Shown here: positions 1 to 64,000 of the stretch, piece by piece
Layout: the number at the start of each line of letters is the position of its first letter
How positions within the stretch are numbered: the stretch's first letter is position 1
Source of the DNA: Terriglobales bacterium
GTDB taxonomy: Bacteria > Acidobacteriota > Terriglobia > Bryobacterales > Bryobacteraceae
Length of the DNA: 64,000 bases
NCBI GenBank assembly: GCA_027485675.1
Contig: JAIXQP010000017.1
Location: 62,001-126,000 of the forward strand
Direction of reading: 5' to 3'
Made by a program: the position numbers and the translations under genes
Notes under the pieces: generated by a model
Seen by the model: the letters and a program-made list of their open reading frames with translations, nothing else
The model's database searches: none
What the model was told of the DNA's origin: nothing

Positions 1-17
1 GTCTGCTTGACTCCGTT

Positions 18-1310
18 TCAGTCCGCGGAAGCCGCGGCCCGCGCTCGCGGGACGTGCAGGGTCCGGGTGGTATCGATGGCCAACGAACAGAGAGCCAGCA
101 TCAGGAACGCCCCGGCGCAGATCCAGAAAATCTCGCTCCAATCCTTAAGATGCCAAGTGGTGGCGAGAATCATGGGGATGAGCTTAGCCACCATCGAGGC
201 GCCAAAGTTACCCCACATATTCGACCACGCAATCGTCGAGGCCACGTTCGATCCGCCGATATCCTGACCGATCGCCCAGACGGCGGGCATCACGCTATCC
301 GCGGAGAACGCAACGACGGCGCAGGCCACCGTGATCCCGAGCGGGCCGGGCAGGAACGGGCAAACGATGTAGGCCAGGGCGGCCAGCGTGCAACCCGTAA
401 GAAAAGGAAGACGGCGGCCCCATTTCAGGCCAAATCGCAGAGTGAGTTGATCGCACCACCAGCCGCCGAACAGCATGCCCGCCATGCCGGCGGTGAGGGC
501 GATCGAGACATTACGGCTGGCGGTCACCTGATCGAGGCCGCGGACTTCAATGAGGTACGCCGGCAGCCACGTGATGAGAAACGCCCAGCCAAAGTTGAGG
601 CCAAGCATACCCAGATTCAGCATCCACAGACCAGGGTGAAGGATCAACTGGCGGATGGGGAAACCAGGAGGGGGCGACGGTGGGGGCGGGCCAATCAGTT
701 CCCGCTCGCCGTCATTGACCCTGGGATGCTGGGAGGGACGATCCCGGAAAACGAAATGAGTGAGGGCCGCGAGCGCGAGTCCGCCGACGCCGTAGAGGAG
801 CAACACCAGCCGCCAGGAGCCGAAGCTGGCAATGGCCAGCGCCGTCAGCCAGAGCGCCATCGCGTTCCCCACGCGGCCGCCAAAGGAGACCACCGAGTTG
901 GCGCGGGCACGGTGCGTGAGCGGGAACCAACGGGAGATGACGAGCGCGCTGGCGGGGTAGGCCCCGGCCTCGGCCAAGCCGCAGGCGGCGCGGACGGCGA
1001 GCATGGCCAACAACGTGGAGGTGAGGCCTGTGGCGGCAGTCGCGAGGCTCCAAAGTACGATGTAGGTGACCAACATCTTGCGGGGCCCGAACCGGTCCGC
1101 CAGATAGCCGGCTGGTAGCTGGCCAAGGGCGTAGGCAAAGAAGAACGTAGCAAGGATGTCGCCCGTGGATTCGCGGGTAAGGTTAAGTTCGCTCTGAAAC
1201 GCCGGCGATTGGACCACCGCGCTCATGCAGATGCGATCGAGGTACAGCAGAAACGCATTGGCGGTGGCGACGGCGAGCAGGCCGTAGCGAATACGGGTGG
1301 GTTGGCTCAC
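18..1310 (-). CDS. MFS transporter, probable ACS (organic anion) family
   Basis: A 430-residue integral membrane protein with about 12 hydrophobic segments. The loop between helices 2 and 3 carries the major-facilitator signature (GYLADRFGPRK, about residues 68-78), and the first helix region LLYLDRICMS resembles the hexuronate/glucarate/phthalate (anion:cation symporter) branch. The family imports small carboxylates such as sugar acids using the proton gradient; the substrate cannot be read from sequence. The start codon overlaps the stop of the upstream M19 dipeptidase gene by 4 bp (ATGA), so the two genes are almost certainly co-transcribed, suggesting coupled uptake and hydrolysis. The stop lies 18 bp from the window edge. 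Confidence 0.88.
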   Translation of the reverse strand: MSQPTRIRYGLLAVATANAFLLYLDRICMSAVVQSPAFQSELNLTRESTGDILATFFFAYALGQLPAGYLADRFGPRKMLVTYIVLWSLATAATGLTSTLLAMLAVRAACGLAEAGAYPASALVISRWFPLTHRARANSVVSFGGRVGNAMALWLTALAIASFGSWRLVLLLYGVGGLALAALTHFVFRDRPSQHPRVNDGERELIGPPPPSPPPGFPIRQLILHPGLWMLNLGMLGLNFGWAFLITWLPAYLIEVRGLDQVTASRNVSIALTAGMAGMLFGGWWCDQLTLRFGLKWGRRLPFLTGCTLAALAYIVCPFLPGPLGITVACAVVAFSADSVMPAVWAIGQDIGGSNVASTIAWSNMWGNFGASMVAKLIPMILATTWHLKDWSEIFWICAGAFLMLALCSLAIDTTRTLHVPRARAAASAD

Positions 1311-2389
1311 TGGAGGTGATCTTTGAGAAAGCGGAGGAAGTTGCCGGCGAAGATATTGTCGATGTCGGCCGAGGTATATCCACGGGCCGCCAAGGGCGTT
1401 ACCAGGGAGCGGAGATCGGCGATGGAGTTGAGGTCCATCGGTACCTGTTCGGTGCCGTAGCCGCCGTCGAGATCGGTGCCGATGCCCACGTGGTTGGCGT
1501 TGCCGGCGATCTGGCAGATGTGGTCAATATGCTCGCAGATCTTCTCCATCTTGAGTTGGAAATCGGCGGGCTTGGACTTGTGATGAGTCCAGTTGTGGAC
1601 CATCATGATGGCATCAAAGGCCATGCCGATGACGGCGCCACGGTCGACCAGCGCGCGGATCATGTCGTCGGAGAGTTGGCGGTTCCAATCGGCCAGGGCG
1701 CGGCAGTTGTGATGGGAGGCCCACAGGGGACCGCGATAGCGGCTGAGGGCATCCCAGAACGATTCGTCGCAGAGGTGGGTGACATCGAGAATGATGTGCA
1801 GCTCCTCCATCTGCTTGAGGAGCTCGTGGCCACGGGGCGTGAGGGGCCCCTCATCATCAGTGCCGTGGCCATAGACGCCGGGGCCGTAGTGGACAGGGCC
1901 GAGGGCGATGAGGCCCTGTTCACGGGCCTTTTCAAGATGCTTGGGGGAGAGAATGGAGTCGGCGCCTTCCAGGCTGAGGAGGTAGCCAATAGGCAGCTTG
2001 GTGGTGTCGGCGGCATCGCGCCAAAGGTCAGCGTGCGCGCTGACATCGGCCCATGTCCGCAGTTGGATGAGTTCGCCGGCATCCTCCATGGTGCGGTACC
2101 AGGCGAGTTGGCCCTGGGTTTGCGCCCACGCCTGCTCCGGACTCTGCCAGCCAGGGAGCTTGCTGAAGCGGCCCGAGTAGCGGGCGATTTGCGTGGCAAC
2201 ACAAACGCCGATGCGGCCGCGGCGCATCTCCGGAAGACAAACGGTGTTGTTGCCGCGGTCGGGAAGATCGTTCCGGCCGATTTCGCGGCGGCGGATCTCC
2301 ACGAGCGGAAGGCGGATGTCGCGATTCCATTCCATGGCGTTCATGGAGAGATCGAGATGGGCGTCGAAGATCAGCGAAGGCTGGGACAT
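1307..2389 (-). CDS. Membrane dipeptidase, peptidase family M19
   Basis: A 360-residue zinc hydrolase of the renal-dipeptidase family, acting on dipeptides and sometimes other small amides. The N-terminal metal motif DAHLDLS (His11 and Asp13) is present, followed by DVTHLCDESFWD, the His-rich SHHNCRAL and the C-terminal GIGTDLDGGYG typical of M19. The reading frame is open further upstream to 2677, but that extension is Pro/Arg-rich, overlaps the divergent glycosyltransferase gene, and has no family similarity; the ATG at 2389 directly precedes the conserved domain. No signal peptide is evident, so it is probably cytoplasmic. It is the first gene of a two-gene unit with the MFS transporter. 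Confidence 0.88.
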   Translation of the reverse strand: MSQPSLIFDAHLDLSMNAMEWNRDIRLPLVEIRRREIGRNDLPDRGNNTVCLPEMRRGRIGVCVATQIARYSGRFSKLPGWQSPEQAWAQTQGQLAWYRTMEDAGELIQLRTWADVSAHADLWRDAADTTKLPIGYLLSLEGADSILSPKHLEKAREQGLIALGPVHYGPGVYGHGTDDEGPLTPRGHELLKQMEELHIILDVTHLCDESFWDALSRYRGPLWASHHNCRALADWNRQLSDDMIRALVDRGAVIGMAFDAIMMVHNWTHHKSKPADFQLKMEKICEHIDHICQIAGNANHVGIGTDLDGGYGTEQVPMDLNSIADLRSLVTPLAARGYTSADIDNIFAGNFLRFLKDHLQ

Positions 2390-2469
2390 GGGGAAGTCAT
2401 AAGGATACACGACGATGCTGTTTGGTACGAGGGAGCCGGGAGCGTACGACCGGCTGATAAACTGACAGT

Positions 2470-4761
2470 TTGGGCGGCACGAAGCTACTTGTGGTGGTCG
2501 TCGACTACCAAGTCCCCGGTCTGGTGATGCAGCTGCTGCGATCCCTCGAAGGTCCGCTGGCGGAGTTCCCGTTGGCGCGGGTGGTAGTGGTCGAGAACAG
2601 CGGTGAGCACGCGGCCCAACAACTGGACGAGGCGATCGCTGCGGGCGGCTGGCAGCGGTGGGCGAGAGTGGTGACACCCGAGCAGAATCTGGGTTTCGCC
2701 GGAGGGAACAACCTGGCGGTTCGGGCAGCGTTGGCGAGTGACGACCCGCCCGACTTCGTCATGCTGCTGAATCCGGACACGGTGGTGACTCCGGATGCGC
2801 TTTCCGCGTTAGTCCGTGTTCTCAAGGAGCATCCCGAGGTTGGGATCGTGGGGAGCCGGCTGGAGTTCCCGGATGGCTCGCCGCAGGGGTCGCCGTTCCG
2901 CTTTCCTGGAATCGCGACCGAGATCGATCGCGGATTTCACTTCGGGCCAGTGAGTTGGCTGCTGCGCCGTTGGTCGATCTGCCCGGCCAAGCCTACGGCG
3001 GAGGGTCCAGTAGACTGGGTGGCCGGTGCGGCGATGATGATTCGCCGAGAGGTGCTTACGAGCATTGGCCTGCTGGACGAGCGGTTCCTCGCGTATTTCG
3101 AGGACGTCGATTACTGCCTCCGGGCTTGGCGCGGCGGTTGGAGCGTCTGGTATGTACCGGCGAGCGGCGTGGTTCATCTGGAGGGGCAGTCGTCCGGCTT
3201 GAGCGGCGGGGCGCCGGCGTGTCCACCCGACTACTGGTTTGCGGCTCGCCGCTACTACTTCGTGAAGAGTTACGGGCGGCTTCGGGCGGCGATGATCGAC
3301 GCCGCGTTTCTCGCGAGCGCTGCGCTGGGGCAGTGGCGATGCCGGCTGCAGGGCAAGGCGTTGCCGCACCAACGGAAGGCCCTGGCGGCGGCCTGGAGAT
3401 TCGCGGCATTTCGCCCGGCAAGAGGGAGCGGCACTGCGGCCGCCGCGCTACGGGCCGGGGCGTGGACCGCCCTGGGATTCGGCGGCAGCCAATTGCTCCG
3501 GCTGCTGTTCAATCTCGTGGCGACGCGGCTCCTGTTTCCGGAGTTGTTCGGCGTGGTGGCGATTGCCAATGTGGTGGTGCTCGGCTTGGGATTGAGCTTT
3601 GACCTGGGAACAGGCCTGAGCATCATCCGCGAGCAAAAGGGCGAAAACGTCCGGTTCCTCCGAACGGCTTGGACGTTGCAGGTGCTGCGCGGGTTCGTGT
3701 TGTGGGGAATGAGCGGTCTGGTGGCATGGCCGCTAGCCAGCTTCTACGGGGAGCCGCGCCTGCTGTGGCTAATACCGCTGTTGGGAAGCAGCGCGGTGCT
3801 CACGGGATGGCAATCGATTTGGTTGTCGACTTCGGTGCGAAAGATGGCACTGCACCCGGTGGTGATGGTCGATCTGGGATCGCAGTTAGCCGGCGGGGCA
3901 GCGATGGTGTTATGGGCGTGGCTACGTCCTGGCGTCGAGGCGCTGGTGGCCGGGTCTCTGATCCCGCCGCTGGTGAAGCTGGTGCTCAGCCATTGGCAGT
4001 CCGGCTGGACCGACCGCCTGGCATGGGATGGCGACGCGGTGCGCCGCATTTTCACCTTTGGGCGATGGGTGTGGGTGGGGAGCGCCATCTACTTCTTCTC
4101 GTCGCAGGTGGATCGCCTGCTGCTGGGGAAACTGGTGCCGATGGAGTTGCTGGGCGTCTATGGGATTGCGTCGGCACTCGCCGAGTTTCCGCGTGCCTTC
4201 GTGTTGGCCATCGGGGGCAACGTGCTTTTCCCGGCCTATTCCCGGCTGCTCGGTACGACGGGCGATCGCCTGCATGCCGCCATGGAGCGCAGCCGGCGGC
4301 CCGTGCTGGGAGTAATGGTGCTCGTAATCGTGGCCGGCACAGTGGCTGGGGATCTGGCTCTGCGCGTGGCCTTTGACGAGCGGTACCATGCCGCGGCCTG
4401 GATGTTTCCGCTGCTGGTCTTCGGCATCTGGCCGGCGGCCCTGGTGCAAAGCAGCGGTCCGGCGCTGCTGGCGGTGGGAAAGCCGAAGTACTCCGCCTAT
4501 GCCAACACCGCGAAGTTTGTCTTCACGTTGGTGGCGCTACCGCTGGGGTTTCACTGGGCGGGTTTGGCGGGGGCCGTAGTGGCAGTGGCCTTGAACGACC
4601 TTCCTTCCTACGCCGTGACCTGCTATGGGCTCCAACGGGAGCGGCTATGGCCGGCCCGCCAGGACTTGCGGGCGACGTTGCTCCTGCTGGGCCTGCTCGC
4701 GGCAGGGTTGGCGATTCGATTTCTGCTGGGGGCTGGCTTTCCGTGGGGAGGAGTGCGGTGA
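2470..4761 (+). CDS. Fusion: GT2 glycosyltransferase + Wzx-like polysaccharide flippase
   Basis: A 763-residue two-part protein. Residues 1-270 are a GT2 (rhamnosyltransferase-like) catalytic domain: N-terminal LVVVVDY strand, NLGFAGGNN, the DXD-equivalent NPDT at 101-104 and EDVDYCLRAWRGGW at 211-224. Residues 325-763 form a multi-helix transporter with the features of oligosaccharide flippases, including SSQVDRLLLGKL and VYGIASALAEFPRA at about 544-576. The first half would add a sugar to a lipid-linked glycan and the second would flip it across the inner membrane. The start is TTG at 2470; in-frame GTG codons just downstream are alternatives. It heads the eight-gene polysaccharide unit and overlaps the next gene by 4 bp. 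The frame is continuous, so it is not obviously two genes. Confidence 0.85.
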   Translation: MGGTKLLVVVVDYQVPGLVMQLLRSLEGPLAEFPLARVVVVENSGEHAAQQLDEAIAAGGWQRWARVVTPEQNLGFAGGNNLAVRAALASDDPPDFVMLLNPDTVVTPDALSALVRVLKEHPEVGIVGSRLEFPDGSPQGSPFRFPGIATEIDRGFHFGPVSWLLRRWSICPAKPTAEGPVDWVAGAAMMIRREVLTSIGLLDERFLAYFEDVDYCLRAWRGGWSVWYVPASGVVHLEGQSSGLSGGAPACPPDYWFAARRYYFVKSYGRLRAAMIDAAFLASAALGQWRCRLQGKALPHQRKALAAAWRFAAFRPARGSGTAAAALRAGAWTALGFGGSQLLRLLFNLVATRLLFPELFGVVAIANVVVLGLGLSFDLGTGLSIIREQKGENVRFLRTAWTLQVLRGFVLWGMSGLVAWPLASFYGEPRLLWLIPLLGSSAVLTGWQSIWLSTSVRKMALHPVVMVDLGSQLAGGAAMVLWAWLRPGVEALVAGSLIPPLVKLVLSHWQSGWTDRLAWDGDAVRRIFTFGRWVWVGSAIYFFSSQVDRLLLGKLVPMELLGVYGIASALAEFPRAFVLAIGGNVLFPAYSRLLGTTGDRLHAAMERSRRPVLGVMVLVIVAGTVAGDLALRVAFDERYHAAAWMFPLLVFGIWPAALVQSSGPALLAVGKPKYSAYANTAKFVFTLVALPLGFHWAGLAGAVVAVALNDLPSYAVTCYGLQRERLWPARQDLRATLLLLGLLAAGLAIRFLLGAGFPWGGVR

Positions 4762-5951
4762 TCGAGGCTCGCTATCTGCTGGCCTTGAACGTCCTGTGTT
4801 ACCGGGATACGAAGGATGCGCATGGCTTCGATCGGCTCTGGCAGAAGGACCTGCAGGAGCATCTGCGCTATTTGAGCCATGTGACGCTGGCATCGCCCTG
4901 CGCACCGATGCGGCCGGGCGAGTACGGCGGGATCGATAGCCCCCGGCTTCATTACCGGGATCTGCCGCGGCCTTCGTCCTTCGGGCACGCACTGATGCAG
5001 TTGCCGCTCACGCTATGGAGGCTTTGGAAGGCGACGGGGGAGGCGGCCATCGTGCATACGTGCGTAGCGGGCTGGCCGATCCCGATGGGCTGGCTGGCGA
5101 CGCCGCTGGCGAAGTGGCGAGGGAAACAGCTGGTGATTGTCGTCGAATCAGCGCCTTGGCGTCTGTTCCCCGGCGGCCCGGCGGATTGGCGGGCGCGCCT
5201 CCGGGCGGCCGTTTTCGAGCGGGTGTCGCGTTGGTGCTTGCGGCAGGCGGACCTAGTTGTCGTCACCCAGGACGGCTATCGCAGCCTGGTGGCGGACGGG
5301 AAGAGTTGCCATACGATCCCGGCGGCGTGGATTGACGAAGAGACCGTACTTTCCGACGCCACGGCGCAGAAGGCTTGGGCGGAGAAGCTCGCCGACCCGC
5401 CCGAGTTGCTGTACGCGGGCCGGCTCGAGCCGAGCAAGGGAGTACGGACTCTGTTAGAGGCGATGGAGATTCTGGCCGCGCGGCGGGTAGCGATCCGGCT
5501 TACGATTATCGGCGAAGGCTCCTTGCGAAACGAGTGCGAATCCGCGGCGCGCCGATCCACGGGAACGGTCGAGATCCGGGTGCATCCGCCGATCGCTTAC
5601 GGCGACGACTTTTTCGATTTCTTGCGCCGCCATCGGGCGCTCGTAACGCCGAGCCTTTCCGATGAGCAGCCCCGCATTGTCTACGACGCGTTCTCGCAAG
5701 CGGTGCCCGTGATTGCCAGCGATACGCCGGGACTTTCGCGAAGCGTACGGGAGGGAGTGACCGGCCTGCTGGTGCCGGCTGGAGACGCCGCCTGGGCCGA
5801 GCGATTGGCCGCGTGCGCGGCAGACTTGGGGCGGTGCCGGGAGATGGGGATGGCGGCCGTGGCGGAGGCCCGCGCCAACACCCATCAGGAGATGCACCGG
5901 CGCCGGGCGCGGCTGCTCGAAGCAATGCTGCTCAGGAAACCTGCGTGCTAG
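4758..5951 (+). CDS. Glycosyltransferase family 4
   Basis: A 397-residue GT-B fold transferase. The C-terminal nucleotide-sugar half is recognisable: LLYAGRLEPSKGVRTLLEAM, TIIGEGSLRNECE, then SLSDEQPRIVYDAFSQAVPVIASD and GVTGLLVPAGD, the usual GT4 order with the acidic catalytic stretch. The N-terminal acceptor half is poorly conserved, as expected. GTG at 4758 is chosen because it overlaps the preceding stop in a GTGA; an ATG at 4647 lies deep in the previous gene and gives a low-complexity leader. Cytoplasmic, probably adding one sugar of the repeat unit made by this locus. Donor and linkage cannot be inferred. Confidence 0.87.
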   Translation: MIEARYLLALNVLCYRDTKDAHGFDRLWQKDLQEHLRYLSHVTLASPCAPMRPGEYGGIDSPRLHYRDLPRPSSFGHALMQLPLTLWRLWKATGEAAIVHTCVAGWPIPMGWLATPLAKWRGKQLVIVVESAPWRLFPGGPADWRARLRAAVFERVSRWCLRQADLVVVTQDGYRSLVADGKSCHTIPAAWIDEETVLSDATAQKAWAEKLADPPELLYAGRLEPSKGVRTLLEAMEILAARRVAIRLTIIGEGSLRNECESAARRSTGTVEIRVHPPIAYGDDFFDFLRRHRALVTPSLSDEQPRIVYDAFSQAVPVIASDTPGLSRSVREGVTGLLVPAGDAAWAERLAACAADLGRCREMGMAAVAEARANTHQEMHRRRARLLEAMLLRKPAC

Positions 5952-5961
5952 GTTAGACAAA

Positions 5962-6540
5962 GTGAGTGATCGGCAACAAAAGGCGGGCCTCTGGCAGCAG
6001 GTGCGAGAGGATTGGCAGGCTCACGGGAGAGACTGGACCAAACCGGGCTTTCGAGCGGTGGCGATCCATCGGTTTGGAGTGTGGCGGATGGGCATCCGCG
6101 CCAAGTGGTTGCGCGCGCCGTTTAGCGTCGTTTATCGGATGCTCTACCGCCGGGTGCGCAATGGCTACGCGATCGATCTTCCTTACTCGGTGCGCCTGGG
6201 GCGCCGCGTGGTGGTGGAGCACTGCGGGGCCATCGTGATCCATGGAAGTGCTTCGCTGGGAGACGACTGTATCGTCCGGCAGGGGGTAACGCTGGGGAAT
6301 CGCTATCTCGACCGTCCCTTCGAGGCGCCGCAACTGGGAGCCCGCGTGAACATTGGCGCCGGGGCCAAGATTCTGGGCGGGGTGACGATCGGCGACGACG
6401 TGCAGATTGGCGCCAATGCGGTGGTGCTGCAGGATGTGCCGCAGGGAGCGACGGTAGCCGGGATACCAGCCCGGATAGTCAAGGATGCGCACGGAGGGAG
6501 CCATGCCACGTTGGGCAGTCGTGGCCGTCGGGCGGAATGA
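5962..6540 (+). CDS. Serine-acetyltransferase-like hexapeptide acyltransferase
   Basis: A 192-residue left-handed beta-helix acyltransferase. Imperfect hexapeptide repeats run from about residue 85 to 170 (HGSASLGDDCIVRQGVTLGN, NIGAGAKILGGVTIGDDVQI, GANAVVLQDVP), with the closing VAGIPARIV typical of CysE-type and polysaccharide O-acetyltransferases. The short N-terminal helical region is reduced relative to CysE, and the setting inside a glycosyltransferase operon favours O-acetylation of the polysaccharide over cysteine biosynthesis. GTG at 5962 is the likely start, 10 bp after the previous stop; no strong Shine-Dalgarno sequence is seen. The 3' end overlaps the next gene by 38 bp. Confidence 0.85.
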   Translation: MSDRQQKAGLWQQVREDWQAHGRDWTKPGFRAVAIHRFGVWRMGIRAKWLRAPFSVVYRMLYRRVRNGYAIDLPYSVRLGRRVVVEHCGAIVIHGSASLGDDCIVRQGVTLGNRYLDRPFEAPQLGARVNIGAGAKILGGVTIGDDVQIGANAVVLQDVPQGATVAGIPARIVKDAHGGSHATLGSRGRRAE

Positions 6541-7504
6541 GAGCAAGCGGCTCGCCCGTTGCCTGGAAGCAGCGCGGCGAGACGACGGCCTGCTCGTGTA
6601 TGTCGACTCCGGTTCAACGGACGGGAGTCCGTCAATAGCGCGCGGGCTGGGCGTCCCGGTGGTGGAACTCGACCCGAAGCTGCCGTTTACGGCGGCGCGG
6701 GCGCGCAACGAAGGCCTGGAGTGGGCACTGGCGCGATGCCCGGAGTTGGCGTTTGTCCAGTTTGTGGATGCGGACTGCGAGTTAGCAGCCGGATGGCTGG
6801 AACGAGCGATGAGCGAGTTGCAAGCCGAGGCCACCCTGGGAGCCGTCGGAGGCCGGCTGCGGGAGGCCGCCCCCGAAGCATCCGTCTACAACCTACTCGT
6901 CGATCTGGAGTGGGATACCCCGGTTGGCGATACGGGTGCGTGTCTGGGCACCGTGATGATGCGGGTGGAGGCGTTCCGCGAGGCAGGGGGCTTTGATCCC
7001 CGACTGATCGCCGGCGAGGAGCCGGATCTCTGCATCCGGCTGCGCCGCCAGGGCTGGAAGATCCGCCGGCTGGCCGACGAGATGTCGACCCACGATGCCC
7101 GCATGACCCGGCTGTGGCAATGGTGGCAGCGCACCGTGCGCGCCGGCCACGCCTACGCCGAGGGCCGGTCGCGCTATGGTGACGCGCCCGAGCGGCATTG
7201 GCGAAAAGAGTGCCGGAGCATCTGGTGTTGGACCGCACTGGCGACGGCAGCATTGGCGTTGGCGTGGCCGAGCGGAGGATGGTCGCTGCTGCTGCTGGCA
7301 GCTTTCCCATTGCAGATACTGCGCATTGCGCGGCGCCGGAAGCAGTCTGGAACGCCCGCGCGGGCGGCGCTCCTGTATGGCGTCTCGTGCATGCTGGGGA
7401 AGTTTCCGCAGGCGGTTGGACAGATGCGCTTTCATCTGCGGAGAGCACGCGGAGGCACACCCGCTTTGATCGAGTATCAGAATCAGCGAAAGGTGTCGCC
7501 GTGA
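6503..7504 (+). CDS. Glycosyltransferase family 2
   Basis: A 333-residue GT2 enzyme. The N-terminal Rossmann-like core shows AVVAVGRNESKRLARCL, then VYVDSGSTDGS, and the DXD-type FVDADCE at about residues 91-97. A second conserved block, GGFDPRLIAGEEPDLCIRLRRQGW, holds the acidic residues used with the acceptor. One or two hydrophobic segments near the C-terminus suggest membrane association. The ATG at 6503 is preferred over the ATG at 6485 because GGAGG sits at a good distance upstream. It overlaps the acyltransferase gene by 38 bp and the next gene by 4 bp (GTGA), so translation is probably coupled. Confidence 0.88.
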   Translation: MPRWAVVAVGRNESKRLARCLEAARRDDGLLVYVDSGSTDGSPSIARGLGVPVVELDPKLPFTAARARNEGLEWALARCPELAFVQFVDADCELAAGWLERAMSELQAEATLGAVGGRLREAAPEASVYNLLVDLEWDTPVGDTGACLGTVMMRVEAFREAGGFDPRLIAGEEPDLCIRLRRQGWKIRRLADEMSTHDARMTRLWQWWQRTVRAGHAYAEGRSRYGDAPERHWRKECRSIWCWTALATAALALAWPSGGWSLLLLAAFPLQILRIARRRKQSGTPARAALLYGVSCMLGKFPQAVGQMRFHLRRARGGTPALIEYQNQRKVSP

Positions 7505-8715
7505 GTCCGCTTCGCGTCGCTTATCTGGTGAATCAGTATCCCAAGGTAAGCCACAGCTTTATCCGGCGGGAGATTGCGGCGCTGGAGAACATGGGAATCC
7601 AGGTGGCGCGCTTCTCCATCCGCCCCTGCCGCGAAAACCTGCCCGATCCGGCCGACCGCGCCGAACACGGGCGCACGCTGGCGCTGCTGGACCGCCCGTG
7701 GTCCCTCTTCACCGCCCTGGCGCGGACCCTGCTCACCGCGCCCGCTCCCTTTCTACGCGGGCTCCGCGCGACCTTCCGCATGGGATGGCGTTCCGATCGC
7801 GGTCTGATCCCCCATATGGCCTACCTGCTCGAGGCCTGCCGCTTGGTGGGCCACCTGCGCGACGGACAAGTAGATCATCTGCACGCGCACTTCGCCACCA
7901 ATCCCGCGGCGGTGGCCATGCTTTGCCGAATCCTGGGGGGCCCGCCCTACAGCTTCACCGCGCACGGTCCGGACGATTTCGACCGGGCCCCCGCGTTGAG
8001 CTTGGGAGAAAAAATCGCCGGAGCGAAGTTCGTGACCTCCGTGAGCGCCTACGGCCGCAGCCAGTTGCTGCGGTGGTCGGAGAGCCAGCACTGGGACAAG
8101 ATTCACGTGGTCCCCATGGGGTTGGACTCCGCCTTTCTCGAAGCAAAAGCGGCGCCCATTCCCGACACCCGGATGTTGGTGTCCATTGGCCGGCTGCACG
8201 AGCAGAAGGGGCAACTCCTCCTGCTCGAAGCGATGGCGCTGTTGGCGGCGCAGGATTACCCGTGCGAGCTTCTGCTGATCGGCGAGGGCCCCTTGCGTCC
8301 GGCGCTCGAAGCCGCCGTGGAGCGGCTGAAGCTGCAAGCCTCCGTCCGGCTGGCCGGCGCCTTGGCGGCGGAGGCGATCCGCGGCCATCTCCTGGCAGCC
8401 CGGGTGTTCGTGTTGCCGAGCTTCGCCGAGAATCTGCCGATCGTGCTTATGGAAGCGCTGGCGCTGGAGCGGCCGGTGATTGCGACCCACATCGCGGGCA
8501 TCCCGGAACTCGTGGAGAACGGGGCCTGCGGCTGGCTGGTGGCGCCGGGGGATGTGCACGCCATCGCCGCGGCCATCCGCGACGCGCTCGACACCCCGGC
8601 ATCGCGACTCGCGGCGATGGGCAGCGAGGGCGCCCGCCGGGTCCGCCGCCATCATGATGCGCGCCATGGCGCGGCACGGTTGGCCGAATACTTTCGCGGT
8701 GGAAACGCGGCATGA
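7501..8715 (+). CDS. Glycosyltransferase family 4
   Basis: A 404-residue GT4 enzyme of the type found in exopolysaccharide clusters. The N-terminus LRVAYLVNQYPKVSHSFIRREI is the acceptor-side motif of this subgroup (the PxxSxxFI block), followed by HLHAHFATNPA and FTAHGPDDF. The donor half has MLVSIGRLHEQKGQLLLLEA, LIGEGPLRPALE and the ENLPIVLMEALALERPVIAT block with its conserved glutamate. GTG at 7501 overlaps the previous stop. Upstream in-frame starts lie inside the preceding gene and add unrelated sequence. It ends in an ATGA overlap with the next glycosyltransferase gene. Confidence 0.9.
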   Translation: MSPLRVAYLVNQYPKVSHSFIRREIAALENMGIQVARFSIRPCRENLPDPADRAEHGRTLALLDRPWSLFTALARTLLTAPAPFLRGLRATFRMGWRSDRGLIPHMAYLLEACRLVGHLRDGQVDHLHAHFATNPAAVAMLCRILGGPPYSFTAHGPDDFDRAPALSLGEKIAGAKFVTSVSAYGRSQLLRWSESQHWDKIHVVPMGLDSAFLEAKAAPIPDTRMLVSIGRLHEQKGQLLLLEAMALLAAQDYPCELLLIGEGPLRPALEAAVERLKLQASVRLAGALAAEAIRGHLLAARVFVLPSFAENLPIVLMEALALERPVIATHIAGIPELVENGACGWLVAPGDVHAIAAAIRDALDTPASRLAAMGSEGARRVRRHHDARHGAARLAEYFRGGNAA

Positions 8716-9914
8716 CGGGCGGAGAGCTGCTGCTGTGGGCAGCTACGATCGCCGTGGTCACCCCGATCGCCGTCTTCGTCGTCGAGTGCCTCGCGGCCCT
8801 GCTCCCCCCTCGAGAGGAGGCGCCGCTCGGAGAGCGCCCGCCGGCGGTCGTACTGATCCCCGCGCACAACGAAGCCGCCGGGATCGCGGACACGCTTGCC
8901 TCCGTACGAATGCAGTTGAGCCCTGGCGATGAGGTGCTCGTGGTGGCCGACAATTGCACGGACGATACGGCGGCCATCGCCCGGCGGGAGGGAGCGACGG
9001 TCCTCGAGCGAGTCAATCCCGAACTGCGAGGCAAGTCGTATGCCTTGGATACCGGTGTCCGATGGCTGGCCGAACGGGTACGGCCGCCCGAGATCGTCAT
9101 CATTCTCGATGCCGATACCCTGCCCTGCCCCGGCGCGATTGAGGAGTTGGCGCGAACGGCGCACCACTACCACCAGCCCGTGCAGGGGGCCTATACCCTG
9201 CGTGCAGCGGGAACGCAGGTCTCCTCCGCGCTGGCCGCGTTTGCGTTTACCGTCCGCAACGTCGTCCGCCCGCAGGGCCTGCGGCGCCTCGGCCTGCCCT
9301 GCCTGCTGCACGGCTCCGGGATGGCTTTCCCTTGGCCGATCCTCTCCCGGGCGGCGCTCGCCAGCGGCCAATTGGCGGAAGATCGCTGGCTGGCGGTGGA
9401 CCTCGCTTTGGCCGGACATTGCACGCGCTTCTCGCCCGCCTCGATCACGGGCGCCTTCCCCACCGCCGCAAAGGCGGTGCGCACACAGCGGGAGCGTTGG
9501 GAGCACGGGCATCTGGAGACCATGCTCCGCCAGACGCCCCGGCTACTCGCCGGGGCCGTGCGCCAACGAAGGGCGGTACTTCTGGCGTTAGCCCTAGAAC
9601 TCGCAGTACCTCCTCTGTCTTTATTGGCGATTTGGTGGTTTGTTATCCTGCTATGTCAGGGAGTTGTCCTGGTTTTGGGTGGCCCTTGGCAACCGATGCT
9701 GGTGCTGGCGGTAACGGGCGTGGTTTGGCTCGGTACCCTCAGCATGGTACGGCGGCGGATCGGATCTCCGGGAGGTAAGGCCGGGGACGTCGTGCACTAT
9801 ATTGGGTCGAAATTGGCGTTGTATGGGACATATCTCTGGAAGCGGCAGAAACGTTGGATTCCTACCGAGCGCGATGGGGCTTCGGACGAACGCTCTAGCG
9901 GTCGCTCGGGATGA
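8712..9914 (+). CDS. Membrane-bound GT2, processive-type glycosyltransferase
   Basis: A 400-residue transferase with one N-terminal hydrophobic segment (about 8-33), a cytoplasmic GT2 domain, and two or three C-terminal hydrophobic segments (about 290-350). The core shows VVLIPAHNEAAGIADTL, VVADNCTDD, ILDADT (DXD) and an RTQRERWEHG block that matches the Q/RxxRW motif of processive enzymes such as cellulose synthase and NodC-like proteins. This suggests repeated addition of one sugar or a polyprenyl-linked acceptor at the membrane. It overlaps its neighbours by 4 bp upstream and 41 bp downstream, so it is part of the same unit. Product unknown. Confidence 0.85.
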   Translation: MTGGELLLWAATIAVVTPIAVFVVECLAALLPPREEAPLGERPPAVVLIPAHNEAAGIADTLASVRMQLSPGDEVLVVADNCTDDTAAIARREGATVLERVNPELRGKSYALDTGVRWLAERVRPPEIVIILDADTLPCPGAIEELARTAHHYHQPVQGAYTLRAAGTQVSSALAAFAFTVRNVVRPQGLRRLGLPCLLHGSGMAFPWPILSRAALASGQLAEDRWLAVDLALAGHCTRFSPASITGAFPTAAKAVRTQRERWEHGHLETMLRQTPRLLAGAVRQRRAVLLALALELAVPPLSLLAIWWFVILLCQGVVLVLGGPWQPMLVLAVTGVVWLGTLSMVRRRIGSPGGKAGDVVHYIGSKLALYGTYLWKRQKRWIPTERDGASDERSSGRSG

Positions 9915-10707
9915 GAGATTGCCCACCGTCTCGCTGCTGGGCGCCCGCATCACGGCGCTCGATGAACGTCAGATCGTTGCTTTTTTCTGCAAAGAGATAG
10001 CGGCCGGCCGCGGCGGCTGGATCTTCACGATGAATCTGGACCATCTGCGGCGTTTCGTGAAGGGGCCAGTGCGGGAACAGTGTCACCGGCTGGCGACGAT
10101 TATTACTCCGGATGGCATGCCGCTACTGTGGGCCAGCCGCTTGCAAGGGACGCCCGTGCCGGATCGGGTGAGCGGCGCTGACTTGATTCTTTCGATGACC
10201 GCGGCCGCGGCCCGCCGCAATTATTCCATCTTTCTCATTGGAGGCAATGGGGGAGCGGCCGAGGCTACGGCCGCCACGCTCCGGCAGATGCACCCCGGGC
10301 TCCGAATCGCCGGGATCAATTCGGCGTGGTTTGAAGCCGACGGCAGCAGTCCGGCCATGGACGCCTTGGTCGACGAACTGCGCCGGACTCGGCCCGACCT
10401 GGTATTCGTCGGAATTGGATCGCCCAAATCGGAGCGGATCACGGAACGGTTGCGGGCGAGCGTGGGAGCGGTCATGCCATCGACCTGGTGGATTGGCGTA
10501 GGCATCTCGTTCAGCTTCCTCTCCGGCCAGATCCCGCGCGCCCCGCACTGGATGCAGCGCTCTGGGCTCGAGTGGGTGCACCGCCTTTGCCAGGAACCCC
10601 GTCGCCTGGCCAAGCGCTACCTGGTCGATGGCCTGCCTTTTGCGGTGACGCTCTTCGCCCGGAGCTGGCTCCGGCGCTGGCGCCCCCCATCCCCGCATGA
10701 AGAGTAG
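9874..10707 (+). CDS. WecG/TagA/CpsF family glycosyltransferase (GT26)
   Basis: A 277-residue member of the family that includes UDP-ManNAc transferase WecG and teichoic-acid TagA, which add the second sugar to a polyprenyl-linked primer. Diagnostic blocks are present: VSLLGARITALDE, FTMNLDHLRRF, TPDGMPLLWASR, ILSMTAAAARRNYSIFLIGG, and VFVGIGSPKSE followed by WWIGVGISFSFLSG. The ATG at 9874 is taken as the start; an in-frame ATG at 9802 would extend a further 24 residues into the preceding gene and resembles nothing. Its presence implies that a primer sugar-phosphate transferase exists, but none is in this window. Confidence 0.88.
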   Translation: MGLRTNALAVARDERLPTVSLLGARITALDERQIVAFFCKEIAAGRGGWIFTMNLDHLRRFVKGPVREQCHRLATIITPDGMPLLWASRLQGTPVPDRVSGADLILSMTAAAARRNYSIFLIGGNGGAAEATAATLRQMHPGLRIAGINSAWFEADGSSPAMDALVDELRRTRPDLVFVGIGSPKSERITERLRASVGAVMPSTWWIGVGISFSFLSGQIPRAPHWMQRSGLEWVHRLCQEPRRLAKRYLVDGLPFAVTLFARSWLRRWRPPSPHEE

Positions 10708-13090
10708 TTCCGCCTGCGTCGCCGTCACACTGGTGATCTTTGCCATCGTGACGTTGATCCAGCTTCGCGGGGGAGTGTTCGAAGCCGACCTGGCCTCTCA
10801 CCCCGACGAAGCGGCCCACTTCATCACCGGGGCGATGGTGTATGACTACCTGCGCACCGCCATCGGATCCTCACCCATGGCCTTCGCCGAGGAGTATTAC
10901 GCCCGCTACCCGAAGGTCGCTTTCGGCCACTGGCCTCCCGGCTTCTATGGGATCCAAGCCGCCTGGTACGCGCTCTTTGGCGTTTCGACGACAGCGGGAA
11001 TGTCGCTGGTGGGGTGCGTGGCGGCCCTGGCGATCGCGGTTCTCGCCTGGCGGATCCACCGTCTCCACGGCGTCTGGATCAGCGTCGTGTGCACCGCGAT
11101 CACGCTGGCGCTGCCCTTGGTGCAGCAGGCGATGTTGACGATCCTCTCCGACATGGCGGCGGCGCTGTTCACGCTCCTGGCTCTATTCGCTTTAGGCGAG
11201 GCCTGGGAGCGCCCCAGCTTACGAGCGTGGGTTGGCTTCTGTGGTTGGATGATAGCGGCCCTGGTGACGAAGTCGAGCGCCCTGCCTTTGGCATTCATGG
11301 CCCCCCTGGCCGCTCTACCGCTTCTCCGGGGAACGTCGTGGCGTCCGCGCTCCTGGTGGGTTGTCACCGGAATCGTCATTGGCCTCGTAGGTGCCGCCGC
11401 GGCGGCGTTGGGGGTCGTTTTGCGATATCGGGGCTCCACGATGTTTGCCATCAACTGGCTCGAACGGCTGCCGCACTTGGCTTCGCTGCTGAGCGTTGTG
11501 CCATGGCCAGTCGGGCTGATGGCCGCCGCCGGCCTGTTCCGGGATTCCCGCGCGGGGACGGAACGCACGACGCTGGTGAAAGTCCTCGTGCTGTTCCTCG
11601 CAACCTCCATCCCGGCCCAGTTGTTTGCCCGCGATGTGGTCGAGACGCGCTATTTCTTGCCGCTGTTGTTTGCGATTCTGCTTCTGTGCGCGGAAGGTCT
11701 CCACCGCCTGTTCGATCAGTTGCCGGCAGCCAATCCTAGAAAGGGGTTAGCGCTCCGGCTGGCGCTGGGCGTGGGGCTGGTGCTTCTTACCATCCAACTC
11801 ACCCCAGCCTTTACGAGCCCCTGGCGACGTGGCTATCGCGAGGTGGCGCGAGCGATTCCAGCGCCGTCCGTGGTGCTCATCTCGGCCGATGCGTCGGGTG
11901 AGGGCGCCTTTATTGCAGCCCGCCGAAGCGAGGGCGGCGGGACAGCTGCGCGTACTGGCTTTGTCCTCCGGGCTTCGAAGCTCCTGCTGCGTTCGGACTG
12001 GATGGGCCGCGTCTACGAACCGAAGGTCTCCACCGTAGAGCAGTTGCACGAGATCCTCGATCGATCCAGCGTGCGCTTTCTCGTACTCGACAAGACCGGA
12101 TTTGAGTTCCTCCCGACCCGCCCCCAGCATCGCCTACTCCTTACCGCCGTCCAGGACTCCCGCCGTTTTCGATTGGCCGGCGAATTCCCGGTGACCAGTC
12201 GAGACGCGCGCTGGGGGAACGCCATCGCAGTCTACGAGAATCTCCTGCTCCCCAAGAACCAGTCCGGGGTAGTTCGCCTGGACTTAACGAATAGTCTGGG
12301 ACGCATTTTGGAGGTCCGTGTTCCTTCGCTATCGGACGAGCCGGATCCGCCGATGGCGCCGCCACCGCCGGTGCTCTCCAATGTGGCCGCGACTCTCCGG
12401 CTGGAGCCGGCGGAGGATCAAGTCGACTGGACCGGGGGTGCGGGCAAGGTCTACGTAGCCGGGCCGGAAGGCGCCCAATGGAACGTGGATTCTATCCCCT
12501 CGTGGATTCATGTAGCGGAAACCCGCGGCGCCGTTTCGTACACGGTGGAGCCGAACGATACCGGAGAGCGAAGGTCGGCCATCTTACGCATAGGCCAGAG
12601 ACCATATCCGGTAACCCAGGCCCGATCTCCCTACATCGCTATCCCGTACACGGAGCGGTTCACGGACTGGCAGGATCGGTGGGTTCTCGCGCAGCACGGC
12701 GAAAGAGCGTTTCTGCGAAACGGACCCACCACGCCGGACCTGGGCGCGACGGCGCTGGTGGAGAAGGCGCGAGTGGACCCCGCTCCCCACCTGACGCAGC
12801 TCTCGCTTCCCTTCGTGCGGCTTGAGCCCGGCCAGCGGTACCAGCTTTCCTTCTGGATCAAGTCCGAGCGAAGAGCGGAACTCGAGGTCGTTTTGTCCAA
12901 CAAGCGGCCGCCACATGCCTTCTGTGGCTTCGCCGAAAAGTTCTCCGCCACGGCCACTTGGACGCGGTTCTCCTTTCCGCTCCAGACCGCCGGCGGGGGC
13001 TGCACGCCGGAGACGAACCGGCTATCCTTCCAACTCGGCGGTCTTTCCGGCCAGTTGTGGCTCGCCGACCTCGCGATTCTGCCGCAGTAG
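10697..13090 (+). CDS. GT39/ArnT-like membrane glycosyltransferase with C-terminal BACON-like and CBM-like domains
   Basis: A 797-residue protein. Residues 1-390 hold about ten hydrophobic helices and an early periplasmic acidic motif (ASHPDEAAHF, D37/E38) as in polyprenyl-phosphate-sugar-dependent GT-C enzymes. Residues 390-540 form a soluble domain. A Pro-rich linker (MAPPPPV, about 553) leads to a small beta domain at about 575-642 (WNVDSIPSWIHV and YTVEPNDTGERRSAILRIG) that resembles BACON domains, and residues 650-797 look like a carbohydrate-binding jelly roll (FVRLEPGQRYQLSFWIKSE, WLADLAI). Domain names are inferred from pattern only. It probably adds a sugar on the periplasmic side. 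It overlaps the previous gene by 11 bp and the convergent ligase gene by 69 bp. Confidence 0.78.
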   Translation: MKSSSACVAVTLVIFAIVTLIQLRGGVFEADLASHPDEAAHFITGAMVYDYLRTAIGSSPMAFAEEYYARYPKVAFGHWPPGFYGIQAAWYALFGVSTTAGMSLVGCVAALAIAVLAWRIHRLHGVWISVVCTAITLALPLVQQAMLTILSDMAAALFTLLALFALGEAWERPSLRAWVGFCGWMIAALVTKSSALPLAFMAPLAALPLLRGTSWRPRSWWVVTGIVIGLVGAAAAALGVVLRYRGSTMFAINWLERLPHLASLLSVVPWPVGLMAAAGLFRDSRAGTERTTLVKVLVLFLATSIPAQLFARDVVETRYFLPLLFAILLLCAEGLHRLFDQLPAANPRKGLALRLALGVGLVLLTIQLTPAFTSPWRRGYREVARAIPAPSVVLISADASGEGAFIAARRSEGGGTAARTGFVLRASKLLLRSDWMGRVYEPKVSTVEQLHEILDRSSVRFLVLDKTGFEFLPTRPQHRLLLTAVQDSRRFRLAGEFPVTSRDARWGNAIAVYENLLLPKNQSGVVRLDLTNSLGRILEVRVPSLSDEPDPPMAPPPPVLSNVAATLRLEPAEDQVDWTGGAGKVYVAGPEGAQWNVDSIPSWIHVAETRGAVSYTVEPNDTGERRSAILRIGQRPYPVTQARSPYIAIPYTERFTDWQDRWVLAQHGERAFLRNGPTTPDLGATALVEKARVDPAPHLTQLSLPFVRLEPGQRYQLSFWIKSERRAELEVVLSNKRPPHAFCGFAEKFSATATWTRFSFPLQTAGGGCTPETNRLSFQLGGLSGQLWLADLAILPQ

Positions 13091-14371
13091 CGTGGCCGAT
13101 GCGGCCCCCAGTCCCCCAGCCGCCAGAAGAAAGACCGGACTGCCCATATCATTCACCAGGTTGTCGATGGCGAGCAGGATCAGGACGACTGCCCACGCGG
13201 CAGCCGGCGCCAGATCCGGCGCCCTCCATTGCGCGGGGGGGACGGCCCGCAAAAAGAGGAGGATCGGGGTCAGGATCGTTGCCAGTACGCCGGCCAGCCC
13301 GACCAGCCCGAACTGTCCGTAGACGATCACCCACAGGCTATCCGCCTCGATGAACTGCCCCGCCGGAGAGGTGAAGGCAGCGGCGCCACGACCGAGGCCC
13401 AAGAACGGACTTCGGCTGGCGTTCGCCACAATAAGGTTCTCGTGCTCGAACCGGTAGGCCAGGGACTGCGCTTTTTCCGGGTTGACGGGGGCAATGACGC
13501 GCCGGGTGCTTTCGCCTTGCCAAACTCCGGACGCGCGAACCGCCACAAAAGCCGGCACGGCGGCCAGCAGACAAGCAACCAGAACGCGGCTCCGGGTGTA
13601 GGTCGTGAGCAGCAGGATGGCAATTCCGGCCGGCAACAGGATCCACGCGTTGACGCTGCGGCTGGCGATGGTCGTCAGCAACAGAGCCAGCACCGCCCAT
13701 CCGGCCAGCCGGCCTCCGCGAAGCTGGCCCTGGCGCCACATCCAGAAACCGATCACGGACGCTGCCGTCATCCAGAGCGCGAGCATCAGTCCCATGTGCA
13801 TAAACACGCTGGGACGCCATCCCCCGAAACGGTTCGCCATATGGAGTTCGTGCGGATAAAAGCCATAGAGCATCTGGTGAAGCCGCGGTCCCGCCCACAT
13901 CTCATAGAGGCAAAGCGGCACGTAGAGTAGTGCCGCGGCGACCTGGGCCAGGGCCAACTCCCGCAGTCCGGCCCAGTCCGCCAGATAGACGCGGCCGAGC
14001 AGATACGGCGCGCCCCATTGCACGAACTGCCACAGGAAGACGGATGCCGCCTCCCAGGCGCTGCCGGAGTTCCACCAAGTAGAGACGACAGGCGAAACGC
14101 AAACGACCGCTACCGGGAGATCGATCCACTGCGGGCGTAGAGCGAGCAGCCGCCGCGCGTCGAACAGAACCACGGCCAGCCATGCGGCGAGCACGACGGA
14201 CATGGGCTTATTGAAGTTGGGCCATCCTGGCGTATCGAAGCTCGCCACCGGGAGAAAAAGCCACCCGGCGAGGACCGCAACGATCACCACCCGCCGGAGC
14301 GGCAGGAAGGCCGCGAGCGCCACTACGAAGGGGATCCATCCGATCAGAGCGATGGGTACGAGCAAGGTCAT
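13022..14371 (-). CDS. O-antigen ligase / polymerase-like membrane protein
   Basis: A 449-residue protein with 10-12 hydrophobic segments. The order is typical of the Wzy/WaaL (O-antigen ligase, Wzy_C) group: several N-terminal helices, a longer central loop that here contains NPEKAQSLAYRFEHENLIVA, and a conserved region SPFLGLGRGAAAF then SLWVIVYGQFGLVGLAGVLA. Such enzymes polymerise or transfer lipid-linked glycans in the periplasm. It is convergent with the GT39-like gene, and the last 69 bp of both genes overlap on opposite strands. Start ATG at 14371; 72 bp separate it from the methyltransferase gene. Ligase versus polymerase cannot be decided from sequence. Confidence 0.78.
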   Translation of the reverse strand: MTLLVPIALIGWIPFVVALAAFLPLRRVVIVAVLAGWLFLPVASFDTPGWPNFNKPMSVVLAAWLAVVLFDARRLLALRPQWIDLPVAVVCVSPVVSTWWNSGSAWEAASVFLWQFVQWGAPYLLGRVYLADWAGLRELALAQVAAALLYVPLCLYEMWAGPRLHQMLYGFYPHELHMANRFGGWRPSVFMHMGLMLALWMTAASVIGFWMWRQGQLRGGRLAGWAVLALLLTTIASRSVNAWILLPAGIAILLLTTYTRSRVLVACLLAAVPAFVAVRASGVWQGESTRRVIAPVNPEKAQSLAYRFEHENLIVANASRSPFLGLGRGAAAFTSPAGQFIEADSLWVIVYGQFGLVGLAGVLATILTPILLFLRAVPPAQWRAPDLAPAAAWAVVLILLAIDNLVNDMGSPVFLLAAGGLGAASATLLRQNREVGEPQLAGKTAELEG

Positions 14372-14443
14372 TGTTGCTGTCTACGGCGCGGCTCGCGCGA
14401 GAACGCCGTGATAAAAGCGTAGCAGGCGACCGGGTCGCCACGA

Positions 14444-15364
14444 TCATCCCTTCGAGGATAGCGATGCGTGAACACGAACGGAATCGTACTTAATGGCCGG
14501 CCTGGCAAGCGCGGTCTCCCACAGCAGTTGCCAAGCCTGGACTCCGTAGTCCGGACCGGGCTGGATGCGGGACTGTACGGCCAACCATTCCGGCTTGAAC
14601 TGTCGAGTGTAGCCCGTGTAGAACGTCTTCACGACGGTCAGCCCGGCAGCCTGCAGCAGCCGCGTGAGCGAATTCGCCGTGAACAGGTGCAGGTGGCGAG
14701 GCACATCCGCCCAGGGCCAAGCGCCGTGGAGCCGGTGCAGGCCCAAGGCTTCGTTGTTCGGCACTTCGACGATGACCGTACCGTCCCCGGGAGTCAGGAT
14801 CTGCCGGATGTTCTCGAGCGCGCGGGCCGGTTCCCTGCAATGTTCCAACACGTGCGAAAGCAGGACTACGTCGAACCGGCGGCCGGTGATGGCGGGCGGC
14901 AGGTGTTCCGCCGTTCCCTCGTAAACCTCCGCTTCCCTCTGGGCCACGGTGCGGGCGGCCGCATTGATTTCGACCCCGGTCACTTGATAGCCGCAATCCC
15001 GAAAGAGGCGCAGTTGGTGGCCACTGCCGCAGCCGATGTCACAGAGAGTGGGCGCCTCATGCCGGGCCGGCAGATCCACTTCGGCCGGTGAGAGGTCGCG
15101 GCCCTGATCGAAAGACCACGCCAGCCGGATGCGCAGCCGTTCGAGAAAAGTTGGCGGAGAGGCTGGCGTAGTGTCCCAGGGCTGGTAGTAGCCGGAGACC
15201 TCGTAGAAGCCGGCGACTGTGGTGGCATCGAAGTCTCCGGCCACCCGGCCGTAACCGCAAGCGCTACACCAGTGCACGGCGTAACGGGCGCTGTCGTGCG
15301 GGCGCCGGTAGTCGTGCGTGCTGAACAGGGGTGGCATCAAGCCACGGCAGAGCGGGCAATTCAT
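14444..15364 (-). CDS. Class I SAM methyltransferase with N-terminal Cys motif
   Basis: A 306-residue protein. Residues 1-40 contain two CxxC pairs (CPLC at 3-6 and CSAC about 30 residues later), probably a small zinc ribbon. The SAM-binding motif TLCDIGCGSGHQLRLF follows, then VTGVEI, and DVVLLSHVLEHCREP as motif post-I. This combination is common in polysaccharide-locus and O-methyl sugar methyltransferases. ATG at 15364 is chosen because it directly precedes the CPLC motif; the frame is open for another 50 codons, but that leader is basic low-complexity sequence overlapping the divergent upstream region. It points the same way as the ligase gene. Confidence 0.85.
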   Translation of the reverse strand: MNCPLCRGLMPPLFSTHDYRRPHDSARYAVHWCSACGYGRVAGDFDATTVAGFYEVSGYYQPWDTTPASPPTFLERLRIRLAWSFDQGRDLSPAEVDLPARHEAPTLCDIGCGSGHQLRLFRDCGYQVTGVEINAAARTVAQREAEVYEGTAEHLPPAITGRRFDVVLLSHVLEHCREPARALENIRQILTPGDGTVIVEVPNNEALGLHRLHGAWPWADVPRHLHLFTANSLTRLLQAAGLTVVKTFYTGYTRQFKPEWLAVQSRIQPGPDYGVQAWQLLWETALARPAIKYDSVRVHASLSSKG

Positions 15365-15516
15365 CTTCCGCTTTCCTACTATAGCGGGACCGCGACGGAC
15401 CATTGAGCGATCCCTGCGGCTTCGTCTGCGCGACGGTTTCGCGAGGCTGCATCCTTGCGCCACCCCCAAGAGTTGTATCGTGGAATTTGGGGATTTCCCG
15501 CGGGAGTTTTGCAAAT

Positions 15517-16545
15517 TTGAGTGAGACCGTTTACCCCCTTTCGCTGCAGGCGAACGGGGGCCCTCTGTTCACGGACGGCGTCTGGTCCGGCTATGTGGCG
15601 TTTGATACTCCGGGCCTGACCTTAGCCCAACTGGAGGCCGTGGCCCACTACTACTACTCGTTGGGATACGGATACTTCTGCCCGACCATGGTCACCTCCA
15701 GCCCGGAGGCCTATCAGGCCAATCTCCCCGTGTTCCGCGCCGCGCGCGATCAGGACTGGGGCCAAGGGATTCTGCCCCCCCATCTGGAAGGTCCCTTCTT
15801 TTCGCCGGACTGCATGGGTGCGCACAACCCCAGCCTCCGCCAGGAACCGAGCATCGCCTTCGCCGAAAAGCTTATCGCCTGGTCCGGCGGCTTTCTTGGC
15901 TTCCTCACCATGGCCCCGGAACGGCCGGGCGCTCTCGAAACAATCCGCTTCCTTGCGTCACAAGGCGTTGGCGTGAGCCTTGGCCATATGAACCCGGTAG
16001 TCGAAGAGATCCAGGCCGCCCTCGAGGCCGGCGCCACCGCATTCACACACGTACTGAACGCGGCCACCCGCGACAAGCTCTCCGCCAAAGACCTGCGCAT
16101 GGTAGCCCAGTTCACGGACCGCCGCGCCTGGTCGATGATCATCCCCGACGCCGTCCATGTGCCCGCGTACGCGGTGCAATTAATGGCGCAGAGTAAAGGG
16201 CCGGATAAGGTAATCTTCGTCGCGGACGAAAGTCCGTTGATCGGCGCGCCCGAAGGAACCACGGCCGAGCTTTGGGGCCAGACCTTTGCCATTCGGCGGG
16301 ACGCCGCCGGCCGCCTCCGTTCGTTCGAACTTAGCGGATCCTGCACCACGTTAATCGAGTGCATGAACATCGCCCACGCCTGGGGCCTTCCCCGCGCGGT
16401 GATCGAAGCCGCCGTCACCACGAACGCCGCCGCTTTTCTTGGGCCCTCGCTCCAACGCTGGCAAATCTCCTTGGCGGAAACTCCAACGCACACCCAGGGC
16501 GTGGCCTTTGACGGGGCCTCCTACGTCCCGGGAGACCGAAACTAA
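15517..16545 (+). CDS. NagA-like amidohydrolase (N-acetylglucosamine-6-phosphate deacetylase family)
   Basis: About 342 residues. The family hydrolyses N-acetyl groups from amino-sugar phosphates. Metal and catalytic motifs are recognisable: PPHLEGPFFSP (metal Glu), VSLGHMNP (metal His), AFTHVLNA (metal His) and VIFVADESPL (general-base Asp). The N-terminal beta-sandwich half of ordinary NagA is short, and the HxH pair is not obvious. A TTG at 15517 with an upstream GGAG-like sequence is proposed as start; the frame opens at 15403, but those 38 codons cover the divergent promoter region. It sits directly before a ROK-family gene with no gap, suggesting an amino-sugar unit. A second, more canonical NagA lies at 51.8-53 kb. 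Confidence 0.75.
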   Translation: MSETVYPLSLQANGGPLFTDGVWSGYVAFDTPGLTLAQLEAVAHYYYSLGYGYFCPTMVTSSPEAYQANLPVFRAARDQDWGQGILPPHLEGPFFSPDCMGAHNPSLRQEPSIAFAEKLIAWSGGFLGFLTMAPERPGALETIRFLASQGVGVSLGHMNPVVEEIQAALEAGATAFTHVLNAATRDKLSAKDLRMVAQFTDRRAWSMIIPDAVHVPAYAVQLMAQSKGPDKVIFVADESPLIGAPEGTTAELWGQTFAIRRDAAGRLRSFELSGSCTTLIECMNIAHAWGLPRAVIEAAVTTNAAAFLGPSLQRWQISLAETPTHTQGVAFDGASYVPGDRN

Positions 16546-17916
16546 ATGCAACTGATTCCCCCCTCCATCACACCGAGTCTCGACCCCGACTTCCGCCCCG
16601 CGGCGCTGGCCTGGCGGGCCTTTGCCGACTCCATCGCCGGACAGGCGCGCCCCATCCGGATCGCCATCGAGCAGGGCGACGGCTCCACCTACGTTTTCGA
16701 GCGGAACATTTCCCAAGACAACGTGGCGGTCAACCTGCGCTACCTCGAGCGCGAATTGAAGTTTTTGCTCTGGGCCGTGGGCGGCTTCCGTATTCATCTG
16801 GATGCGCCCGCAGAGTTGGTTGTCCTGCTGCGTGACTACGTCTACCGCTACGACGCCAATCGCCTCTTTGACCAGGAGGTGATGGGGCCGACGATTTATG
16901 GCCGCCCCTGCGAGGTTGTTCACGCGCCGGGATCGGCCTTTCCGGCGGCGCGCCATGTGACGCTGCCGCTCGGCCGCCATCGGGGCGGCTGCCGCGTGGC
17001 GATCGACAAAGGCGCCTCCGACATCAAGGCCTATGCCGAACAGGACGGGGTAACGACCTTCGCCGGAGAGTTCAAATGGGACCCGAAGCCGCAGACGGAT
17101 CCGGCCTATCACAACCATCATATCCGCCACGCCATTGCGGCGGCGGCGGCGACGCTGCCGCGGGTGGATGCGATTGGCGTGAGTTCAGCCGGGGTCTACA
17201 TCGCCAACGAGCCACGAATCGCTTCCCTGTTCCGGGGCCTGTCGCGGGCGGATTTCGAGCGCGCGATCGTGCCGATGTACCACCGCATTCGCGAGGAGTT
17301 TGGGGGCATTCCATTGATTGTCGCCAACGATGGCGCGGTGTCGGCGCTGGCCGGGTCGATGTCGTTGAACCGGAACCGGGTCCTGGGGGTGGCGTTTGGC
17401 AGCAGCCTTGCGGCGGGCTATGTTGACGCCGGGGGCAATATCACGACCTGGTTGGACGAGTTGGCATTCGTCCCCATCGACATGAACCCCTTGGCTCCGG
17501 CGGACGAATGGTCGAACGACCGGGGATGCGGTGTGCAGTACCTCTCCCAGCAGGCGGTGAACCGGCTGCTGACGCCCGCGGGGATTGTGTTTCCCGCCGA
17601 GATGGGGGTTCCCGAGCGGCTCGAGCACGTGCAGGCGATGCACCGGCAGGGCGATCCAAGGACGGCCGGGATCTACCAGACGATCGGGGTCTACTTTGGG
17701 TACGCGCTCGCGCACTACGCCAACTACTACGACATGGGCACGGTGTTGGTGATGGGCCGGGTGACGACCGGCGAAGGCGGGGAGATGATTCTTCGGGTGG
17801 CCAATGAAGTCCTGGCCAAGGACTTCCCCCACCTCAGCATCGATATCCGGCTGCCGGACGAAGCCAGCCGCCGGGTGGGCCAGGCGGCCGCTGCAGCGTC
17901 GCTGCCGCAGATCTAG
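16546..17916 (+). CDS. ROK-family sugar kinase-like protein
   Basis: A 456-residue protein assigned to the ROK (repressor, ORF, kinase) group. The ATPase-type motifs are present but not textbook: VAIDKGASDIKAYAEQDG as phosphate-1, IGVSSAGVYIANEP, LIVANDGAVSALAG, and VLGVAFGSSLAAGYVDAGG in place of the usual LGTGIGGG. No helix-turn-helix is seen, so it is more likely an enzyme than a repressor. The N-terminal 150 residues precede the ROK core and are not recognised. It begins immediately after the NagA-like stop, and joint amino-sugar phosphorylation and deacetylation is a reasonable inference. The substrate is unknown. Confidence 0.72.
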   Translation: MQLIPPSITPSLDPDFRPAALAWRAFADSIAGQARPIRIAIEQGDGSTYVFERNISQDNVAVNLRYLERELKFLLWAVGGFRIHLDAPAELVVLLRDYVYRYDANRLFDQEVMGPTIYGRPCEVVHAPGSAFPAARHVTLPLGRHRGGCRVAIDKGASDIKAYAEQDGVTTFAGEFKWDPKPQTDPAYHNHHIRHAIAAAAATLPRVDAIGVSSAGVYIANEPRIASLFRGLSRADFERAIVPMYHRIREEFGGIPLIVANDGAVSALAGSMSLNRNRVLGVAFGSSLAAGYVDAGGNITTWLDELAFVPIDMNPLAPADEWSNDRGCGVQYLSQQAVNRLLTPAGIVFPAEMGVPERLEHVQAMHRQGDPRTAGIYQTIGVYFGYALAHYANYYDMGTVLVMGRVTTGEGGEMILRVANEVLAKDFPHLSIDIRLPDEASRRVGQAAAAASLPQI

Positions 17917-17933
17917 CCAGAGCCCCAAATCAA

Positions 17934-20900
17934 CTACTGCAACAGAGGAATCTCTAGGTGGCTGGCGAAAGAGTCTGCCGCCGCCACCTGCTCAACGATC
18001 GCGAGTGCGTCCCGATAGGCGGCCACAACCTGATCGATGGCGAAATCATCATGCGCCAACGACGGAAGCATATAACCCACGAAGGTTAAAACCCCTCGCT
18101 GCAGCAGTTCCTGCTGCAGCAGGGTGCGGCGCAGACGGCGCCGAAACGGGTCTGGCTCGTCGTATTTGTAGATCATCCGGATCGGCAGGCCGATCATGGC
18201 GCCTGCGGCTCCAACCTCCTGGCTGACGGCGTCGATACCGTCGAACAGCCGCCTGCCAATCCGGTCGATTGCCGCCGGGACGTCGTCCCGCTCGTAAATC
18301 GTCAACGCCGCTCTCGCCGCTGCCAGGGAATACATCTCGCCTCGGAAGGTCGGATAGTACGCTGCTTGAGAGAGAGTTCCGCCCAAAATGGCCTTCTTCC
18401 CGGTCAGAGCCGAAAGCGCCATTCCTCCGCTCAATGCCTTCCCCCAACAGGTCAAATCCGGCACAACGCCCGTAGCCTGCTGCACGCTTCCCCCGGCATA
18501 ACGGAAGCCGGTAATGATCTCATCGAAAATCAAAACGATCCGTTGCCGATCGCAAAGCCGCCGGACCGCGGCGAGGAACTCCCGATCCGCATCGAGGATG
18601 GGTCCGTCCACACTGACCGCCTGCGCGCCCGGCTCAATCATCACCGCCGCAACTTCGCCGGCGTGGTCGGCCAGCAACTGCTCTAAGCTCCGGAGGTCGT
18701 TCGGAGGGAAGCGGAACAGCTCGGGCGGCGAGCCCGGCGAAGATAGCTCCGGCTGGACCTGTTGGACATACCAATCGTGCCAGCCGTGGTAGCCGCTGTA
18801 AAGGATCTTTCTGCGCCGGGTATGGAGGCGAGCGACCCGCACGGCCACGGTGCAGGCGTCCGACCCGTGCTTGCCGAAAAGCACCATCTCCGCTCCGGGC
18901 GTACGCCGGCGGAGCATCTGCGACACCTCGATTTCGAGCACGTGGGGCAGCGTCATCAAAGCACTCGTGGTCAATCGTGCCGCGATCGCGGCTTGAATCT
19001 CCGGGTGGGCATATCCAAGCAACGCCGATCCCCCGGTCATCGCCAGATCAATCCACTGATTCCCCTCAAGGTCGGTTAAACGGCATCCCGCGGCATTCGC
19101 CATCACGCTCGGGTAGGGCCGCCCGCTACGGCTCTTCAGGATGCACTCCCCCGGCAGCCAGAAGGCCCAATTCGAGTCCATCGAGATAGCCATTGCCTCC
19201 GCCGAAGGACCCGAAAGCGCTGGGCCTACACTGAGTTCCCAGTTCAATGCCTCCGCCCCGGGCCCTTCGAACCAAGTAACCTGCTGCTCCACCAGCTTGA
19301 ACTGCAACGAGCATCTCCCCCGGTCGGCCGGAGTTTCCATCCGAAAGGTAATGAGCGCCTCCTCATCTGGCAGGGTGTCGGCGGGTAAGTCAATCTGACG
19401 GCTGACCACCCCATTCACGATCACCGCCAACTGCGTCGGACGTCCCTCGCTCTCCGTCCGCCGCCAAAGCCTGGAGCCCGTGTTCTGGCAGCGGAGGTAC
19501 ACCTGGTACGCGGCGCCGGCCGGCCACACCGCGGGCAAATTATGTTCGAGCCAAGCCACTCCATGCTCCGGCCTCCGGTCGGCCTCCGTGGCAGGAACCG
19601 CGACATGAAGCGGCCTGGCACCGTGTTGCTCGAACCACGCGGTGTTCTGTTCAACGAAGGTAAACCGGAGACTTCGGATACCACGGTCCTGGCCGGGAGG
19701 AAATTCGATCGGGAAATCGAATTCGACTTCGCCGTGGCTCTCCACATCATGCGGCAGCTCGACAATCCGTAGGAGTTCGGTCTTCTGATAAACGAGCAGG
19801 TTAACGGAATATCCGGCGGGATGGCGGGCTGGCCAACGCCTCGTGCCCTGATTCTTCACCCGCAGCCTAATCCGGTGCTCAAGTCCAGAAGGCAACAGCG
19901 CGGGAATTTCGGATGCGAGCCAACCAACAGCGTAGGGCCCAGCCGCCACGGCCTCCACCGGTTTCCGTTCCGTTTGCGCGTTCTCCTGTCCGGCGGGCGA
20001 GTCCGCGAGTACACGAACGGTTCCCGAGAAGATCTCCACCCCAGCTTCCCGGCGGAACTGCTCCTGTTGCGCTACCAAGACAAGACGGACGGCGAGCGTA
20101 GCAGGCTCGACCGGCGGTACAACGTCAAACACGAAGCGATGACGGCAGAACGGCTGAATGTCCCGCGGGAGGACCAGCGTCTGGACCGGCTGTCCCTCCA
20201 CGTCGACGAGCAGCCGCACCTCGGCTGGGTGTTCTCCCGCGGGGGGATACCATCCGCGGGTGCCGGTGTTTTCGACGTGGGCATATAGACACAATGGACG
20301 AGCCGCCTCCCACTCCGCTGGAATGTGCCAGTTGAGGAGCCGGGCGCTGAACTCCAGCCCCCCATAAAGGAGAGTCTGCCGTTCCTTTACGGGAGGAATC
20401 AGACCCTGTTCGGCCAGTTCGTGCATCTGCTGATGCGCTCCTTGGAGCAAAGCGGGCACCCGCAGACCCACCGGGCAGCGGCACGTTACGTTGGCACAGG
20501 TTGTACAGGCGAGTTCAAGGTACGGATAGACTTCGAAATACTCACAGTCCTTGTGTAACTCGTAAGTTGCACTCGGGTACTGATTGACGAGCGCAGACCG
20601 CAGCATATTGGACAGCGGGAGTTGCTGGCTGCAGGTCTCGTCGCATTGGCCGCAACGGCTGCAGATGTTGGCCTGGGTTTCCGTCAGTAATCCCGTGAGC
20701 GCTTCGCGAGCCCCGGCCGACAGCGTCTTCCGTTTCACCCCGGCCGCAGCGTTCTGGCGGGCTTCGTCCACCGAAGCGGTGCCCGGCACCACACTGGCGA
20801 TTCGGCGATCTTCGAGCAGTTCGCGCAGGATCGTCTCGGCGGGTACAACCGCGTGGCCGGCCAGTGCCGTCCGCCGGGGAGGGAACGCCTCACTCCTTGT

Positions 20901-22601
20901 AAGGAGGCCGCCCGCCAATGGCTTCATCATCAGGACCCCGACGACGTGCTCGGCACAAAGATCGAGGATCTCCCCATTGCGCGCGAGATTTTCCGTCTCC
21001 CGGCCGGCCGGCGGCGGCGAGGTGAGCAGGTGGAATCCAAGGGCGTTATGCGCCATCATGATGGCGTCGAAATGGCCACTACGCACGAGCTTCGCAATAT
21101 AGTCCGGCGAACCGTGGGTGGTGCAGAAGGTTGCGCCCAGCCTGCCTTCCTGTTTCTTTTTCTCGAGAAACGCAACCATCCCCTGCTTTCCCCAAACGTT
21201 CTCCTGGTAGGCCTCGCGGTCATCAATACAGGCGATGCCGAACAGGTCAAGCCGGTCCGTCCCCAGGCGCCGGCAGGTCTGCTCGAATAGCCGCTCAAAC
21301 TCCGCCACAGGACCGAATTGGTTACCCGGCATATCAAAGCCTTGCGAGGCGACGATCACTTTGGCCTGGCTCTGACGAAGCGCCTTGCCAATAAACTCCT
21401 CCGCGCGGCCATAGTCCGGGGCGGTGTGCAGGAGATTGACGCCGGACTCAAAGCCAGCCAGCAGGGTGTCGATCGCCTGGCGCTCGGGCAGAACCTGAAA
21501 CTGGCACGTGCCGAAGCCAACCGCGGAGACATGCAGGCCGGAACGGCCTAGGCGGCGGTACTCCATCTCCGGCGCTCGGGTCGCGTTTTGAATCTGCACC
21601 AGTTCGGGAAATGGCGAGCGGACGACCTGGTAGGCGCGTTCTACGCGCTTGGCGATCTCCATTTCCGGCGTAAACCGGTTTCCCGTGTGCCCGAACGTGA
21701 CCCGGTGGTTTTCTGCTTCGAGGCCATGTCGCATTGTGGCCAGCGATTCCACGACCAATGGCTTGGAATCCGGTTCGTCGAAATCAATATCGAGGATGAT
21801 CGAGTCGGGCTTCAGGAGGCGGCACTGCTCGAGAAAGCCATCCCGGTCCGCGGCGCCCGCGTTGTCATCCTTCATGATGTATTTCACCGTAACCAAGGCA
21901 CCGAGGTCTTTCCATTTGCGCAAGTTTTCCCATACGCGGGCAAAGTAGTCCCGGGCCTTAATGCGCCGGTAAGTAGCAGGGGTGCCGGAGTCCACCGAGC
22001 AGATAATGTGAACATTGTGGGGACGCGGCACCTGCAGCGTGTCCGGATCCCGAGTGCCGTTGGTGTGAATGTAGTTGAAGGTCCCGGCTTCGAGCAGTAA
22101 CTGGAGGACCTGCGGAAAATCTTTGTAGAAGGTCGGCTCCCCGCCCCCGCCCCAATCAACCACCGCGTCCGGCGACAACTGGCCCCGCCGCAGCAGATCG
22201 CGCACGGTGTCGGCGATCAGATAGGGTTGAAACTTTTGCGCTGCGACCGCCAGACCCTTCGTCTGTAACTCGCAATAATTGCATTCGATGTTGCAGTAAA
22301 CCCAGTTCCCGAGGCCCAGGTAATCGATCGCGTATTCCTTCTGGGGCCATTCCTTGTATTCGAGCAGCGCGCAGCCGGCGCAAGCGGGAAAACGCTCCGG
22401 CGATTGGTTGGCCTCCTGGATTTCAGCCCGCAGCGCCTGGAGCCGCTCCAGGGGGAAAGCGCCTCCTTCGAAGTCGCAAATCTTCGGCTGACCGGTGTGG
22501 TGATGCGGTACGGAGCAGACATGCAGACTGCTGTAATGAAAGCTAACTCCGCCTTCAATAAAGGCGCAACTCCACCTGGCAATACCCGCAGTAGTTGGCA
22601 C
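17934..22601 (-). CDS. Radical SAM - pseudo aldo/keto reductase - Ig-like x3 - aminomutase-like aminotransferase fusion
   Basis: A continuous 1555-residue frame starting at GTG 22601. Residues 1-90 hold Cys12, 29, 42, 74 and 77, a SPASM-like cluster placed before the core. Residues 95-345 are radical SAM: C103-x3-C107-x2-C110 and GGGEPT at 152-157. Residues 347-640 are an aldo/keto reductase fold (YRRLGRSGLHVSAVGFG), but the catalytic tetrad Asp/Tyr/Lys/His reads His392/Tyr397/Gln420/Ala457. Cys647, 650, 653 and 657 form a CxxCxxCxxxC cluster, with more Cys at 686, 699, 702, 707 and 709. Three beta-rich repeats at about 756-865, 893-1002 and 1015-1127 share the N-T/Q-G-x-x-x-W motif. Residues 1138-1555 match class III transaminases, with PLP lysine K1388 in CWGKALSGG and Asp1360. 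No signal peptide. Function unknown; coupling rSAM chemistry to transamination is inference. Confidence 0.85.
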   Translation of the reverse strand: MPTTAGIARWSCAFIEGGVSFHYSSLHVCSVPHHHTGQPKICDFEGGAFPLERLQALRAEIQEANQSPERFPACAGCALLEYKEWPQKEYAIDYLGLGNWVYCNIECNYCELQTKGLAVAAQKFQPYLIADTVRDLLRRGQLSPDAVVDWGGGGEPTFYKDFPQVLQLLLEAGTFNYIHTNGTRDPDTLQVPRPHNVHIICSVDSGTPATYRRIKARDYFARVWENLRKWKDLGALVTVKYIMKDDNAGAADRDGFLEQCRLLKPDSIILDIDFDEPDSKPLVVESLATMRHGLEAENHRVTFGHTGNRFTPEMEIAKRVERAYQVVRSPFPELVQIQNATRAPEMEYRRLGRSGLHVSAVGFGTCQFQVLPERQAIDTLLAGFESGVNLLHTAPDYGRAEEFIGKALRQSQAKVIVASQGFDMPGNQFGPVAEFERLFEQTCRRLGTDRLDLFGIACIDDREAYQENVWGKQGMVAFLEKKKQEGRLGATFCTTHGSPDYIAKLVRSGHFDAIMMAHNALGFHLLTSPPPAGRETENLARNGEILDLCAEHVVGVLMMKPLAGGLLTRSEAFPPRRTALAGHAVVPAETILRELLEDRRIASVVPGTASVDEARQNAAAGVKRKTLSAGAREALTGLLTETQANICSRCGQCDETCSQQLPLSNMLRSALVNQYPSATYELHKDCEYFEVYPYLELACTTCANVTCRCPVGLRVPALLQGAHQQMHELAEQGLIPPVKERQTLLYGGLEFSARLLNWHIPAEWEAARPLCLYAHVENTGTRGWYPPAGEHPAEVRLLVDVEGQPVQTLVLPRDIQPFCRHRFVFDVVPPVEPATLAVRLVLVAQQEQFRREAGVEIFSGTVRVLADSPAGQENAQTERKPVEAVAAGPYAVGWLASEIPALLPSGLEHRIRLRVKNQGTRRWPARHPAGYSVNLLVYQKTELLRIVELPHDVESHGEVEFDFPIEFPPGQDRGIRSLRFTFVEQNTAWFEQHGARPLHVAVPATEADRRPEHGVAWLEHNLPAVWPAGAAYQVYLRCQNTGSRLWRRTESEGRPTQLAVIVNGVVSRQIDLPADTLPDEEALITFRMETPADRGRCSLQFKLVEQQVTWFEGPGAEALNWELSVGPALSGPSAEAMAISMDSNWAFWLPGECILKSRSGRPYPSVMANAAGCRLTDLEGNQWIDLAMTGGSALLGYAHPEIQAAIAARLTTSALMTLPHVLEIEVSQMLRRRTPGAEMVLFGKHGSDACTVAVRVARLHTRRRKILYSGYHGWHDWYVQQVQPELSSPGSPPELFRFPPNDLRSLEQLLADHAGEVAAVMIEPGAQAVSVDGPILDADREFLAAVRRLCDRQRIVLIFDEIITGFRYAGGSVQQATGVVPDLTCWGKALSGGMALSALTGKKAILGGTLSQAAYYPTFRGEMYSLAAARAALTIYERDDVPAAIDRIGRRLFDGIDAVSQEVGAAGAMIGLPIRMIYKYDEPDPFRRRLRRTLLQQELLQRGVLTFVGYMLPSLAHDDFAIDQVVAAYRDALAIVEQVAAADSFASHLEIPLLQ

Positions 22602-22722
22602 AAGAGTCCTGAAAGTGATTTCGGACGAAGTACTAAGATCTTACCACCACGATTGATCTGTCAAACGCTTCGCCGTTACTGGGACCGCGAGCCAATCCCG
22701 CACCACATTCCAGGCGGGCGAA

Positions 22723-23781
22723 CTACTTCTCGCCCGTCACTTCACTCACCATACGGAAGAAAGCTCGCTTCCTCTCGGTGTTCAAACCCCAGTTTACCGG
22801 CGGGCTCTGGTAGCCGTCAGGATCGAAATAGCCCCAACTGGCGTACTCATCAATGGCTGCCTTGAAATTGTTATCTTCCTTATCGAAATCGAAATGGTCG
22901 TCTTCGTTGAAGAGGATCGGCTTCGGACGGTAACTGGGCTGCTGGCGGACCCGCTGCACCATCTGCCGGATCACGGCGGGATCCTTCACGCCGTTGCCAT
23001 GCAGCACGACAAAGTCCGAAGCGGCCACGACGGCTTCCGCCGGAATGCGGCCCCCGTTGAAACTGGTGCCCACCAGAAGGCGCCGGCCGCGCTTGGTAAC
23101 TTTCTGAGCGTCGCGGATCAACAGCGGAATCAACTCCGGCTTCAAGCTGGCTTGTTGATAAGCGCGGTTGTCGCATTCGTTCGCCACTTCGAGCAGGACG
23201 TTCCGATAGTCGCGAGACAGGATAAACTCCACGGTCTCCATCAGCGCCTTGCGGACGGCTTTATCGGAGGTCAATCGTTCGTCCTGGCCGAAGTAGAAGA
23301 CGCTGACCATGGGCGCCATGCCGAGTTCGTTCGCGCGGTCCAGGATCAAGCCGAGGCGCTCGCGATACTCCGGATAAATCGACCCATCGGGGCGGAAGGC
23401 GCCAGTTTCCCAAGGCTGGCTTTTCGAGTATCCCTCCGGGCTGCCGCCCTGCATGCCGATCGTGAAGCTGAGAAGGCCGTGGCGTCGCCATTCGGGCATC
23501 GCGGCGATGAATTCGCGGGTATTCCTGCCGGCGTCCCAGCGTCCGGTGTCGGGGTATTTCCAGCGGTCGACGGTGAGAGAGTTGCGATCGTCGAAGATTC
23601 CCTGGATCATGCGGGAGTTCATGAGCAGGCCTTCGATCTTCTTTCCTTTCCACGTGCGCCCGGCGTAGGTGGGCTTGCCGTTGAGGAGAAAGCGATCGCC
23701 ATCGATGGCTACTTCGGTGCGCGCGGAAGCGGCATGAAGGGGCGCCGAGAGGGCTGCCAAGAGCAGGATCCGTCTTTGCAT
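22723..23781 (-). CDS. Exported glycoside-hydrolase-like TIM-barrel protein
   Basis: About 352 residues. An N-terminal signal peptide (QRRILLLAALSAPLHAASA) precedes a domain beginning DGDRFLLNGKPTYAGRTW, a typical opening of GH5-like and related cellulase-fold proteins. Later blocks fit a (beta/alpha)8 glycosidase: LLEVANECDN with a candidate acid/base Glu and ILFNEDDHFD with a candidate nucleophile Glu. The family is not certain and the substrate is unknown. Start choice: ATG at 23781 begins the signal peptide; ATG at 23790 adds three residues. Neither has an ideally spaced ribosome-binding site. It is separated by 121 bp from the large fusion gene on the same strand. Confidence 0.65.
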   Translation of the reverse strand: MQRRILLLAALSAPLHAASARTEVAIDGDRFLLNGKPTYAGRTWKGKKIEGLLMNSRMIQGIFDDRNSLTVDRWKYPDTGRWDAGRNTREFIAAMPEWRRHGLLSFTIGMQGGSPEGYSKSQPWETGAFRPDGSIYPEYRERLGLILDRANELGMAPMVSVFYFGQDERLTSDKAVRKALMETVEFILSRDYRNVLLEVANECDNRAYQQASLKPELIPLLIRDAQKVTKRGRRLLVGTSFNGGRIPAEAVVAASDFVVLHGNGVKDPAVIRQMVQRVRQQPSYRPKPILFNEDDHFDFDKEDNNFKAAIDEYASWGYFDPDGYQSPPVNWGLNTERKRAFFRMVSEVTGEK

Positions 23782-23931
23782 GGCCTCCATGCTATCGCAA
23801 CCCGAGCGGCGCCGGACGGAATGCGGCACCCTTGACTCTGTTAAGGGCGAAGGTTGACCGTAGAGCCCAGCTGTCGCTCAACAGAGCGGCTGCGGCAATC
23901 TCCCCAAAAATCGAAGACGAATCCGGGGAAA

Positions 23932-24008
23932 TGGTGGGCCTGTGCAGACTCGAACTGCAGACCTCTACCGTGTCAAGGTAGCGCTCTAACCAACTGAGCT
24001 ACAGGCCC
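23932..24008 (-). tRNA. tRNA-Val(GAC)
   Basis: Seventy-seven bases on the minus strand fold as a complete cloverleaf. The acceptor arm GGGCCTG pairs perfectly with CAGGCCC. The D arm is GCTC/GAGC, the anticodon stem CTACC/GGTAG encloses the loop TTGACAC (anticodon GAC), the variable loop is five bases and the T arm is TGCAG/CTGCA around TTCGAGT. The 3' CCA is encoded. It stands alone between the glycosidase-like gene and the GtrB-like gene, with no neighbouring integrase. Confidence 0.96.
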
Positions 24009-24073
24009 TTTGGGGGGCAAAACTGTAGGTTAGCACAAGATTCGGCGCCACGCTAGAATGGAAATAGGAATTT

Positions 24074-25063
24074 ATGGCTGCTCCCGTGCTCTCCATCGTC
24101 ATCCCGATTCACAACGAGGAACCGGCCATTCTGCCCCTCTACGATCGCCTCACCCGCGTCCTCGAATCATTGGCCAAGAGCTACGAAATCCTCTTCGTCG
24201 ACGATGCCTCCACCGATCGCTCCTTCGATCTCCTCGCCAACCTCGTCGAAACCGACGGCCGCCTGAAAGTCATCCGCCTCCGCCGCAATTTCGGCCAAAC
24301 CGCCGCCCTCGCCGCCGGATTCGATGAAGCCGCCGGCTCCATCATCGTCTCCCTCGACGGCGACCTGCAGCACGAACCCGAAGATATCCCCCTCCTGCTT
24401 GAAAAGATCGAACAGGGCTACGACATCGCCAGCGGCTGGCGCAAACACCGCATCGACAACGCCGTCACCCGCAAGATTCCTTCCCGCATCGCCAACTGGC
24501 TCATGGCCCAGGTCAGCGGCGTCGAACTCCACGACTTCGGCACCACCTTCAAGGCATACCGCGCCGAAATCCTGAAAGACATCAACCTCTACGGCGAACT
24601 GCACCGCTTCATTCCCGCCCTCGCCAGTTTCTACGGCGCCCGCATCGTCGAAGTCCCCATCAAAAACGTTCCCCGCTCGGCCGGCGCCAGCCACTATGGC
24701 CTCGGCCGGACGATGAAGGTGTTCTTCGACATCATCACCATCCGGTTCCTGCTCACCTACTTCACCCGCCCCATGCACTTCTTCGGCAAATGGGGCCTGC
24801 TGGGCCTCCTGTCGGGCGGCGCCATCATGGCCTACCTGCTCGTCTATAAGCTGATGGACTTCCAGCGCGACCTCGTCGCCGAACACGGTCCGCTGATGGT
24901 CCTCGGCGCCATCCTGCTGCTCGCGGGTTTGATGCTCTTCTCCACCGGCCTCCTGGGCGAAGTGATGATCCGGACCTATTTCGAGAGCCAGGGCCGCCGC
25001 ATCTACGCCGTCCGCGAAGTCCGCGCAAGAAAAGACGGCGTACCCCACGATTCGGGCCGCTGA
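24074..25063 (+). CDS. GtrB/DPM1-like polyprenyl-phosphate glycosyltransferase (GT2)
   Basis: A 329-residue GT2 enzyme that probably makes a polyprenyl-phosphate sugar for use by GT-C enzymes. The core shows LSIVIPIHNEEPAI, ILFVDDASTDRS, VIRLRRNFGQTAALAAGFD and SLDGDLQHEPEDIP, all characteristic of the dolichol-phosphate mannosyltransferase/ArnC group, and VPRSAGASHYGLGRTMKV near the membrane boundary. Two C-terminal hydrophobic helices (about 240-262 and 272-300) anchor it, as in GtrB. It could supply donor to the GT39-like enzyme at 10.7 kb, but that is inference. A weak ATAGGA precedes the ATG. 18 bp separate it from the next gene. Confidence 0.9.
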   Translation: MAAPVLSIVIPIHNEEPAILPLYDRLTRVLESLAKSYEILFVDDASTDRSFDLLANLVETDGRLKVIRLRRNFGQTAALAAGFDEAAGSIIVSLDGDLQHEPEDIPLLLEKIEQGYDIASGWRKHRIDNAVTRKIPSRIANWLMAQVSGVELHDFGTTFKAYRAEILKDINLYGELHRFIPALASFYGARIVEVPIKNVPRSAGASHYGLGRTMKVFFDIITIRFLLTYFTRPMHFFGKWGLLGLLSGGAIMAYLLVYKLMDFQRDLVAEHGPLMVLGAILLLAGLMLFSTGLLGEVMIRTYFESQGRRIYAVREVRARKDGVPHDSGR

Positions 25064-25081
25064 GGCTTGTAGAATAGGCGC

Positions 25082-25840
25082 ATGATTCTTGGCGCCGTCA
25101 CCTACAACATCTGCAAAGACTGGGATCTCGATACTCTGATCACGAAGCTCGAAAAGGCCGGATTCGCCGGCGTCGAGCTGCGGACTTCGCACGCGCACAA
25201 AGTGGAACCTACCCTCAGCCCGGCCGAGCGCACCGCCGTACGGCAGCGGTTCGAGCGCAGCAAAGTACGCCTCGTCAGTTTCGGCACCACGGCCGAATTC
25301 CAATCGCCGGACCCCGCCGTTCGCGCCAAGAACGTCGCCGACGCCAAAGCCTTTATCGATCTGGCCCACGACACGCGCGCCTGGGGCATCAAGGTTCGCC
25401 CCAACGGATTCGCCGCCGGGGCCGACAAGGACGCCACCGTGCGCAACATCGGCGCCTGCCTCAAGGAACTCGGCGAGTACGGAGCCGGCAAGGGCGTCGA
25501 GATCTGGATGGAGGTGCATGGCCGCGAGACGCAGGACCCGCCCGTGTCCGCCGCCATCATGCGGGCCGCGAACCACCCGAACGTCGGCGTCTGTTGGAAC
25601 TCGAACCCTACCGACATCGTGAACGGCTCCATCAAGCCCAGCTTCGACCTGCTCCGCCCCTGGATCAAGAATGTCCACATCAACGAGTTGGCGAATGGGT
25701 ATCCCTACCGCGAACTCTTCGCGCTGCTCCGCAAGAGCGGCTACGACCGCTACACCCTCTGCGAAGCGCAGGAGAGCAAGGAGCCCGAGCGCTTTCTGAT
25801 GTGGTACCACGCCCTGTGGCGGGAGCTAAACCGGCCGTAG
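25082..25840 (+). CDS. Sugar phosphate isomerase/epimerase (AP-endonuclease-2 TIM barrel)
   Basis: A 252-residue xylose-isomerase-like TIM barrel. It opens with ILGAVTYNICKDWDLDTLI and VELRTSHAHKVEPTLSP, and has the metal-site blocks IWMEVHGRETQDPP, NVGVCWNSNPTDIV and IKNVHINELANG, typical of the family that contains hydroxypyruvate isomerase, inosose isomerase and various 3-keto-sugar epimerases. The precise substrate cannot be told. It follows the GtrB-like gene by 18 bp on the same strand. Its 3' end overlaps the convergent small hypothetical gene by 15 bp. Confidence 0.8.
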   Translation: MILGAVTYNICKDWDLDTLITKLEKAGFAGVELRTSHAHKVEPTLSPAERTAVRQRFERSKVRLVSFGTTAEFQSPDPAVRAKNVADAKAFIDLAHDTRAWGIKVRPNGFAAGADKDATVRNIGACLKELGEYGAGKGVEIWMEVHGRETQDPPVSAAIMRAANHPNVGVCWNSNPTDIVNGSIKPSFDLLRPWIKNVHINELANGYPYRELFALLRKSGYDRYTLCEAQESKEPERFLMWYHALWRELNRP

Positions 25841-26260
25841 TGCAGCGGCCTCGGCCACCGTAAAGAGTTCGATATATTCGCGGAAGTAGGTCGCATTGTC
25901 CTGGTGTGCGCGGTTGAGGATCCGCGCCACCCGGTCCTGCTCCCGAGTGATCACCATTTCGTTGTAGCGGCGTGGCAAGGGCAAGAGCGCGCGATGCCCA
26001 TCGACATCCACAAAGTAGTAATCCCGAACCTTCGAACTCCGATAGCAGAGTTGAAAAATCGCCCGAAAGGCCTGGGGATTGGGAAACTGCTTCGTCCAGG
26101 GCTCAACAAACTCCTCGGGCTGGTGCTCGAACGAAATCGGCTCCCCCTCGAAACGAACATCGAGATCGAGCTCGTAAATCCAGGTCTGGCGTTCGTCGTT
26201 GTAGATCCACTCCTCCGGCCGGCTTTCGATGACAGTTGTAATCAGTTGATGCAGCGTCAT
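25826..26260 (-). CDS. Hypothetical protein, 144 residues
   Basis: A soluble, acidic protein that I do not recognise. It has no signal peptide, no membrane segment and no obvious catalytic motif; aromatic residues are frequent (EEWIYNDERQTWIYELDLDV, SSKVRDYYFVDVDG). The gene is supported by its position: its ATG overlaps the stop of the upstream membrane-protein gene by 4 bp (ATGA), which in turn overlaps the amidohydrolase gene, so all three appear to be one transcript. The 3' end overlaps the convergent isomerase gene by 15 bp. Confidence 0.7.
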   Translation of the reverse strand: MTLHQLITTVIESRPEEWIYNDERQTWIYELDLDVRFEGEPISFEHQPEEFVEPWTKQFPNPQAFRAIFQLCYRSSKVRDYYFVDVDGHRALLPLPRRYNEMVITREQDRVARILNRAHQDNATYFREYIELFTVAEAAALRPV

Positions 26261-26844
26261 TCGCCGACGGTATCATCCCACCGGTTTTCGTCAAGAGTTT
26301 TTCGAAAACGCCGCGGCCTCCAGCGTTCCACCAGCGCCGGGCCCAGCCGGACCCCGGCGTACGTCACCATCATCGCGAACAGAGCGAGCGAGGTCGCCAT
26401 GGCCCAGTAGCGGCGGGCGGGGGTAGGCCCGCGGAAGGCGGAAACCGGTGGGCGTTCCTCACCAAACAACAGCTCCATCCGCAGATCGACAAGCGAATGA
26501 CCCAGGTTCTGCTGCCGGTTCTCAATGGTCACCTGATACTGGCCGGCCTGATCGAGCTTCACGCGACGGTTGCCGCCGGATTCGTATCCGCTGTCAAAGG
26601 CGGTCGTGTTGGAGTGGCGATCGACGACCAGGAGCCGCACCGCCCCGTCTGGTTGCTTGACGTTCCAACGCAGTTCGAGAGAGGCCTTCTGCTGCGGCAT
26701 GGGCAACTCATAGCTGCGCGAGCGCAACGCCTCAATCCGCACCAACTCTTCGAGCAACACCACACGCTGGGGTTCGGCCAGGACGGAACAGGCAAATAAC
26801 GAAACGAAGCCAATCCATCGCATCGCTGGCGCGAATCCGGTCAT
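26257..26844 (-). CDS. Hypothetical exported single-pass membrane protein
   Basis: 195 residues. An N-terminal signal-like segment (MRWIGFVSLFACSVLA) is followed by about 120 residues of beta-rich extracytoplasmic sequence (ASLELRWNVKQPDGAVRLLV, RRVKLDQAGQYQVTIENRQQ, SLVDLRMELLFGEE), one hydrophobic helix at about 150-170 and a basic cytoplasmic tail (RWRPRRFRKTL). The layout is reminiscent of GOLD/p24-like domains, a weak structural guess only. Start and stop overlap the flanking genes by 4 bp each, so it is the middle gene of a three-gene unit headed by the amidohydrolase. Confidence 0.68.
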   Translation of the reverse strand: MTGFAPAMRWIGFVSLFACSVLAEPQRVVLLEELVRIEALRSRSYELPMPQQKASLELRWNVKQPDGAVRLLVVDRHSNTTAFDSGYESGGNRRVKLDQAGQYQVTIENRQQNLGHSLVDLRMELLFGEERPPVSAFRGPTPARRYWAMATSLALFAMMVTYAGVRLGPALVERWRPRRFRKTLDENRWDDTVGE

Positions 26845-28475
26845 TGCGCCCCGAAAACCGTTTGCCCACCCAGGAAGGTCGTCCGCACCCTGATCTTCGG
26901 AATGGACAGTTCCGGCACCGTCATCAGATCCTGATCGAGCACCACGAAGTCCGCCACCTTGCCCACCTCGAGCGAACCCTTCGACTTCTCTTCAAAGGCC
27001 GCGTAGGCGCCGCCCAGGGTAAAGGAGTGGAGGGCCTCGGCGCGCGTCAGCTTCTGATCCGGCATCCAGCCGCCCTCGGGGAATCCCTTTTGATCCTGGC
27101 GGGCGACCGCCGCGAACAGGCCGTAGAACGGGTTGGGATCTTCCACCGGGAAGTCGGAGCCGTTAGCGAACTTCACGCCCGTGTTTAGCATCCGGCGCCA
27201 CGCGTAAGCGCCCATAATGCGGTCCGGACCCATGCGTTTGACGGCCCAGCGCATATCCGAGGTGGCGTGGGTCGTCTGCATGGAGGCGATCACCCCGAAA
27301 CGGCGGAACTTTTCAAAGTCCGGCAGCGAGACGGCTTGGGCATGCTCGATGCGGAAGCGCTTGGTATTGTTCTCATCCAGAACCGCGCCGTAGGCGTCGA
27401 GAGCCACTCGGTTGGCGCGGTCGCCAATAGCATGCGTGGCGACCTGAAAGCCCTTCGCGGCGGCCTCCCGCGAGACGCGTTCAATCGTTTCCTGCTTCAG
27501 AATCAGGAGGCCCGAGTTGCCCGGATCGTCGGAATACGGCTGCCAGAAGGCGGCGCCGCGGGAACCCATGGCGCCATCGGCCACCAGCTTGATGGACCGG
27601 ACCGTCAGATACTCGCCCACCTCCGGCCCCCGCTTCAAGTACTCCTGCCACAACGGGCCCTCCCCGCCGATCATGGCGTAGACCCGCACGGGCAGCAGCT
27701 TCTCGGCGACCAACTGCTTATAGGCACGCAGCACCTGGGCCGAGACGCCCGCGTCGTGCACCGAGGTCATGCCCAGCTTGGCGCATTCGAGCGCCGCGGC
27801 CCGGAGGCGCTGCCGGATCTGGTCATCGGTGGCCGGGGGGATCTTGGAGCTGACCAGTCCCTGCGCCCGATCAATCAGGATGCCGGTGGCCTCTCCCTTG
27901 GCATCGCGCACGATCTTGCCCCCCATCGGGTCCGGCGTGTCCTTGGTAATCCCGGCGATCTCGAGCGCTTTGCGATTGACCCAGGCGGCATGGCCGTCGA
28001 CGCGCGTCAAAAAGACGGGCCGGTCCGGGGAGGCCTTGGTCAAGGCGGTGTGATCCGGGAATTCCCCGCCCCAGTTAGTCTGGTCCCACGCCCGGCCCTG
28101 CACCCAGGCGCCCGCGGGAAGCTTCGCGGCACGCGCCGCCACAATCGCCGCGACCTCCGCAATGGAGTTGACGCTGCGCAAATCGAACGTCTCCACCATA
28201 AAGCCGAATCCCGCCATATGGACATGGCTATCGATCAGACCCGGGATGACCGTGGCTCCCTGCAGGTCAATGACTCTCGTGGCGGCGCCGATATGGCCAG
28301 CGACGGAATCGCCAATCGCCACGATCTTTCCGGCCGAGACGGCCATCGATTTCGCCTTCGGTTGCGCCGGGTTCACGGTATAAATGTTGGCGTTGACGAT
28401 CGCCAACTCGGCAGCCTGCGGGGCGGCGCTGAGGCCCCCTGCTAAAGCTCCGAAAAGCATTAAAATAGGGAGCAT
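26841..28475 (-). CDS. YtcJ-like metal-dependent amidohydrolase
   Basis: About 544 residues. It begins with a probable signal peptide (MLPILMLFGALAGGLSA), so it may be exported. The amidohydrolase fold is clear: AELAIVNANIYTVNP, VIPGLIDSHVHMAG (metal HxH), GWMPDQKLTRAEALHSFT and GSLEVGKVADFVVLDQD at the C-terminus. The family hydrolyses diverse amides and cyclic amides, and the substrate is not predictable. The frame is open to 28724, but that extension is antisense to the next gene and lacks similarity; ATG at 28475 begins the signal peptide. No good ribosome-binding site is visible. It lies 10 bp from the start of the divergent MauE/DoxX gene. Confidence 0.84.
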   Translation of the reverse strand: MLPILMLFGALAGGLSAAPQAAELAIVNANIYTVNPAQPKAKSMAVSAGKIVAIGDSVAGHIGAATRVIDLQGATVIPGLIDSHVHMAGFGFMVETFDLRSVNSIAEVAAIVAARAAKLPAGAWVQGRAWDQTNWGGEFPDHTALTKASPDRPVFLTRVDGHAAWVNRKALEIAGITKDTPDPMGGKIVRDAKGEATGILIDRAQGLVSSKIPPATDDQIRQRLRAAALECAKLGMTSVHDAGVSAQVLRAYKQLVAEKLLPVRVYAMIGGEGPLWQEYLKRGPEVGEYLTVRSIKLVADGAMGSRGAAFWQPYSDDPGNSGLLILKQETIERVSREAAAKGFQVATHAIGDRANRVALDAYGAVLDENNTKRFRIEHAQAVSLPDFEKFRRFGVIASMQTTHATSDMRWAVKRMGPDRIMGAYAWRRMLNTGVKFANGSDFPVEDPNPFYGLFAAVARQDQKGFPEGGWMPDQKLTRAEALHSFTLGGAYAAFEEKSKGSLEVGKVADFVVLDQDLMTVPELSIPKIRVRTTFLGGQTVFGAQ

Positions 28476-28485
28476 GGAAGATAGT

Positions 28486-29397
28486 ATGGCACACGCCCCC
28501 GCAGCGCCCTTAAGCCTGGAACTCCCCACCTGGAAGACGATGGCGGCCTGGGTTTGCGCCATTTTGATCGGCGGATTGTTCCTGGTGGCCGGGGTATGGA
28601 AACTGACTGACCATCTCGGCGCCGCGGCGCGGATGACGCAAGCGCTCGTGCCGGCGCAGTTGAGTGTGTTCACGGCGCTCTTCTTCGGGGCGGCCGAAGT
28701 CTTCTCCGGGATCCTGATTCTCATTCCCCGCTACCGGCGCTGGGGCGCGTGGCTCATCAGCCTGATGCTGATCGCCTTCATGGTCTACATCGGCGTGTTC
28801 TATGACCGGCTGCTGGGCGCGGACTGCACCTGCTTTCCGTGGGTGAAGCGGGCCGTGGGCCCCATGTTCTTCTACAGTGACGCGGCCATGCTCGCGCTGG
28901 CCGCCGTGGCGGGTTGGTGGGCGAAGCCAAGCGAAGGGTTGAAGACCGCGCTGGTGATTGCGGCAGGCGTGGGCGTATTCGCAGGCGTGGCCTACGGCAT
29001 CACCGAGTCCCGGCAAACGGGCGCCAAAGCGCCGGATACCATCGTAGTGGATGGGCAACCGGTCTCCCTGCAGCAGGGCAAAGTCCTCTTGTACTTTTAC
29101 GATCCCGAGTGCGCCCATTGCGACCAGGCCGCCCGCCGGATGGCCAAACATACCTGGAGCGGCGTGAAGATCTACGGCCTGCCCTCCCGAGTGCCACAGT
29201 TCGGGAAATACTTCATGGATTCCACCGGACTCAAGGCCGGAAACTCTCCGGAACACGACGCGCTGAAGAAGCTCTTCCCGTTCGGTGATCCGCCCTACGG
29301 CGTACTGCTCGAGCATGGTCGGCAGAAAGCCGCGCTCTCCCGGTTTGACGAAGCGGAGCCGGAATCGACGCTACGGAGCCTCGGCTTCATCGAATAA
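28486..29397 (+). CDS. MauE/DoxX-type membrane protein fused to a thioredoxin-like domain
   Basis: About 303 residues. Residues 20-165 contain four hydrophobic helices in the DoxX/MauE pattern (GGLFLVAGVWKLTDHL, FFGAAEVFSGILIL, MLIAFMVYIGVFYDRLLG) with a CTC motif in a loop (GADCTCFPWVKRAVGP). A further helix precedes a C-terminal redox domain of about 110 residues with YFYDPECAHCDQAARRM, a CxxC active site. MauE-like proteins act in periplasmic disulfide chemistry, and the fusion suggests an electron-relay function. ATG at 28486 is preferred because GGAAG lies five bases upstream; ATG at 28474 has poorer spacing. It is followed four bases later by the aldo/keto reductase gene. Confidence 0.8.
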   Translation: MAHAPAAPLSLELPTWKTMAAWVCAILIGGLFLVAGVWKLTDHLGAAARMTQALVPAQLSVFTALFFGAAEVFSGILILIPRYRRWGAWLISLMLIAFMVYIGVFYDRLLGADCTCFPWVKRAVGPMFFYSDAAMLALAAVAGWWAKPSEGLKTALVIAAGVGVFAGVAYGITESRQTGAKAPDTIVVDGQPVSLQQGKVLLYFYDPECAHCDQAARRMAKHTWSGVKIYGLPSRVPQFGKYFMDSTGLKAGNSPEHDALKKLFPFGDPPYGVLLEHGRQKAALSRFDEAEPESTLRSLGFIE

Positions 29398-29400
29398 CCA

Positions 29401-30471
29401 ATGCCCTCAGACTCGGCGTCCCCACAAGGGACGCAATCCCTCCGGAAGCGATTCGCCTCCCTGGAACGAAACCAGTTTTATCGCCTTGCTCAAGGCTTAA
29501 CCATGTCGTCCCTCGGCATCGGCACGTATCTCGGCCCCATGGACGACGACACGGACCGGTCTTATACGTCGGCGGTGCGGACCGCGATTCGCCAAGGCAT
29601 CAACGTCATCGATACGTCGCTGAACTACCGGCATCAACGCTCCGAGCGCGCCGTTGGCCGGGCCATCGAAGCCGTCATCCAAGCCGGCGATGTGGCGCGG
29701 AACGAACTGGTGGTGGCGACCAAGGCCGGCTATCTCGTCCCCCAGGCGATCCCGTCCGAACTGCTCGCACCGGGCGACGTCGTGGCGAACATGCACTGCC
29801 TGAAGCCGGCGTTTCTCTCCGACCAACTGGAGCGCTCGCTGCGGAACCTCCGCCTCAATCGGGTCGATATCTTTTATCTGCACAATCCGGAGACGCAACT
29901 GCAGTTTCTCGAGCCCGGCGAAGTCTACCGCCGGATCGGAGAAGCCTTTACCGCCTGTGAGGCGATGGTGACTTCGGGCAAGATCGCCTTCTACGGCATC
30001 GCGACGTGGGACGGGCTACGGCGGCGTCCGGGCGGCGTTGATGGCCTGCAACTGGCCCGTCTGGCGGAGTTGGCTAAGCAGGCCGGGGGGCCGCAGCACC
30101 ATTTCCGTTTTGTGCAACTGCCGTTCAGTCTCGCCATGCCGGAGGCGATATCGGTGCGGAATCAGGGCACCGATCCCCGTGCCGCCGTGCCGTTGGTAGA
30201 GGCGGCGCATACTCTCGGCATTTCGGTCATCAGTTCGGCAACCTTGATGCAGGGCCGCCTGACGAAAGACCTGCCCGAGAAGTTCCTCGAAAAGTTTTCC
30301 GATAGCCTACCCACGCAGGCCCAGCGCGCTATCCAGTTTGCTCGTTCGACGCCGGGGATCACGACGTCACTTATCGGGATGAGCAAGGCAGAACGAGTGG
30401 TCGAAAACATGGTGGTGAGCAAAGCGAAACCCTTCTCGGAGGCGGAGTACTATTCCTTTTATGGAAGGTGA
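29401..30471 (+). CDS. Aldo/keto reductase, intact catalytic tetrad
   Basis: A 356-residue NADPH-dependent oxidoreductase of the (beta/alpha)8 AKR superfamily. The tetrad is complete: Asp and Tyr in NVIDTSLNYRHQRSE, Lys in VVATKAGY and His in VDIFYLHNPE. The C-terminal TPGITTSLIGMSKAERVVEN is the cofactor-phosphate region. It is cytoplasmic, with no signal peptide. It is the natural in-window comparator for the degenerate AKR domain in the 17.9-22.6 kb fusion. It follows the MauE/DoxX-thioredoxin gene by 3 bp and overlaps the region of the next start, so the three are probably one operon. Confidence 0.88.
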   Translation: MPSDSASPQGTQSLRKRFASLERNQFYRLAQGLTMSSLGIGTYLGPMDDDTDRSYTSAVRTAIRQGINVIDTSLNYRHQRSERAVGRAIEAVIQAGDVARNELVVATKAGYLVPQAIPSELLAPGDVVANMHCLKPAFLSDQLERSLRNLRLNRVDIFYLHNPETQLQFLEPGEVYRRIGEAFTACEAMVTSGKIAFYGIATWDGLRRRPGGVDGLQLARLAELAKQAGGPQHHFRFVQLPFSLAMPEAISVRNQGTDPRAAVPLVEAAHTLGISVISSATLMQGRLTKDLPEKFLEKFSDSLPTQAQRAIQFARSTPGITTSLIGMSKAERVVENMVVSKAKPFSEAEYYSFYGR

Positions 30472-30473
30472 CG

Positions 30474-31556
30474 ATGCTGCTCCCTCCCCCCGGCCCTGAA
30501 CGCGACGAACTGCTGACCGGCCTGCCGGAGGTTCCCGCTGTTTTCGTGGTCTGGCTGCGGGAAGGCCGGCCGTACGTAGGGCGAACCTCGCTGCTCGGAC
30601 GGCGGCTGCGGCGCCTGTTGAGCCCGGGGCTGCTGGGGAATGTGGCCACCGGAGTCGACTTCTGGCCGGTGGCCTCTCGACTGGCCTCCGCGCTGCGGCT
30701 GTATGAGGTCGCCAGGGAACACTATCCCGACCGTTACCTGAAGCTGATCAAGCTGCGGATGCCCTCCTACGTCCGGGTGCTGCTGGCGAACGCCTTTCCG
30801 CGCACGGCGGTCACCAACCGGCTGGGCCGCACCGGGCTCTTCTATGGACCCTTTCGTTCGCGGGCTGCCGCCGAGGCGTTTGAGGTCTCCGTGCTCGAAC
30901 ACTTCCAAATCCGGCGCTGCGCCGAAGACCTGGCCCCGTCGCCCGAGCACCCCGGGTGCATGTATGGCGAGATGAACCAGTGCCTGCGCCCCTGCCAGAG
31001 CGTGGTCTCCGCCGAAGAGTACCGGAGCGAAGTGCGGCGGCTCACCGAGTTTCTCGCCACGAGCGGCCGGAGTCTCGCGGAGGTCACCGAAGCGGCCCGG
31101 GACCGGTTTTCGGTCGAGATGGAGTTTGAGGAGGCCGCCCGGCAGCACCAGCGGTTAGAGAAGATCGCCGCGACGTGGCGCCTGCGGGACGAGTTGGCGT
31201 CGCCGCTCGATGCGGCGCACGGGATCGCGGTGACGCCGGCCCTGACCAACCAGACCGTGGAGCTGCGTCTGCTCATCAGGGGGACATGGCAACCGGCCGA
31301 AGAGATTGCCGTGACGGCGGAAGCGGCCGCGGATAAGCCGGTGTCGCTCGACCGCCGCCTGCGCGAACGCCTGGAGCGGCCTCTGCCGGAGGAGCGGCCG
31401 GTGGCGGAGCGGCAGGAGCATTTGGCGCTGCTGGCGCGCTGGGGCTATTCGAGTTGGCGGGACGGCGAGTGGCTGCCGGTGGAGGATTGGTCGCGAATTC
31501 CCTACCGGCGGCTGGTGAATATGGTGCACCGGGTGGCCACCTCGGAACGTCCCTAG
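30474..31556 (+). CDS. Short UvrC-like GIY-YIG protein
   Basis: About 360 residues that match the N-terminal half of UvrC, the incision subunit of nucleotide excision repair. The GIY-YIG-type region is PAVFVVWLREGRPYVGRTSL with a degenerate first motif (AVF). A central block FYGPFRSRAAAEAF, then RRCAED and GEMNQCLRPCQSVVSAEEY corresponds to the UvrC Cys-containing linker. A UVR (UvrB-binding) motif follows at FSVEMEFEEAARQHQRLEKI. The C-terminal RNase-H-like endonuclease and HhH domains of full UvrC (usually about 600 residues) are absent. ATG at 30474 is favoured because GGAAGG is five bases upstream; GTG at 30468 overlaps the preceding stop. Confidence 0.78.
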   Translation: MLLPPPGPERDELLTGLPEVPAVFVVWLREGRPYVGRTSLLGRRLRRLLSPGLLGNVATGVDFWPVASRLASALRLYEVAREHYPDRYLKLIKLRMPSYVRVLLANAFPRTAVTNRLGRTGLFYGPFRSRAAAEAFEVSVLEHFQIRRCAEDLAPSPEHPGCMYGEMNQCLRPCQSVVSAEEYRSEVRRLTEFLATSGRSLAEVTEAARDRFSVEMEFEEAARQHQRLEKIAATWRLRDELASPLDAAHGIAVTPALTNQTVELRLLIRGTWQPAEEIAVTAEAAADKPVSLDRRLRERLERPLPEERPVAERQEHLALLARWGYSSWRDGEWLPVEDWSRIPYRRLVNMVHRVATSERP

Positions 31557-31640
31557 GCTATACCCCGTATGGAGTATCCTACGGTAATTTTTGAACCGCT
31601 TTCTCTATTCTTCTCTAACAGATCTGCCGATAACACCAAC

Positions 31641-32819
31641 ATGGCGCTTGCCGAACTCGTCGCACCGTCTGAGGCCCAAAAGGTAGACCGCATTAAGCGG
31701 AACTTTCTGGCCAGCTTGAACCACGAGTTGCGGACTCCGTTGACCGGCATTCTTGGAATGTTGGACCTGCTGACGGAGACTCCCTTAAGTGAAGAGCAGA
31801 AGGACTATGTGAACTCCTCGCGGAGTTGTGCCGAGTTGCTGCTCGAATCGATTACCAACGCCATCGAGTACTCCTCGTTAACGAACGGGACGTCCGGGCA
31901 CACCTACTCGGAGTTCCAGCCGGCGGAGATGCTGCAGGCGGCGGTTTCGGCGCGGGAGCCCAAAGCGCGCAGCAAGGGATTGCACTTGAGTCTGCTGCTC
32001 GATCCGCAGTTGCCGGAACTGGCTCTTTCCGATCCGCACCGGGTCCGCCAGATCCTGGACGTTCTGTTGTCGAACGCCATCAAGTTTACGTCAGCCGGAG
32101 AGATTGAGGTGATCGCCAGCGCGGCGCCGCAGCCGGACGGCCGGATGTGGCTCAGTGTATCGGTTCGGGACTCCGGGCCGGGTATCGCCGCCGATCAGTT
32201 GCCTTTGCTATTTGGCGGCGGCAAGTTGACGGAGAATCCGCTGGCGGATCCCTCGCCCGGCCTGCGGGTCGGCCTGCCGCTCGCCAAGCAGATCACCGAA
32301 GCCATGGGCGGTACGCTGCAGGTGGAGTCTTATCCCGCCCAAGGCAGTCTGTTTACGTTTACGATCCCGATCAGCCGGGCGGCCGCCGAACCACCGCCCC
32401 CCCCCGTGGCCGAGCCCGCCGAGCGGAAAACAGCGCGGGTACTGTTGGTTGAAGACAACACCGTGGCGCAGCGCTTTATGACGACGTTGCTCGAGCGGCG
32501 CGGCTATACGGTCGCCCTGGCGCCCGACGGCATGGCGGCCCTACAACTGGCCGAGCAGCAACCGTTTGACCTCGTCCTCATGGATTTGCAGATGCCGGGC
32601 ATCGACGGCTTGGAGACCACCCGGCGCTTGCGCCAGACCGCCGCGGCCGCCAAAGTTCCGATCATCGCCTGCACGGCGAACCCCTCCTCCGAGGTCCGCG
32701 CGGAATGTACGGCGGCGGGCATGAACGACTTTCTGTCGAAGCCGGTGAATTCGGCCGAGCTCCTTACGGTCCTCGAACGCTACGGCGGATTGCGGTGGCG
32801 AAGCGCCGGAAACCTCTAG
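31641..32819 (+). CDS. Cytoplasmic hybrid histidine kinase
   Basis: About 392 residues with a HisKA domain (phospho-acceptor His in FLASLNHELRTPLTGI), a HATPase domain (N box LLSNAIKFTSAG, G boxes DSGPGIAAD and GLRVGLPLAKQI), a Pro-rich linker (AEPPPPPVAEPAE) and a C-terminal receiver (VLLVEDNTVAQ, phospho-acceptor Asp in LVLMDLQMPG, Lys in FLSKPVNS). No membrane segment or named sensor domain is present, so the signal probably comes from a partner protein. The frame opens at ATG 31569, but those 24 codons are AT-rich, without a Shine-Dalgarno sequence, and look like upstream DNA. ATG 31641 is a cautious choice. Confidence 0.86.
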   Translation: MALAELVAPSEAQKVDRIKRNFLASLNHELRTPLTGILGMLDLLTETPLSEEQKDYVNSSRSCAELLLESITNAIEYSSLTNGTSGHTYSEFQPAEMLQAAVSAREPKARSKGLHLSLLLDPQLPELALSDPHRVRQILDVLLSNAIKFTSAGEIEVIASAAPQPDGRMWLSVSVRDSGPGIAADQLPLLFGGGKLTENPLADPSPGLRVGLPLAKQITEAMGGTLQVESYPAQGSLFTFTIPISRAAAEPPPPPVAEPAERKTARVLLVEDNTVAQRFMTTLLERRGYTVALAPDGMAALQLAEQQPFDLVLMDLQMPGIDGLETTRRLRQTAAAAKVPIIACTANPSSEVRAECTAAGMNDFLSKPVNSAELLTVLERYGGLRWRSAGNL

Positions 32820-32825
32820 TTCTCC

Positions 32826-33035
32826 ATGGTGGCTCTCCGGACGAAGAGCACCCAGGCGACGCTTAGTTTTCGAGCAACTGCTGCCGGACCCAATAGAAGG
32901 CGTCGCGGAGTGCCTTGCGGTGGCGCAACGCCGGGAGCTTCGAGCTCCCCACGGCGGCACTCCGGACCAACAGCACCCAGGCCGACGGTCAGCTTTCGAG
33001 CAGCTGCTGCCGGACCGGATAGAAGGCGTCGCGCA
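32826..33035. repeat. Imperfect tandem duplication of the yraN 3' end
   Basis: Two copies of about 85 bp lie 125-126 bp apart. The copy at about 32951-33035 forms the last codons of yraN and its downstream flank. The copy at about 32826-32910 reads on the minus strand LRDAFYWVRQQLLEN followed by TAA, against LRDAFYPVRQQLLES in the gene. Flanking DNA (CTCCGGAC and AGCACCCAGG) is also repeated. The outer copy has no start of its own and is a relic, not a gene. Confidence 0.8.
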
Positions 33036-33456
33036 GGTACTCCACCTTCGTCGTCTCGCCCATCACCAGGCTCACCACGTCGAAGCGGATGGCCATCCCC
33101 TCTAAGGTCGCCATGCGAATGTACTCCTCCGCCGTCCGCCCCAGCAGCTTCTCCTTGGCGCGGTGCACCGCCCGCTCCGGCTCCCCGGTCTCGGCGCTCG
33201 ACCGCGTCTTCACTTCGACAAAAACCAGCGTGTCCCCTTCCACGGCCACCAGGTCGATCTCGCCCTGTCCGCCCTTGCGCCGGTAGTTGCGGGCCACCAC
33301 AATCCAGCCCATCTCCTGCACAAAGCGCTGCGCCCAATCCTCTCCCCGCTCGGCGAGTTGGAGATGCGCCGCAATACCCAGCCGGCGCCGCGCCGCCTGC
33401 CGCTGGCGGTCCAGCCACCGCCCCACACCAATCAGAAGTTTTCGAACGATGGCCAC
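32989..33456 (-). CDS. yraN: YraN family (UPF0102) endonuclease-like protein
   Basis: A 155-residue protein of the conserved UPF0102/YraN family, which has a restriction-endonuclease-like fold and unknown cellular role. Family motifs are visible: AERGEDWAQRFVQEMGWIVVARNYR, GQGEIDLVAVEGDTLVFVEV with the acidic and E-x-K catalytic pattern, and KEKLLGRTAEEYIR. Start ATG at 33456, one base from the stop of the LysR gene on the same strand. The 3' end is duplicated downstream, so the original terminus may have been altered by that event. Confidence 0.88.
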   Translation of the reverse strand: MAIVRKLLIGVGRWLDRQRQAARRRLGIAAHLQLAERGEDWAQRFVQEMGWIVVARNYRRKGGQGEIDLVAVEGDTLVFVEVKTRSSAETGEPERAVHRAKEKLLGRTAEEYIRMATLEGMAIRFDVVSLVMGETTKVEYLRDAFYPVRQQLLES

Positions 33457-33457
33457 G

Positions 33458-34372
33458 CTAACTAGTGGCCGCGTCCTCCCCTTCCTCTCGCTGCATTTCG
33501 CGCCCTTTCACCACCTCAAGAAACGCGCGGGCGGCATGCGAAAGCGCCCGCCGGGCGGGATACACCAGATGTACCTTCCGCGCCACGGTCAACTCCTCCA
33601 CCCGAATCTCCCGCAGCAGTCCGCGCTCGATCTCGGCGTCCACACACATCTTCGGCAGAAACGCCACGCCCTCATTCCGCTGCACCAACTGGCGAATGGT
33701 TTCCACCGTCGGCATCTCCACATCCATGTTCAGCGGAACCCGATGGCGCTGAAACTCGCGCAGAACGACCTCGCGGTAAGGCGATAGCACGTTGTGCGCA
33801 ATAAACGTTTCCATCCCGAGCTCCGTAATCGAGACACTCGACCGCTCCGCCAACCGGTGTTCCGGACTCACCACAAAAGCCAGATGATCGGTAAAGATGA
33901 CCTGCGCCTGCAGCCGGTCGTCCTGCGGATCAAAGGAGATCACACCGAGTTCGAGCTCGCCGTCGATCAACTGGCCCGGAATCTTGCTCGATAAGCTCCG
34001 GCGGACCCGAACCTTAACCTTCGGATACAGCCGCCGATAACGAACAATATGCTGCAGCAGATAGAGACTGGTCGATTCGTTGGCGCCCACAATCAGCACC
34101 CCCGCCGAGTTATCCCGCATCTCCGCCAGAGCCGTGTTCATCTCCACCGCCAGATGCTCAAAGCGGCGCGCAAAGTCGAAGGCGATTTTGCCGGCATCGG
34201 TCAGCAGCAACTCCTTGCCGGAACGGTCGATCAGCTTTTCGCCGAGTTCGTGCTCTAAACGCTGCACCGCCAGCGAGACCGCCGGCTGGGTGCGCAACAG
34301 CTTTTCCGCCGCCCGGGAAAAGCTCTTTTCGTTGGCGACGGTCTGGAATACACGAAGTGAGTACAGTTCCAT
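33458..34372 (-). CDS. LysR-family transcriptional regulator, divergent from leuABCD
   Basis: A 304-residue regulator. Residues 1-60 form the winged helix-turn-helix (SLRVFQTVANEKSFSRAAEK, then TQPAVSLAVQRLEHELGEKL), and residues 90-290 the periplasmic-binding-protein-like effector domain. ATG at 34372 starts at the conserved MELYSLRVF; an open extension to 34489 would run across the intergenic region to leuA and is rejected. Divergence from leuA with a 116-bp shared control region strongly suggests regulation of leucine biosynthesis, as for LysR regulators of leu genes elsewhere. The effector is not deducible from sequence. Confidence 0.88.
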   Translation of the reverse strand: MELYSLRVFQTVANEKSFSRAAEKLLRTQPAVSLAVQRLEHELGEKLIDRSGKELLLTDAGKIAFDFARRFEHLAVEMNTALAEMRDNSAGVLIVGANESTSLYLLQHIVRYRRLYPKVKVRVRRSLSSKIPGQLIDGELELGVISFDPQDDRLQAQVIFTDHLAFVVSPEHRLAERSSVSITELGMETFIAHNVLSPYREVVLREFQRHRVPLNMDVEMPTVETIRQLVQRNEGVAFLPKMCVDAEIERGLLREIRVEELTVARKVHLVYPARRALSHAARAFLEVVKGREMQREEGEDAATS

Positions 34373-34488
34373 CGTTAGATAAACTAATCCTATCGCATTA
34401 TCAGAGCTTATCGAACATGCCAAGAGAATAAATTTGCTAAATTCATCGTCGAGTGCAAGAATCGAGTATTGACTGAGGTCATTAACCA
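34373..34488. promoter_or_regulatory. LysR/leuA divergent control region
   Basis: An AT-rich 116-bp region between the LysR and leuA starts. It holds GATAA at 34378-34382 and TTATC at 34398-34402, an inverted repeat with 15-bp spacing, plus another TTATC at 34408-34412, candidates for a LysR-type operator. On the minus strand, TTGGCA at 34418-34423 and GATAAT at 34397-34402, 15 bp apart, could be the LysR gene's promoter, which would place the operator over its -10 element. These are inspection-level proposals. Confidence 0.4.
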
Positions 34489-35667
34489 ATGAATCAGCGA
34501 ATTCACATATTCGACACGACCCTGCGGGACGGCGAACAGTCTCCCGGCTGTTCGATGACGGTAGCTGAAAAGATGCGGATGGCGGCCAAGCTCGTCGAGC
34601 TTGGAGTGGACATCATGGAGGCGGGCTTCCCGATTGCGAGCCACGGCGATTTTGAGGCCGTGGAGGCGATCAGCCGGGAGTTTGGCACGCGGGACCTGAC
34701 GATCGCGGCCCTCGCGCGCTCCACCGCCAAGGACGTTGAGCGGGCCGGCGAGGCCCTCAAACATGCTCAGCGTTCGCGGATTCACACCTTCATCGCGACA
34801 AGCGACATCCACCTGCAATACAAGCTCAAGAAGTCCCGGCAGCAGGTGCTCGAAGAGGCCGTCAAGGCCGTGGAACTGGCCCGCACCTTCACCGACGACG
34901 TCGAGTTTTCGGCCGAAGATGCCAGCCGCACCGACCCCGATTACCTCGAACAGGTTTCGCGGGCCGTCGTGGCAGCGGGCGCGAGCACGGTGAATCTGCC
35001 CGACACGGTCGGGTTCTCGATTCCAACCGAGTATGCCGCATTCATCCGCAAGATTGTGCAGGCAATCGGCGACCAAGCGATCGTCTCGGTGCATTGCCAC
35101 GACGATCTCGGCTTGGCCGTCGCCAACTCGCTGGCCGCTGTCGAAGCCGGCGCCCGGCAGGTGGAGTGCACCATCAACGGCATCGGCGAACGGGCCGGCA
35201 ACTGCTCGCTCGAAGAGATCGTGATGATCTTCAAAACCCGCCAGAGCGTGCTGCCCTACGAGACCGGCATCAACACCGAGCAACTCTTCAGCGCGAGCCA
35301 GTTGCTGACGTCGATCATCACCTTCGGCCCGCAGCCGAACAAGGCGATTGTCGGCGACAATGCGTTCGCCCACGAGGCGGGCATCCATCAGGACGGGTAC
35401 CTGAAGAACAAGTCCACCTATGAGATCATTGACCCGAAGAGCGTCGGGGTGCCGGAAGGCAAACTGGTGCTCGGGAAGCACTCCGGACGCCACGCGCTGG
35501 CGGACCGGTGCCGCGAGCTCGGCTATGCGGACTTCACCAAGGAAGAGATCGACGCCATTTATCAAGGTTTTACGGCGTTGGCGGACCGGGTGAAGGGAGT
35601 TCGCAACGACCAGATTCTCGCGCTGTGTAAGGAAATCCTGGCGAAGCGCGCGCCAGTCTCAGCCTAA
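34489..35667 (+). CDS. leuA: 2-isopropylmalate synthase lacking the regulatory domain
   Basis: A 392-residue enzyme that condenses acetyl-CoA with 2-oxoisovalerate in the first step of leucine biosynthesis. The catalytic TIM barrel is intact: [24 protein letters not shown], the metal motif [15 protein letters not shown] and [15 protein letters not shown], plus the [10 protein letters not shown] and GKHSGRHAL subdomain blocks. Typical LeuA proteins are over 500 residues and end in an allosteric LeuA_dimer domain; this one stops after the subdomain ([13 protein letters not shown]). The stop codon TAA is followed six bases later by leuB, so truncation looks long established. A homocitrate or citramalate synthase role is possible but unlikely given leuBCD. 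Confidence 0.9.
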
Positions 35668-35673
35668 ATCGAC

Positions 35674-36759
35674 ATGCAACTGAACGTATTGATTCTCCCC
35701 GGCGACGGCATCGGGGTCGAGGTAACTCGGGAAGCCGTTCGCGTCCTCGAAAAGGTGTGCTCGACCTTCGGCCACACGTTGAAACTCACGGAGGGATTGC
35801 TCGGCGGCATCGCCATCCACAAGACGGGCACTCCGTTTCCCGACGAAACGGCGAAGCTGGCCGTTGAAGCCGATGCGACTCTGATGGGCGCGGTCGGCCT
35901 GCCGGAGTTTGACAACGCTCCGCCCGAAAAGCGGCCCGAAAAGGGGCTGCTGGGCATCCGGAAGGTGCTGGGCGTCTATGCCAATCTGCGGCCGGTGAAG
36001 GCCTATCCGGCGCTGATTGAAAGCAGCCCGCTCAAGAATCACCTGGTCGAAGGCACGGACATGATCATTGTCCGCGAACTGAACGGTGGCATCTACTACG
36101 GCACGCCGCGCGGCATTGAAGGCTCCGGCGACACCGAGCGCGGCACGAACACGATGACCTACACGCGCGCCGAAATCGCGCGGATTACGCGGATGGCCTT
36201 TGGCCTGGCGCGGAACCGGCGGAAGAAGCTGGCGAGCGTCGACAAGTCGAACGTTCTCGAGACGTCGCAGCTGTGGCGGAAAGTGGTGAACGAGATTGCG
36301 CCCGAGTTCCCCGACGTCGAACTGGAGCACATCCTGGTCGACAACGCGGCCATGCAGTTGGTCCTGAACCCGAAGCGCTTCGACGTGCTGGTGATGGAGA
36401 ACATGTTTGGCGATATTCTCAGCGACGAGGGCGCGGTGCTGGCCGGGTCGATCGGCATGCTGCCGTCGGCTTCGATCGGCGATCAGCGGCCGTCGGGCGC
36501 CTGGGTCGGGCTCTATGAGCCGGTGCACGGTTCGGCGCCGGACATTGCGGGCCAGAACAAAGCCAATCCGCTCGGCGCGATCGGCTCGGTGGCCGCGATG
36601 CTCGAATACTCGTTTGGTTTGATGAAGGAAGCGGCGGCCGTGAATGCCGCCATCGAGTCGGTGTTGAATTCCGGCCGCACGACGGCCGACTTGAAGCCGG
36701 AAGGCGCCCCGGCGACGACAACGGAAGTAGGAGAAGCGGTAGCCAATGCCATCCAATAA
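35674..36759 (+). CDS. leuB: 3-isopropylmalate dehydrogenase
   Basis: A 361-residue NAD-dependent oxidative decarboxylase, third step of the leucine branch. Diagnostic blocks: [55 protein letters not shown], and [20 protein letters not shown] with the metal-binding aspartates, then [19 protein letters not shown] that binds NAD. Length is normal. It starts 6 bp after leuA and overlaps leuC by 14 bp. Confidence 0.96.
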
Positions 36760-38155
36760 GCCCCGTACGATTATCGAGAAGGTTTGGGACAACCACATTG
36801 TGGCTCAGCGCGAAGGCGCTCCGGCCGTCCTGTTCATTGATCTGCATCTGGTCCATGAAGTCACTTCGCCGCAGGCGTTTTCCGGTCTGCGGGAGCGCGG
36901 CGTGAAGGTGCGGCGGCCCGATTTGACGTTCGCCACCGTCGACCATTCGACGCCGACGACGCCCCGAAATCTGCCGATTGTCGACCAGGTGGCCGCGGCC
37001 CAGGTCGCGCAGCTGGAAAAGAACGCCACCGACTTTGGGATCCCGTACTTCGGCTTCCAAAGCCTGAATCAGGGAATCGTGCACGTCATTGGACCGGAGC
37101 AGGGCCTGACCCAGCCGGGCATGACCGTCGTCTGCGGCGACAGCCATACGGCGACGCACGGCGCCTTTGGCGCGCTTGCCTTCGGCATCGGAACCAGCGA
37201 AGTCGAGATGGTGCTGGCGACGCAATGTCTGCTGCAGCGGCCCTCGAAGACGTTTGAAGTGAAGGTGGAAGGGACGCTGAAGCCCGGCGTTTCGGCCAAG
37301 GACATCATTCTTGCGCTCTGCGCCAAGATCGGCATCGGCGGCGGCACCGGCTGTGTGTTCGAGTTCACCGGTTCGGCCATCCGGTCGCTTTCGATGGAAG
37401 AGCGGATGACCGTCTGCAACATGTCGATCGAAGCCGGCGCCCGCGCCGGACTGATCGCGCCGGACGAAAAGACCTACGAGTACATCAAGGGCCGCAAGTT
37501 CGCGCCGCAGGGCGAGGCGTGGGATAAGGCCGTCGAGTTCTGGAAGACGCTGCCGACCGACGAAGGCGCCACCTACGACCACTCGGTGACGATCGACGCC
37601 GACACGCTCGAGCCGATGATCACCTTCGGCACGAACCCGGGCATGGGCATGGCGATTTCGGGCGCGGTGCCGGACCCGGCCTCGCAAAGTGACCCGCTCG
37701 AACGCGAGTCCCTGCGCAAGGCGCTGCAGTACATGAACCTGCAGGCGGGCCAGCCGATTGCGGGCCAGAAGATTGATGTGGTGTTCATCGGTTCGTGCAC
37801 GAACTCGCGAATGACCGATCTGCGGGCCGCGGCGAGCGTGTTGAAGGGCCGCAAAGTGAATCCGGGCGTCCGCGTGATGGTGGTGCCGGGCTCGCAGGAG
37901 ATCAAGCGGCAGGCCGAAGCCGAAGGTCTCGACAAGGTGTTCAAGGAAGCCGGCGCGGAATGGCGCGAGGCCGGTTGTTCCATGTGCATCGCCATGAACG
38001 GTGACCAGTTGTCGCCCGGCCAGTATAGCGTTTCGACCTCCAACCGGAACTTCGAAGGCCGGCAGGGTAAAGGCGGCCGGACGTTCCTGGCCAGCCCGTT
38101 GACCGCCGCCGCCAGCGCCGTGACCGGCGTGGTGACCGACGTGAGGAGCCTATAA
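36746..38155 (+). CDS. leuC: 3-isopropylmalate dehydratase, large subunit
   Basis: A 469-residue aconitase-family subunit carrying the [4Fe-4S] cluster. It opens [12 protein letters not shown] and [14 protein letters not shown], shows [20 protein letters not shown], the cluster Cys in [17 protein letters not shown] and the later pair in [13 protein letters not shown], and substrate-binding [11 protein letters not shown]. Length is normal. It works with the LeuD subunit, whose gene follows after 2 bp. Confidence 0.97.
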
Positions 38156-38157
38156 CC

Positions 38158-38754
38158 ATGCAGATCCAATCGACGGTGGCGGTGCTGCCGAACGACAATA
38201 TCGATACCGACCAGATCATTCCGGCGCGGTTCTTGAAGACGATTTCGAAAGAGGGGCTCGGCGACCAGTTGTTCTTTGACTGGCGCTACAACTCCGATGG
38301 TTCGCCCAAGTCCGACTTCGTGTTGAACACGCCCGCGGCGAAGGCGTCCAAGGTGCTGTTGGCCGGCGACAACTTCGGCTGCGGATCGAGCCGGGAGCAT
38401 GCTCCTTGGGCGTTGACGCAGTATGGGTTGCAGGCGGTTCTTTCAACGAGCTTTGCCGATATCTTCAAGCAGAACTCGCTCAAGAACCGGCTGCTGCCGA
38501 TCGTGATGCCGAAGGATGCCCATGCGGCGCTGTTCGCGTCGCTTGAAAAGGATCCGGCGCTGCAGGTAACGATTGATCTGCCGGCGCAGACCCTGACCTG
38601 GCCGGGCGGGCCGGTGGTGGAGTTCCCGATCGACTTGTTTGCCAAGGACTGCATGTTGCAGGGCGTCGACGAGATCGGCTACGTGTTGAAGCAGGATGCG
38701 GCGATTGCGGCTTTCGAGGCGCAGCGGCCAATTTCTTTGAACACATTAGCGTGA
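38158..38754 (+). CDS. leuD: 3-isopropylmalate dehydratase, small subunit
   Basis: A 198-residue swivel-domain partner of LeuC. The motif DNIDTDQIIPARFLKTI and the later GDNFGCGSSREHAPWAL are diagnostic, followed by FADIFKQNSLKNRLLPIV. It is the last gene of the leuABCD unit; a strong intrinsic terminator lies 93 bp downstream of the stop. Confidence 0.97.
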   Translation: MQIQSTVAVLPNDNIDTDQIIPARFLKTISKEGLGDQLFFDWRYNSDGSPKSDFVLNTPAAKASKVLLAGDNFGCGSSREHAPWALTQYGLQAVLSTSFADIFKQNSLKNRLLPIVMPKDAHAALFASLEKDPALQVTIDLPAQTLTWPGGPVVEFPIDLFAKDCMLQGVDEIGYVLKQDAAIAAFEAQRPISLNTLA

Positions 38755-38846
38755 GAATTTTTCGGGGTGGTGTGCACTAGAGTATTGTGAGGCGGCGCAA
38801 GACGCGTTTAGTCCACGACTCCTAATTCCATTCCGAAGGTTTGACA

Positions 38847-38880
38847 GGCCCGGCTCCCTCGCCGGGCCTTGTTTTATTTG
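38847..38880 (+). terminator. Intrinsic terminator after leuABCD
   Basis: A perfect 9-bp stem AGGCCCGGC/GCCGGGCCT with a six-base loop TCCCTC, followed directly by TGTTTTATTT. It is placed 93 bp after the leuD stop and oriented to end the leu transcript. Confidence 0.92.
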
Positions 38881-38909
38881 GACAGGGGCGGGCGGAGTAC
38901 TTGGGCATG

Positions 38910-39305
38910 GCCGAGTGGCGGAACTTGAGGCGCCAGATTGGCACCTCAAACTGCGGGCCAGCCTTTGGACGGGTACCCGTGGAGAACGCCGCGCCGGTTC
39001 AGGCCGTGGACCGGCTTTCCCGCGGACCTCTGATTTCAGCTTGACGGCGAGGAGTGGGCGAAATTGAGGTCACAATCTGTGACCTCAATTTACGGCGGTC
39101 GCCGCTATGTCTCCACCCAGCTGGGAATGATCATGCGCGCCTTCGTCCAATTGCGGCAGATGGCGGGGGACCATCAGGATCTTTTGCGCAAGGTAAACGA
39201 GATGGAGCGGAAATACGACGATCAGTTGAAGGTAGTCTTTTCCGCGATCAAGCGGCTGATGGAGCCTCCCTCAACGCCGAAGAAGAAAATCGGCTTTCTA
39301 GGCGC
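38910..39305 (+). pseudogene. Decayed ORF6N-domain gene remnants
   Basis: Two out-of-frame fragments of an ORF6N (phage antirepressor-associated) gene. Fragment one from 38913 reads EWRNLRRQIGTSNCGP. Fragment two, in another frame, reads FPADL, a TGA stop at 39031, FQLDGEEWAKLRSQ, then IYGGRRYV joined by a short junction to MIMRAFVQLRQMAG and a C-terminal coiled region ending RLMEPPSTPKKKIGFL at about 39300. Relative to family members, the piece between GGRRY and the helical region (normally about 20 residues) is missing. No complete frame with a ribosome-binding site exists, so it is not expressed as an intact protein. Confidence 0.65.
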
Positions 39306-39325
39306 CCGTACGCGACTCTGGAGTC

Positions 39326-39767
39326 ATGCTCCTGCCGATGATCGCCGGTGCGTTGGGACTGCTGCTGGTGAGTCCTGTCATCGTCGCGAGCTGGTTCCTG
39401 CTGCCGCGCCGATGGATGTTGGTCTGGCCCGGTGGCGCTGTTGTTCTTCCTTTGTCGCGGCGGCGACGCCTGGTTCATCGAGCTCCCGGGCGGGATGCGG
39501 GTGGTGATGATCGATACGATGGACCGGGGTTGGCTCGAAGGCCCGAACGGGTTTTCCGTCGAAGTCACGAAAATCGGCGTTATCGGGGACCGCGCAATCT
39601 ACCGCGACGGCGAGGGCCCCTTGGAGCCGCTCGCGACCGTTTATGCCCGCCAACAGAGCTGGTGGCCAGAGGCGATCTGCGCCGGGCTGGCCCTCGCACC
39701 GTTCGTCCTTTACGCGAAAAACCGCTGGATGGCGCCGCGCGTCCTCTCGATATCCTCTTCCGTGTGA
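39326..39767 (+). pseudogene. Small membrane protein gene, apparently frameshifted
   Basis: From ATG 39326 one frame encodes a clear hydrophobic helix (LLPMIAGALGLLLVSPVIVA, then SWFLLPRRWMLVWPGG). Near 39430 this frame turns into Arg-rich junk, while the frame starting at GTG 39432 continues sensibly: ALLFFLCRGGDAWFIELPGG, RVVMIDTMDRGWLEGPNGFS, then a second helix [15 protein letters not shown]. Together they would make a two-helix protein of about 145 residues with one extracytoplasmic domain. A single shift near 39430 explains the break; it could be real decay or a sequencing error. I do not recognise the family. The 3' end overlaps hemL by 58 bp on the opposite strand. Confidence 0.5.
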
Positions 39768-40969
39768 GCGGCGCTGACGAAACCAGCTTCAAACTGGCTC
39801 GGCGCGAAGTAGACGCCCTCGCTCAGCAGATGATGGAAGAACTTGCCGAACCGGGCCGTGTCCGAGGTCTTGGCCGTCTCGTAGTCCGTCACGGGAGTCT
39901 CCGTGAAGAACATCGTGAACATGCTGCCCACGCGGTTCACCGTAACCCCCGGCGGCGGCGCCTCGCACAGCCGCGCCGTGATCTTTTCAAGATACGGATA
40001 GATCTCCGGATGCGTCTTGATGTGCCGCAGCATCGCCAATCCAGCGCTCACCGCCAGCGGGTTCCCGCTCAACGTCCCCGCCTGATAAATCGGCCCCACC
40101 GGCGCCACCTTGCTCATCACATCCCGCCGTCCGCCGTAGGCGCCAATCGGCAGGCCGCCGCCGATCACCTTGCCAAACGTCGACAGGTCTGGCCGAATGC
40201 CGAACAGCTCCTGCGCGCCGCCGCGGGCCAGGAGGAAGCCGGTCATCACCTCATCGAAAATCAGCAGGGCGCCGTGCTTCTGCGTCAACGTCTGCAGCGC
40301 CTTCAGGAACTCCGGCGTCGGGATGACGCAGCCCATGTTCCCGACCACCGGCTCAAGAATCACCGCCGCAATCTGGTCGCCGCGCTCGGCGAACGCCACT
40401 TCGAGCGCCTCTACCGAGTTATACGGCAAGGCGATCGTCGTGTCGGAAAACCCCTTCGGCACGCCCTGCGTATCGGCAATCCCCAACGTCGCCATGCCGC
40501 TGCCGGCCTTGACGAGCAGGCTATCCACATGGCCGTGATAGCAGCCTTCAAACTTAATGGTGAGATCGCGGCCCGTGAACCCTCGCGCGACGCGCAGCGC
40601 CGACATGGTGGCTTCGGTGCCGGAGTTGACGAGACGCAGCATCTCCATGCTCGGCACCGCGTCGATGATCTCCTCGGCCAATTCAAGTTCGAGCTCCGTC
40701 GGCGCGCCGAACGAGGTGCCAATGGTCAGCGCCTTTTCAATCGCGGCCAGAATATCGGGATGCCGGTGGCCGATCAGCATCGGCCCCCAGGAGCCGATGT
40801 AGTCGATGAACTCGTTGCCATCGACGTCGAACAACCGGGCCCCTTGGGCGCGGGCGATGAAGCGGGGGGTGCCGCCCACGCTGCGGAAGGCGCGAACAGG
40901 AGAGTTGACGCCGCCGGGAATCAGATTCTGGCCGCGGGCGAGCAGGGCCTCGGAACGGGTGGTAGACAT
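39710..40969 (-). CDS. hemL: Glutamate-1-semialdehyde 2,1-aminomutase
   Basis: A 419-residue PLP enzyme that converts glutamate-1-semialdehyde to 5-aminolevulinate in tetrapyrrole synthesis. Motifs: [54 protein letters not shown] and the PLP lysine in [18 protein letters not shown]. Length is normal. It lies 6 bp after the geranylgeranyl-reductase-like gene on the same strand, so both may supply chlorin/haem-related or isoprenoid metabolism. The transaminase domain of the 1555-residue fusion is a distant homologue. Confidence 0.96.
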
Positions 40970-40975
40970 AGGAGT

Positions 40976-42127
40976 TTAAGGGGTGACCATGCGCCGGAAG
41001 AACGCGTTGATGGCGATCTCGGCCATGGTCGATTGAAAGTTTCCACGAATCCGGGCACGAAGCTCCCGGTAGCTGATGGAGCCGGCGAAAAGTTCCTGCA
41101 TCAGGGCGTGTATGCGAGGGCTGCGCCGGAGGAACTGGAGCATCCGCGTGGTATTGGCGCCACCGCAGAAACGGCCGAGATAAACCCGCCGGGCGAGCGT
41201 CGCGGCATAGGCCAGGTCGTCGGCAAACTCGGTGCGCACCGCCGCGGCATACGCTTCGGGCCGCCCCTGGGCGATCAATTGCCCGGCCAGATCTCCCGAG
41301 CGCATCGCGTAATAGATCCCTTCGCCGGTCACGGGATCCACCAGCCCGGCGGCATCACCGACGGCGAGCCAACCGGGACCGGCCAACCGGTTTCCGGCCC
41401 AGGAGCCGGGGTCGAGCGACGGCAGCATGTGAGCGTAAAATTGAGCACCCTTATAGCTGATGCCGCGGCCGCTCAGATAGTGCTCTAACCGTTGCCGCAA
41501 CCCGGCCGCGGACTCTCCCTTGCCGCAAATGCCCGCCGACAAATGGTTGTTGCGGGGGAAGATCCAGATGTAGCCTTCGAGGCCGGCAAAGAACCGCAGG
41601 TCGATGTGGGGCTGCTCGGAGGGGATATGGTAACCGAGCGCGATCATCGAATCGGCCGGGGTCCAACCAGTGCCCAGAGTCCGCAGCGGATTCCGGCCGC
41701 CAAGCGCCACGACAAGGAAATCAGCATGGAGGGTCGTACCGGAACGCCGGGCGATCCGCCAGCTATCCGCCGCTCGTTCGACGCCGGTGACCCGGTCGGC
41801 CACCAATTCCGCTCCGGCGCGCTCCGCCCGATCGAGCAGCAACTGGTTCAGCTCCCGCCGGGAAAAGATCAACAACGGTTGCTGGAGATCGAGGCGGACC
41901 GGCTCCGTGTGGTCGGCGTACAACCAGGAGGAGGCAACAGTACGATGCGGGCCCGCCTGCAGAAACGGGTATTGATGATACGCCTTCCAGGTGACGCCGC
42001 CGCCACACGGCTTCTCCCAGGCGAGCTTCTCATCGAGGAGGATGGTCCGCACTCCCGCGCCGGCCAACTGTTCGGCCGCCATGGAGCCCGCCGGCCCACC
42101 ACCGAGGACGGCAACGCTGCGGATCAC
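40976..42127 (-). CDS. Geranylgeranyl-reductase-family FAD-dependent oxidoreductase
   Basis: A 383-residue flavoprotein. The FAD-binding Rossmann motif VAVLGGGPAGSMAAEQLA is at the N-terminus, followed by LLDEKLAWEKPCGGGVTW (the family Cys-Gly-Gly-Gly block), and WLAVGDAAGLVDPVTGEGI as the second FAD motif. Related enzymes reduce geranylgeranyl groups or hydroxylate aromatics. GTG at 42127 is chosen because it overlaps the preceding stop (GTGA) and begins four residues before the Rossmann strand; the longer open frame reads Arg-rich sequence antisense to nothing known. It precedes hemL by 6 bp. Confidence 0.86.
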   Translation of the reverse strand: MIRSVAVLGGGPAGSMAAEQLAGAGVRTILLDEKLAWEKPCGGGVTWKAYHQYPFLQAGPHRTVASSWLYADHTEPVRLDLQQPLLIFSRRELNQLLLDRAERAGAELVADRVTGVERAADSWRIARRSGTTLHADFLVVALGGRNPLRTLGTGWTPADSMIALGYHIPSEQPHIDLRFFAGLEGYIWIFPRNNHLSAGICGKGESAAGLRQRLEHYLSGRGISYKGAQFYAHMLPSLDPGSWAGNRLAGPGWLAVGDAAGLVDPVTGEGIYYAMRSGDLAGQLIAQGRPEAYAAAVRTEFADDLAYAATLARRVYLGRFCGGANTTRMLQFLRRSPRIHALMQELFAGSISYRELRARIRGNFQSTMAEIAINAFFRRMVTP

Positions 42128-42510
42128 GGCTTTCCAGGGGTAGCGGGCACCGGAGGATGTCCGGCCGGCAGTCCGCCGCCAGTCGACGGGGCGGGAGCGG
42201 TGTGCGGGTCTGCCGTCGTCGCGGGAGCGGCGCCGGGTTTCCGTTTCACCACCCACTTCACCCCTTCCGCTTCGAGAGAGTAGGAGATCTTGATCCCAGA
42301 CTCCGGCGCACCCTTCGGCCCGATGCTGGCGACGGCTTCGGCCTCTTTCTCCTTGAAGTCAACACTCACGACTTCCACGTCCATCGACGACGCCATCATG
42401 TCGTCCCGTTTAGCGAGATAGTCGACAATAGCCTGTTTGATCGCGTCTTTGGTCTGGGGCGCTTTGGCGCACGAGGTCAAAAGGAGAAGAACGAGAAGTA
42501 GGCGGCGCAC
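42124..42510 (-). CDS. Small putative lipoprotein
   Basis: 128 residues, not recognised. The N-terminus RRLLLVLLLLTSCAKAP is a lipoprotein signal with lipobox LTSC, so the mature protein would be acylated at that Cys and membrane-attached. The middle is a small alpha/beta-like region (AIKQAIVDYLAKRDDMM, MDVEVVSVDFKEKEAEAVAS) and the C-terminus is Pro/Ala-rich and probably disordered. GTG at 42510 is the only start giving the signal. The stop overlaps the flavoprotein start by 4 bp. Confidence 0.75.
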   Translation of the reverse strand: MRRLLLVLLLLTSCAKAPQTKDAIKQAIVDYLAKRDDMMASSMDVEVVSVDFKEKEAEAVASIGPKGAPESGIKISYSLEAEGVKWVVKRKPGAAPATTADPHTAPAPSTGGGLPAGHPPVPATPGKP

Positions 42511-42528
42511 CCCTTCAGTATACCGGGA

Positions 42529-42696
42529 TTACTGCCCGGAGCCGGTTTCCACTGCAGAAAGCACCGGCGATTCGAGGCTCGCCAACTGGGCCAGCGCGTT
42601 CGCCACAGCGGGCTCAGCCGGCGACGGGAGCTGATCCTCCTGCGCAATCGCGGAGGCGAGCCGCAGCAGGTCCATCGAAAAGGTCACGTTATCCAT
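42529..42696 (-). CDS. Small ORF, 55 residues, function unknown
   Basis: ATG at 42696 is preceded by GAGGA at ideal spacing (four bases), which is the main support. The product is acidic with an amphipathic middle (MDLLRLASAIAQED, VANALAQLASLE) and no signal peptide. It ends 18 bp before the lipoprotein gene. Oddly, its start lies only 15 bp beyond a strong minus-strand terminator, so its transcription would need read-through or a promoter buried in the hairpin. A non-coding leader is an alternative. Confidence 0.5.
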   Translation of the reverse strand: MDNVTFSMDLLRLASAIAQEDQLPSPAEPAVANALAQLASLESPVLSAVETGSGQ

Positions 42697-42710
42697 AAAG
42701 TCCTCATCGG

Positions 42711-42748
42711 AAAAAAACAACCCGCTTTCAGGAATTCCTGAAGGCGGG
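42711..42748 (-). terminator. Intrinsic terminator (minus strand) with long palindrome
   Basis: A 28-bp near-perfect palindrome at 42721-42748 (arms CCCGC, CTTCAGGAA/TTCCTGAA, GCGGG, one mismatch pair) is followed on the minus strand by TTGTTTTTTT (42711-42720). This is a strong rho-independent terminator for transcripts from the TolC gene. It also lies in the leader of the downstream small ORF and lipoprotein unit. Confidence 0.88.
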
Positions 42749-42779
42749 CTGAAAAGTTTAACTACGGGAGTGTACAAAC

Positions 42780-43106
42780 ACGGAATCGCATTCGTTCCGT
42801 TGATGATTCCAGGCCGAAGGCTCAGGCGGATTGGTTGGGCGGGGGGCGTGGAGGGACTAAAGGGGGATACAGCTTACTGGCAGGTCGAACTGAGGAAAGT
42901 AGCGGGGATCAACCCTCACCACTTGAGCCCTTCCCGGTTTCATCACACCACCCTCTAGAGCAAGTAGTATGCCAAACGGAAAAGGCGGGAAATACACTGT
43001 ATTTCCCGCCTCTAAGTGCAATATACCTAGGAATATTTTGCCACGAGTACTGGACGCACCTGGCAATTTTGGGCATGTGTTCCATTTCGGGATTCCCGAA
43101 ATGGAA
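42780..43106. repeat. Cluster of palindromes in the TolC 3' region
   Basis: No gene is seen between 42778 and 43115. Four inverted repeats lie there: 42780-42800 (arms ACGGAA/TTCCGT); 42983-43011 (perfect 14-bp arms, AGGCGGGAAATACA and its complement, one-base loop); 43020-43037 (AATATACCTAGGAATATT, imperfect); and 43080-43106 (perfect 12-bp arms TTCCATTTCGGG and its complement, three-base loop), which begins 10 bp after the TolC stop. None has a T-tract except the terminator at 42711-42748. Several share a GGAA...TTCC core. Confidence 0.75.
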
Positions 43107-43115
43107 CGAGGTCCC

Positions 43116-45050
43116 TTATTGGGCCGCCGGCACCGTACTCGCAGGCCGGGAGACGACTCCTTTAATGGCCTCGTCCATTTCGATGCTGTTGGCCACCAGC
43201 GTCTGCCCCGTGGCGCGTTCAAGATCGTTCCGGGCGCGGGCGTAGGTACTGAGCGCCGCCACTTCACTCGCCTGTGCTGAAGTCAGGTCCCGCTGCGCCT
43301 GAATGACAAAGAAGATGGTCGAAGCGCCAAGCGCATACTTCTTCTGCTCAGCGTCGAGCGTCTGCTCCTGCAGCACCCGGTTCTTGAGAGCCGTCTGGTA
43401 GCGGGCACGGGCCTGCTGCAGGCTGATCAGGGCGTTCTGTACGTCCACCCGCACCTGGTTCATCTGCTGTTGAAAGCGGATCTCGCTCTGACGAATCGAA
43501 AGCTGTTCCCGCACCATATCCGACTGCGCGGCGCGATTCCGCAGCGGGACGTTCAGAGTGACGCCAAAGGCATAATCGGGGAAGTTCCGCCGGAACACTT
43601 GTCCCACCGCGGTGCCGTACCCGCCGAGGAAGAAGGCATCGACGGAGGCCGGGTTACGAGCCAGGGGCGCCGTATTGGTCGCGCCGGGCACTGGCGGCAC
43701 CGGTAGGGAGTTCAGGTCGCCCGAAAGGCCGTTGTTCTGGAAGCGTCCAAAGGCTTCGACCGACGGCCGCAGAGCGTTCTTCGTACCCACCAATCCGATC
43801 TTCGCGCTAGCGATATTCAGCCGGGACTGCTCCACCTCGGGCCGCATATCCATCGCCTTCGTCACCAGGTCCTGAATCGGTTCAATCGGTTCCGTCTCGG
43901 GAATCCGGATTTTGTCCGTGGGGATGACCCGGGCATCGGCAAGGGAGGCGCTGGTCACGCCGGTGCGCGAGAGGGCGTTCTTGAGGACAGTCTCCTGCTG
44001 CAGCAGGGTCGTCTCCGAGATGGTCAATTCCTGCTGGCTCCGGGCCACTTCGGCCTCGGCCCGAATGATTTCGATGGGGGCCAGGGTACCGATCTCGACC
44101 TGCTTCTTGTTGTCATCGTAGAGCTTCTGGTTCAGGCCCAGCGCCTGCCGCTTCACGAGCACGTCTTCATTGGCGGCAACCAGATCCCAGTAGCGGGCGA
44201 TGATGCCCGCGACGGTGGCGATCACCTGTTGCTTGAAGGCAAGTTCGGAAACCTTCAAGTTGTTCTTGCCGATGCGGATGTTCCGGCTATTCACCGCGAA
44301 ACCGAAACCCTGCAACAGGCGCTGCTGCACCTGAATATTGGCATTGACGTTCCGCGCCGGATTGAAGTCCAAACGTCCGGAGTTCTGCTCCGAGATGAAG
44401 TTGTTGAAGCCCATCGACACGGTGGTGCCGGAGATGAACGACTTGCTGACGTTGAACTGCGAGACGTCGCGCACCGAGATCAGCGAACTGGTACCGGTGT
44501 TGAACAGCGTCGTCTGCGGCTGGGTCGTCTTGCTCCGCTGAATCGTCGAGGTGAACACCGGGTCGAAGCTCGCCACGTTCAGACTCGTGCCGGTCGCCTG
44601 CGCGGTTACCGCCTGCGACGTGCTTTCGATTCCACCGCCGCCGGCCAACCCGCCACCGCCGCCACCGCCGTCGCCACCCACCTGCGTCGTGCCCGTGTTG
44701 ATAAAGTTACCCTGATTCCGCGCAATACCGCCCGCGATCGCGCGGTTCAGGTCCGATTGCGAGATCTGGGGCCCGAAACGCTGCAGTTCGATGTCGAGGT
44801 TGTTTTCGAGCGCCAAAGCGATGGCATCCTGCAGCGAAAGATAAAGTTTGCCGGCCCGAAGCAATTGCTCCAGGCGATTCGAGTTGCCGAGATTGATGGG
44901 CGCAATGTCCCGCCACGTATACGGATCGGTGAAGCGGCCCTGCCACCAGTTGCCAGAGGTATTGGCTTTTTTGGTCTCCTGGGGCAGTGCGGCCGGGCTG
45001 ACCATTAACATGGCGCAGAGGAGGCTGAGCGGACGTCGTATTGAAATCAT
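43116..45050 (-). CDS. TolC-family outer-membrane efflux protein
   Basis: A 644-residue protein, longer than typical TolC (about 450-500). A signal peptide (RPLSLLCAMLMVSPAALP) is followed by LYLSLQDAIALALENNLDIE, the standard opening of the repeat. Two outer-membrane-factor halves follow, rich in Gln-containing coiled-coil helices (AEAEVARSQQELTISETTLL and QMNQVRVDVQNALISLQQAR). The extra length includes a low-complexity insert with a Gly run (GGDGGGGGGGLAGGGG, about residues 125-140) and a long stretch before the first coiled coil. No RND pump, membrane-fusion protein or ABC exporter gene is adjacent, so its partner must be elsewhere. Confidence 0.88.
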   Translation of the reverse strand: MISIRRPLSLLCAMLMVSPAALPQETKKANTSGNWWQGRFTDPYTWRDIAPINLGNSNRLEQLLRAGKLYLSLQDAIALALENNLDIELQRFGPQISQSDLNRAIAGGIARNQGNFINTGTTQVGGDGGGGGGGLAGGGGIESTSQAVTAQATGTSLNVASFDPVFTSTIQRSKTTQPQTTLFNTGTSSLISVRDVSQFNVSKSFISGTTVSMGFNNFISEQNSGRLDFNPARNVNANIQVQQRLLQGFGFAVNSRNIRIGKNNLKVSELAFKQQVIATVAGIIARYWDLVAANEDVLVKRQALGLNQKLYDDNKKQVEIGTLAPIEIIRAEAEVARSQQELTISETTLLQQETVLKNALSRTGVTSASLADARVIPTDKIRIPETEPIEPIQDLVTKAMDMRPEVEQSRLNIASAKIGLVGTKNALRPSVEAFGRFQNNGLSGDLNSLPVPPVPGATNTAPLARNPASVDAFFLGGYGTAVGQVFRRNFPDYAFGVTLNVPLRNRAAQSDMVREQLSIRQSEIRFQQQMNQVRVDVQNALISLQQARARYQTALKNRVLQEQTLDAEQKKYALGASTIFFVIQAQRDLTSAQASEVAALSTYARARNDLERATGQTLVANSIEMDEAIKGVVSRPASTVPAAQ

Positions 45051-45199
45051 GGGAGTCAGGTGGGGTATCGGAAAAGACGAACTCTACGGGGCCGTTGTTC
45101 CAGGAAATATGTATATGGTAACGCAAGACTTAACGATCTTCTATGTCCGAAAATGGGACGCTTGGGATCCCGGCCCGGCACCTGCTATCCTGAGCGGAA

Positions 45200-45787
45200 A
45201 TGTCTGATCCTGTCCTGGCGATTTTTGAAGCCACCGGCGCCTATCTCCGGGGCCACTTCCGGCTCACGAGCGGGCTGCACAGCCCGGAGTACCTCCAGTG
45301 CGCGAAGGTTTTACAGCACCCGGTCCATGCCTTCGACTTTGGCGTGGCTCTCGGCCGCGAGTTCGGCAAGCTCACGGGCGGCCGGAAAATCGACGCCGTC
45401 GTCAGCCCCGCCATGGGCGGCCTGATCATCGGCCACGAGGTGGCCCGCGCCGTCGGCGCCCGGTTCGTGTTCACCGAACGCGACGCCTCTGGCAAGATGA
45501 CCCTGCGCCGCGGCTTCGAGATCGAACCCGGCGAGACCACCGTGGTGGTCGAGGACGTGATCACGACCGGCGGCAGCTCCCGGGAGGTGATTGAAATCCT
45601 CGAGGACCGGGGCGCCGAAGTCCTCGCCGCCGGATCGATCATCGACCGCAGCGGCGGGCAGGCCGACCTCGGGGTGAAGCGGGTCGCCTTAGCCACCCTC
45701 AAGGTCACCGCCTACTCGCCCGAAAACTGCCCGCTTTGCCAGCAGGGCCTGCCGGTCACCAAGCCCGGCTCGCGGAATGTCGCCTGA
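45200..45787 (+). CDS. pyrE: Orotate phosphoribosyltransferase
   Basis: A 195-residue enzyme that joins orotate to PRPP in UMP synthesis. It shows FRLTSGLHSPEYLQC, VVSPAMGGLIIGHEVAR and the PRPP-binding TVVVEDVITTGGSSREVIE, all characteristic of PyrE. The C-terminus ends YSPENCPLCQQGLPV, which is common in this branch. Divergent from the TolC gene with 149 bp between them; the last 11 bp overlap truA, so the two genes are probably coupled. Confidence 0.94.
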   Translation: MSDPVLAIFEATGAYLRGHFRLTSGLHSPEYLQCAKVLQHPVHAFDFGVALGREFGKLTGGRKIDAVVSPAMGGLIIGHEVARAVGARFVFTERDASGKMTLRRGFEIEPGETTVVVEDVITTGGSSREVIEILEDRGAEVLAAGSIIDRSGGQADLGVKRVALATLKVTAYSPENCPLCQQGLPVTKPGSRNVA

Positions 45788-46532
45788 AAACCGGAACCTC
45801 CGCCTGACGATCGCTTACGACGGAGCCGACTACGCCGGCTGGCAGATCCAGCCGGATGAAGTCACCATTCAAAGCGAGATCGAGCGGGCGCTGTTTCTGG
45901 CCACGAAAGAGAAGGTCACCATCCACGGCAGCGGCCGCACCGACGCCGGGGTCCATGCTCTCGGGCAGGTGGCTTCGTTTCGGACCGCGAATCCGATTCC
46001 GGTCGACAACCTGCAACGCGCCGTGAACCGCCTCCTACCCCCCGCCATTCGCATCATCGGGGTGGAGGAGGCGCCCCCCGATTTTCACGCCCGGTTCTCC
46101 GCCCGCGGTAAGCGCTATGAGTACCGCATCTGGCGGGAACTCATCTGCCCGCCCCATCTGGCGCGCTACGTCTATACCCATCCCTACCCGCTCGACGTGC
46201 CCGCGATGATCGCCGCCGCCCCACTCTTTCTCGGTGAACACGACTACTCCTCCTTCTCCGCCGCCGACGCCAAGGATGCCCTGGGCCACTCGAAAATCCG
46301 GCGCATTTGGGTCTCGGAGATGGCCGAGGAAGGGCCGGTGCTCCTCTACCGGGTGGAAGGCAGCGGCTTTCTGAAACACATGGTGCGCAATCTGGTGGGC
46401 ACGCTGATTGAAGTCGGCCGCGGGAATCTCACAGCTGAAGGGCTGCTCGATCTGCTGGCCAAACCGCAACGCGCCCGCGCCGGGAACACCGTCCCCGGCC
46501 GCGGTTTATATCTCGTCCGCGTGGACTACTAA
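45777..46532 (+). CDS. truA: tRNA pseudouridine(38-40) synthase
   Basis: A 251-residue enzyme that isomerises uridine at positions 38-40 of tRNA. The catalytic Asp is in GSGRTDAGVHALGQVASF; other family blocks are LTIAYDGADYAGWQ, NRLLPPAIRI, DFHARFSARGKRYEYRIW and GSGFLKHMVRNLVGTLIEVG. ATG at 45777 overlaps pyrE by 11 bp. The 3' end overlaps the convergent propeller gene by 4 bp. Confidence 0.96.
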   Translation: MSPENRNLRLTIAYDGADYAGWQIQPDEVTIQSEIERALFLATKEKVTIHGSGRTDAGVHALGQVASFRTANPIPVDNLQRAVNRLLPPAIRIIGVEEAPPDFHARFSARGKRYEYRIWRELICPPHLARYVYTHPYPLDVPAMIAAAPLFLGEHDYSSFSAADAKDALGHSKIRRIWVSEMAEEGPVLLYRVEGSGFLKHMVRNLVGTLIEVGRGNLTAEGLLDLLAKPQRARAGNTVPGRGLYLVRVDY

Positions 46533-47737
46533 GCGCGCACGGCGAAACAGGTCAGATTGTCCTGATCGCGCACATACAGGCGCCCGTCCGACAGCACGGG
46601 CAGCGTCCACACGGGATAATCGCCCCGGCCGATCTTATGGCGGGCGGTCTCCTTGTAGCCCGAAGGAGTCGCCTCGGCCAGCGCCAGCGTGCCATCCTCT
46701 CCCTGCAGGTACAACATCCCATCGGCGAAGATCAATTGGCCCTTGCCGACACTGCGGTCCCGCCACGCCACCTCGCCGCTCATCAGCTTCATGCAGGTCA
46801 GAACGTTCGACGAAAACCCGTAGACATGCTCACCCACCAGCACGCTTGAGCAGTAGTGATTCCGCATGTCGCGGTTGAAGTAGACCTCCTCGGCCTTCAC
46901 TTTCCCGCCCGAACCGCTGAGCTTAAGCAGCGCGCAGCCCGTGCCGTAGTCGGAACTGACAAACAGGTGGCCGTTCGTATAGAGCGGAGTCGCGATGTTC
47001 GCCGTCCGGTTGGCAACCTTGTCATAGCGCCACAGCGCTTCGCCAGTGGTGGCGTTCATACCCACAATCCCTTCGCCCGTAAACGTCACCACGTTGCGGA
47101 TGCCACCGAAATCAAACGCAATCGCCGAGGCGTACCCAGCCGAATCGTTGCCCGACTTCCACAGGAGCTTGCCGTTGGTCTTATCGAGCGCGACCACCGA
47201 AGCCCCGCGGCCGCCCGGCTGCACAATCACCTTATTGCCATCAATCAGCGGCGACTCGCTCATCCCCCAATGAATCACCTGGCCGCCGAACTTATCGACG
47301 ACGTTCATCTCCCACTGCTTCTTGCCGTCCACCTTGTTGATCACCGTCAGCGTCCCATCCGCCGACATGCTATAGAGCATTTGGCCATCAACGGTCGGGG
47401 TGCCGCGGGGACCGTTGCCGCGGCTTTCGTTATAGCTGCCGCCGGCTGGCGTCGCCCACAGCTTTTTGCCGGTCGCCACGTCGTAGGCCATCACGAACTC
47501 GGTCCTACCCTGCTGGCCTTGCGTATAGAGCTTGCCGCCGGAGATCGAATACGACGAGTAGCCTTCGCCCAGCCCCGCCGCCGTCCAGACCACCTTAGGC
47601 CCACCGCCGGGCCACTGCTTCAGCAGCCCCGACTCGGCGGACTTGCCATCGCGGGCTAAACCACGCCACTGCGGCCATTCGGCGGCATAGGCGACTGCGG
47701 CGGACGAGGCGGCCAGGAACAGGCGGCGGGAGGTCAT
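46529..47737 (-). CDS. Exported PQQ-type beta-propeller protein
   Basis: A 402-residue secreted protein. The signal peptide (SRRLFLAASSAAVAYA) precedes EWPQWRGLARDGKS, a signature of a large Acidobacteria/Planctomycetes PQQ-like family. About seven repeats follow with the blade pattern (KDGKKQWEM, DKTNGKLLWKSGN, ATTGEALWRYD), as in BamB. No dehydrogenase active site is recognised, so it may be a binding or scaffold protein. It is the last gene of the nine-gene minus-strand run and overlaps the preceding gene by 4 bp. Confidence 0.85.
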   Translation of the reverse strand: MTSRRLFLAASSAAVAYAAEWPQWRGLARDGKSAESGLLKQWPGGGPKVVWTAAGLGEGYSSYSISGGKLYTQGQQGRTEFVMAYDVATGKKLWATPAGGSYNESRGNGPRGTPTVDGQMLYSMSADGTLTVINKVDGKKQWEMNVVDKFGGQVIHWGMSESPLIDGNKVIVQPGGRGASVVALDKTNGKLLWKSGNDSAGYASAIAFDFGGIRNVVTFTGEGIVGMNATTGEALWRYDKVANRTANIATPLYTNGHLFVSSDYGTGCALLKLSGSGGKVKAEEVYFNRDMRNHYCSSVLVGEHVYGFSSNVLTCMKLMSGEVAWRDRSVGKGQLIFADGMLYLQGEDGTLALAEATPSGYKETARHKIGRGDYPVWTLPVLSDGRLYVRDQDNLTCFAVRA

Positions 47738-48231
47738 TTGGTAATCCCCTGGATCATTTGTTTAAATGCGGCTTCGTGGGTGGCAATGACGTTTGCGGGA
47801 GCCGTGAACTTGAAAAAGACGCTGCCTTGCGGCGCTTCGATAATGGCGCCGAGCATCCGGTAACCCGGCTTCATCACCTTATCGGGAGACATGGGAGAGG
47901 CGGACCACGCGTAGGTCCCCGTCAGATCGAGGTAGGTGACCTTATATCCGGCAACCGTGCCCGCGCTACGCTTTGTCTGGCCGGTCTTGGTCGGGAACTG
48001 GTCCTCCCAACGGGTGATGTTGGCTTCAACGCCGCCGCCGAGCCCGGGTCCAAAGTAGAACACGGCGCATTCGCCGGCTTCCGGGGTTCCCGGCGCCGTG
48101 TAGGTGGCGGCGCGCATGGGGCGTTGCGGCAGCGCCTTCCAGCCGGCGGGCATCTTCCAGGAGATACCGGAGGCGCCATCAGCAAGCAGCAGGACGGGAA
48201 GGAAGAGGGCAGAAAGCAGGAGACGATGCAT
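47734..48231 (-). CDS. Hypothetical exported protein
   Basis: 165 residues with a signal peptide (HRLLLSALFLPVLLLADGASG). The mature part starts SWKMPAGWKALPQRPMRAAT and looks like a small beta-rich domain (YTAPGTPEAGECAVFYFG, SVFFKFTAPANVIATHEAAF). I do not recognise the family. Its stop overlaps the propeller gene start by 4 bp, and its own start lies 15 bp after the membrane glycosyltransferase-like gene, so all three probably act together at the envelope. Confidence 0.72.
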   Translation of the reverse strand: MHRLLLSALFLPVLLLADGASGISWKMPAGWKALPQRPMRAATYTAPGTPEAGECAVFYFGPGLGGGVEANITRWEDQFPTKTGQTKRSAGTVAGYKVTYLDLTGTYAWSASPMSPDKVMKPGYRMLGAIIEAPQGSVFFKFTAPANVIATHEAAFKQMIQGITK

Positions 48232-48246
48232 ACCGATAGTCTATCG

Positions 48247-49914
48247 CTAGCGGAAGCCGAAAGCGCCCATGGGGATCCCAAGCTTCCGGGGGTCTCCGTT
48301 GGACGGCCGGAACGGCGGAGTGACCACGAACTCCACGCGAGCCACTCCCGCCGGCCCGGCGGCGAGCGGATAGCGCACCGTTTGCCAACCCTGCCGCGTG
48401 AACGTCTGCCGGCCCAACGTCGTCCCGTTCAGCCGGGTTTCGAGCGTCACCTCGCCGATCTCGCGAATATAGTCCGGCCCGATGTTCAGGTTCATCTCGA
48501 ACGCGCGGGCCTCCGCCGGACGGTACAGGCGGGCGGTAGCGGTCGGGTGGGTCCAGCGAAACGCCCCGTCGCGAGTGTACCAGCCGGACTCCAACTGCCA
48601 CACCGGCGTCAGCCGGGACATCTCGATCCAGGAAGCGTCAGGCTGCCCGGGAACATGCGCCAGAGAGTAGAGCCGCCGGGTGGGCCGGTCCCAGGACAGG
48701 AGTGCAAACGGCGCGTCCGCCGCGGGCCGCTCCTCGGCCGGCAACGCCACGAGTTCGTTGGTGGCGAACGCCAACCGCAGCGACCCGGTAACGCCCCACC
48801 AATAGAGGTGCGGCGGATAGCCATCAATCAGGAACGAGCGGAGGCCCGGCTGCTCCCGGGCCAAATCCCGAATGGCGGCGAAGTAAGCCCGGTTCTCATC
48901 CGCATCGAACAGCAATGTGGAACGGACCGGCCGCAATTGCACGTAGTTAACGCCCAGCCAGACCGCCAACGGCGGCGCCACCCAGCGCCAGGAGAAGCGC
49001 TCGGCGGCCGCGGCGAGCGACACCGCCAAACCCGCGAGCGGCAGATAGAGATACGCCGGCAGCGTCCGGTTCGGCACAATAAACATCGGCGCGAGAAACA
49101 GCACAAACGCGGCCAAGCCCCAGTTCACCCGCTTGTCCCGGCAGAAGAGAGGAATGGCCAGCAGCGCGAAGCCGGCGTGCGGCCACAGCAGAATCTTCGA
49201 GGCATAGAAGTCCACCGCCTGCGCGAAGGAGGCCGGAGTCAACCGCAACCCGTAGTCCCCTTCCCTGCCCCCTTGGGCCAGCACCGCCTGCATGCCGAAC
49301 AGGAACGACACGGCGAAAAACGGCGCCAATCGCTTGTACCGCCGCTCGCCCAGCCAGTGCTCATACACGAGCAGCACCACCGGCAGCCCGATGGCCAGCT
49401 CCTTCGACTTATACGCGCACCAGAACAGCAGCAGCGGCTGCCACCATGGCCGGCCCGCCACCCACGCCCAGAGCGAGGCGATCGAAAACGTCGCGCAAAG
49501 GACGTCGTAGAGGAACATCGGTTTCCAGTACGCCTCCAGACAAGCGACATGGAACGCAAACAGGCACAGGCCGCACACGCGCGGAGCCCACGCGAAACCA
49601 AGCGAGCGCAGCAACCCCCAAAGCAGCCCCAGATTCAGGACGTGCAGCAGTTGCGTCACCAGCACGTACCAGGAGAACTCGAGCCCGGCCCACTGGTAGA
49701 GGCCCGTGAGCAGAGCATGGGTCACCGGCCGGAAGTTGCTGGCATAAAAGGTAGGCGCCAGAAACCCCGTAAGAAACGTCTCCGCCGGCGCCCAGCGCAT
49801 CCAGGCGAATGAGTCCAGATCGTCACCGGCGAAGTAGCCCTTGTAGGCTCCCTTGTTCACCACCCAAAGGAGCCACAGGAGGATCAACCAGGTGGCCGGC
49901 GTACGAAATCTCAT
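48247..49914 (-). CDS. Polytopic membrane protein, GT-C glycosyltransferase-like
   Basis: A 555-residue protein with about nine hydrophobic helices in residues 1-330 and a soluble C-terminal domain of about 200 residues that is beta-rich (FEMNLNIGPDYIREIGEVTL, TRQGWQTVRYPLAAGPAGVA). An early acidic pair in the first periplasmic loop (YFAGDDLDSFAWMRW) resembles the catalytic motif of GT-C enzymes, which use polyprenyl-phosphate sugars. The assignment rests on topology and this motif. ATGA overlap with the IlvD/Edd gene upstream. Confidence 0.65.
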   Translation of the reverse strand: MRFRTPATWLILLWLLWVVNKGAYKGYFAGDDLDSFAWMRWAPAETFLTGFLAPTFYASNFRPVTHALLTGLYQWAGLEFSWYVLVTQLLHVLNLGLLWGLLRSLGFAWAPRVCGLCLFAFHVACLEAYWKPMFLYDVLCATFSIASLWAWVAGRPWWQPLLLFWCAYKSKELAIGLPVVLLVYEHWLGERRYKRLAPFFAVSFLFGMQAVLAQGGREGDYGLRLTPASFAQAVDFYASKILLWPHAGFALLAIPLFCRDKRVNWGLAAFVLFLAPMFIVPNRTLPAYLYLPLAGLAVSLAAAAERFSWRWVAPPLAVWLGVNYVQLRPVRSTLLFDADENRAYFAAIRDLAREQPGLRSFLIDGYPPHLYWWGVTGSLRLAFATNELVALPAEERPAADAPFALLSWDRPTRRLYSLAHVPGQPDASWIEMSRLTPVWQLESGWYTRDGAFRWTHPTATARLYRPAEARAFEMNLNIGPDYIREIGEVTLETRLNGTTLGRQTFTRQGWQTVRYPLAAGPAGVARVEFVVTPPFRPSNGDPRKLGIPMGAFGFR

Positions 49915-51599
49915 TCGGCGTGCAGGAAGTCGAAGTCGCAGCCCAGGTGGGACTGCGTGACGTGCGAAAGGAACAGTTTGCCGTAGCCGCGCGTGAAGTG
50001 CGGCGGGGCGGGCTTCCAGGCGGCGAGCCGCTGCGCGATCTCCTCATCGGACACATGCAGATGCAACTGCCGCGCTTCGACATCGAGCGTGATCAGGTCG
50101 CCGTTCTGCACGATGGCCAGCGGCCCGCCAATGCCCGATTCGGGCGAAACATGCAGCACCACCGTGCCGAAGCTCGTGCCGGACATCCGGGCGTCGGAGA
50201 TCCGGACGCAATCCGAAATCCCCTGTTCAAGCAGCACCTTCGGCATGGGGATATGGCCCCATTCCGGGAAGCCGGGCGCGCCGTGCGGGCCGCCGCCCTT
50301 CATCACGAGCACCGTGTTCGCATCGATCGGCAGATCCATCGAGTCGATCGTGTCGTGCATCTGTTGATATGACTCAAAGACGTAGGCCGGGCCCGTGTGT
50401 TTGCACAAATGCGGGCTGGCCGCGGTCTGCTTGAACACCGCGCCGTTCGGCGAAAGATTCCCCTGCAGCACCACAGTGCCGCCTTCGTCATAGATCGGAT
50501 TGGACGCCGAACGGATCACGTCATGATTGTGGTTCGGCGCCTGCGCGACGTTCTCCTCGATGGTCTTGCCATTCACCGTCAACGCCTCGCGGTGGAGGAG
50601 CGGCAGCAGTTCCCGCATCACGGCCGGCACGCCGCCCGCGTAGAAAAAGTCCTCCATCATGAACTCGCCGGAGGGCCGTACATTGACGAGAAACGGCGTG
50701 CGGCGGGAGATGGTATCGAAGTCGGCCAGCGCGAGTTTGTTCGGCGTGCGGCCGGCGATGGCGAGCAGATGGACCACGGCATTGGTAGAACCGCCGATGG
50801 CCATATCCACGGTGATCGCGTTCTCAAAGGCTTCGCGGGTCAGAATGCGTGACGGCTTCAGACCTTCGGCGATCATCTCCACCATGCGGCGGCCGGCCAT
50901 CTCCGCCATGGCGAGCCGGCGGGAATCCGGCGCCGGAATGGCGGCCGAACCGGGCAACGACATGCCGAGGGCTTCGGCGATGATGGCCATCGTCGAGGCG
51001 GTGCCCATCACGGTGCAATGGCCCGAAGAGCGCACCATGCAGCCTTCAATCTCCTCGAGCTGTTCGGGCGAAACCTGGCCGGTGCGGAACAGATCGAAGA
51101 TCTTGCGGCCGTCGGTTCCCTGCCCGATGATGCGTCCCTTGTAATTGCCGGAGAGTGTAGGGCCACCCGTTAGAATCAGGGCCGGAACATCGGCCGAGGC
51201 GGCGCCCATCAGCATCGCGGGGGTCGTCTTGTCGCACCCGCACAGCAGCACGACACCGTCGAGTGGATTGGCGCGGATCGACTCTTCCACATCCATCGCC
51301 ATCAGGTTCCGGAACAGCATGGTCGTCGGCTTCATGTACTGCTCGCCGAGTGAAATGACGGGGAACTCGAGCGGGAATCCTCCCGCGGCCCACACCCCGC
51401 GCTTCACCGCATCGGCCACCTGCCGCAGGTGCGCGTTGCAGTTGTTCAGTTCGCTGAACGAATTGCAAATGCCGACCACCGGCTTGCCGTGGAAGGCCTG
51501 ACGCGAAATACCAAGGGCGCGGATATTCGCGCGGCGGGAAAAATTGTAGTACTCCTTGCCATTGAACCAGGAGTAGCTGCGGAGCTTCGTGGGATCCAT
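49911..51599 (-). CDS. IlvD/Edd-family dehydratase, sugar-acid-type
   Basis: A 562-residue Fe-S dehydratase. The opening SWFNGKEYYNFSRRANIRAL and GKPVVGICNSFSELNNCNAH, GVWAAGGFPLEFPVISLGEQ fit the branch with arabonate/xylonate dehydratases better than classical dihydroxy-acid dehydratase. Cluster Cys are in ICNSFSELNNC, LLCGCDKTTPAM and SGHCTVMGTAS; the C-terminus shows RISDARMSGTSFGTVVLHVS. It removes water from a sugar acid or dihydroxy acid. Because the window also has a KDG-type kinase and an enolase-superfamily dehydratase, a sugar-acid role is favoured, but a role in valine/isoleucine synthesis cannot be excluded. Confidence 0.82.
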   Translation of the reverse strand: MDPTKLRSYSWFNGKEYYNFSRRANIRALGISRQAFHGKPVVGICNSFSELNNCNAHLRQVADAVKRGVWAAGGFPLEFPVISLGEQYMKPTTMLFRNLMAMDVEESIRANPLDGVVLLCGCDKTTPAMLMGAASADVPALILTGGPTLSGNYKGRIIGQGTDGRKIFDLFRTGQVSPEQLEEIEGCMVRSSGHCTVMGTASTMAIIAEALGMSLPGSAAIPAPDSRRLAMAEMAGRRMVEMIAEGLKPSRILTREAFENAITVDMAIGGSTNAVVHLLAIAGRTPNKLALADFDTISRRTPFLVNVRPSGEFMMEDFFYAGGVPAVMRELLPLLHREALTVNGKTIEENVAQAPNHNHDVIRSASNPIYDEGGTVVLQGNLSPNGAVFKQTAASPHLCKHTGPAYVFESYQQMHDTIDSMDLPIDANTVLVMKGGGPHGAPGFPEWGHIPMPKVLLEQGISDCVRISDARMSGTSFGTVVLHVSPESGIGGPLAIVQNGDLITLDVEARQLHLHVSDEEIAQRLAAWKPAPPHFTRGYGKLFLSHVTQSHLGCDFDFLHAE

Positions 51600-51616
51600 G
51601 AAGCTCTTATTGTGTC

Positions 51617-51790
51617 TTATTCGACGGTAATCTTGGAGCCGGTCTTCGGCTTCGGCTCCAACTCCTGAATCGAGGTATCGATCAGGAGCCGCAGGCCTTT
51701 CAGGAATTCGACGCCCGCCGTGCGGAAGTGGTTCTGAATCGCTTCGGCGCTGCAGCCGCAGGAGGTGCTTTGGGCTTTCTCGTCGCTCAT
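51617..51790 (-). CDS. Small hypothetical protein, 57 residues
   Basis: ATG at 51790 begins SDEKAQSTSCGCSAEAIQNH, with a CGC pair near the N-terminus and an amphipathic helix (FLKGLRLLIDTSIQELEP). No signal peptide. The frame extends upstream to 51901, but that part overlaps nagA and has no coding character. It lies 4 bp from nagA and 17 bp from the dehydratase gene on the same strand, supporting a real operon member. Not recognised. Confidence 0.6.
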   Translation of the reverse strand: MSDEKAQSTSCGCSAEAIQNHFRTAGVEFLKGLRLLIDTSIQELEPKPKTGSKITVE

Positions 51791-51794
51791 ATTC

Positions 51795-52982
51795 TTAGTG
51801 TACCTTTTGGCCCCCGATCCAGGTGCCGTGGACGTTGCAGGACTCATCCAACAGAATAATGTCGGCGGCCTTACCGGGACGGAGGCTGCCGAGTTCGTCA
51901 TCGACGCCCAGGATCTCGGCCGGCGTCAGCGAAGCCATGCGAATCGCCTGCCACAGCGGGACCCCGGTGGCATCGCGGAAAACCCGCACCATCTCGTCCA
52001 TCGCATACACGCTCGAAGCCAGCGCCGTGCCGTCCGGGATGCGCGCCTCCCGGTCCTTCACCACGGCCACCATGCCGTGCCGCGGGCCGAAGGTATACTC
52101 GCCATCCGGCATCCCGGCCCCGCGCATGGCGTCCGAGATGATCGCCAGCTTCTCGTAGCCCTTGTTGCGGAACGCCAAAACCATCATCTCCTTCGACAGG
52201 TGCTTGCCGTCGGTGATCAGTTCGCTCGACAGCCGCTCTTCGAGATACACCGCCTCGACGATCCCCGCTGACCGCGGATTCGGCGTGCCCCGCCACCGGT
52301 TGTTCATCGCGTCCGTCATGGCGCAATAAAGATGAGTGGCGTGGGAGGCGCCCCAATCGAGCGCCTCCACGATCTCGTGATAGAGCGCTTCGCTATGGCC
52401 CACCGACGGGATCGCGCCCTGCCGGCGCAACGCCTCAATCAACGGGCGTGCGCCGGGCAGCTCCGGCGCCAGGGTCATCGTCGCAATCGGCCCGCGCTCG
52501 AGCAGCTCCCGCCACTCGCTCTCCACCGGATTGCGCACAAACTCCGGCAGGTGGCAGCCGCGTTTGGTTTGGCAAAGATACGGCCCTTCAATATGAGCGC
52601 CCAGCGCCCGGCCCAAACGGTCGCCGCGGCCGCGGTAGGCATTGATGGCGTCCAGGCAGGCGAGAATCTCTTCATGGCTGGCCGTCGCCGTCGTCGGGCA
52701 AAGCGCCGTAACACCATGACGGGCGTGGAAGGCAAACACGCGGTCCACGTCCTCCGGCGTCACGTCCATGAAGTCGCTGCCGTCTCCGCCGTGGATATGA
52801 ATATCGATGAAGCCGGGCGAGACCAACAACCCGGTCGCGTCGATCACCGCGGCCTCCGGCAGGACCTCCGCCCACGGGCCGGCGTAAGTGATCCGGCCGT
52901 TCTCGGCCAGCAAGAGGCTATCGGGAATTGGCCCCGCGTCGGTGATCAGCGTTCCGTGGACGAAGGCTAGGCGGTCAGGCAA
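51795..52982 (-). CDS. nagA: N-acetylglucosamine-6-phosphate deacetylase
   Basis: About 395 residues. Canonical NagA blocks: SPGFIDIHIHGGDGSDFMD (metal HxH), GAHIEGPYLCQTKRGCH (metal Glu), IPSVGHSEALY and ATHLYCAM (metal His pair), LAIISDAMRGAGMPDGEY (catalytic Asp) and GSLRPGKAADIILLDE. It releases acetate from GlcNAc-6-P. The proposed start is TTG at 52982, which overlaps the ArsA/Get3 gene by 8 bp; the longer open frame reads a Trp-rich antisense-like leader. A shorter paralogue lies at 15.5-16.5 kb. Confidence 0.88.
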   Translation of the reverse strand: MPDRLAFVHGTLITDAGPIPDSLLLAENGRITYAGPWAEVLPEAAVIDATGLLVSPGFIDIHIHGGDGSDFMDVTPEDVDRVFAFHARHGVTALCPTTATASHEEILACLDAINAYRGRGDRLGRALGAHIEGPYLCQTKRGCHLPEFVRNPVESEWRELLERGPIATMTLAPELPGARPLIEALRRQGAIPSVGHSEALYHEIVEALDWGASHATHLYCAMTDAMNNRWRGTPNPRSAGIVEAVYLEERLSSELITDGKHLSKEMMVLAFRNKGYEKLAIISDAMRGAGMPDGEYTFGPRHGMVAVVKDREARIPDGTALASSVYAMDEMVRVFRDATGVPLWQAIRMASLTPAEILGVDDELGSLRPGKAADIILLDESCNVHGTWIGGQKVH

Positions 52983-54150
52983 GAGGTCGCATCTCCACCA
53001 CGAGTGTACGATCTTCGAGGCGGGCGCGAGCGGGTTCGAGAGCGGCCATGGAGGTGGGCAGACCCACGTGGCGGCGGAGCGTTCCCACCTCCACCACGAG
53101 TTCATCTCCCTTCTTGAACAGGCCCACCTCTCCCTTCACGGCGAAGGGCAAAAGCAGGCGGACCTCATTCTTGCCAAATGTGTACGGGCGCTCGTCGCGG
53201 GTCACCAGCGCCGGGTCCTCGTCAGTGCTATAGAGCACTTCCGCCAACCGATCCAGCCGTTCGATGCCCATCACCTCTTCGTTAAACAGGGGCGCCTGCC
53301 GGAGCGGAACCGGATCAAAGTACCCGGTCATCTCCCCAATCACGGCCGCCTGCGCCTCCCGCCAGCCGCGGAAGAACCCATCGGCTTCGGGCGGCAGCAC
53401 GCGGTTCACAATGATGTTATCGACCGTCAGGCCGTGCAGCGAGAAGTAGACGAACGCCCGCTGCGTCTCCCGCATCACCATCCGCTCGGCGTTGGTAACC
53501 AGCCGAACGGAGGTGGCCTGCGGATCTTCGAGCAGCGAGTCGATCCCCTCGATCTTGCCAAACAGTTCGAGCACATTGGCGAAGTAGGAGTCGTTGGGTA
53601 GTTCAACCGGCGAGAGCTTGTTGGCGATGGGCCGGATCGCTTTCAGCACGTTCCGCTCCACCGTAAAGATGTGCTTCATGTACCACTCGAGCGTGGTCGG
53701 CATGGAGATGAAGCGCAGGCTCTCGGCCGTGGGAGCACAGTCGAGCACGATGACGTCGTAGGTCTTGCCCCGCCGGTACTGGTTCACGTACATCATGGCG
53801 GACAACTCTTCCATGCCCGGAAGAATCGCCATCTCCTCGGCCTCGACATCGGAGAGTCCGGAGGTACGCAGGACACTGGTGACGTAACTGGAGATCTCCT
53901 GCCAATGGCGCTTGATCTCGAGTTGAATGTTCACCTCTTGCACGTCGAGGTTCGGTCGCACCGCGTACGGGTCGGCGGTCGCGGCGTCAAACAGGCTGGT
54001 CTTGAGCGCGAACGAATCCGCCAGCGAGTGCGCCGGATCCACACTCATCACGAGCGTCTTATAGCCGCGCCGGGCCAGATGCAGACCCGTAGCCGCAGCG
54101 ACGGAGGTCTTGCCGACCCCGCCCTTACCGCTATATAGCAATATGCGCAT
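52975..54150 (-). CDS. ArsA/Get3-family ATPase with C-terminal Hsp20-like domain
   Basis: A 391-residue single-unit ATPase. The P-loop SGKGGVGKTS (Gly8-Thr15 region) with the ArsA signature Lys, then VMSVDPAHSLADSF (switch I), VIVLDCAPTAESLRF (switch II) and a nucleotide-base motif NRVLPPEAD are present. The last 70 residues (GKNEVRLLLPFAVKGEVGLF, VVEVGTLRRHVGLP, ARARLEDRTLVVEM) match an Hsp20-like beta sandwich. Get3/ArsA proteins bind client proteins or metalloids. No arsR, arsB or arsD gene is nearby, which argues against arsenic resistance. It follows the SDR gene by 8 bp and overlaps nagA. Confidence 0.87.
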   Translation of the reverse strand: MRILLYSGKGGVGKTSVAAATGLHLARRGYKTLVMSVDPAHSLADSFALKTSLFDAATADPYAVRPNLDVQEVNIQLEIKRHWQEISSYVTSVLRTSGLSDVEAEEMAILPGMEELSAMMYVNQYRRGKTYDVIVLDCAPTAESLRFISMPTTLEWYMKHIFTVERNVLKAIRPIANKLSPVELPNDSYFANVLELFGKIEGIDSLLEDPQATSVRLVTNAERMVMRETQRAFVYFSLHGLTVDNIIVNRVLPPEADGFFRGWREAQAAVIGEMTGYFDPVPLRQAPLFNEEVMGIERLDRLAEVLYSTDEDPALVTRDERPYTFGKNEVRLLLPFAVKGEVGLFKKGDELVVEVGTLRRHVGLPTSMAALEPARARLEDRTLVVEMRPLA

Positions 54151-54158
54151 AGAAGCTT

Positions 54159-54875
54159 TTAGGATTTGCTGCGGACGGTGCCGAGTCCGCCATCGACGCC
54201 GAACGTCTGGCCCGTGATCCAGGCGTTGTCCGGCTGCAGCAGGAACGCCATCATGTGGGCGACATCGGCGGCGGCGCCCAAGCGGCCCAGCGCGTGCATC
54301 GCCATCGAAGCCTTCGCCGCCGTCTCGTTCCCGGTAATCCGGGCGGTGAGCGGAGTCGCCGTGAGGCCCGGCGCCACGCAGTTGACCCGAATGTTCCGCG
54401 GGGCGTAGGTGGCCGCGGCCGAAAGCGTCAAGCCGATAATGCCGGCCTTGGCCGCGGCAATCGCTTCATGATTCTGCAGCCCAATGCGGCCCGCCGCCGA
54501 AGAGACGAGCACGATGCTGCCGCCGGTGCTCATCATCGCCTTCGCTGCGCCCCGGACGACGTAGAACGCGCTATCGAGATTGATCCGCAGGACGGAGGCC
54601 CACTCCTCGTCGGTCGTGATATGCGCCGGCTTCAGCAGCAGGCTGCCCACGCAATTGGCCACCCCATCCACCGCTCCCACTTGGGCGAACACATCCGCCA
54701 CCTCGGCCGGCACCGTCGCGTCCGCCAACATCGGCGTGGTGCCGAGTTCGCTCGCCAGAATCGCCAGCTTCTGCGGATCCCGGCCCGTGGCGAATACCCG
54801 GTGGCCCTGCGACTGCAACTGCTTGCAAAGCGCCGAACCGATGCCGCCGGTGGCGCCAAAAATCAGGTAGGTCAA
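54159..54875 (-). CDS. Short-chain dehydrogenase/reductase lacking the catalytic Tyr
   Basis: A 238-residue classical SDR. The cofactor motif FGATGGIGSAL is at residues 6-16, the NAG-type strand CVGSLL follows, the Ser motif IVLVSSAAGRIG is present and so is the helix Asn (INLDSAFY). The YxxxK motif reads I-A-A-A-K in QNHEAIAAAKAGIIGL, so the catalytic Tyr is replaced by Ile (codon ATT) while Lys remains. The C-terminal block RINVRVNCVAPGLTATPL-like is normal. TTG at 54875 overlaps the photolyase stop and has AGGAGAAG at good spacing. The enzyme may be inactive as a reductase or use a different base. Confidence 0.82.
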   Translation of the reverse strand: MTYLIFGATGGIGSALCKQLQSQGHRVFATGRDPQKLAILASELGTTPMLADATVPAEVADVFAQVGAVDGVANCVGSLLLKPAHITTDEEWASVLRINLDSAFYVVRGAAKAMMSTGGSIVLVSSAAGRIGLQNHEAIAAAKAGIIGLTLSAAATYAPRNIRVNCVAPGLTATPLTARITGNETAAKASMAMHALGRLGAAADVAHMMAFLLQPDNAWITGQTFGVDGGLGTVRSKS

Positions 54876-56410
54876 CGGGTCTTCTCCTGCAGCGAAGCTT
54901 GCTTCGATTGCGCCGGCGGCGCTTCGTCCCGTTCCGGCAAGTCCATCCGGTTCAGGTTTTTGATCTGCAGCAACATGCGCGGATTCTTCGCCAGCTCCTC
55001 GCGGTGCCGCTGCAGGTACTGCCAATACATCGTGGTGAAGGGGCAGGCGTCCTCGCCCTCTCGCTTCGCCGGGTCGTACTTGCAGCCGGAACAGTAGTTC
55101 GACATCTTGTCGATGTACTTTCCGGAGGCGATGTACGGCTTCGAAGCCATCACCCCGCCGTCCGCGTACTGGCTCATGCCGATCGTGTTCGGCAGCTCCA
55201 CCCACTCAACGGCGTCCACGTAGACGGCGAGATACCACTCGTGAACCTGCTTGGGATCGATGCCGGCCAGCAGGCAGTACAAACCCGTCACCATCAGCCG
55301 CTGGATGTGGTGGGCATAGCCGTAGTCGAGCGTCTGCCGCAGGGTCTGCTTCATGCAGTTCATCTCGGTCTTACCCGTCCAGAACCACTTCGGCAGCGCC
55401 TCGCGAGCGCCCATGGCGTTGCGGTCGGCGTACTCGGGCATGAACGTCCAGTAGACCCCGCGGACGTACTCCCGCCAACCAATCACCTGCCGGATGAACC
55501 CTTCGGCCTGCGCGAGAGAGACTTTGCCGTCCCGGTAGGCCTTCTCGGCCGCCGCCACCACCTTGCGCGGATCGAGCAGCTTCAAATTCATCGCCGCTGA
55601 AAGCCGCGAGTGGTAGAGCCAGGGCTCGTTGGTCCACATCGCGTCCTGATACTGGCCAAAGTTCGGCAGCCGGTGCTCGATGAAATCGGCTAACGCCGCC
55701 TCGGCCTGCTCCGCGGTCACCGGCCAATCGAAATTGTCGAGGGATCCCGGGTGACGGCTGAACCGGAAACTCACGAGCTCCAGCACAAACTGCGTCGTGC
55801 GATCCCGCTCAAACCGCACCGGGGCGGGTAGTGGACCGGGACCGGACTTCGGTAGCGAACCCCGGTTCTCGACGTCGTAGTTCCAACGGCCCCCCGCCGG
55901 CTCGCCGTCATCCAGCAACACGTTGAACTTCCGGCGCATCTCCCGGTAGAAAAACTCCATCCGGAGCTGCTTCCGTCCGTGCGCCCACCGCTGGAACTCC
56001 TCCACCGGGCAGAAAAAGCTCCGGTCGATGCGAATTTCGAGCGGGATACCGGCCTTCTTGGCCGCCTGCTGCAACTCGCCCCGCACCCGGTAGTCGCCCG
56101 GCTCCACCACCACCAGCTTGTCCGGCCGAAACTGTTCGCACGCCTTGATCAGCTCTTTCCGCAGCGAGTGGCTGTTGTTGAAATCGTCCAACCGCCGGTA
56201 GATGACACAATGGCCGCGCTGCGTCAGACGCTGCTCAAAGTGGCGCATGGCCGAAAGGAAGAGGGCGATGCGAGCCTTGTGCGACCAGACATGGGTCGAC
56301 TCCTCGGCCGCTTCGGCCATCCATACGGCGTCTTTGTTGCGATCAAACCCGTCAAAAACTGCCGAGTCGTCGTTCAGTTGATCGCCCAGAACGATGACGA
56401 GATTACGCAT
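54872..56410 (-). CDS. FeS-BCP cryptochrome/photolyase (PhrB-type)
   Basis: A 512-residue flavoprotein of the iron-sulfur bacterial cryptochrome/photolyase group, known for (6-4) photoproduct repair. It begins NLVIVLGDQLNDDSAVF with the lumazine-binding N-terminal domain, then the FAD-binding domain with TNEPWLYHSRLSAAMNLKLL and GFIRQVIGWREYVRGVYW. The four cluster Cys are visible as MNCMKQT, NYCSGCKYDP and DACPF. ATG at 56410 starts at RNLVIVLGDQ; ATG at 56437 adds nine residues. It heads the nine-gene minus-strand run and overlaps the SDR gene by 4 bp. Confidence 0.9.
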   Translation of the reverse strand: MRNLVIVLGDQLNDDSAVFDGFDRNKDAVWMAEAAEESTHVWSHKARIALFLSAMRHFEQRLTQRGHCVIYRRLDDFNNSHSLRKELIKACEQFRPDKLVVVEPGDYRVRGELQQAAKKAGIPLEIRIDRSFFCPVEEFQRWAHGRKQLRMEFFYREMRRKFNVLLDDGEPAGGRWNYDVENRGSLPKSGPGPLPAPVRFERDRTTQFVLELVSFRFSRHPGSLDNFDWPVTAEQAEAALADFIEHRLPNFGQYQDAMWTNEPWLYHSRLSAAMNLKLLDPRKVVAAAEKAYRDGKVSLAQAEGFIRQVIGWREYVRGVYWTFMPEYADRNAMGAREALPKWFWTGKTEMNCMKQTLRQTLDYGYAHHIQRLMVTGLYCLLAGIDPKQVHEWYLAVYVDAVEWVELPNTIGMSQYADGGVMASKPYIASGKYIDKMSNYCSGCKYDPAKREGEDACPFTTMYWQYLQRHREELAKNPRMLLQIKNLNRMDLPERDEAPPAQSKQASLQEKTR

Positions 56411-56456
56411 GTAATGGGAGATGCGCCAGAAGCGCAAAAAGCGATAAAGTTTTCAC

Positions 56457-57422
56457 GTGGAAAGCATTCTTCGCTGGGGGGTCCTCAGCACTTCTAAGTT
56501 CTTTTTGACCAAGGTTCTACCGGCGCTGGCGCACTGCCGGACCGCGCGGCTCGCCGCAATCGGAACTCCCCAGGTCGAAAAGGCGAAAACATTAGGAATT
56601 TCAAAGGTTTACGACTCCTACGCCGGCGTCCTCGCGGATCCCGCCATTGACGCCGTCTATATCCCTCTCCCGAACCACCTGCACGGGGAATGGGCCATCG
56701 CCGCCGCCCGCGCGGGCAAGCACGTGCTGTGCGAGAAGCCGATTGCGCTCTCCGTGACCGAAGCCGAGCAACTCGCCGCGGTGCAACGCGAGTGCGGAGT
56801 GCAGATCGGGGAGGCGTTCATGGTGGCGACCCATCCGCAGTGGCTGCAGGTGCGGGATTGGGTTCGCGAAGGAAAAATCGGCCAGTTGCGCGCGATCCAG
56901 GGCTTTTTCAGCTACACCAACCTCGATCCGAACAACATCCGCAATCAACTCGCCGCCGGCGGAGGCGCGTTGATGGATATCGGCTGCTACCCGATCTTTA
57001 CCTCCCGGTTCGTCAGTGAACGGGAACCCGTGCGGGTCCTGGGGCTCGTGGAGCGGGATCCGAATTTCGGCACCGACCGGCTCACCTCTGCTCTGCTCGA
57101 CTTCGGCGGCTTGCAGGCGAGTTTCACCTGCTCCACCCAACTTTTCCCCTATCAAAAAATGCACTTTTACGGCACCGCCGGCCATATTGAGATTGAGATT
57201 CCATTTAATGCACCTCCGGACCGCCCCGCCCGAATCTTTCTGAATGGAGTCGCAACTGATTTGCCAGTAGTCGACCAGTACACCGTCGAGTTTGATGCCT
57301 TCTCGGAAGCGGTGCTCTCCGGCGAGCCGATTGCCGTACCGGTGGCCGCCGCGGTGGGGAATATGCGTGCGATTGAAGGCATATTCCGGTCGGCGGCAGA
57401 GGGTGGTTGGGTAACCCTGTGA
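56457..57422 (+). CDS. Gfo/Idh/MocA-family oxidoreductase
   Basis: A 321-residue NAD(P)-dependent sugar or polyol dehydrogenase. The N-terminal Rossmann region LRWGVLSTSKFFLTKVLPAL, PAIDAVYIPLPNHLHGEWAI, the central GKHVLCEKPIALSVTEAE (catalytic Lys) and the C-terminal GGGALMDIGCYPIFTSRF with a conserved His/Tyr region are typical. GTG at 56457 is the start, 46 bp from the divergent photolyase gene. The GTGA overlap with the next gene suggests translational coupling. Substrate unknown. Confidence 0.87.
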   Translation: MESILRWGVLSTSKFFLTKVLPALAHCRTARLAAIGTPQVEKAKTLGISKVYDSYAGVLADPAIDAVYIPLPNHLHGEWAIAAARAGKHVLCEKPIALSVTEAEQLAAVQRECGVQIGEAFMVATHPQWLQVRDWVREGKIGQLRAIQGFFSYTNLDPNNIRNQLAAGGGALMDIGCYPIFTSRFVSEREPVRVLGLVERDPNFGTDRLTSALLDFGGLQASFTCSTQLFPYQKMHFYGTAGHIEIEIPFNAPPDRPARIFLNGVATDLPVVDQYTVEFDAFSEAVLSGEPIAVPVAAAVGNMRAIEGIFRSAAEGGWVTL

Positions 57423-57736
57423 CCCCGAAAACAAAACTTCTTATCCTTGTTTTATGCGCGCTGCCCGGCTACGCTCTGGTGTCTTGGTTTGCGTTGAGCG
57501 TTTTGCGGATCGGTGCGATTCAATTCGGGGTGTTTAGCGTCCTGGTGGCGTGCGGCTATGGGTTTTGGCTGGCCGGCGCGGCCCGGGAGTATGCCGAGTC
57601 TCCGGAGCCCTTAACTCCGGAGGCCAGACAGGCTGGGGAGGAGGCGATGGAGCGGTTGCGCGCCAAGCGCGAGAAGCGGCAGAGCCGGACCGAGGTTCAG
57701 CGTCAGGAGCGTGGGGGACGGGCTGCGAAGTCGTAG
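57419..57736 (+). CDS. Small membrane protein, hypothetical
   Basis: About 105 residues with two hydrophobic helices (LLILVLCALPGYALVSWFAL and FGVFSVLVACGYGFWLAG) and a charged, helical cytoplasmic tail (EEAMERLRAKREKRQSRTEV). GTG at 57419 overlaps the stop of the oxidoreductase gene. Not recognised. Its last 34 bp overlap the convergent GNAT gene. Confidence 0.65.
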   Translation: MTPKTKLLILVLCALPGYALVSWFALSVLRIGAIQFGVFSVLVACGYGFWLAGAAREYAESPEPLTPEARQAGEEAMERLRAKREKRQSRTEVQRQERGGRAAKS

Positions 57737-58170
57737 CGTAGATCGATCCGGTCGAAGCCATGCCGGTAGCCTTGCGGCCATTCGGCGATGCGCTCGAAGC
57801 CGCAGTGTTCGAAGAAGGGCGCGATGACGGGCGTGGTATCCACGGCGACATAGCGGGGAGCGTTGCGCGCCGCGGCGATCTTGGCGAGCCGGAATTCGAG
57901 CAGACGGCGGCCGAGCCCGCGCCCGTGCTGCTCGCGGTGAACCATGCCGAAGACCAGGTAGGCGACATTGGCGAACTCGGCAATCTCGAAACCGCCGAAC
58001 CCGATGATTTGTTCTTTTTCGATCATCACGTACAGCGGACAGGTCTCGTCGCGCAGTACCTGTTTGACCCAAGACTCTTCCTGGGGAGAGAAATAGTCCG
58101 GTACGTTACTCCGGAATACGCTCAGCACAGCGTTCTGGTCAGAGGAACGGTACCGGCGGAAGCGAAGCAT
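57703..58170 (-). CDS. GNAT-family N-acetyltransferase
   Basis: A 155-residue acetyltransferase. The acetyl-CoA pyrophosphate loop is REQHGRGLGRRLLEFRLAKI (Q/R-x-x-G-x-G/A); the N-terminal FRRYRSSDQNAVLSVF and C-terminal IAPFFEHCGFERIAEW complete the fold. The acceptor is unknown. Its start is 13 bp from the beginning of the 133-bp repeat array. Confidence 0.87.
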   Translation of the reverse strand: MLRFRRYRSSDQNAVLSVFRSNVPDYFSPQEESWVKQVLRDETCPLYVMIEKEQIIGFGGFEIAEFANVAYLVFGMVHREQHGRGLGRRLLEFRLAKIAAARNAPRYVAVDTTPVIAPFFEHCGFERIAEWPQGYRHGFDRIDLRYDFAARPPRS

Positions 58171-58183
58171 GCAGACAGCTTAT

Positions 58184-59114
58184 CTGAATGGCCCGTCCGC
58201 CGGGGAAATGGAGAATGCTTACGACCGGGCGCGCACCTCGGCCCAGGCGGAAGCGAAGCGAGCCGATCGCCGATTCAAACGCTCCGCCCGCCGGGGCCAC
58301 GACGGAGAATCCAGCAATGTTCTCAACCAGGCGCGCATTTCCGGAGTCACGGAAGGACAATACCCGATGGCCGGCGCAGGCGGAAGCGAAGCGAGCCGAT
58401 AGCCGATTCAAACGGTCCGCCCGCCGGGGCCATGACGGAGAATCCAGCAATGCTCTCAACCAGGCGCGCACTTCCGGCGTCACGGAATGACAATACCCTG
58501 TGGCCGGCGTTGGCCGAAGCCAAGCGAGCCGATGGCTCATCCGAATCGTCCGCCCGCCGGGGCCATGACGGAGAATCCAGCAATGCTCTCAACCAGGCGC
58601 GCACTTCCGGCGTCACGGAAGGACAATACCCTGTGGCCGGCGCAGGCGGAAGCGACGCGAGCCGATAGCCGATTCAAACGCTCCGCCCGCCGGGGCCATG
58701 ACGGAGAATCCAGCAATGTTCTCAACCAGGCGCCCACTTCCGGCGTCACGGAAGGACAATACCCGATGGCCGGCGCAAGCGAAAGCGAAGCGAGCCGATC
58801 GCCTATCCAAATAGCTCGCCCGCCGGAACAATGGCGAAGCATCGAGCAATGGTCTCGACCGGGCGCGCACCTCCAGCGTCACGGAAGGACAATACCTTTT
58901 GGCTGGCGCAGGCGGAAGCGAAACGAGCCGATAGCTGGTCCAAACGGTCCGCCCACCAGGGCCAGAACGGAGAATCCAGCAATGTTCCCAACCAGGCGAG
59001 CAATTCCAGCGTCACGGAAGGACAATACCCTGTGGCCGGAGCTGTCCGAAGCCAAGCGAGCCGATAGCTCATCCCAACGGTCCGCCCGCCGAAGAAATGG
59101 CGGAGAATAGAGCA
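58184..59114 (+). repeat. 133-bp tandem array of a gene-leader sequence
   Basis: Six 133-bp copies and one partial upstream copy lie before the enolase-superfamily gene. The invariant GAGCCGAT occurs at 58260, 58393, 58526, 58659, 58792, 58925 and 59058, and ATG at 58317, 58450, 58583, 58716, 58849 and 58982; the gene's own ATG at 59115 is in exact register. Each copy carries CGGAGAAT...GCA ahead of ATG, codons for M-(F/L)-S-T-R-R-A, then K-D-N-T-L-W-P, matching the start of the gene product (MFSTRRA ... KDYTLWP). The two blocks are 15 nt apart in the copies and 54 nt in the gene, so the copies lack the hydrophobic core of the signal peptide. Copies at 58792-59057 are the most diverged. Confidence 0.93.
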
Positions 59115-60281
59115 ATGTTTTCGACCAGGCGCGCAGTTCTCGGGATGGCGGCGGGAACCTTGCTGGGACAAGCCAAACCGAGAGTGAAGGACTATACCCT
59201 GTGGCCGGTGCGGGCTACCTCCCGAACCGTCTGGCTGATCGTGCAGTTGCAAACCGATAGCGGGATCAGTGGGTGGGGAGAGGCCTCCGATGCCTTCGGC
59301 TTCGCCTCAACGAGCGCCGCGCAAGCCCGCGAGATGCAGCAGCAACTGGCCGCCTTCGTCGCGTTAATGCAAGGACGCTCCTGTCTCGACATCGCCCACT
59401 ACCGAAAGATGGGGGAACCACTGGCGCGCGCCGGAGGCCTCACCGCCGCCACAGCCTACAGCGCCGTCGAGCAGGCCCTCTGGGACCTGACCGGGCAAAC
59501 GCTCGGAGTTCCGGCCTACACCCTGTTCGGCGGCCCCATTCGCGACCAGATTCCGCTGTACGCTAACATCAACCGCGCCACCACCGATCGCTCTCCGGCC
59601 GGCTTTGCCGCCTCGGCGCGTCAGGCCGTAGCCGAAGGCTACCGCGCTTTGAAGGCCGCGCCATGGGACGGTTATCCGAAAATTACCGCCGACCACGGAA
59701 CGGCCTGCACCCAAGCCATCCGCGCGGCGGTCGGCCCGGCGATCGAGGTCATGGTCGATGTTCACAGCAACTTCACGGTGGAGGAAGCCGTGCGGGTCGC
59801 CAAACAATTGGAGCCGGTCGGCCTTCGGTGGTACGAAGAGCCCGTCGCCCCGGCGCAGGTCGCCGAAACCGTGGCGATTGCGCGGCGCATCCGGCAGCCG
59901 ATCGCCGGCGGCGAGTTCCTGTTTGGCGTCCACGGATTCCTCCCGCTCTGCCGGGAAAACGCCGTGGCGGTGATCATGCCGGATGTCAAACACTGCGGAG
60001 GCCTTCTCGCGATGACGCACATCGCGGCGATGGCCGAGGCCCACGGGATATCCGTTGCTCCGCACAACCCGAGCGGTCCGGTGGCCACGGTAGCCACTTT
60101 GCACGCCATCGCGGGCCTTCGCAATTGCGAGATTCTGGAACTGCAATGGGGCGAGGTAGGTTGGCGCGGAGAGCTGCTCCAACCAACCGAACCGATCCAG
60201 GCCGGAAAAGCCGAGATCCCGAAACGCCCTGGCTTCGGGATCTCCTGGAACGAACGGCTAGCCCGGAAACACCGACTCTAG
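59115..60281 (+). CDS. Enolase-superfamily (mandelate-racemase type) sugar-acid dehydratase, Tat-exported
   Basis: A 388-residue protein. A Tat-like leader (STRRAVLGMAAGTLLG) is followed by the capping domain and barrel. Metal ligands are recognisable: Asp in VMVDVHSNF, Glu in RWYEEPVAP and Glu in IAGGEFLFG; further on are MPDVKHCGG and the His motif SVAPHNPSGP, which recalls galactonate-type dehydratases. The Lys of the KxK pair is only partly preserved (RALKAAPWDG). Substrate unknown. ATG at 59115 is supported by GGAG eight bases upstream and by the repeat register. The 3' end overlaps the convergent kinase gene by 4 bp. Confidence 0.84.
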   Translation: MFSTRRAVLGMAAGTLLGQAKPRVKDYTLWPVRATSRTVWLIVQLQTDSGISGWGEASDAFGFASTSAAQAREMQQQLAAFVALMQGRSCLDIAHYRKMGEPLARAGGLTAATAYSAVEQALWDLTGQTLGVPAYTLFGGPIRDQIPLYANINRATTDRSPAGFAASARQAVAEGYRALKAAPWDGYPKITADHGTACTQAIRAAVGPAIEVMVDVHSNFTVEEAVRVAKQLEPVGLRWYEEPVAPAQVAETVAIARRIRQPIAGGEFLFGVHGFLPLCRENAVAVIMPDVKHCGGLLAMTHIAAMAEAHGISVAPHNPSGPVATVATLHAIAGLRNCEILELQWGEVGWRGELLQPTEPIQAGKAEIPKRPGFGISWNERLARKHRL

Positions 60282-61360
60282 CGCTGAATGCGGGCCGAAC
60301 CACCCTTGGCCAAGGAGCGAACCTGCTCGACGGTGGCCATCGTCGTGTCGCCGGGGAACGTGGTCAACAGAGCGCCGTGAGCCCATCCGAGGCGCACGCA
60401 CTCCTCCGGCTCTTCCCCCGTCAACATCCCGAAGATGAGGCCGGCAGCAAACCCGTCGCCGCCGCCCACGCGATCGACCACGTCGAGCTCGCAGGTCGGG
60501 GAGACGTAGGTCTTCCCGTCGATCCACGCCACCGCACCCCAGCTGTGCCGGTTGGTCGAATGGACTTCCCGCAAGGTGGTTGCAACGACCTTGATCTGCG
60601 GATGCTGCGCGCGAACCCGGTCGATCATGCCGAAGAAGGTCGAAGGATCCAGCTTCGAGGAGGCCGCAACCTCCGGCCCGGGAATGCCGAGGCCCAACTG
60701 CAGATCCTCTTCGTTGCCGATCAGCACATCCACGTTCTTCACGATGCGGCCGATCACCTCAAGGGCGCGTTCATGGCCGCCGAGAATGTTCCAGAGCTTG
60801 GCGCGGTAGTTCAAGTCGAGCGAGACAATCGCGCCGGCTTTCTTGGCCGCTTCCATGCCTTCAATGATCAACTCGGGAGTGGTCTTGGAAAGCGCAGCGA
60901 AAATGCCCCCGCTGTGGAACCAGCGGACGCCCCCGCCGAAGATCTTCTCCCAGTCAAAATCACCCGGCTTCAATTGCGCGGCCGCTTCGTTGCACCGGTT
61001 GTAGAAAACGACAGGCGCCCGCATGCCTTGGCCGCGATCGCTATACACCGTGGCCATATTCGGCCCGTGCACTCCATCGTGTTTGAACCGCTTGTAGAAC
61101 GGCTTGACCCCCATCGCTTTCACGCGTTCCGCGATTAGTTCCCCGATGGGATAGTCCACCATGGCAGAGACCACACCCGTGTGGAGCCCGAAGCAATCTG
61201 CCAGATTCGCAGCGACGTTAAATTCGCCTCCGCTCACATGGATATGACAGTCGGTGGCTTTCCGGAAGGGAATGACACCAGGGTCAAGGCGATGAATCAG
61301 TGCGCCGAGCGCGACGAAGTCCAGAGCGCCGTCCGGACGAATAGAAAGACCGTATTTCAT
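60278..61360 (-). CDS. PfkB-family sugar kinase, probably 2-keto-3-deoxygluconate kinase-like
   Basis: A 360-residue ribokinase-fold kinase. Motifs: VSGGEFNVAANLADCFG (substrate lid), NYRAKLWNILGG, VLIGNEEDL and the catalytic VVDRVGGGDGFAAGLIFG with the general-base Asp. The pattern is close to KDG kinases and tagatose/fructokinase-like members. ATG at 61360 begins KYGLSIRPDG; the frame opens 15 codons earlier without similarity. It is convergent with the sugar-acid dehydratase gene, and the two would be consecutive steps (sugar acid to KDG to KDPG), a functional inference. Confidence 0.84.
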   Translation of the reverse strand: MKYGLSIRPDGALDFVALGALIHRLDPGVIPFRKATDCHIHVSGGEFNVAANLADCFGLHTGVVSAMVDYPIGELIAERVKAMGVKPFYKRFKHDGVHGPNMATVYSDRGQGMRAPVVFYNRCNEAAAQLKPGDFDWEKIFGGGVRWFHSGGIFAALSKTTPELIIEGMEAAKKAGAIVSLDLNYRAKLWNILGGHERALEVIGRIVKNVDVLIGNEEDLQLGLGIPGPEVAASSKLDPSTFFGMIDRVRAQHPQIKVVATTLREVHSTNRHSWGAVAWIDGKTYVSPTCELDVVDRVGGGDGFAAGLIFGMLTGEEPEECVRLGWAHGALLTTFPGDTTMATVEQVRSLAKGGSARIQR

Positions 61361-61380
61361 AGACGTGAAATTAGTGTATA

Positions 61381-61402
61381 ACGGCCGGCCCCAGCCGGCC
61401 GT
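61381..61402 (-). terminator. GC-rich hairpin after the NHL-repeat gene
   Basis: Perfect 9-bp arms ACGGCCGGC/GCCGGCCGT with a four-base loop, starting 6 bp after the stop of the NHL-repeat gene. The minus-strand tail (TATACACTAATTT) is only moderately T-rich, so it is a plausible but not textbook terminator that separates this gene from the kinase gene 21 bp further on. Confidence 0.6.
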
Positions 61403-61408
61403 CAAACT

Positions 61409-64000
61409 TTAGCGAACCGCGATCGTGGTTTGGATCGGGGTCCCGCCGCCCCGGTTGGAGTTGCTCGGGATCCCCTGATGCAGGATGGCCACAACGATGC
61501 TGTTGCCCGGCGGTACCGATTCCGGAACGCGCACGTTCAGCTGCCAGACGCCAACAAAGCCGGGCGCCAGACCGGAGAACTGTACCTCCGCGTCGGCCGT
61601 ATTGATGATCACGCGGGGACGGGACGGGGTGGAGATCAACCGGTCCGACGGAGCCGGTACGCCATCCGGCGGAGCATCCGGCAGGAACCCTTGCCCGGTG
61701 GCATACAGCTGAATCACCCGGCCGCGGCCAACGGGATTCGAAGTCGAATTGATCGTATTGTCTTCGTTTAGCGCGGCAATCTGGCCGCGGCCATTCTGCG
61801 TTGTCGTAAAGAAGCCCGGGGTGGCCACCGCCGCCGGCAGCGTGGAACTAGCCAGGATCTGCCCGGTTGACTTCTTCTGAACGAGAATATCGATCGTCCC
61901 CGAAGTCAGCGTGCTCATCGGCACATAGAAGTTGATGATCGTCGGCGAGAGGTAGTACAACGGAGCGGCAACTCCATTTACCAATACCTCGACATCATCC
62001 ATCTCCTTGGGAACGGGAACCGTCGAAAAGGTCATCGTCTGCTCGGTAAAGCGGATCCCGAGCGGCGCCATCGTGGCCACCAGCCCCGGCGAAAGGTCGC
62101 GGTCAAGGTAATGCGCCGCGCTAATCGCCACCAGACGCGCATAGTGGAACGCCAGCCGGTTGGTTCCATCGGCTACCACCAGATTGTCAAGCGGATCGAG
62201 CGCCAATGCCACCGGCAAGGGGGCGTCGATGCGGAAGTTGCCCAGCGGATTGAAGATCAACAGGTCAAAACGCGGGTAACGGATCAGACGATTGTTTTGG
62301 CCATCAGCCACCCAGATCTCGCCGGTGCGTTCGCTCACCGTAATGCCCTGCGGATTCCGTAAGTTGTCATTCGCCGTCAGCGTAGACCGCAACACCAGGA
62401 CCGGCGCTGGATCGTTCGCCGCCGCGGTCACTCGGTCGAAGATGGCGATTCGGCTCTTCCCCATGTCGCAAACATAAACGCGATCGTCCGTGTCCATGGC
62501 GATATGCCCCGGCACGTTGAAGCGGCTGTCCCCCTCCGGCGTGCTCTGAGAAGTAAAGTCGCGTTGGCCAAAAACCGTATCCGCGGCCTGCCCGTTCGTG
62601 AAATCGCCGCCGGCCGGACGCCGGAAGTACAACAGACGATTCAGCGAGGAGTCGGACACGATCAGGTGCCCGTCCAGGGTCAAAGCGATGCCATACGGCG
62701 AGCGCATGTTGGTTCGCGTCGGGTCGGTCAGCTTGATATTGAAGCCGCTTTGCCCAATCACGAGACTGGCCCGCTGCTGGCGATCCCGCGGCTGGTCAAA
62801 CGGACGGGCAAACCGCAACACCCGGCCGTTGCCAGTGTCGGACACCCACAGATTTCCCTGGGCGTCGGTGATCACACCCGTCGGATTAAACAAGCCGGTA
62901 TCATTCAATACGTCCGGATCATTCGCCGGAGAGTTCACAATCGCCGAGAACCGGTCCGCTTGTCCGATCACGATGTCGGCCAGATCACCCGGCTTCACCG
63001 TCAACGCATTAGCGAAACCCAGAATACGGTTGTTGCCGGAGTCGGCGACATAGAGCCGGGGCGGAGTGCTTGTCCGGTCAATCGTAATCCCTCCGCTCAA
63101 AACGGCGCGGCCCCCGTTATTGGGCAGTTCAAACTGGCCGGTGACGGTAAACAACTCCCGCCCCTCAATCAGATTGCGGGAGTTATACGTCATGCTCAAC
63201 TGCCCCTGCACCCGCGTCGCGGCCTGCAAGTTGTTCTGGCTAATGGGGATAATCAGCAGGCGGTGGTTCAGCGTGTCACACAGATACAGATCGGAGCCCG
63301 CCACAGCCGCCGTCGTCGGCCGGAAATACGACGAATCGGTCGCCGACCGCCCGCCGCGGTTGGCCCGGAAGCTCAGCAGATCCGGCTGGCCGAAGACGGC
63401 CCGCGCGGGAGGCGATGGAACCAACAACGTCTCTTCCGCCCAGCTTTCAAACGGATCATATCGGACAATTCGATGAACCAGCGTATCCACCACATAAAGC
63501 GAGTTGTTGATGATGAACATTCCCTCGGGCGTCTCCAAGGAGAATTCGTTCACCGGAGGCCGAGGCGGCTGACCCTGCACATTCACAACAATCCCAACGA
63601 CGCGCGCCGCGGCTGCCCCGGTCCGCAACGGTCCCGTGTAGACCATCACGCGGCCAACCTGATCGCCGACATAGAGGCGTCCGCTCCCATCGATCGCCAA
63701 AGCCGCAGGGAAACGCAATCCACCCTTATGCAGTGGTCCAAGTTGCCCGAGATCGAACGTATTCCGGGAGCTGAAGTCCGGCTGGCCGATTACGAGATCC
63801 GCCTCCGGATTGTTCGACGCACTATCCCCGAGTACCGAGGCCGGATACCGGACCACCCGATGGTTGCCCGGATCGGTCACCCACAAGTTCCCCTGCGGAT
63901 CAAACACCATCCCCACCCGGTAGCTGGCGCTGTCCCGAACAAAAGCGAGTGTCTTCGCTGAAGCGTTCAATTCGTTCTGGTTGGGAGCGTTCGAGGTAAA
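61409..64000 (-). CDS. NHL-repeat protein with Solibacter-type C-terminal domain (5' end cut by window)
   Basis: At least 864 residues; the frame is open to the last base of the window (reading FTSNAPNQNE before the TTG at 63970), so the N-terminus lies outside. The first 620 residues are NHL-type beta-propeller repeats (VFDPQGNLWVTDPGNHRVVR, AIDGSGRLYVGDQVGR, IDRTSTPPRLYVADSGNNRI, DAQGNLWVSDTGNGRVLRFA). The last 240 residues (VEVLVNGVAAPLYYLSPTII, VGRGRVIQLYATGQGF, WQLNVRVPESVPPGNSI) match the TIGR03437 C-terminal domain found in Solibacter-group Acidobacteriota. It is probably secreted or surface-exposed; the signal is not visible. Confidence 0.86.
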   Translation of the reverse strand, partial: FTSNAPNQNELNASAKTLAFVRDSASYRVGMVFDPQGNLWVTDPGNHRVVRYPASVLGDSASNNPEADLVIGQPDFSSRNTFDLGQLGPLHKGGLRFPAALAIDGSGRLYVGDQVGRVMVYTGPLRTGAAAARVVGIVVNVQGQPPRPPVNEFSLETPEGMFIINNSLYVVDTLVHRIVRYDPFESWAEETLLVPSPPARAVFGQPDLLSFRANRGGRSATDSSYFRPTTAAVAGSDLYLCDTLNHRLLIIPISQNNLQAATRVQGQLSMTYNSRNLIEGRELFTVTGQFELPNNGGRAVLSGGITIDRTSTPPRLYVADSGNNRILGFANALTVKPGDLADIVIGQADRFSAIVNSPANDPDVLNDTGLFNPTGVITDAQGNLWVSDTGNGRVLRFARPFDQPRDRQQRASLVIGQSGFNIKLTDPTRTNMRSPYGIALTLDGHLIVSDSSLNRLLYFRRPAGGDFTNGQAADTVFGQRDFTSQSTPEGDSRFNVPGHIAMDTDDRVYVCDMGKSRIAIFDRVTAAANDPAPVLVLRSTLTANDNLRNPQGITVSERTGEIWVADGQNNRLIRYPRFDLLIFNPLGNFRIDAPLPVALALDPLDNLVVADGTNRLAFHYARLVAISAAHYLDRDLSPGLVATMAPLGIRFTEQTMTFSTVPVPKEMDDVEVLVNGVAAPLYYLSPTIINFYVPMSTLTSGTIDILVQKKSTGQILASSTLPAAVATPGFFTTTQNGRGQIAALNEDNTINSTSNPVGRGRVIQLYATGQGFLPDAPPDGVPAPSDRLISTPSRPRVIINTADAEVQFSGLAPGFVGVWQLNVRVPESVPPGNSIVVAILHQGIPSNSNRGGGTPIQTTIAVR

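Follow-up and report, generated by a model that had tools for sequence, protein, structure and literature searches.

A single-chain radical SAM, aldo-keto-reductase-like and aminotransferase protein in an Acidobacteriota genus appears to belong to an undescribed enzyme team

Introduction

A bacterial reading frame that joins a radical SAM domain, an aldo-keto reductase (AKR)-like barrel and a PLP-dependent aminotransferase raises the question of whether these parts act together, and if so in what kind of reaction. Such a frame is contained in the window, by which we refer to the entire stretch of 64,000 nucleotides analysed here. A sequence-only reading of the locus had described a five-part protein of 1555 residues and had suggested that a radical step and a transamination are carried out on one substrate. 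In the literature searched we found no description of such an enzyme. The swf polyketide cluster was set aside as a candidate, having nothing in common with the locus beyond a radical SAM gene in the part of the source available (PMC3908369).

Results

A conserved fusion gene

The five-part frame turned out to be real. Its 1555 codons run uninterrupted on the minus strand, for which the sequence-only reading had given no orientation, from position 22601 to 17934, and Pfam matches combined with a scripted motif check define its contents: a radical SAM domain and an AKR-like barrel come first, followed by two Fe-S motifs, three Ig-like repeats and, at the C-terminal end, a PLP-dependent aminotransferase of class III (Table 1). 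Full-length homologues, which that reading had proposed to look for, were found in other genomes of the genus, where a homologue search recovered the same joint three times: near full length in G017 (82%, covering query residues 5-1555) and G006 (66%, residues 7-1554), and in G001 (82%) with a frame that is open up to residue 1422 and broken thereafter. The fully fused form is present in 4 of the 19 genomes of the genus. In comparison to G017, dN/dS amounts to 0.05 to 0.18 across nine domain segments and to 0.31 in one 20-codon linker, with dS ranging from 1.05 to 2.3 and hence being near saturation. Every domain of the fusion is under purifying selection.

Relatives with separate genes do exist, as would suit an assembly or frameshift artefact that had joined such genes, but the joint is shared by four separate assemblies, all of which keep M346, the methionine that starts the core protein of G004. 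Because the joint recurs in three further genomes of the genus and all domains are under purifying selection, we reject an artefact and assign it a negligible probability. A chance open frame was rejected in view of Pfam matches above their cut-offs and the same selection.

Table 1. Coordinates of the fusion gene, its encoded parts and neighbouring genes in the window.
Feature	Position	Strand	Basis
Gene for 1555-residue fusion protein	17934..22601	minus	GTG start at 22601, stop included; homologues, purifying selection
N-terminal twitch-like region (residues 10-80)	22362..22574	minus	C12, C29, C74, C77
Radical SAM domain (residues 96-340)	21582..22316	minus	Pfam Radical_SAM 2.8e-13; motif positions
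Degenerate AKR barrel (residues 346-640)	20682..21566	minus	Pfam 1.2e-20; Foldseek 1ynp, target TM-score 0.71
Fe-S dicluster region (residues 641-745)	20367..20681	minus	CX2CX2CX3C at 647-657, CX2CX4CXC at 699-709
Ig-like repeat 1 (residues 752-880)	19962..20348	minus	Motif; strands in model 2
Ig-like repeat 2 (residues 906-1016)	19554..19886	minus	Motif; strands in model 2
Ig-like repeat 3 (residues 1017-1136)	19194..19553	minus	Resembles NBR1 FW domain; N_BRCA1_IG 0.007, below cut-off
Class III PLP aminotransferase domain (residues 1141-1555)	17937..19181	minus	Pfam 8.1e-46; GSAM 3fq8 alignment; PLP lysine K1388
Gene directly upstream, secreted glycosidase-like by eye	22723..23829	minus	
ROK-like sugar kinase, convergent neighbour	16546..17916	plus	Pfam ROK 0.00032, below cut-off
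NagA-like deacetylase	15403..16545	plus	NCBIfam nagA 5.2e-33, below cut-off; no Pfam match at 0.001

The same parts in other bacteria

The set of barrel, Fe-S motifs, Ig-like domain and aminotransferase was detected in thirteen genomes, which belong to the Acidobacteriota and to the phylum of a Planctomycetaceae record. It is encoded by separate genes, in partly fused form or, as in the window, in a single chain, with one of the thirteen genomes containing only fragments. The radical SAM gene is part of the fusion in 4 of these 13 genomes and located close by in six of the other nine (G179, G358, G1249, G1250, G004 and G007, as split or flanking genes), while in the remaining three the cassette locus is cut by contig ends, as are the fetched loci of G179, G1249 and G1250. 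Four more genomes of the genus show a fusion reaching from the barrel to the aminotransferase, which forms a single intact ORF only in G004. The sequence-only reading had named one outcome as speaking against it, namely homologues that are invariably encoded by individual neighbouring genes; this did not arise, as separate and fused states both occur. That distant bacteria carry the same parts as genes lying side by side or overlapping, and this genus as a fusion, strongly supports a functional link between the parts, which form one conserved set and, since related bacteria carry them as neighbouring genes, appear to form an enzyme team.

Searches with the profile A5, which covers barrel and dicluster, identified only G179 and G358 among the 38 genomes of their class. 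The profile found nothing in six genomes holding related aminotransferases, in 198 genomes from the phylum of locus L105 and in 146 genomes from that of L092, results that show little in each case as they come without a positive control.

A radical SAM domain that differs between cassettes

The Pfam profile Radical_SAM matches residues 102-237 with 50.8 bits, above its cut-off of 29.5, and the claimed motifs were located by script, the CX3CX2C motif as CNIECNYC at 103-110 (C103, C107, C110) and GGGEPT at 152-157. Profile and cysteine motif assign the domain to the radical SAM superfamily; structural confirmation of the fold was not obtained with Foldseek on model 1, whose best 50 matches were all AKRs. 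Ahead of the core, all four fusions keep C12, C29, C74 and C77, with which cysteines of the stand-alone relatives L137 and L138 align, and we propose that these residues bind an auxiliary [4Fe-4S] cluster. This probable N-terminal twitch cluster is an addition to the sequence-only reading. A Pfam search of the protein gave no match to a SPASM domain. The arrangement resembles N-terminal-twitch radical SAM proteins similar to NF033640, which carry the same auxiliary-cluster cysteines in front of the core and whose representatives L137 (33%) and L138 (23%) reside in what by eye are polysaccharide-type loci, among glycosyltransferase-type genes. These relatives differ in standing alone, with barrel and aminotransferase absent from their vicinity in the fetched stretches, and the window protein scores 22.9 against the family cut-off of 170.

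Three radical SAM types occur across the cassette family, which marks this domain as an exchangeable component. The domain of the window finds its best matches in other cassettes at E-values of 8e-5 (G1249) and 0.002 (G179), and sequence comparison gave no useful match to the type of G004; at this level of similarity, it is no orthologue of the radical SAMs in the cassettes of other genomes, and the radical chemistry may differ between cassettes for that reason. The G1249 protein exceeds the cut-off of the Pfam SPASM profile, that of G179 matches the profile but falls short of this score, the G004 protein partially matches a twitch family, and in the window and G358 proteins auxiliary-cluster cysteines are recognisable by eye.

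A degenerate barrel with a conserved Fe-S dicluster

Its Aldo_ket_red match (residues 361-619; 74.2 against a cut-off of 24) and the structural match to 1ynp identify the second part as an AKR barrel. The catalytic Asp-Tyr-Lys-His tetrad is not preserved, as seen in the family columns and also in the alignment to 1ynp: in the window protein Asp, Lys and His are replaced by His392, Gln420 and Ala457 and only Tyr397 is retained, and among readable family members Asp is found in 0 of 12, Lys in 0 of 13, His in 0 of 12 and Tyr in 12 of 12. The lost tetrad supports the term pseudo-AKR used in the sequence-only reading. The ferredoxin-like motif that it had listed at 647-657 was recovered by script as CSRCGQCDETC, and the region contains a second motif, CTTCANVTCRC at 699-709, that it had overlooked. 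All eight cysteines are retained in 12 of 12 readable members; the Pfam profile Fer4_17 matches residues 634-661 below its cut-off.

The dicluster cysteines align with the two 4Fe-4S motifs of the generic proteins L123 and L124, taken here as COG1453-type Fe-S aldo-keto reductases. These share the order of a barrel followed by two motifs at 29-30% identity but keep Asp, Tyr and Lys, whereas Asp and Lys are both missing from the barrels of the cassettes, which continue into an Ig domain. The AKR His is missing on both sides, and its loss says little because L124 lacks it too. Since Asp, Lys and His were lost while Tyr and the eight Fe-S cysteines were kept, the barrel is probably a module for electron transfer and docking. 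P606, G607 and E613 (12 of 12 members) and N617 (11 of 12), presumably part of the AKR nucleotide site, are kept as well, on which grounds the barrel may still bind nicotinamide, with a redox role that our favoured model does not foresee. In plasmid records we found AKR-type matches only, at 20-27% in the best 15 of 18 and none covering 80% of the query; the one matching region inspected, from Acetoanaerobium, carries no annotation.

Ig-like repeats and aminotransferase

The three repeats with an N-x-G-x-x-x-W motif are real. In the third, the N_BRCA1_IG profile of the NBR1 FW domain matches residues 1027-1108 with 17.3, below the gathering score of 28 that is also missed in G006 (24.8), and at E ≤0.01 it matches 5 of 14 family repeats. 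A PDB search with the repeats yielded no significant match, the best being a designed protein at E 0.012, with beta-galactosidases at 0.18. The resemblance of some repeats to FW domains, albeit below the Pfam cut-off, makes a partner-binding arm plausible. In NBR1, FW domains bind proteins (PMC9582228; PMC9233695; sources available in part). In the split loci G179, G358, G1249 and G1250, Ig domains are found on four of four barrel genes and on three of four aminotransferase genes, G358 being the exception.

The Aminotran_3 profile matches residues 1159-1529 (156.9 against a cut-off of 30.5) and a script located WGKALSGG at 1386-1393, where K1388 aligns with what we take to be the PLP lysine of glutamate-1-semialdehyde aminomutase (GSAM, 3fq8), in line with the lysine assigned in the sequence-only reading and with a class III enzyme. 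Foldseek gave target TM-scores of 0.88 for FumI and up to 0.86 for GSAM. Fold, PLP lysine and overall sequence are shared with GSAM and PRK06209-like aminotransferases, but the scores fall far under the curated cut-offs (hemL 173 against 527, PRK06209 225 against 486), and a function as GSA aminomutase was rejected as its NCBIfam cut-off is not reached. In a tree of 36 rows, with 10 cassette sequences and 26 hand-picked other class III enzymes, the ten lie on one side of a branch with a support of 100/100, apart from GSAM/PRK06209-like and other class III enzymes, and a single origin of the cassette aminotransferase is likely.

Genomic surroundings

The gene directly upstream has no Pfam match at 0.001 and no NCBIfam match at 1e-6; its homologue precedes the fusion in G017 and likewise in G001, there at a distance of about 0.7 kb. 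The NagA-like and ROK-like genes lie downstream of the fusion and convergent to it, and also in G017 and G001 the ROK-like gene adjoins the fusion and the NagA-like gene the ROK-like one. Of the surroundings described in the sequence-only reading, these amino-sugar neighbours hold up, whereas the polysaccharide block beyond them is not conserved at this locus, being absent from the corresponding place in G017 and G001. Among 80 aminotransferase loci, the neighbours of eight were read by eye: NeuB-like genes together with SpsF-like, nucleotidyltransferase or SDR genes were seen in five, an SpsF-like gene alone beside the aminotransferase in one and no such sugar genes in two (L050, L085). Inspection by eye also placed two GT4-like genes about 3 kb from the G608 core and recognised no sugar-modifying cluster beside the G006 and G004 genes, with one possible glycosyltransferase about 5 kb from the G004 cassette. 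The G1249 locus contains an ORF with pentapeptide repeats, which separates its radical SAM gene from its barrel gene.

Discussion

As a tentative explanation, held with somewhat less than even confidence, we propose that the window protein unites in one chain all three components of an enzyme cassette. These are a radical SAM enzyme bearing an auxiliary Fe-S domain, an AKR barrel that is catalytically degenerate and carries two Fe-S motifs plus an Ig-like domain, and a class III PLP aminotransferase, in most cases with an Ig-like domain of its own. Through radical chemistry this team would oxidise a molecule, to which it would then add an amino group. The radical SAM site would abstract hydrogen from a substrate C-H, most likely at the carbinol position of a sugar or a similar group, perhaps a surface sugar, and the resulting radical would give an electron to the twitch cluster to form a carbonyl, which the aminotransferase would convert to an amine. 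The barrel and dicluster would hold the complex together and drain or supply electrons via their clusters without hydride transfer, and the Ig repeats would serve as tethers or docking surfaces that, when present on both split proteins, would allow the halves to find each other. We infer, as had been suggested before, that both steps act on one substrate. The predicted structures show neither an electron path nor whether the active sites face each other, because the linker between radical SAM domain and barrel (305-343) and the Fe-S region are of low confidence.

A partial precedent is found in butirosin biosynthesis, where BtrS aminates the ketone made by BtrN, the two being separate proteins and BtrS belonging to another aminotransferase class; we know of no AKR barrel, dicluster or Ig repeats in that system. 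BtrN is a twitch-type radical SAM enzyme that oxidises an aminocyclitol to a ketone, with its auxiliary cluster as proposed electron acceptor (PMC9012708, available in part).

The eight conserved cysteines beside a radical SAM partner would suit an electron acceptor and a dedicated reductase equally well. The barrel and dicluster might thus donate the electron that starts SAM cleavage in a redox-neutral radical step, such as an epimerisation, dehydration or rearrangement, with the aminotransferase acting before or after at another carbon and no coupling of oxidation to amination. The occurrence of three radical SAM types within the family, which makes this part the exchangeable one, fits this possibility, which we nevertheless regard as unlikely in view of the auxiliary-cluster cysteines in several of these proteins (G1249, G179, G004, window and G358), since auxiliary clusters are typical of oxidising enzymes such as BtrN, PqqE and SuiB, with MoaA as an exception, in the accessible part of PMC9012708.

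Peptides are frequent substrates of SPASM radical SAM enzymes. One might thus picture a peptide- or protein-modifying system, in which a side chain or C-terminus is oxidised, the carbonyl aminated and the protein target bound by the FW-like Ig domains, a view favoured by the protein binding of FW domains in NBR1 and by the pentapeptide-repeat ORF of G1249. The daptide aminotransferase, presumably MpaD, invites comparison. Daptide pathways pair oxidative decarboxylation with a PF00202-type aminotransferase on a peptide, in the same order of steps, but the oxidation involves an NAD(P)-dependent enzyme and an RRE-bearing accessory protein, and the available part of the source describes neither a comparable fusion nor an Fe-S barrel (PMC10036551). 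With no recurrent small ORF visible beside the cassettes among ORFs above about 90-100 residues, and with sugar-gene associations pointing elsewhere, a peptide substrate appears quite improbable. We give equally little credence to the view that the parts serve different substrates of one pathway and were joined only for co-expression or shared location: the linker 305-343 is predicted with low confidence, as for a disordered tether, and the Ig repeats look like spacers, but the three parts are kept together in two phyla with a likely single origin of the aminotransferase, and Ig domains accompany them even in split genes.

In its most far-reaching version, which we consider doubtful, the proposed oxidation and amination would define a new amination machine in at least two bacterial phyla, where a single bound glycan is first oxidised by the radical SAM part, a retired AKR then relays electrons through its Fe-S clusters and PLP transamination follows, so that in effect C-OH becomes C-NH2, in one Acidobacteriota genus on a single polypeptide. 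A degenerate aldo-keto reductase barrel as possible electron relay would be unexpected to specialists, and the split cassettes offer smaller proteins that are individually testable. If true, one protein would suffice to turn an unactivated alcohol into an amine, which would be of use in glycan chemistry and biocatalysis, and the family's natural series of split, partly fused and fully fused forms would show how multi-domain radical enzymes assemble.

The fusion protein is encoded by a single frame

The sequence-only reading had described an unbroken frame for a protein of 1555 residues that combines a radical SAM domain, a pseudo-aldo-keto reductase (AKR) part, Cys clusters, three Ig-like repeats and a PLP transaminase. 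This frame was borne out and located on the minus strand with a GTG start, and all motif positions listed in that reading were confirmed on re-inspection of the sequence. Missing from it were a second Cys motif at residues 699-709 and four cysteines upstream of the radical SAM core (C12, C29, C74 and C77), which are conserved, align with stand-alone relatives of the domain and look like a putative twitch auxiliary-cluster site. In Pfam searches, Radical_SAM, Aldo_ket_red and Aminotran_3 scored above and Fer4_17 and N_BRCA1_IG below cut-off.

An assembly artefact as origin of the frame, which had been raised as a concern, is excluded by the presence of the same joint in three genomes besides the window's own (G017, 82%; G006, 66%; G001, 82%; 121 genomes searched) and by low dN/dS ratios across domains. 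Between the window and G017, these ratios range from 0.05 to 0.18 in nine of nine domain segments, with 0.31 in the short Ig1-Ig2 linker, and they are rough because dS amounts to 1.05 to 2.3. The comparison with G006 yielded 0.10 to 0.23 in six computable segments, with three saturated and 0.39 in the linker, and that with G001 0.04 to 0.07 in four computable segments. The G001 homologue is open up to residue 1422, after which its aminotransferase frame is broken (close to residue 1420, locus L108 near 13925), and stops are found inside the matches in G013 and G010 (L112, L115). These interruptions reflect either assembly errors or decay.

Split and fused forms of a conserved cassette

Homologues of the fusion are not confined to separate adjacent genes, as both fused and split forms were found. 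We identified 13 members of this cassette; as most searches scored no more than a few top candidates in each genome, genome counts are lower bounds. Four of the 13 have the radical SAM part fused, and a radical SAM gene is located nearby in six of the nine others (G004, G007, G179, G358, G1249, G1250; a raw count). In G608, G013 and G010, a contig end truncates the locus on at least one side, and no radical SAM gene was found within the visible ~6.5 kb downstream in G608.

In the genus of the window, the barrel/Fe-S part is present in 8 of 19 genomes, which include the four fusions, G004, G007, G013 and G010. In G004, barrel, Fe-S, Ig and aminotransferase parts form one protein of 1049 residues, whose start coincides with M346 of the window protein, and a separate gene encoding 361 residues overlaps the end of this core gene by 4 bases. 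The product of this separate gene matches radical SAM/SPASM families of NCBIfam below their cut-offs (best 1.7e-12) and shows no Pfam Radical_SAM match. G007 contains a gene of the same kind, which overlaps the aminotransferase gene by 4 bases, and the core of G007 is split across two contigs. In G013 and G010, the cassette is broken or fragmentary.

A search of 396 genomes of the wider phylum for the barrel/Fe-S part gave five matching genomes, including the window's own, of which G271 and G310 were dropped as generic Fe-S AKRs and G358 and G179 are true relatives. G179 contains three consecutive genes encoding barrel-Fe-S-Ig (truncated at a contig end), Ig-aminotransferase and radical SAM/SPASM proteins, and in G358 the radical SAM/SPASM, barrel-Fe-S-Ig and aminotransferase open frames overlap in sequence. 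Outside the phylum, the barrel/Fe-S profile A5 matched a single genome in a set of 294 drawn from around a Planctomycetaceae record, and three among 141 in the class of this hit, the first hit among them. G608 encodes a barrel-Fe-S-Ig-Ig-aminotransferase frame, whose start is lost at a contig end, and in G1249 and G1250 barrel and aminotransferase genes are separate and accompanied by a radical SAM gene (39% and 42% identity to the G179 counterpart). The radical SAM gene of G1249 is divergent, and a pentapeptide-repeat ORF intervenes. In G1250, next to a similar ORF, there is a gene whose first 200 encoded residues resemble the N-terminal B12-binding part of radical SAM proteins (by eye).

A tree was built from 10 of the 13 cassette aminotransferases (G1249 as 194 and G1250 as 228 residues, with the fragments of G013, G007 and G010 left out) and 26 other class III enzymes, hand-picked from homology-search matches. 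The cassette enzymes form one side of a branch with support 100/100. The parts of the cassette constitute one conserved set.

Coordinates of the fusion gene and of features at related loci
Feature	Locus	Position	Strand	Remark
Fusion gene	window	22601-17934	-	
~13 kb block of glycosyltransferase, O-antigen-ligase-like and methyltransferase genes	window	2470-15514		
Radical SAM-like protein with CX5CX2C instead of CX3CX2C	L110	7065-8150	-	361-residue gene of G004
Radical SAM-like protein with CX5CX2C instead of CX3CX2C	L114	8546-9622	-	
Cassette radical SAM with inserted 'GWAL'-motif domain	L122	3882-5621	-	by eye
Cassette radical SAM with inserted 'GWAL'-motif domain	L145	7012-8895	-	by eye
Pentapeptide-repeat ORF adjoining G1249 cassette	L145	8978-9922	+	Pfam
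Pentapeptide-like ORF in G1250	L146	4767-5783	+	similar to G1249 ORF by eye
G1250 gene adjoining pentapeptide-like ORF	L146	5826-7571	+	first 200 residues read by eye
Two distinct radical SAM-like genes of G416, accompanied by a gene resembling sugar nucleotidyltransferases	L138	3660-8140		by eye

An exchangeable radical SAM part

The radical SAM part of the cassette is exchangeable. The window domain shows weak similarity to other cassette radical SAMs (E 8e-5 to G1249 and 0.002 to G179), and a search of 396 genomes returned four matches, its own genome among them. Better relatives are found in G140 (33%) and G416 (23%) as stand-alone genes amid glycosyltransferase-type genes (by eye), and G144 contains a short match. 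From this weak similarity and the better stand-alone relatives, the fusion lineage seems to have acquired a different radical SAM protein with an N-terminal twitch. One of the two radical SAM-like genes at the G416 locus is related to the window domain. In two cassette radical SAMs, the 'GWAL'-motif domain is inserted between core and SPASM; that of G1249 carries a second copy at its end, and similar GWAC and GWAY motifs are contained in a large glycosyltransferase-like ORF of L137, a locus with a stand-alone relative (all by eye).

Degenerate barrel, retained cofactor sites and Ig-like repeats

The catalytic tetrad of the barrel is degenerate, and the Fe-S ligands and the PLP lysine are retained. 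Among the 13 members, the Asp column contains His in eight, Asn in four and is unreadable in one, and the Lys is lost in all; the His is missing in 12 of 12 readable members, the Tyr is retained in 12 of 12, and so are all eight Fe-S cysteines in 12 of 12 readable members. The generic Fe-S AKR at L124, of the COG1453 type, shares seven of the eight Cys columns and likewise lacks the His, but has Asp and Lys besides Tyr. This comparison and the degenerate tetrad indicate that the cassette barrel descends from, or is a sister of, Fe-S AKRs and make the usual hydride transfer unlikely. P606, G607, E613 and N617, residues of the AKR nucleotide site, are mostly retained, and cofactor binding by the barrel is therefore possible.

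Structure prediction of residues 1-760 gave a mean pLDDT of 72 and a pTM of 0.51 (linker 305-343 below 50), and that of residues 345-1544 a mean pLDDT of 78.8 and a pTM of 0.49 (Fe-S region 647-723 below 50). Among the top 50 Foldseek matches, the AKR fold was represented by 1ynp (target TM-score 0.71), and the aminotransferase was closest to FumI (0.88), followed by GSAM (up to 0.86) and the C-6' aminotransferases GenB3 and GenB4 (0.76-0.78).

The N-x-G-x(3)-W motif, first noted in the three repeats of the fusion, is common to all 14 Ig repeats aligned, which were drawn from 7 of the 13 members, and 5 of the 14 give an E-value <=0.01 against the NBR1 FW family. According to PMC9582228, FW domains bind proteins in NBR1 and are known also in bacteria. 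Where barrel and aminotransferase genes are split, an Ig repeat is found on four of four barrel proteins (by eye in G1249 and G1250) and on three of four aminotransferase proteins (not G358), a distribution that would suit a docking role.

Proposed chemistry and genomic neighbourhood

Pfam and NCBIfam models each match single parts of the fusion only (for NCBIfam among the best 25 of 88 matches). Judged from titles and the opening lines of abstracts, none of the open-licence papers listed for radical SAM enzymes together with an aldo-keto reductase and an aminotransferase, or together with polysaccharides or glycans, describes such an enzyme. Each individual part is already known, and the combination and the split-to-fused series appear undescribed.

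The radical SAM part might catalyze a radical oxidation, with electrons being drained via the Fe-S clusters, and the resulting carbonyl would undergo transamination. The closest precedent for the proposed oxidation is BtrN, whose product is then acted on by an aminotransferase. According to PMC9012708, BtrN oxidises an aminocyclitol through radical SAM chemistry with an auxiliary cluster as proposed electron acceptor.

The fusion had been placed between a polysaccharide locus and amino-sugar genes. In the window, G017 and G001 alike, its neighbours are a NagA-like gene, a gene for a ROK-like kinase and one for a secreted glycosidase-like protein; the polysaccharide block is missing at the corresponding place in G017 and G001. 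In the window, this block is flanked by a dipeptidase-like and the NagA-like gene, which are adjacent in the other two genomes, and it was thus inserted or lost. Two glycosyltransferase-like genes are located ~3 kb from the core in G608 (by eye). Of 80 loci with related aminotransferases, the neighbours of eight were read by eye: in five, NeuB-like genes are accompanied by SpsF-like, nucleotidyltransferase or SDR genes (L028, L029, L030, L041, L100), L039 contains an SpsF-like gene alone, and L050 and L085 contain neither. The neighbour genes are suggestive of sugars, short of proof.
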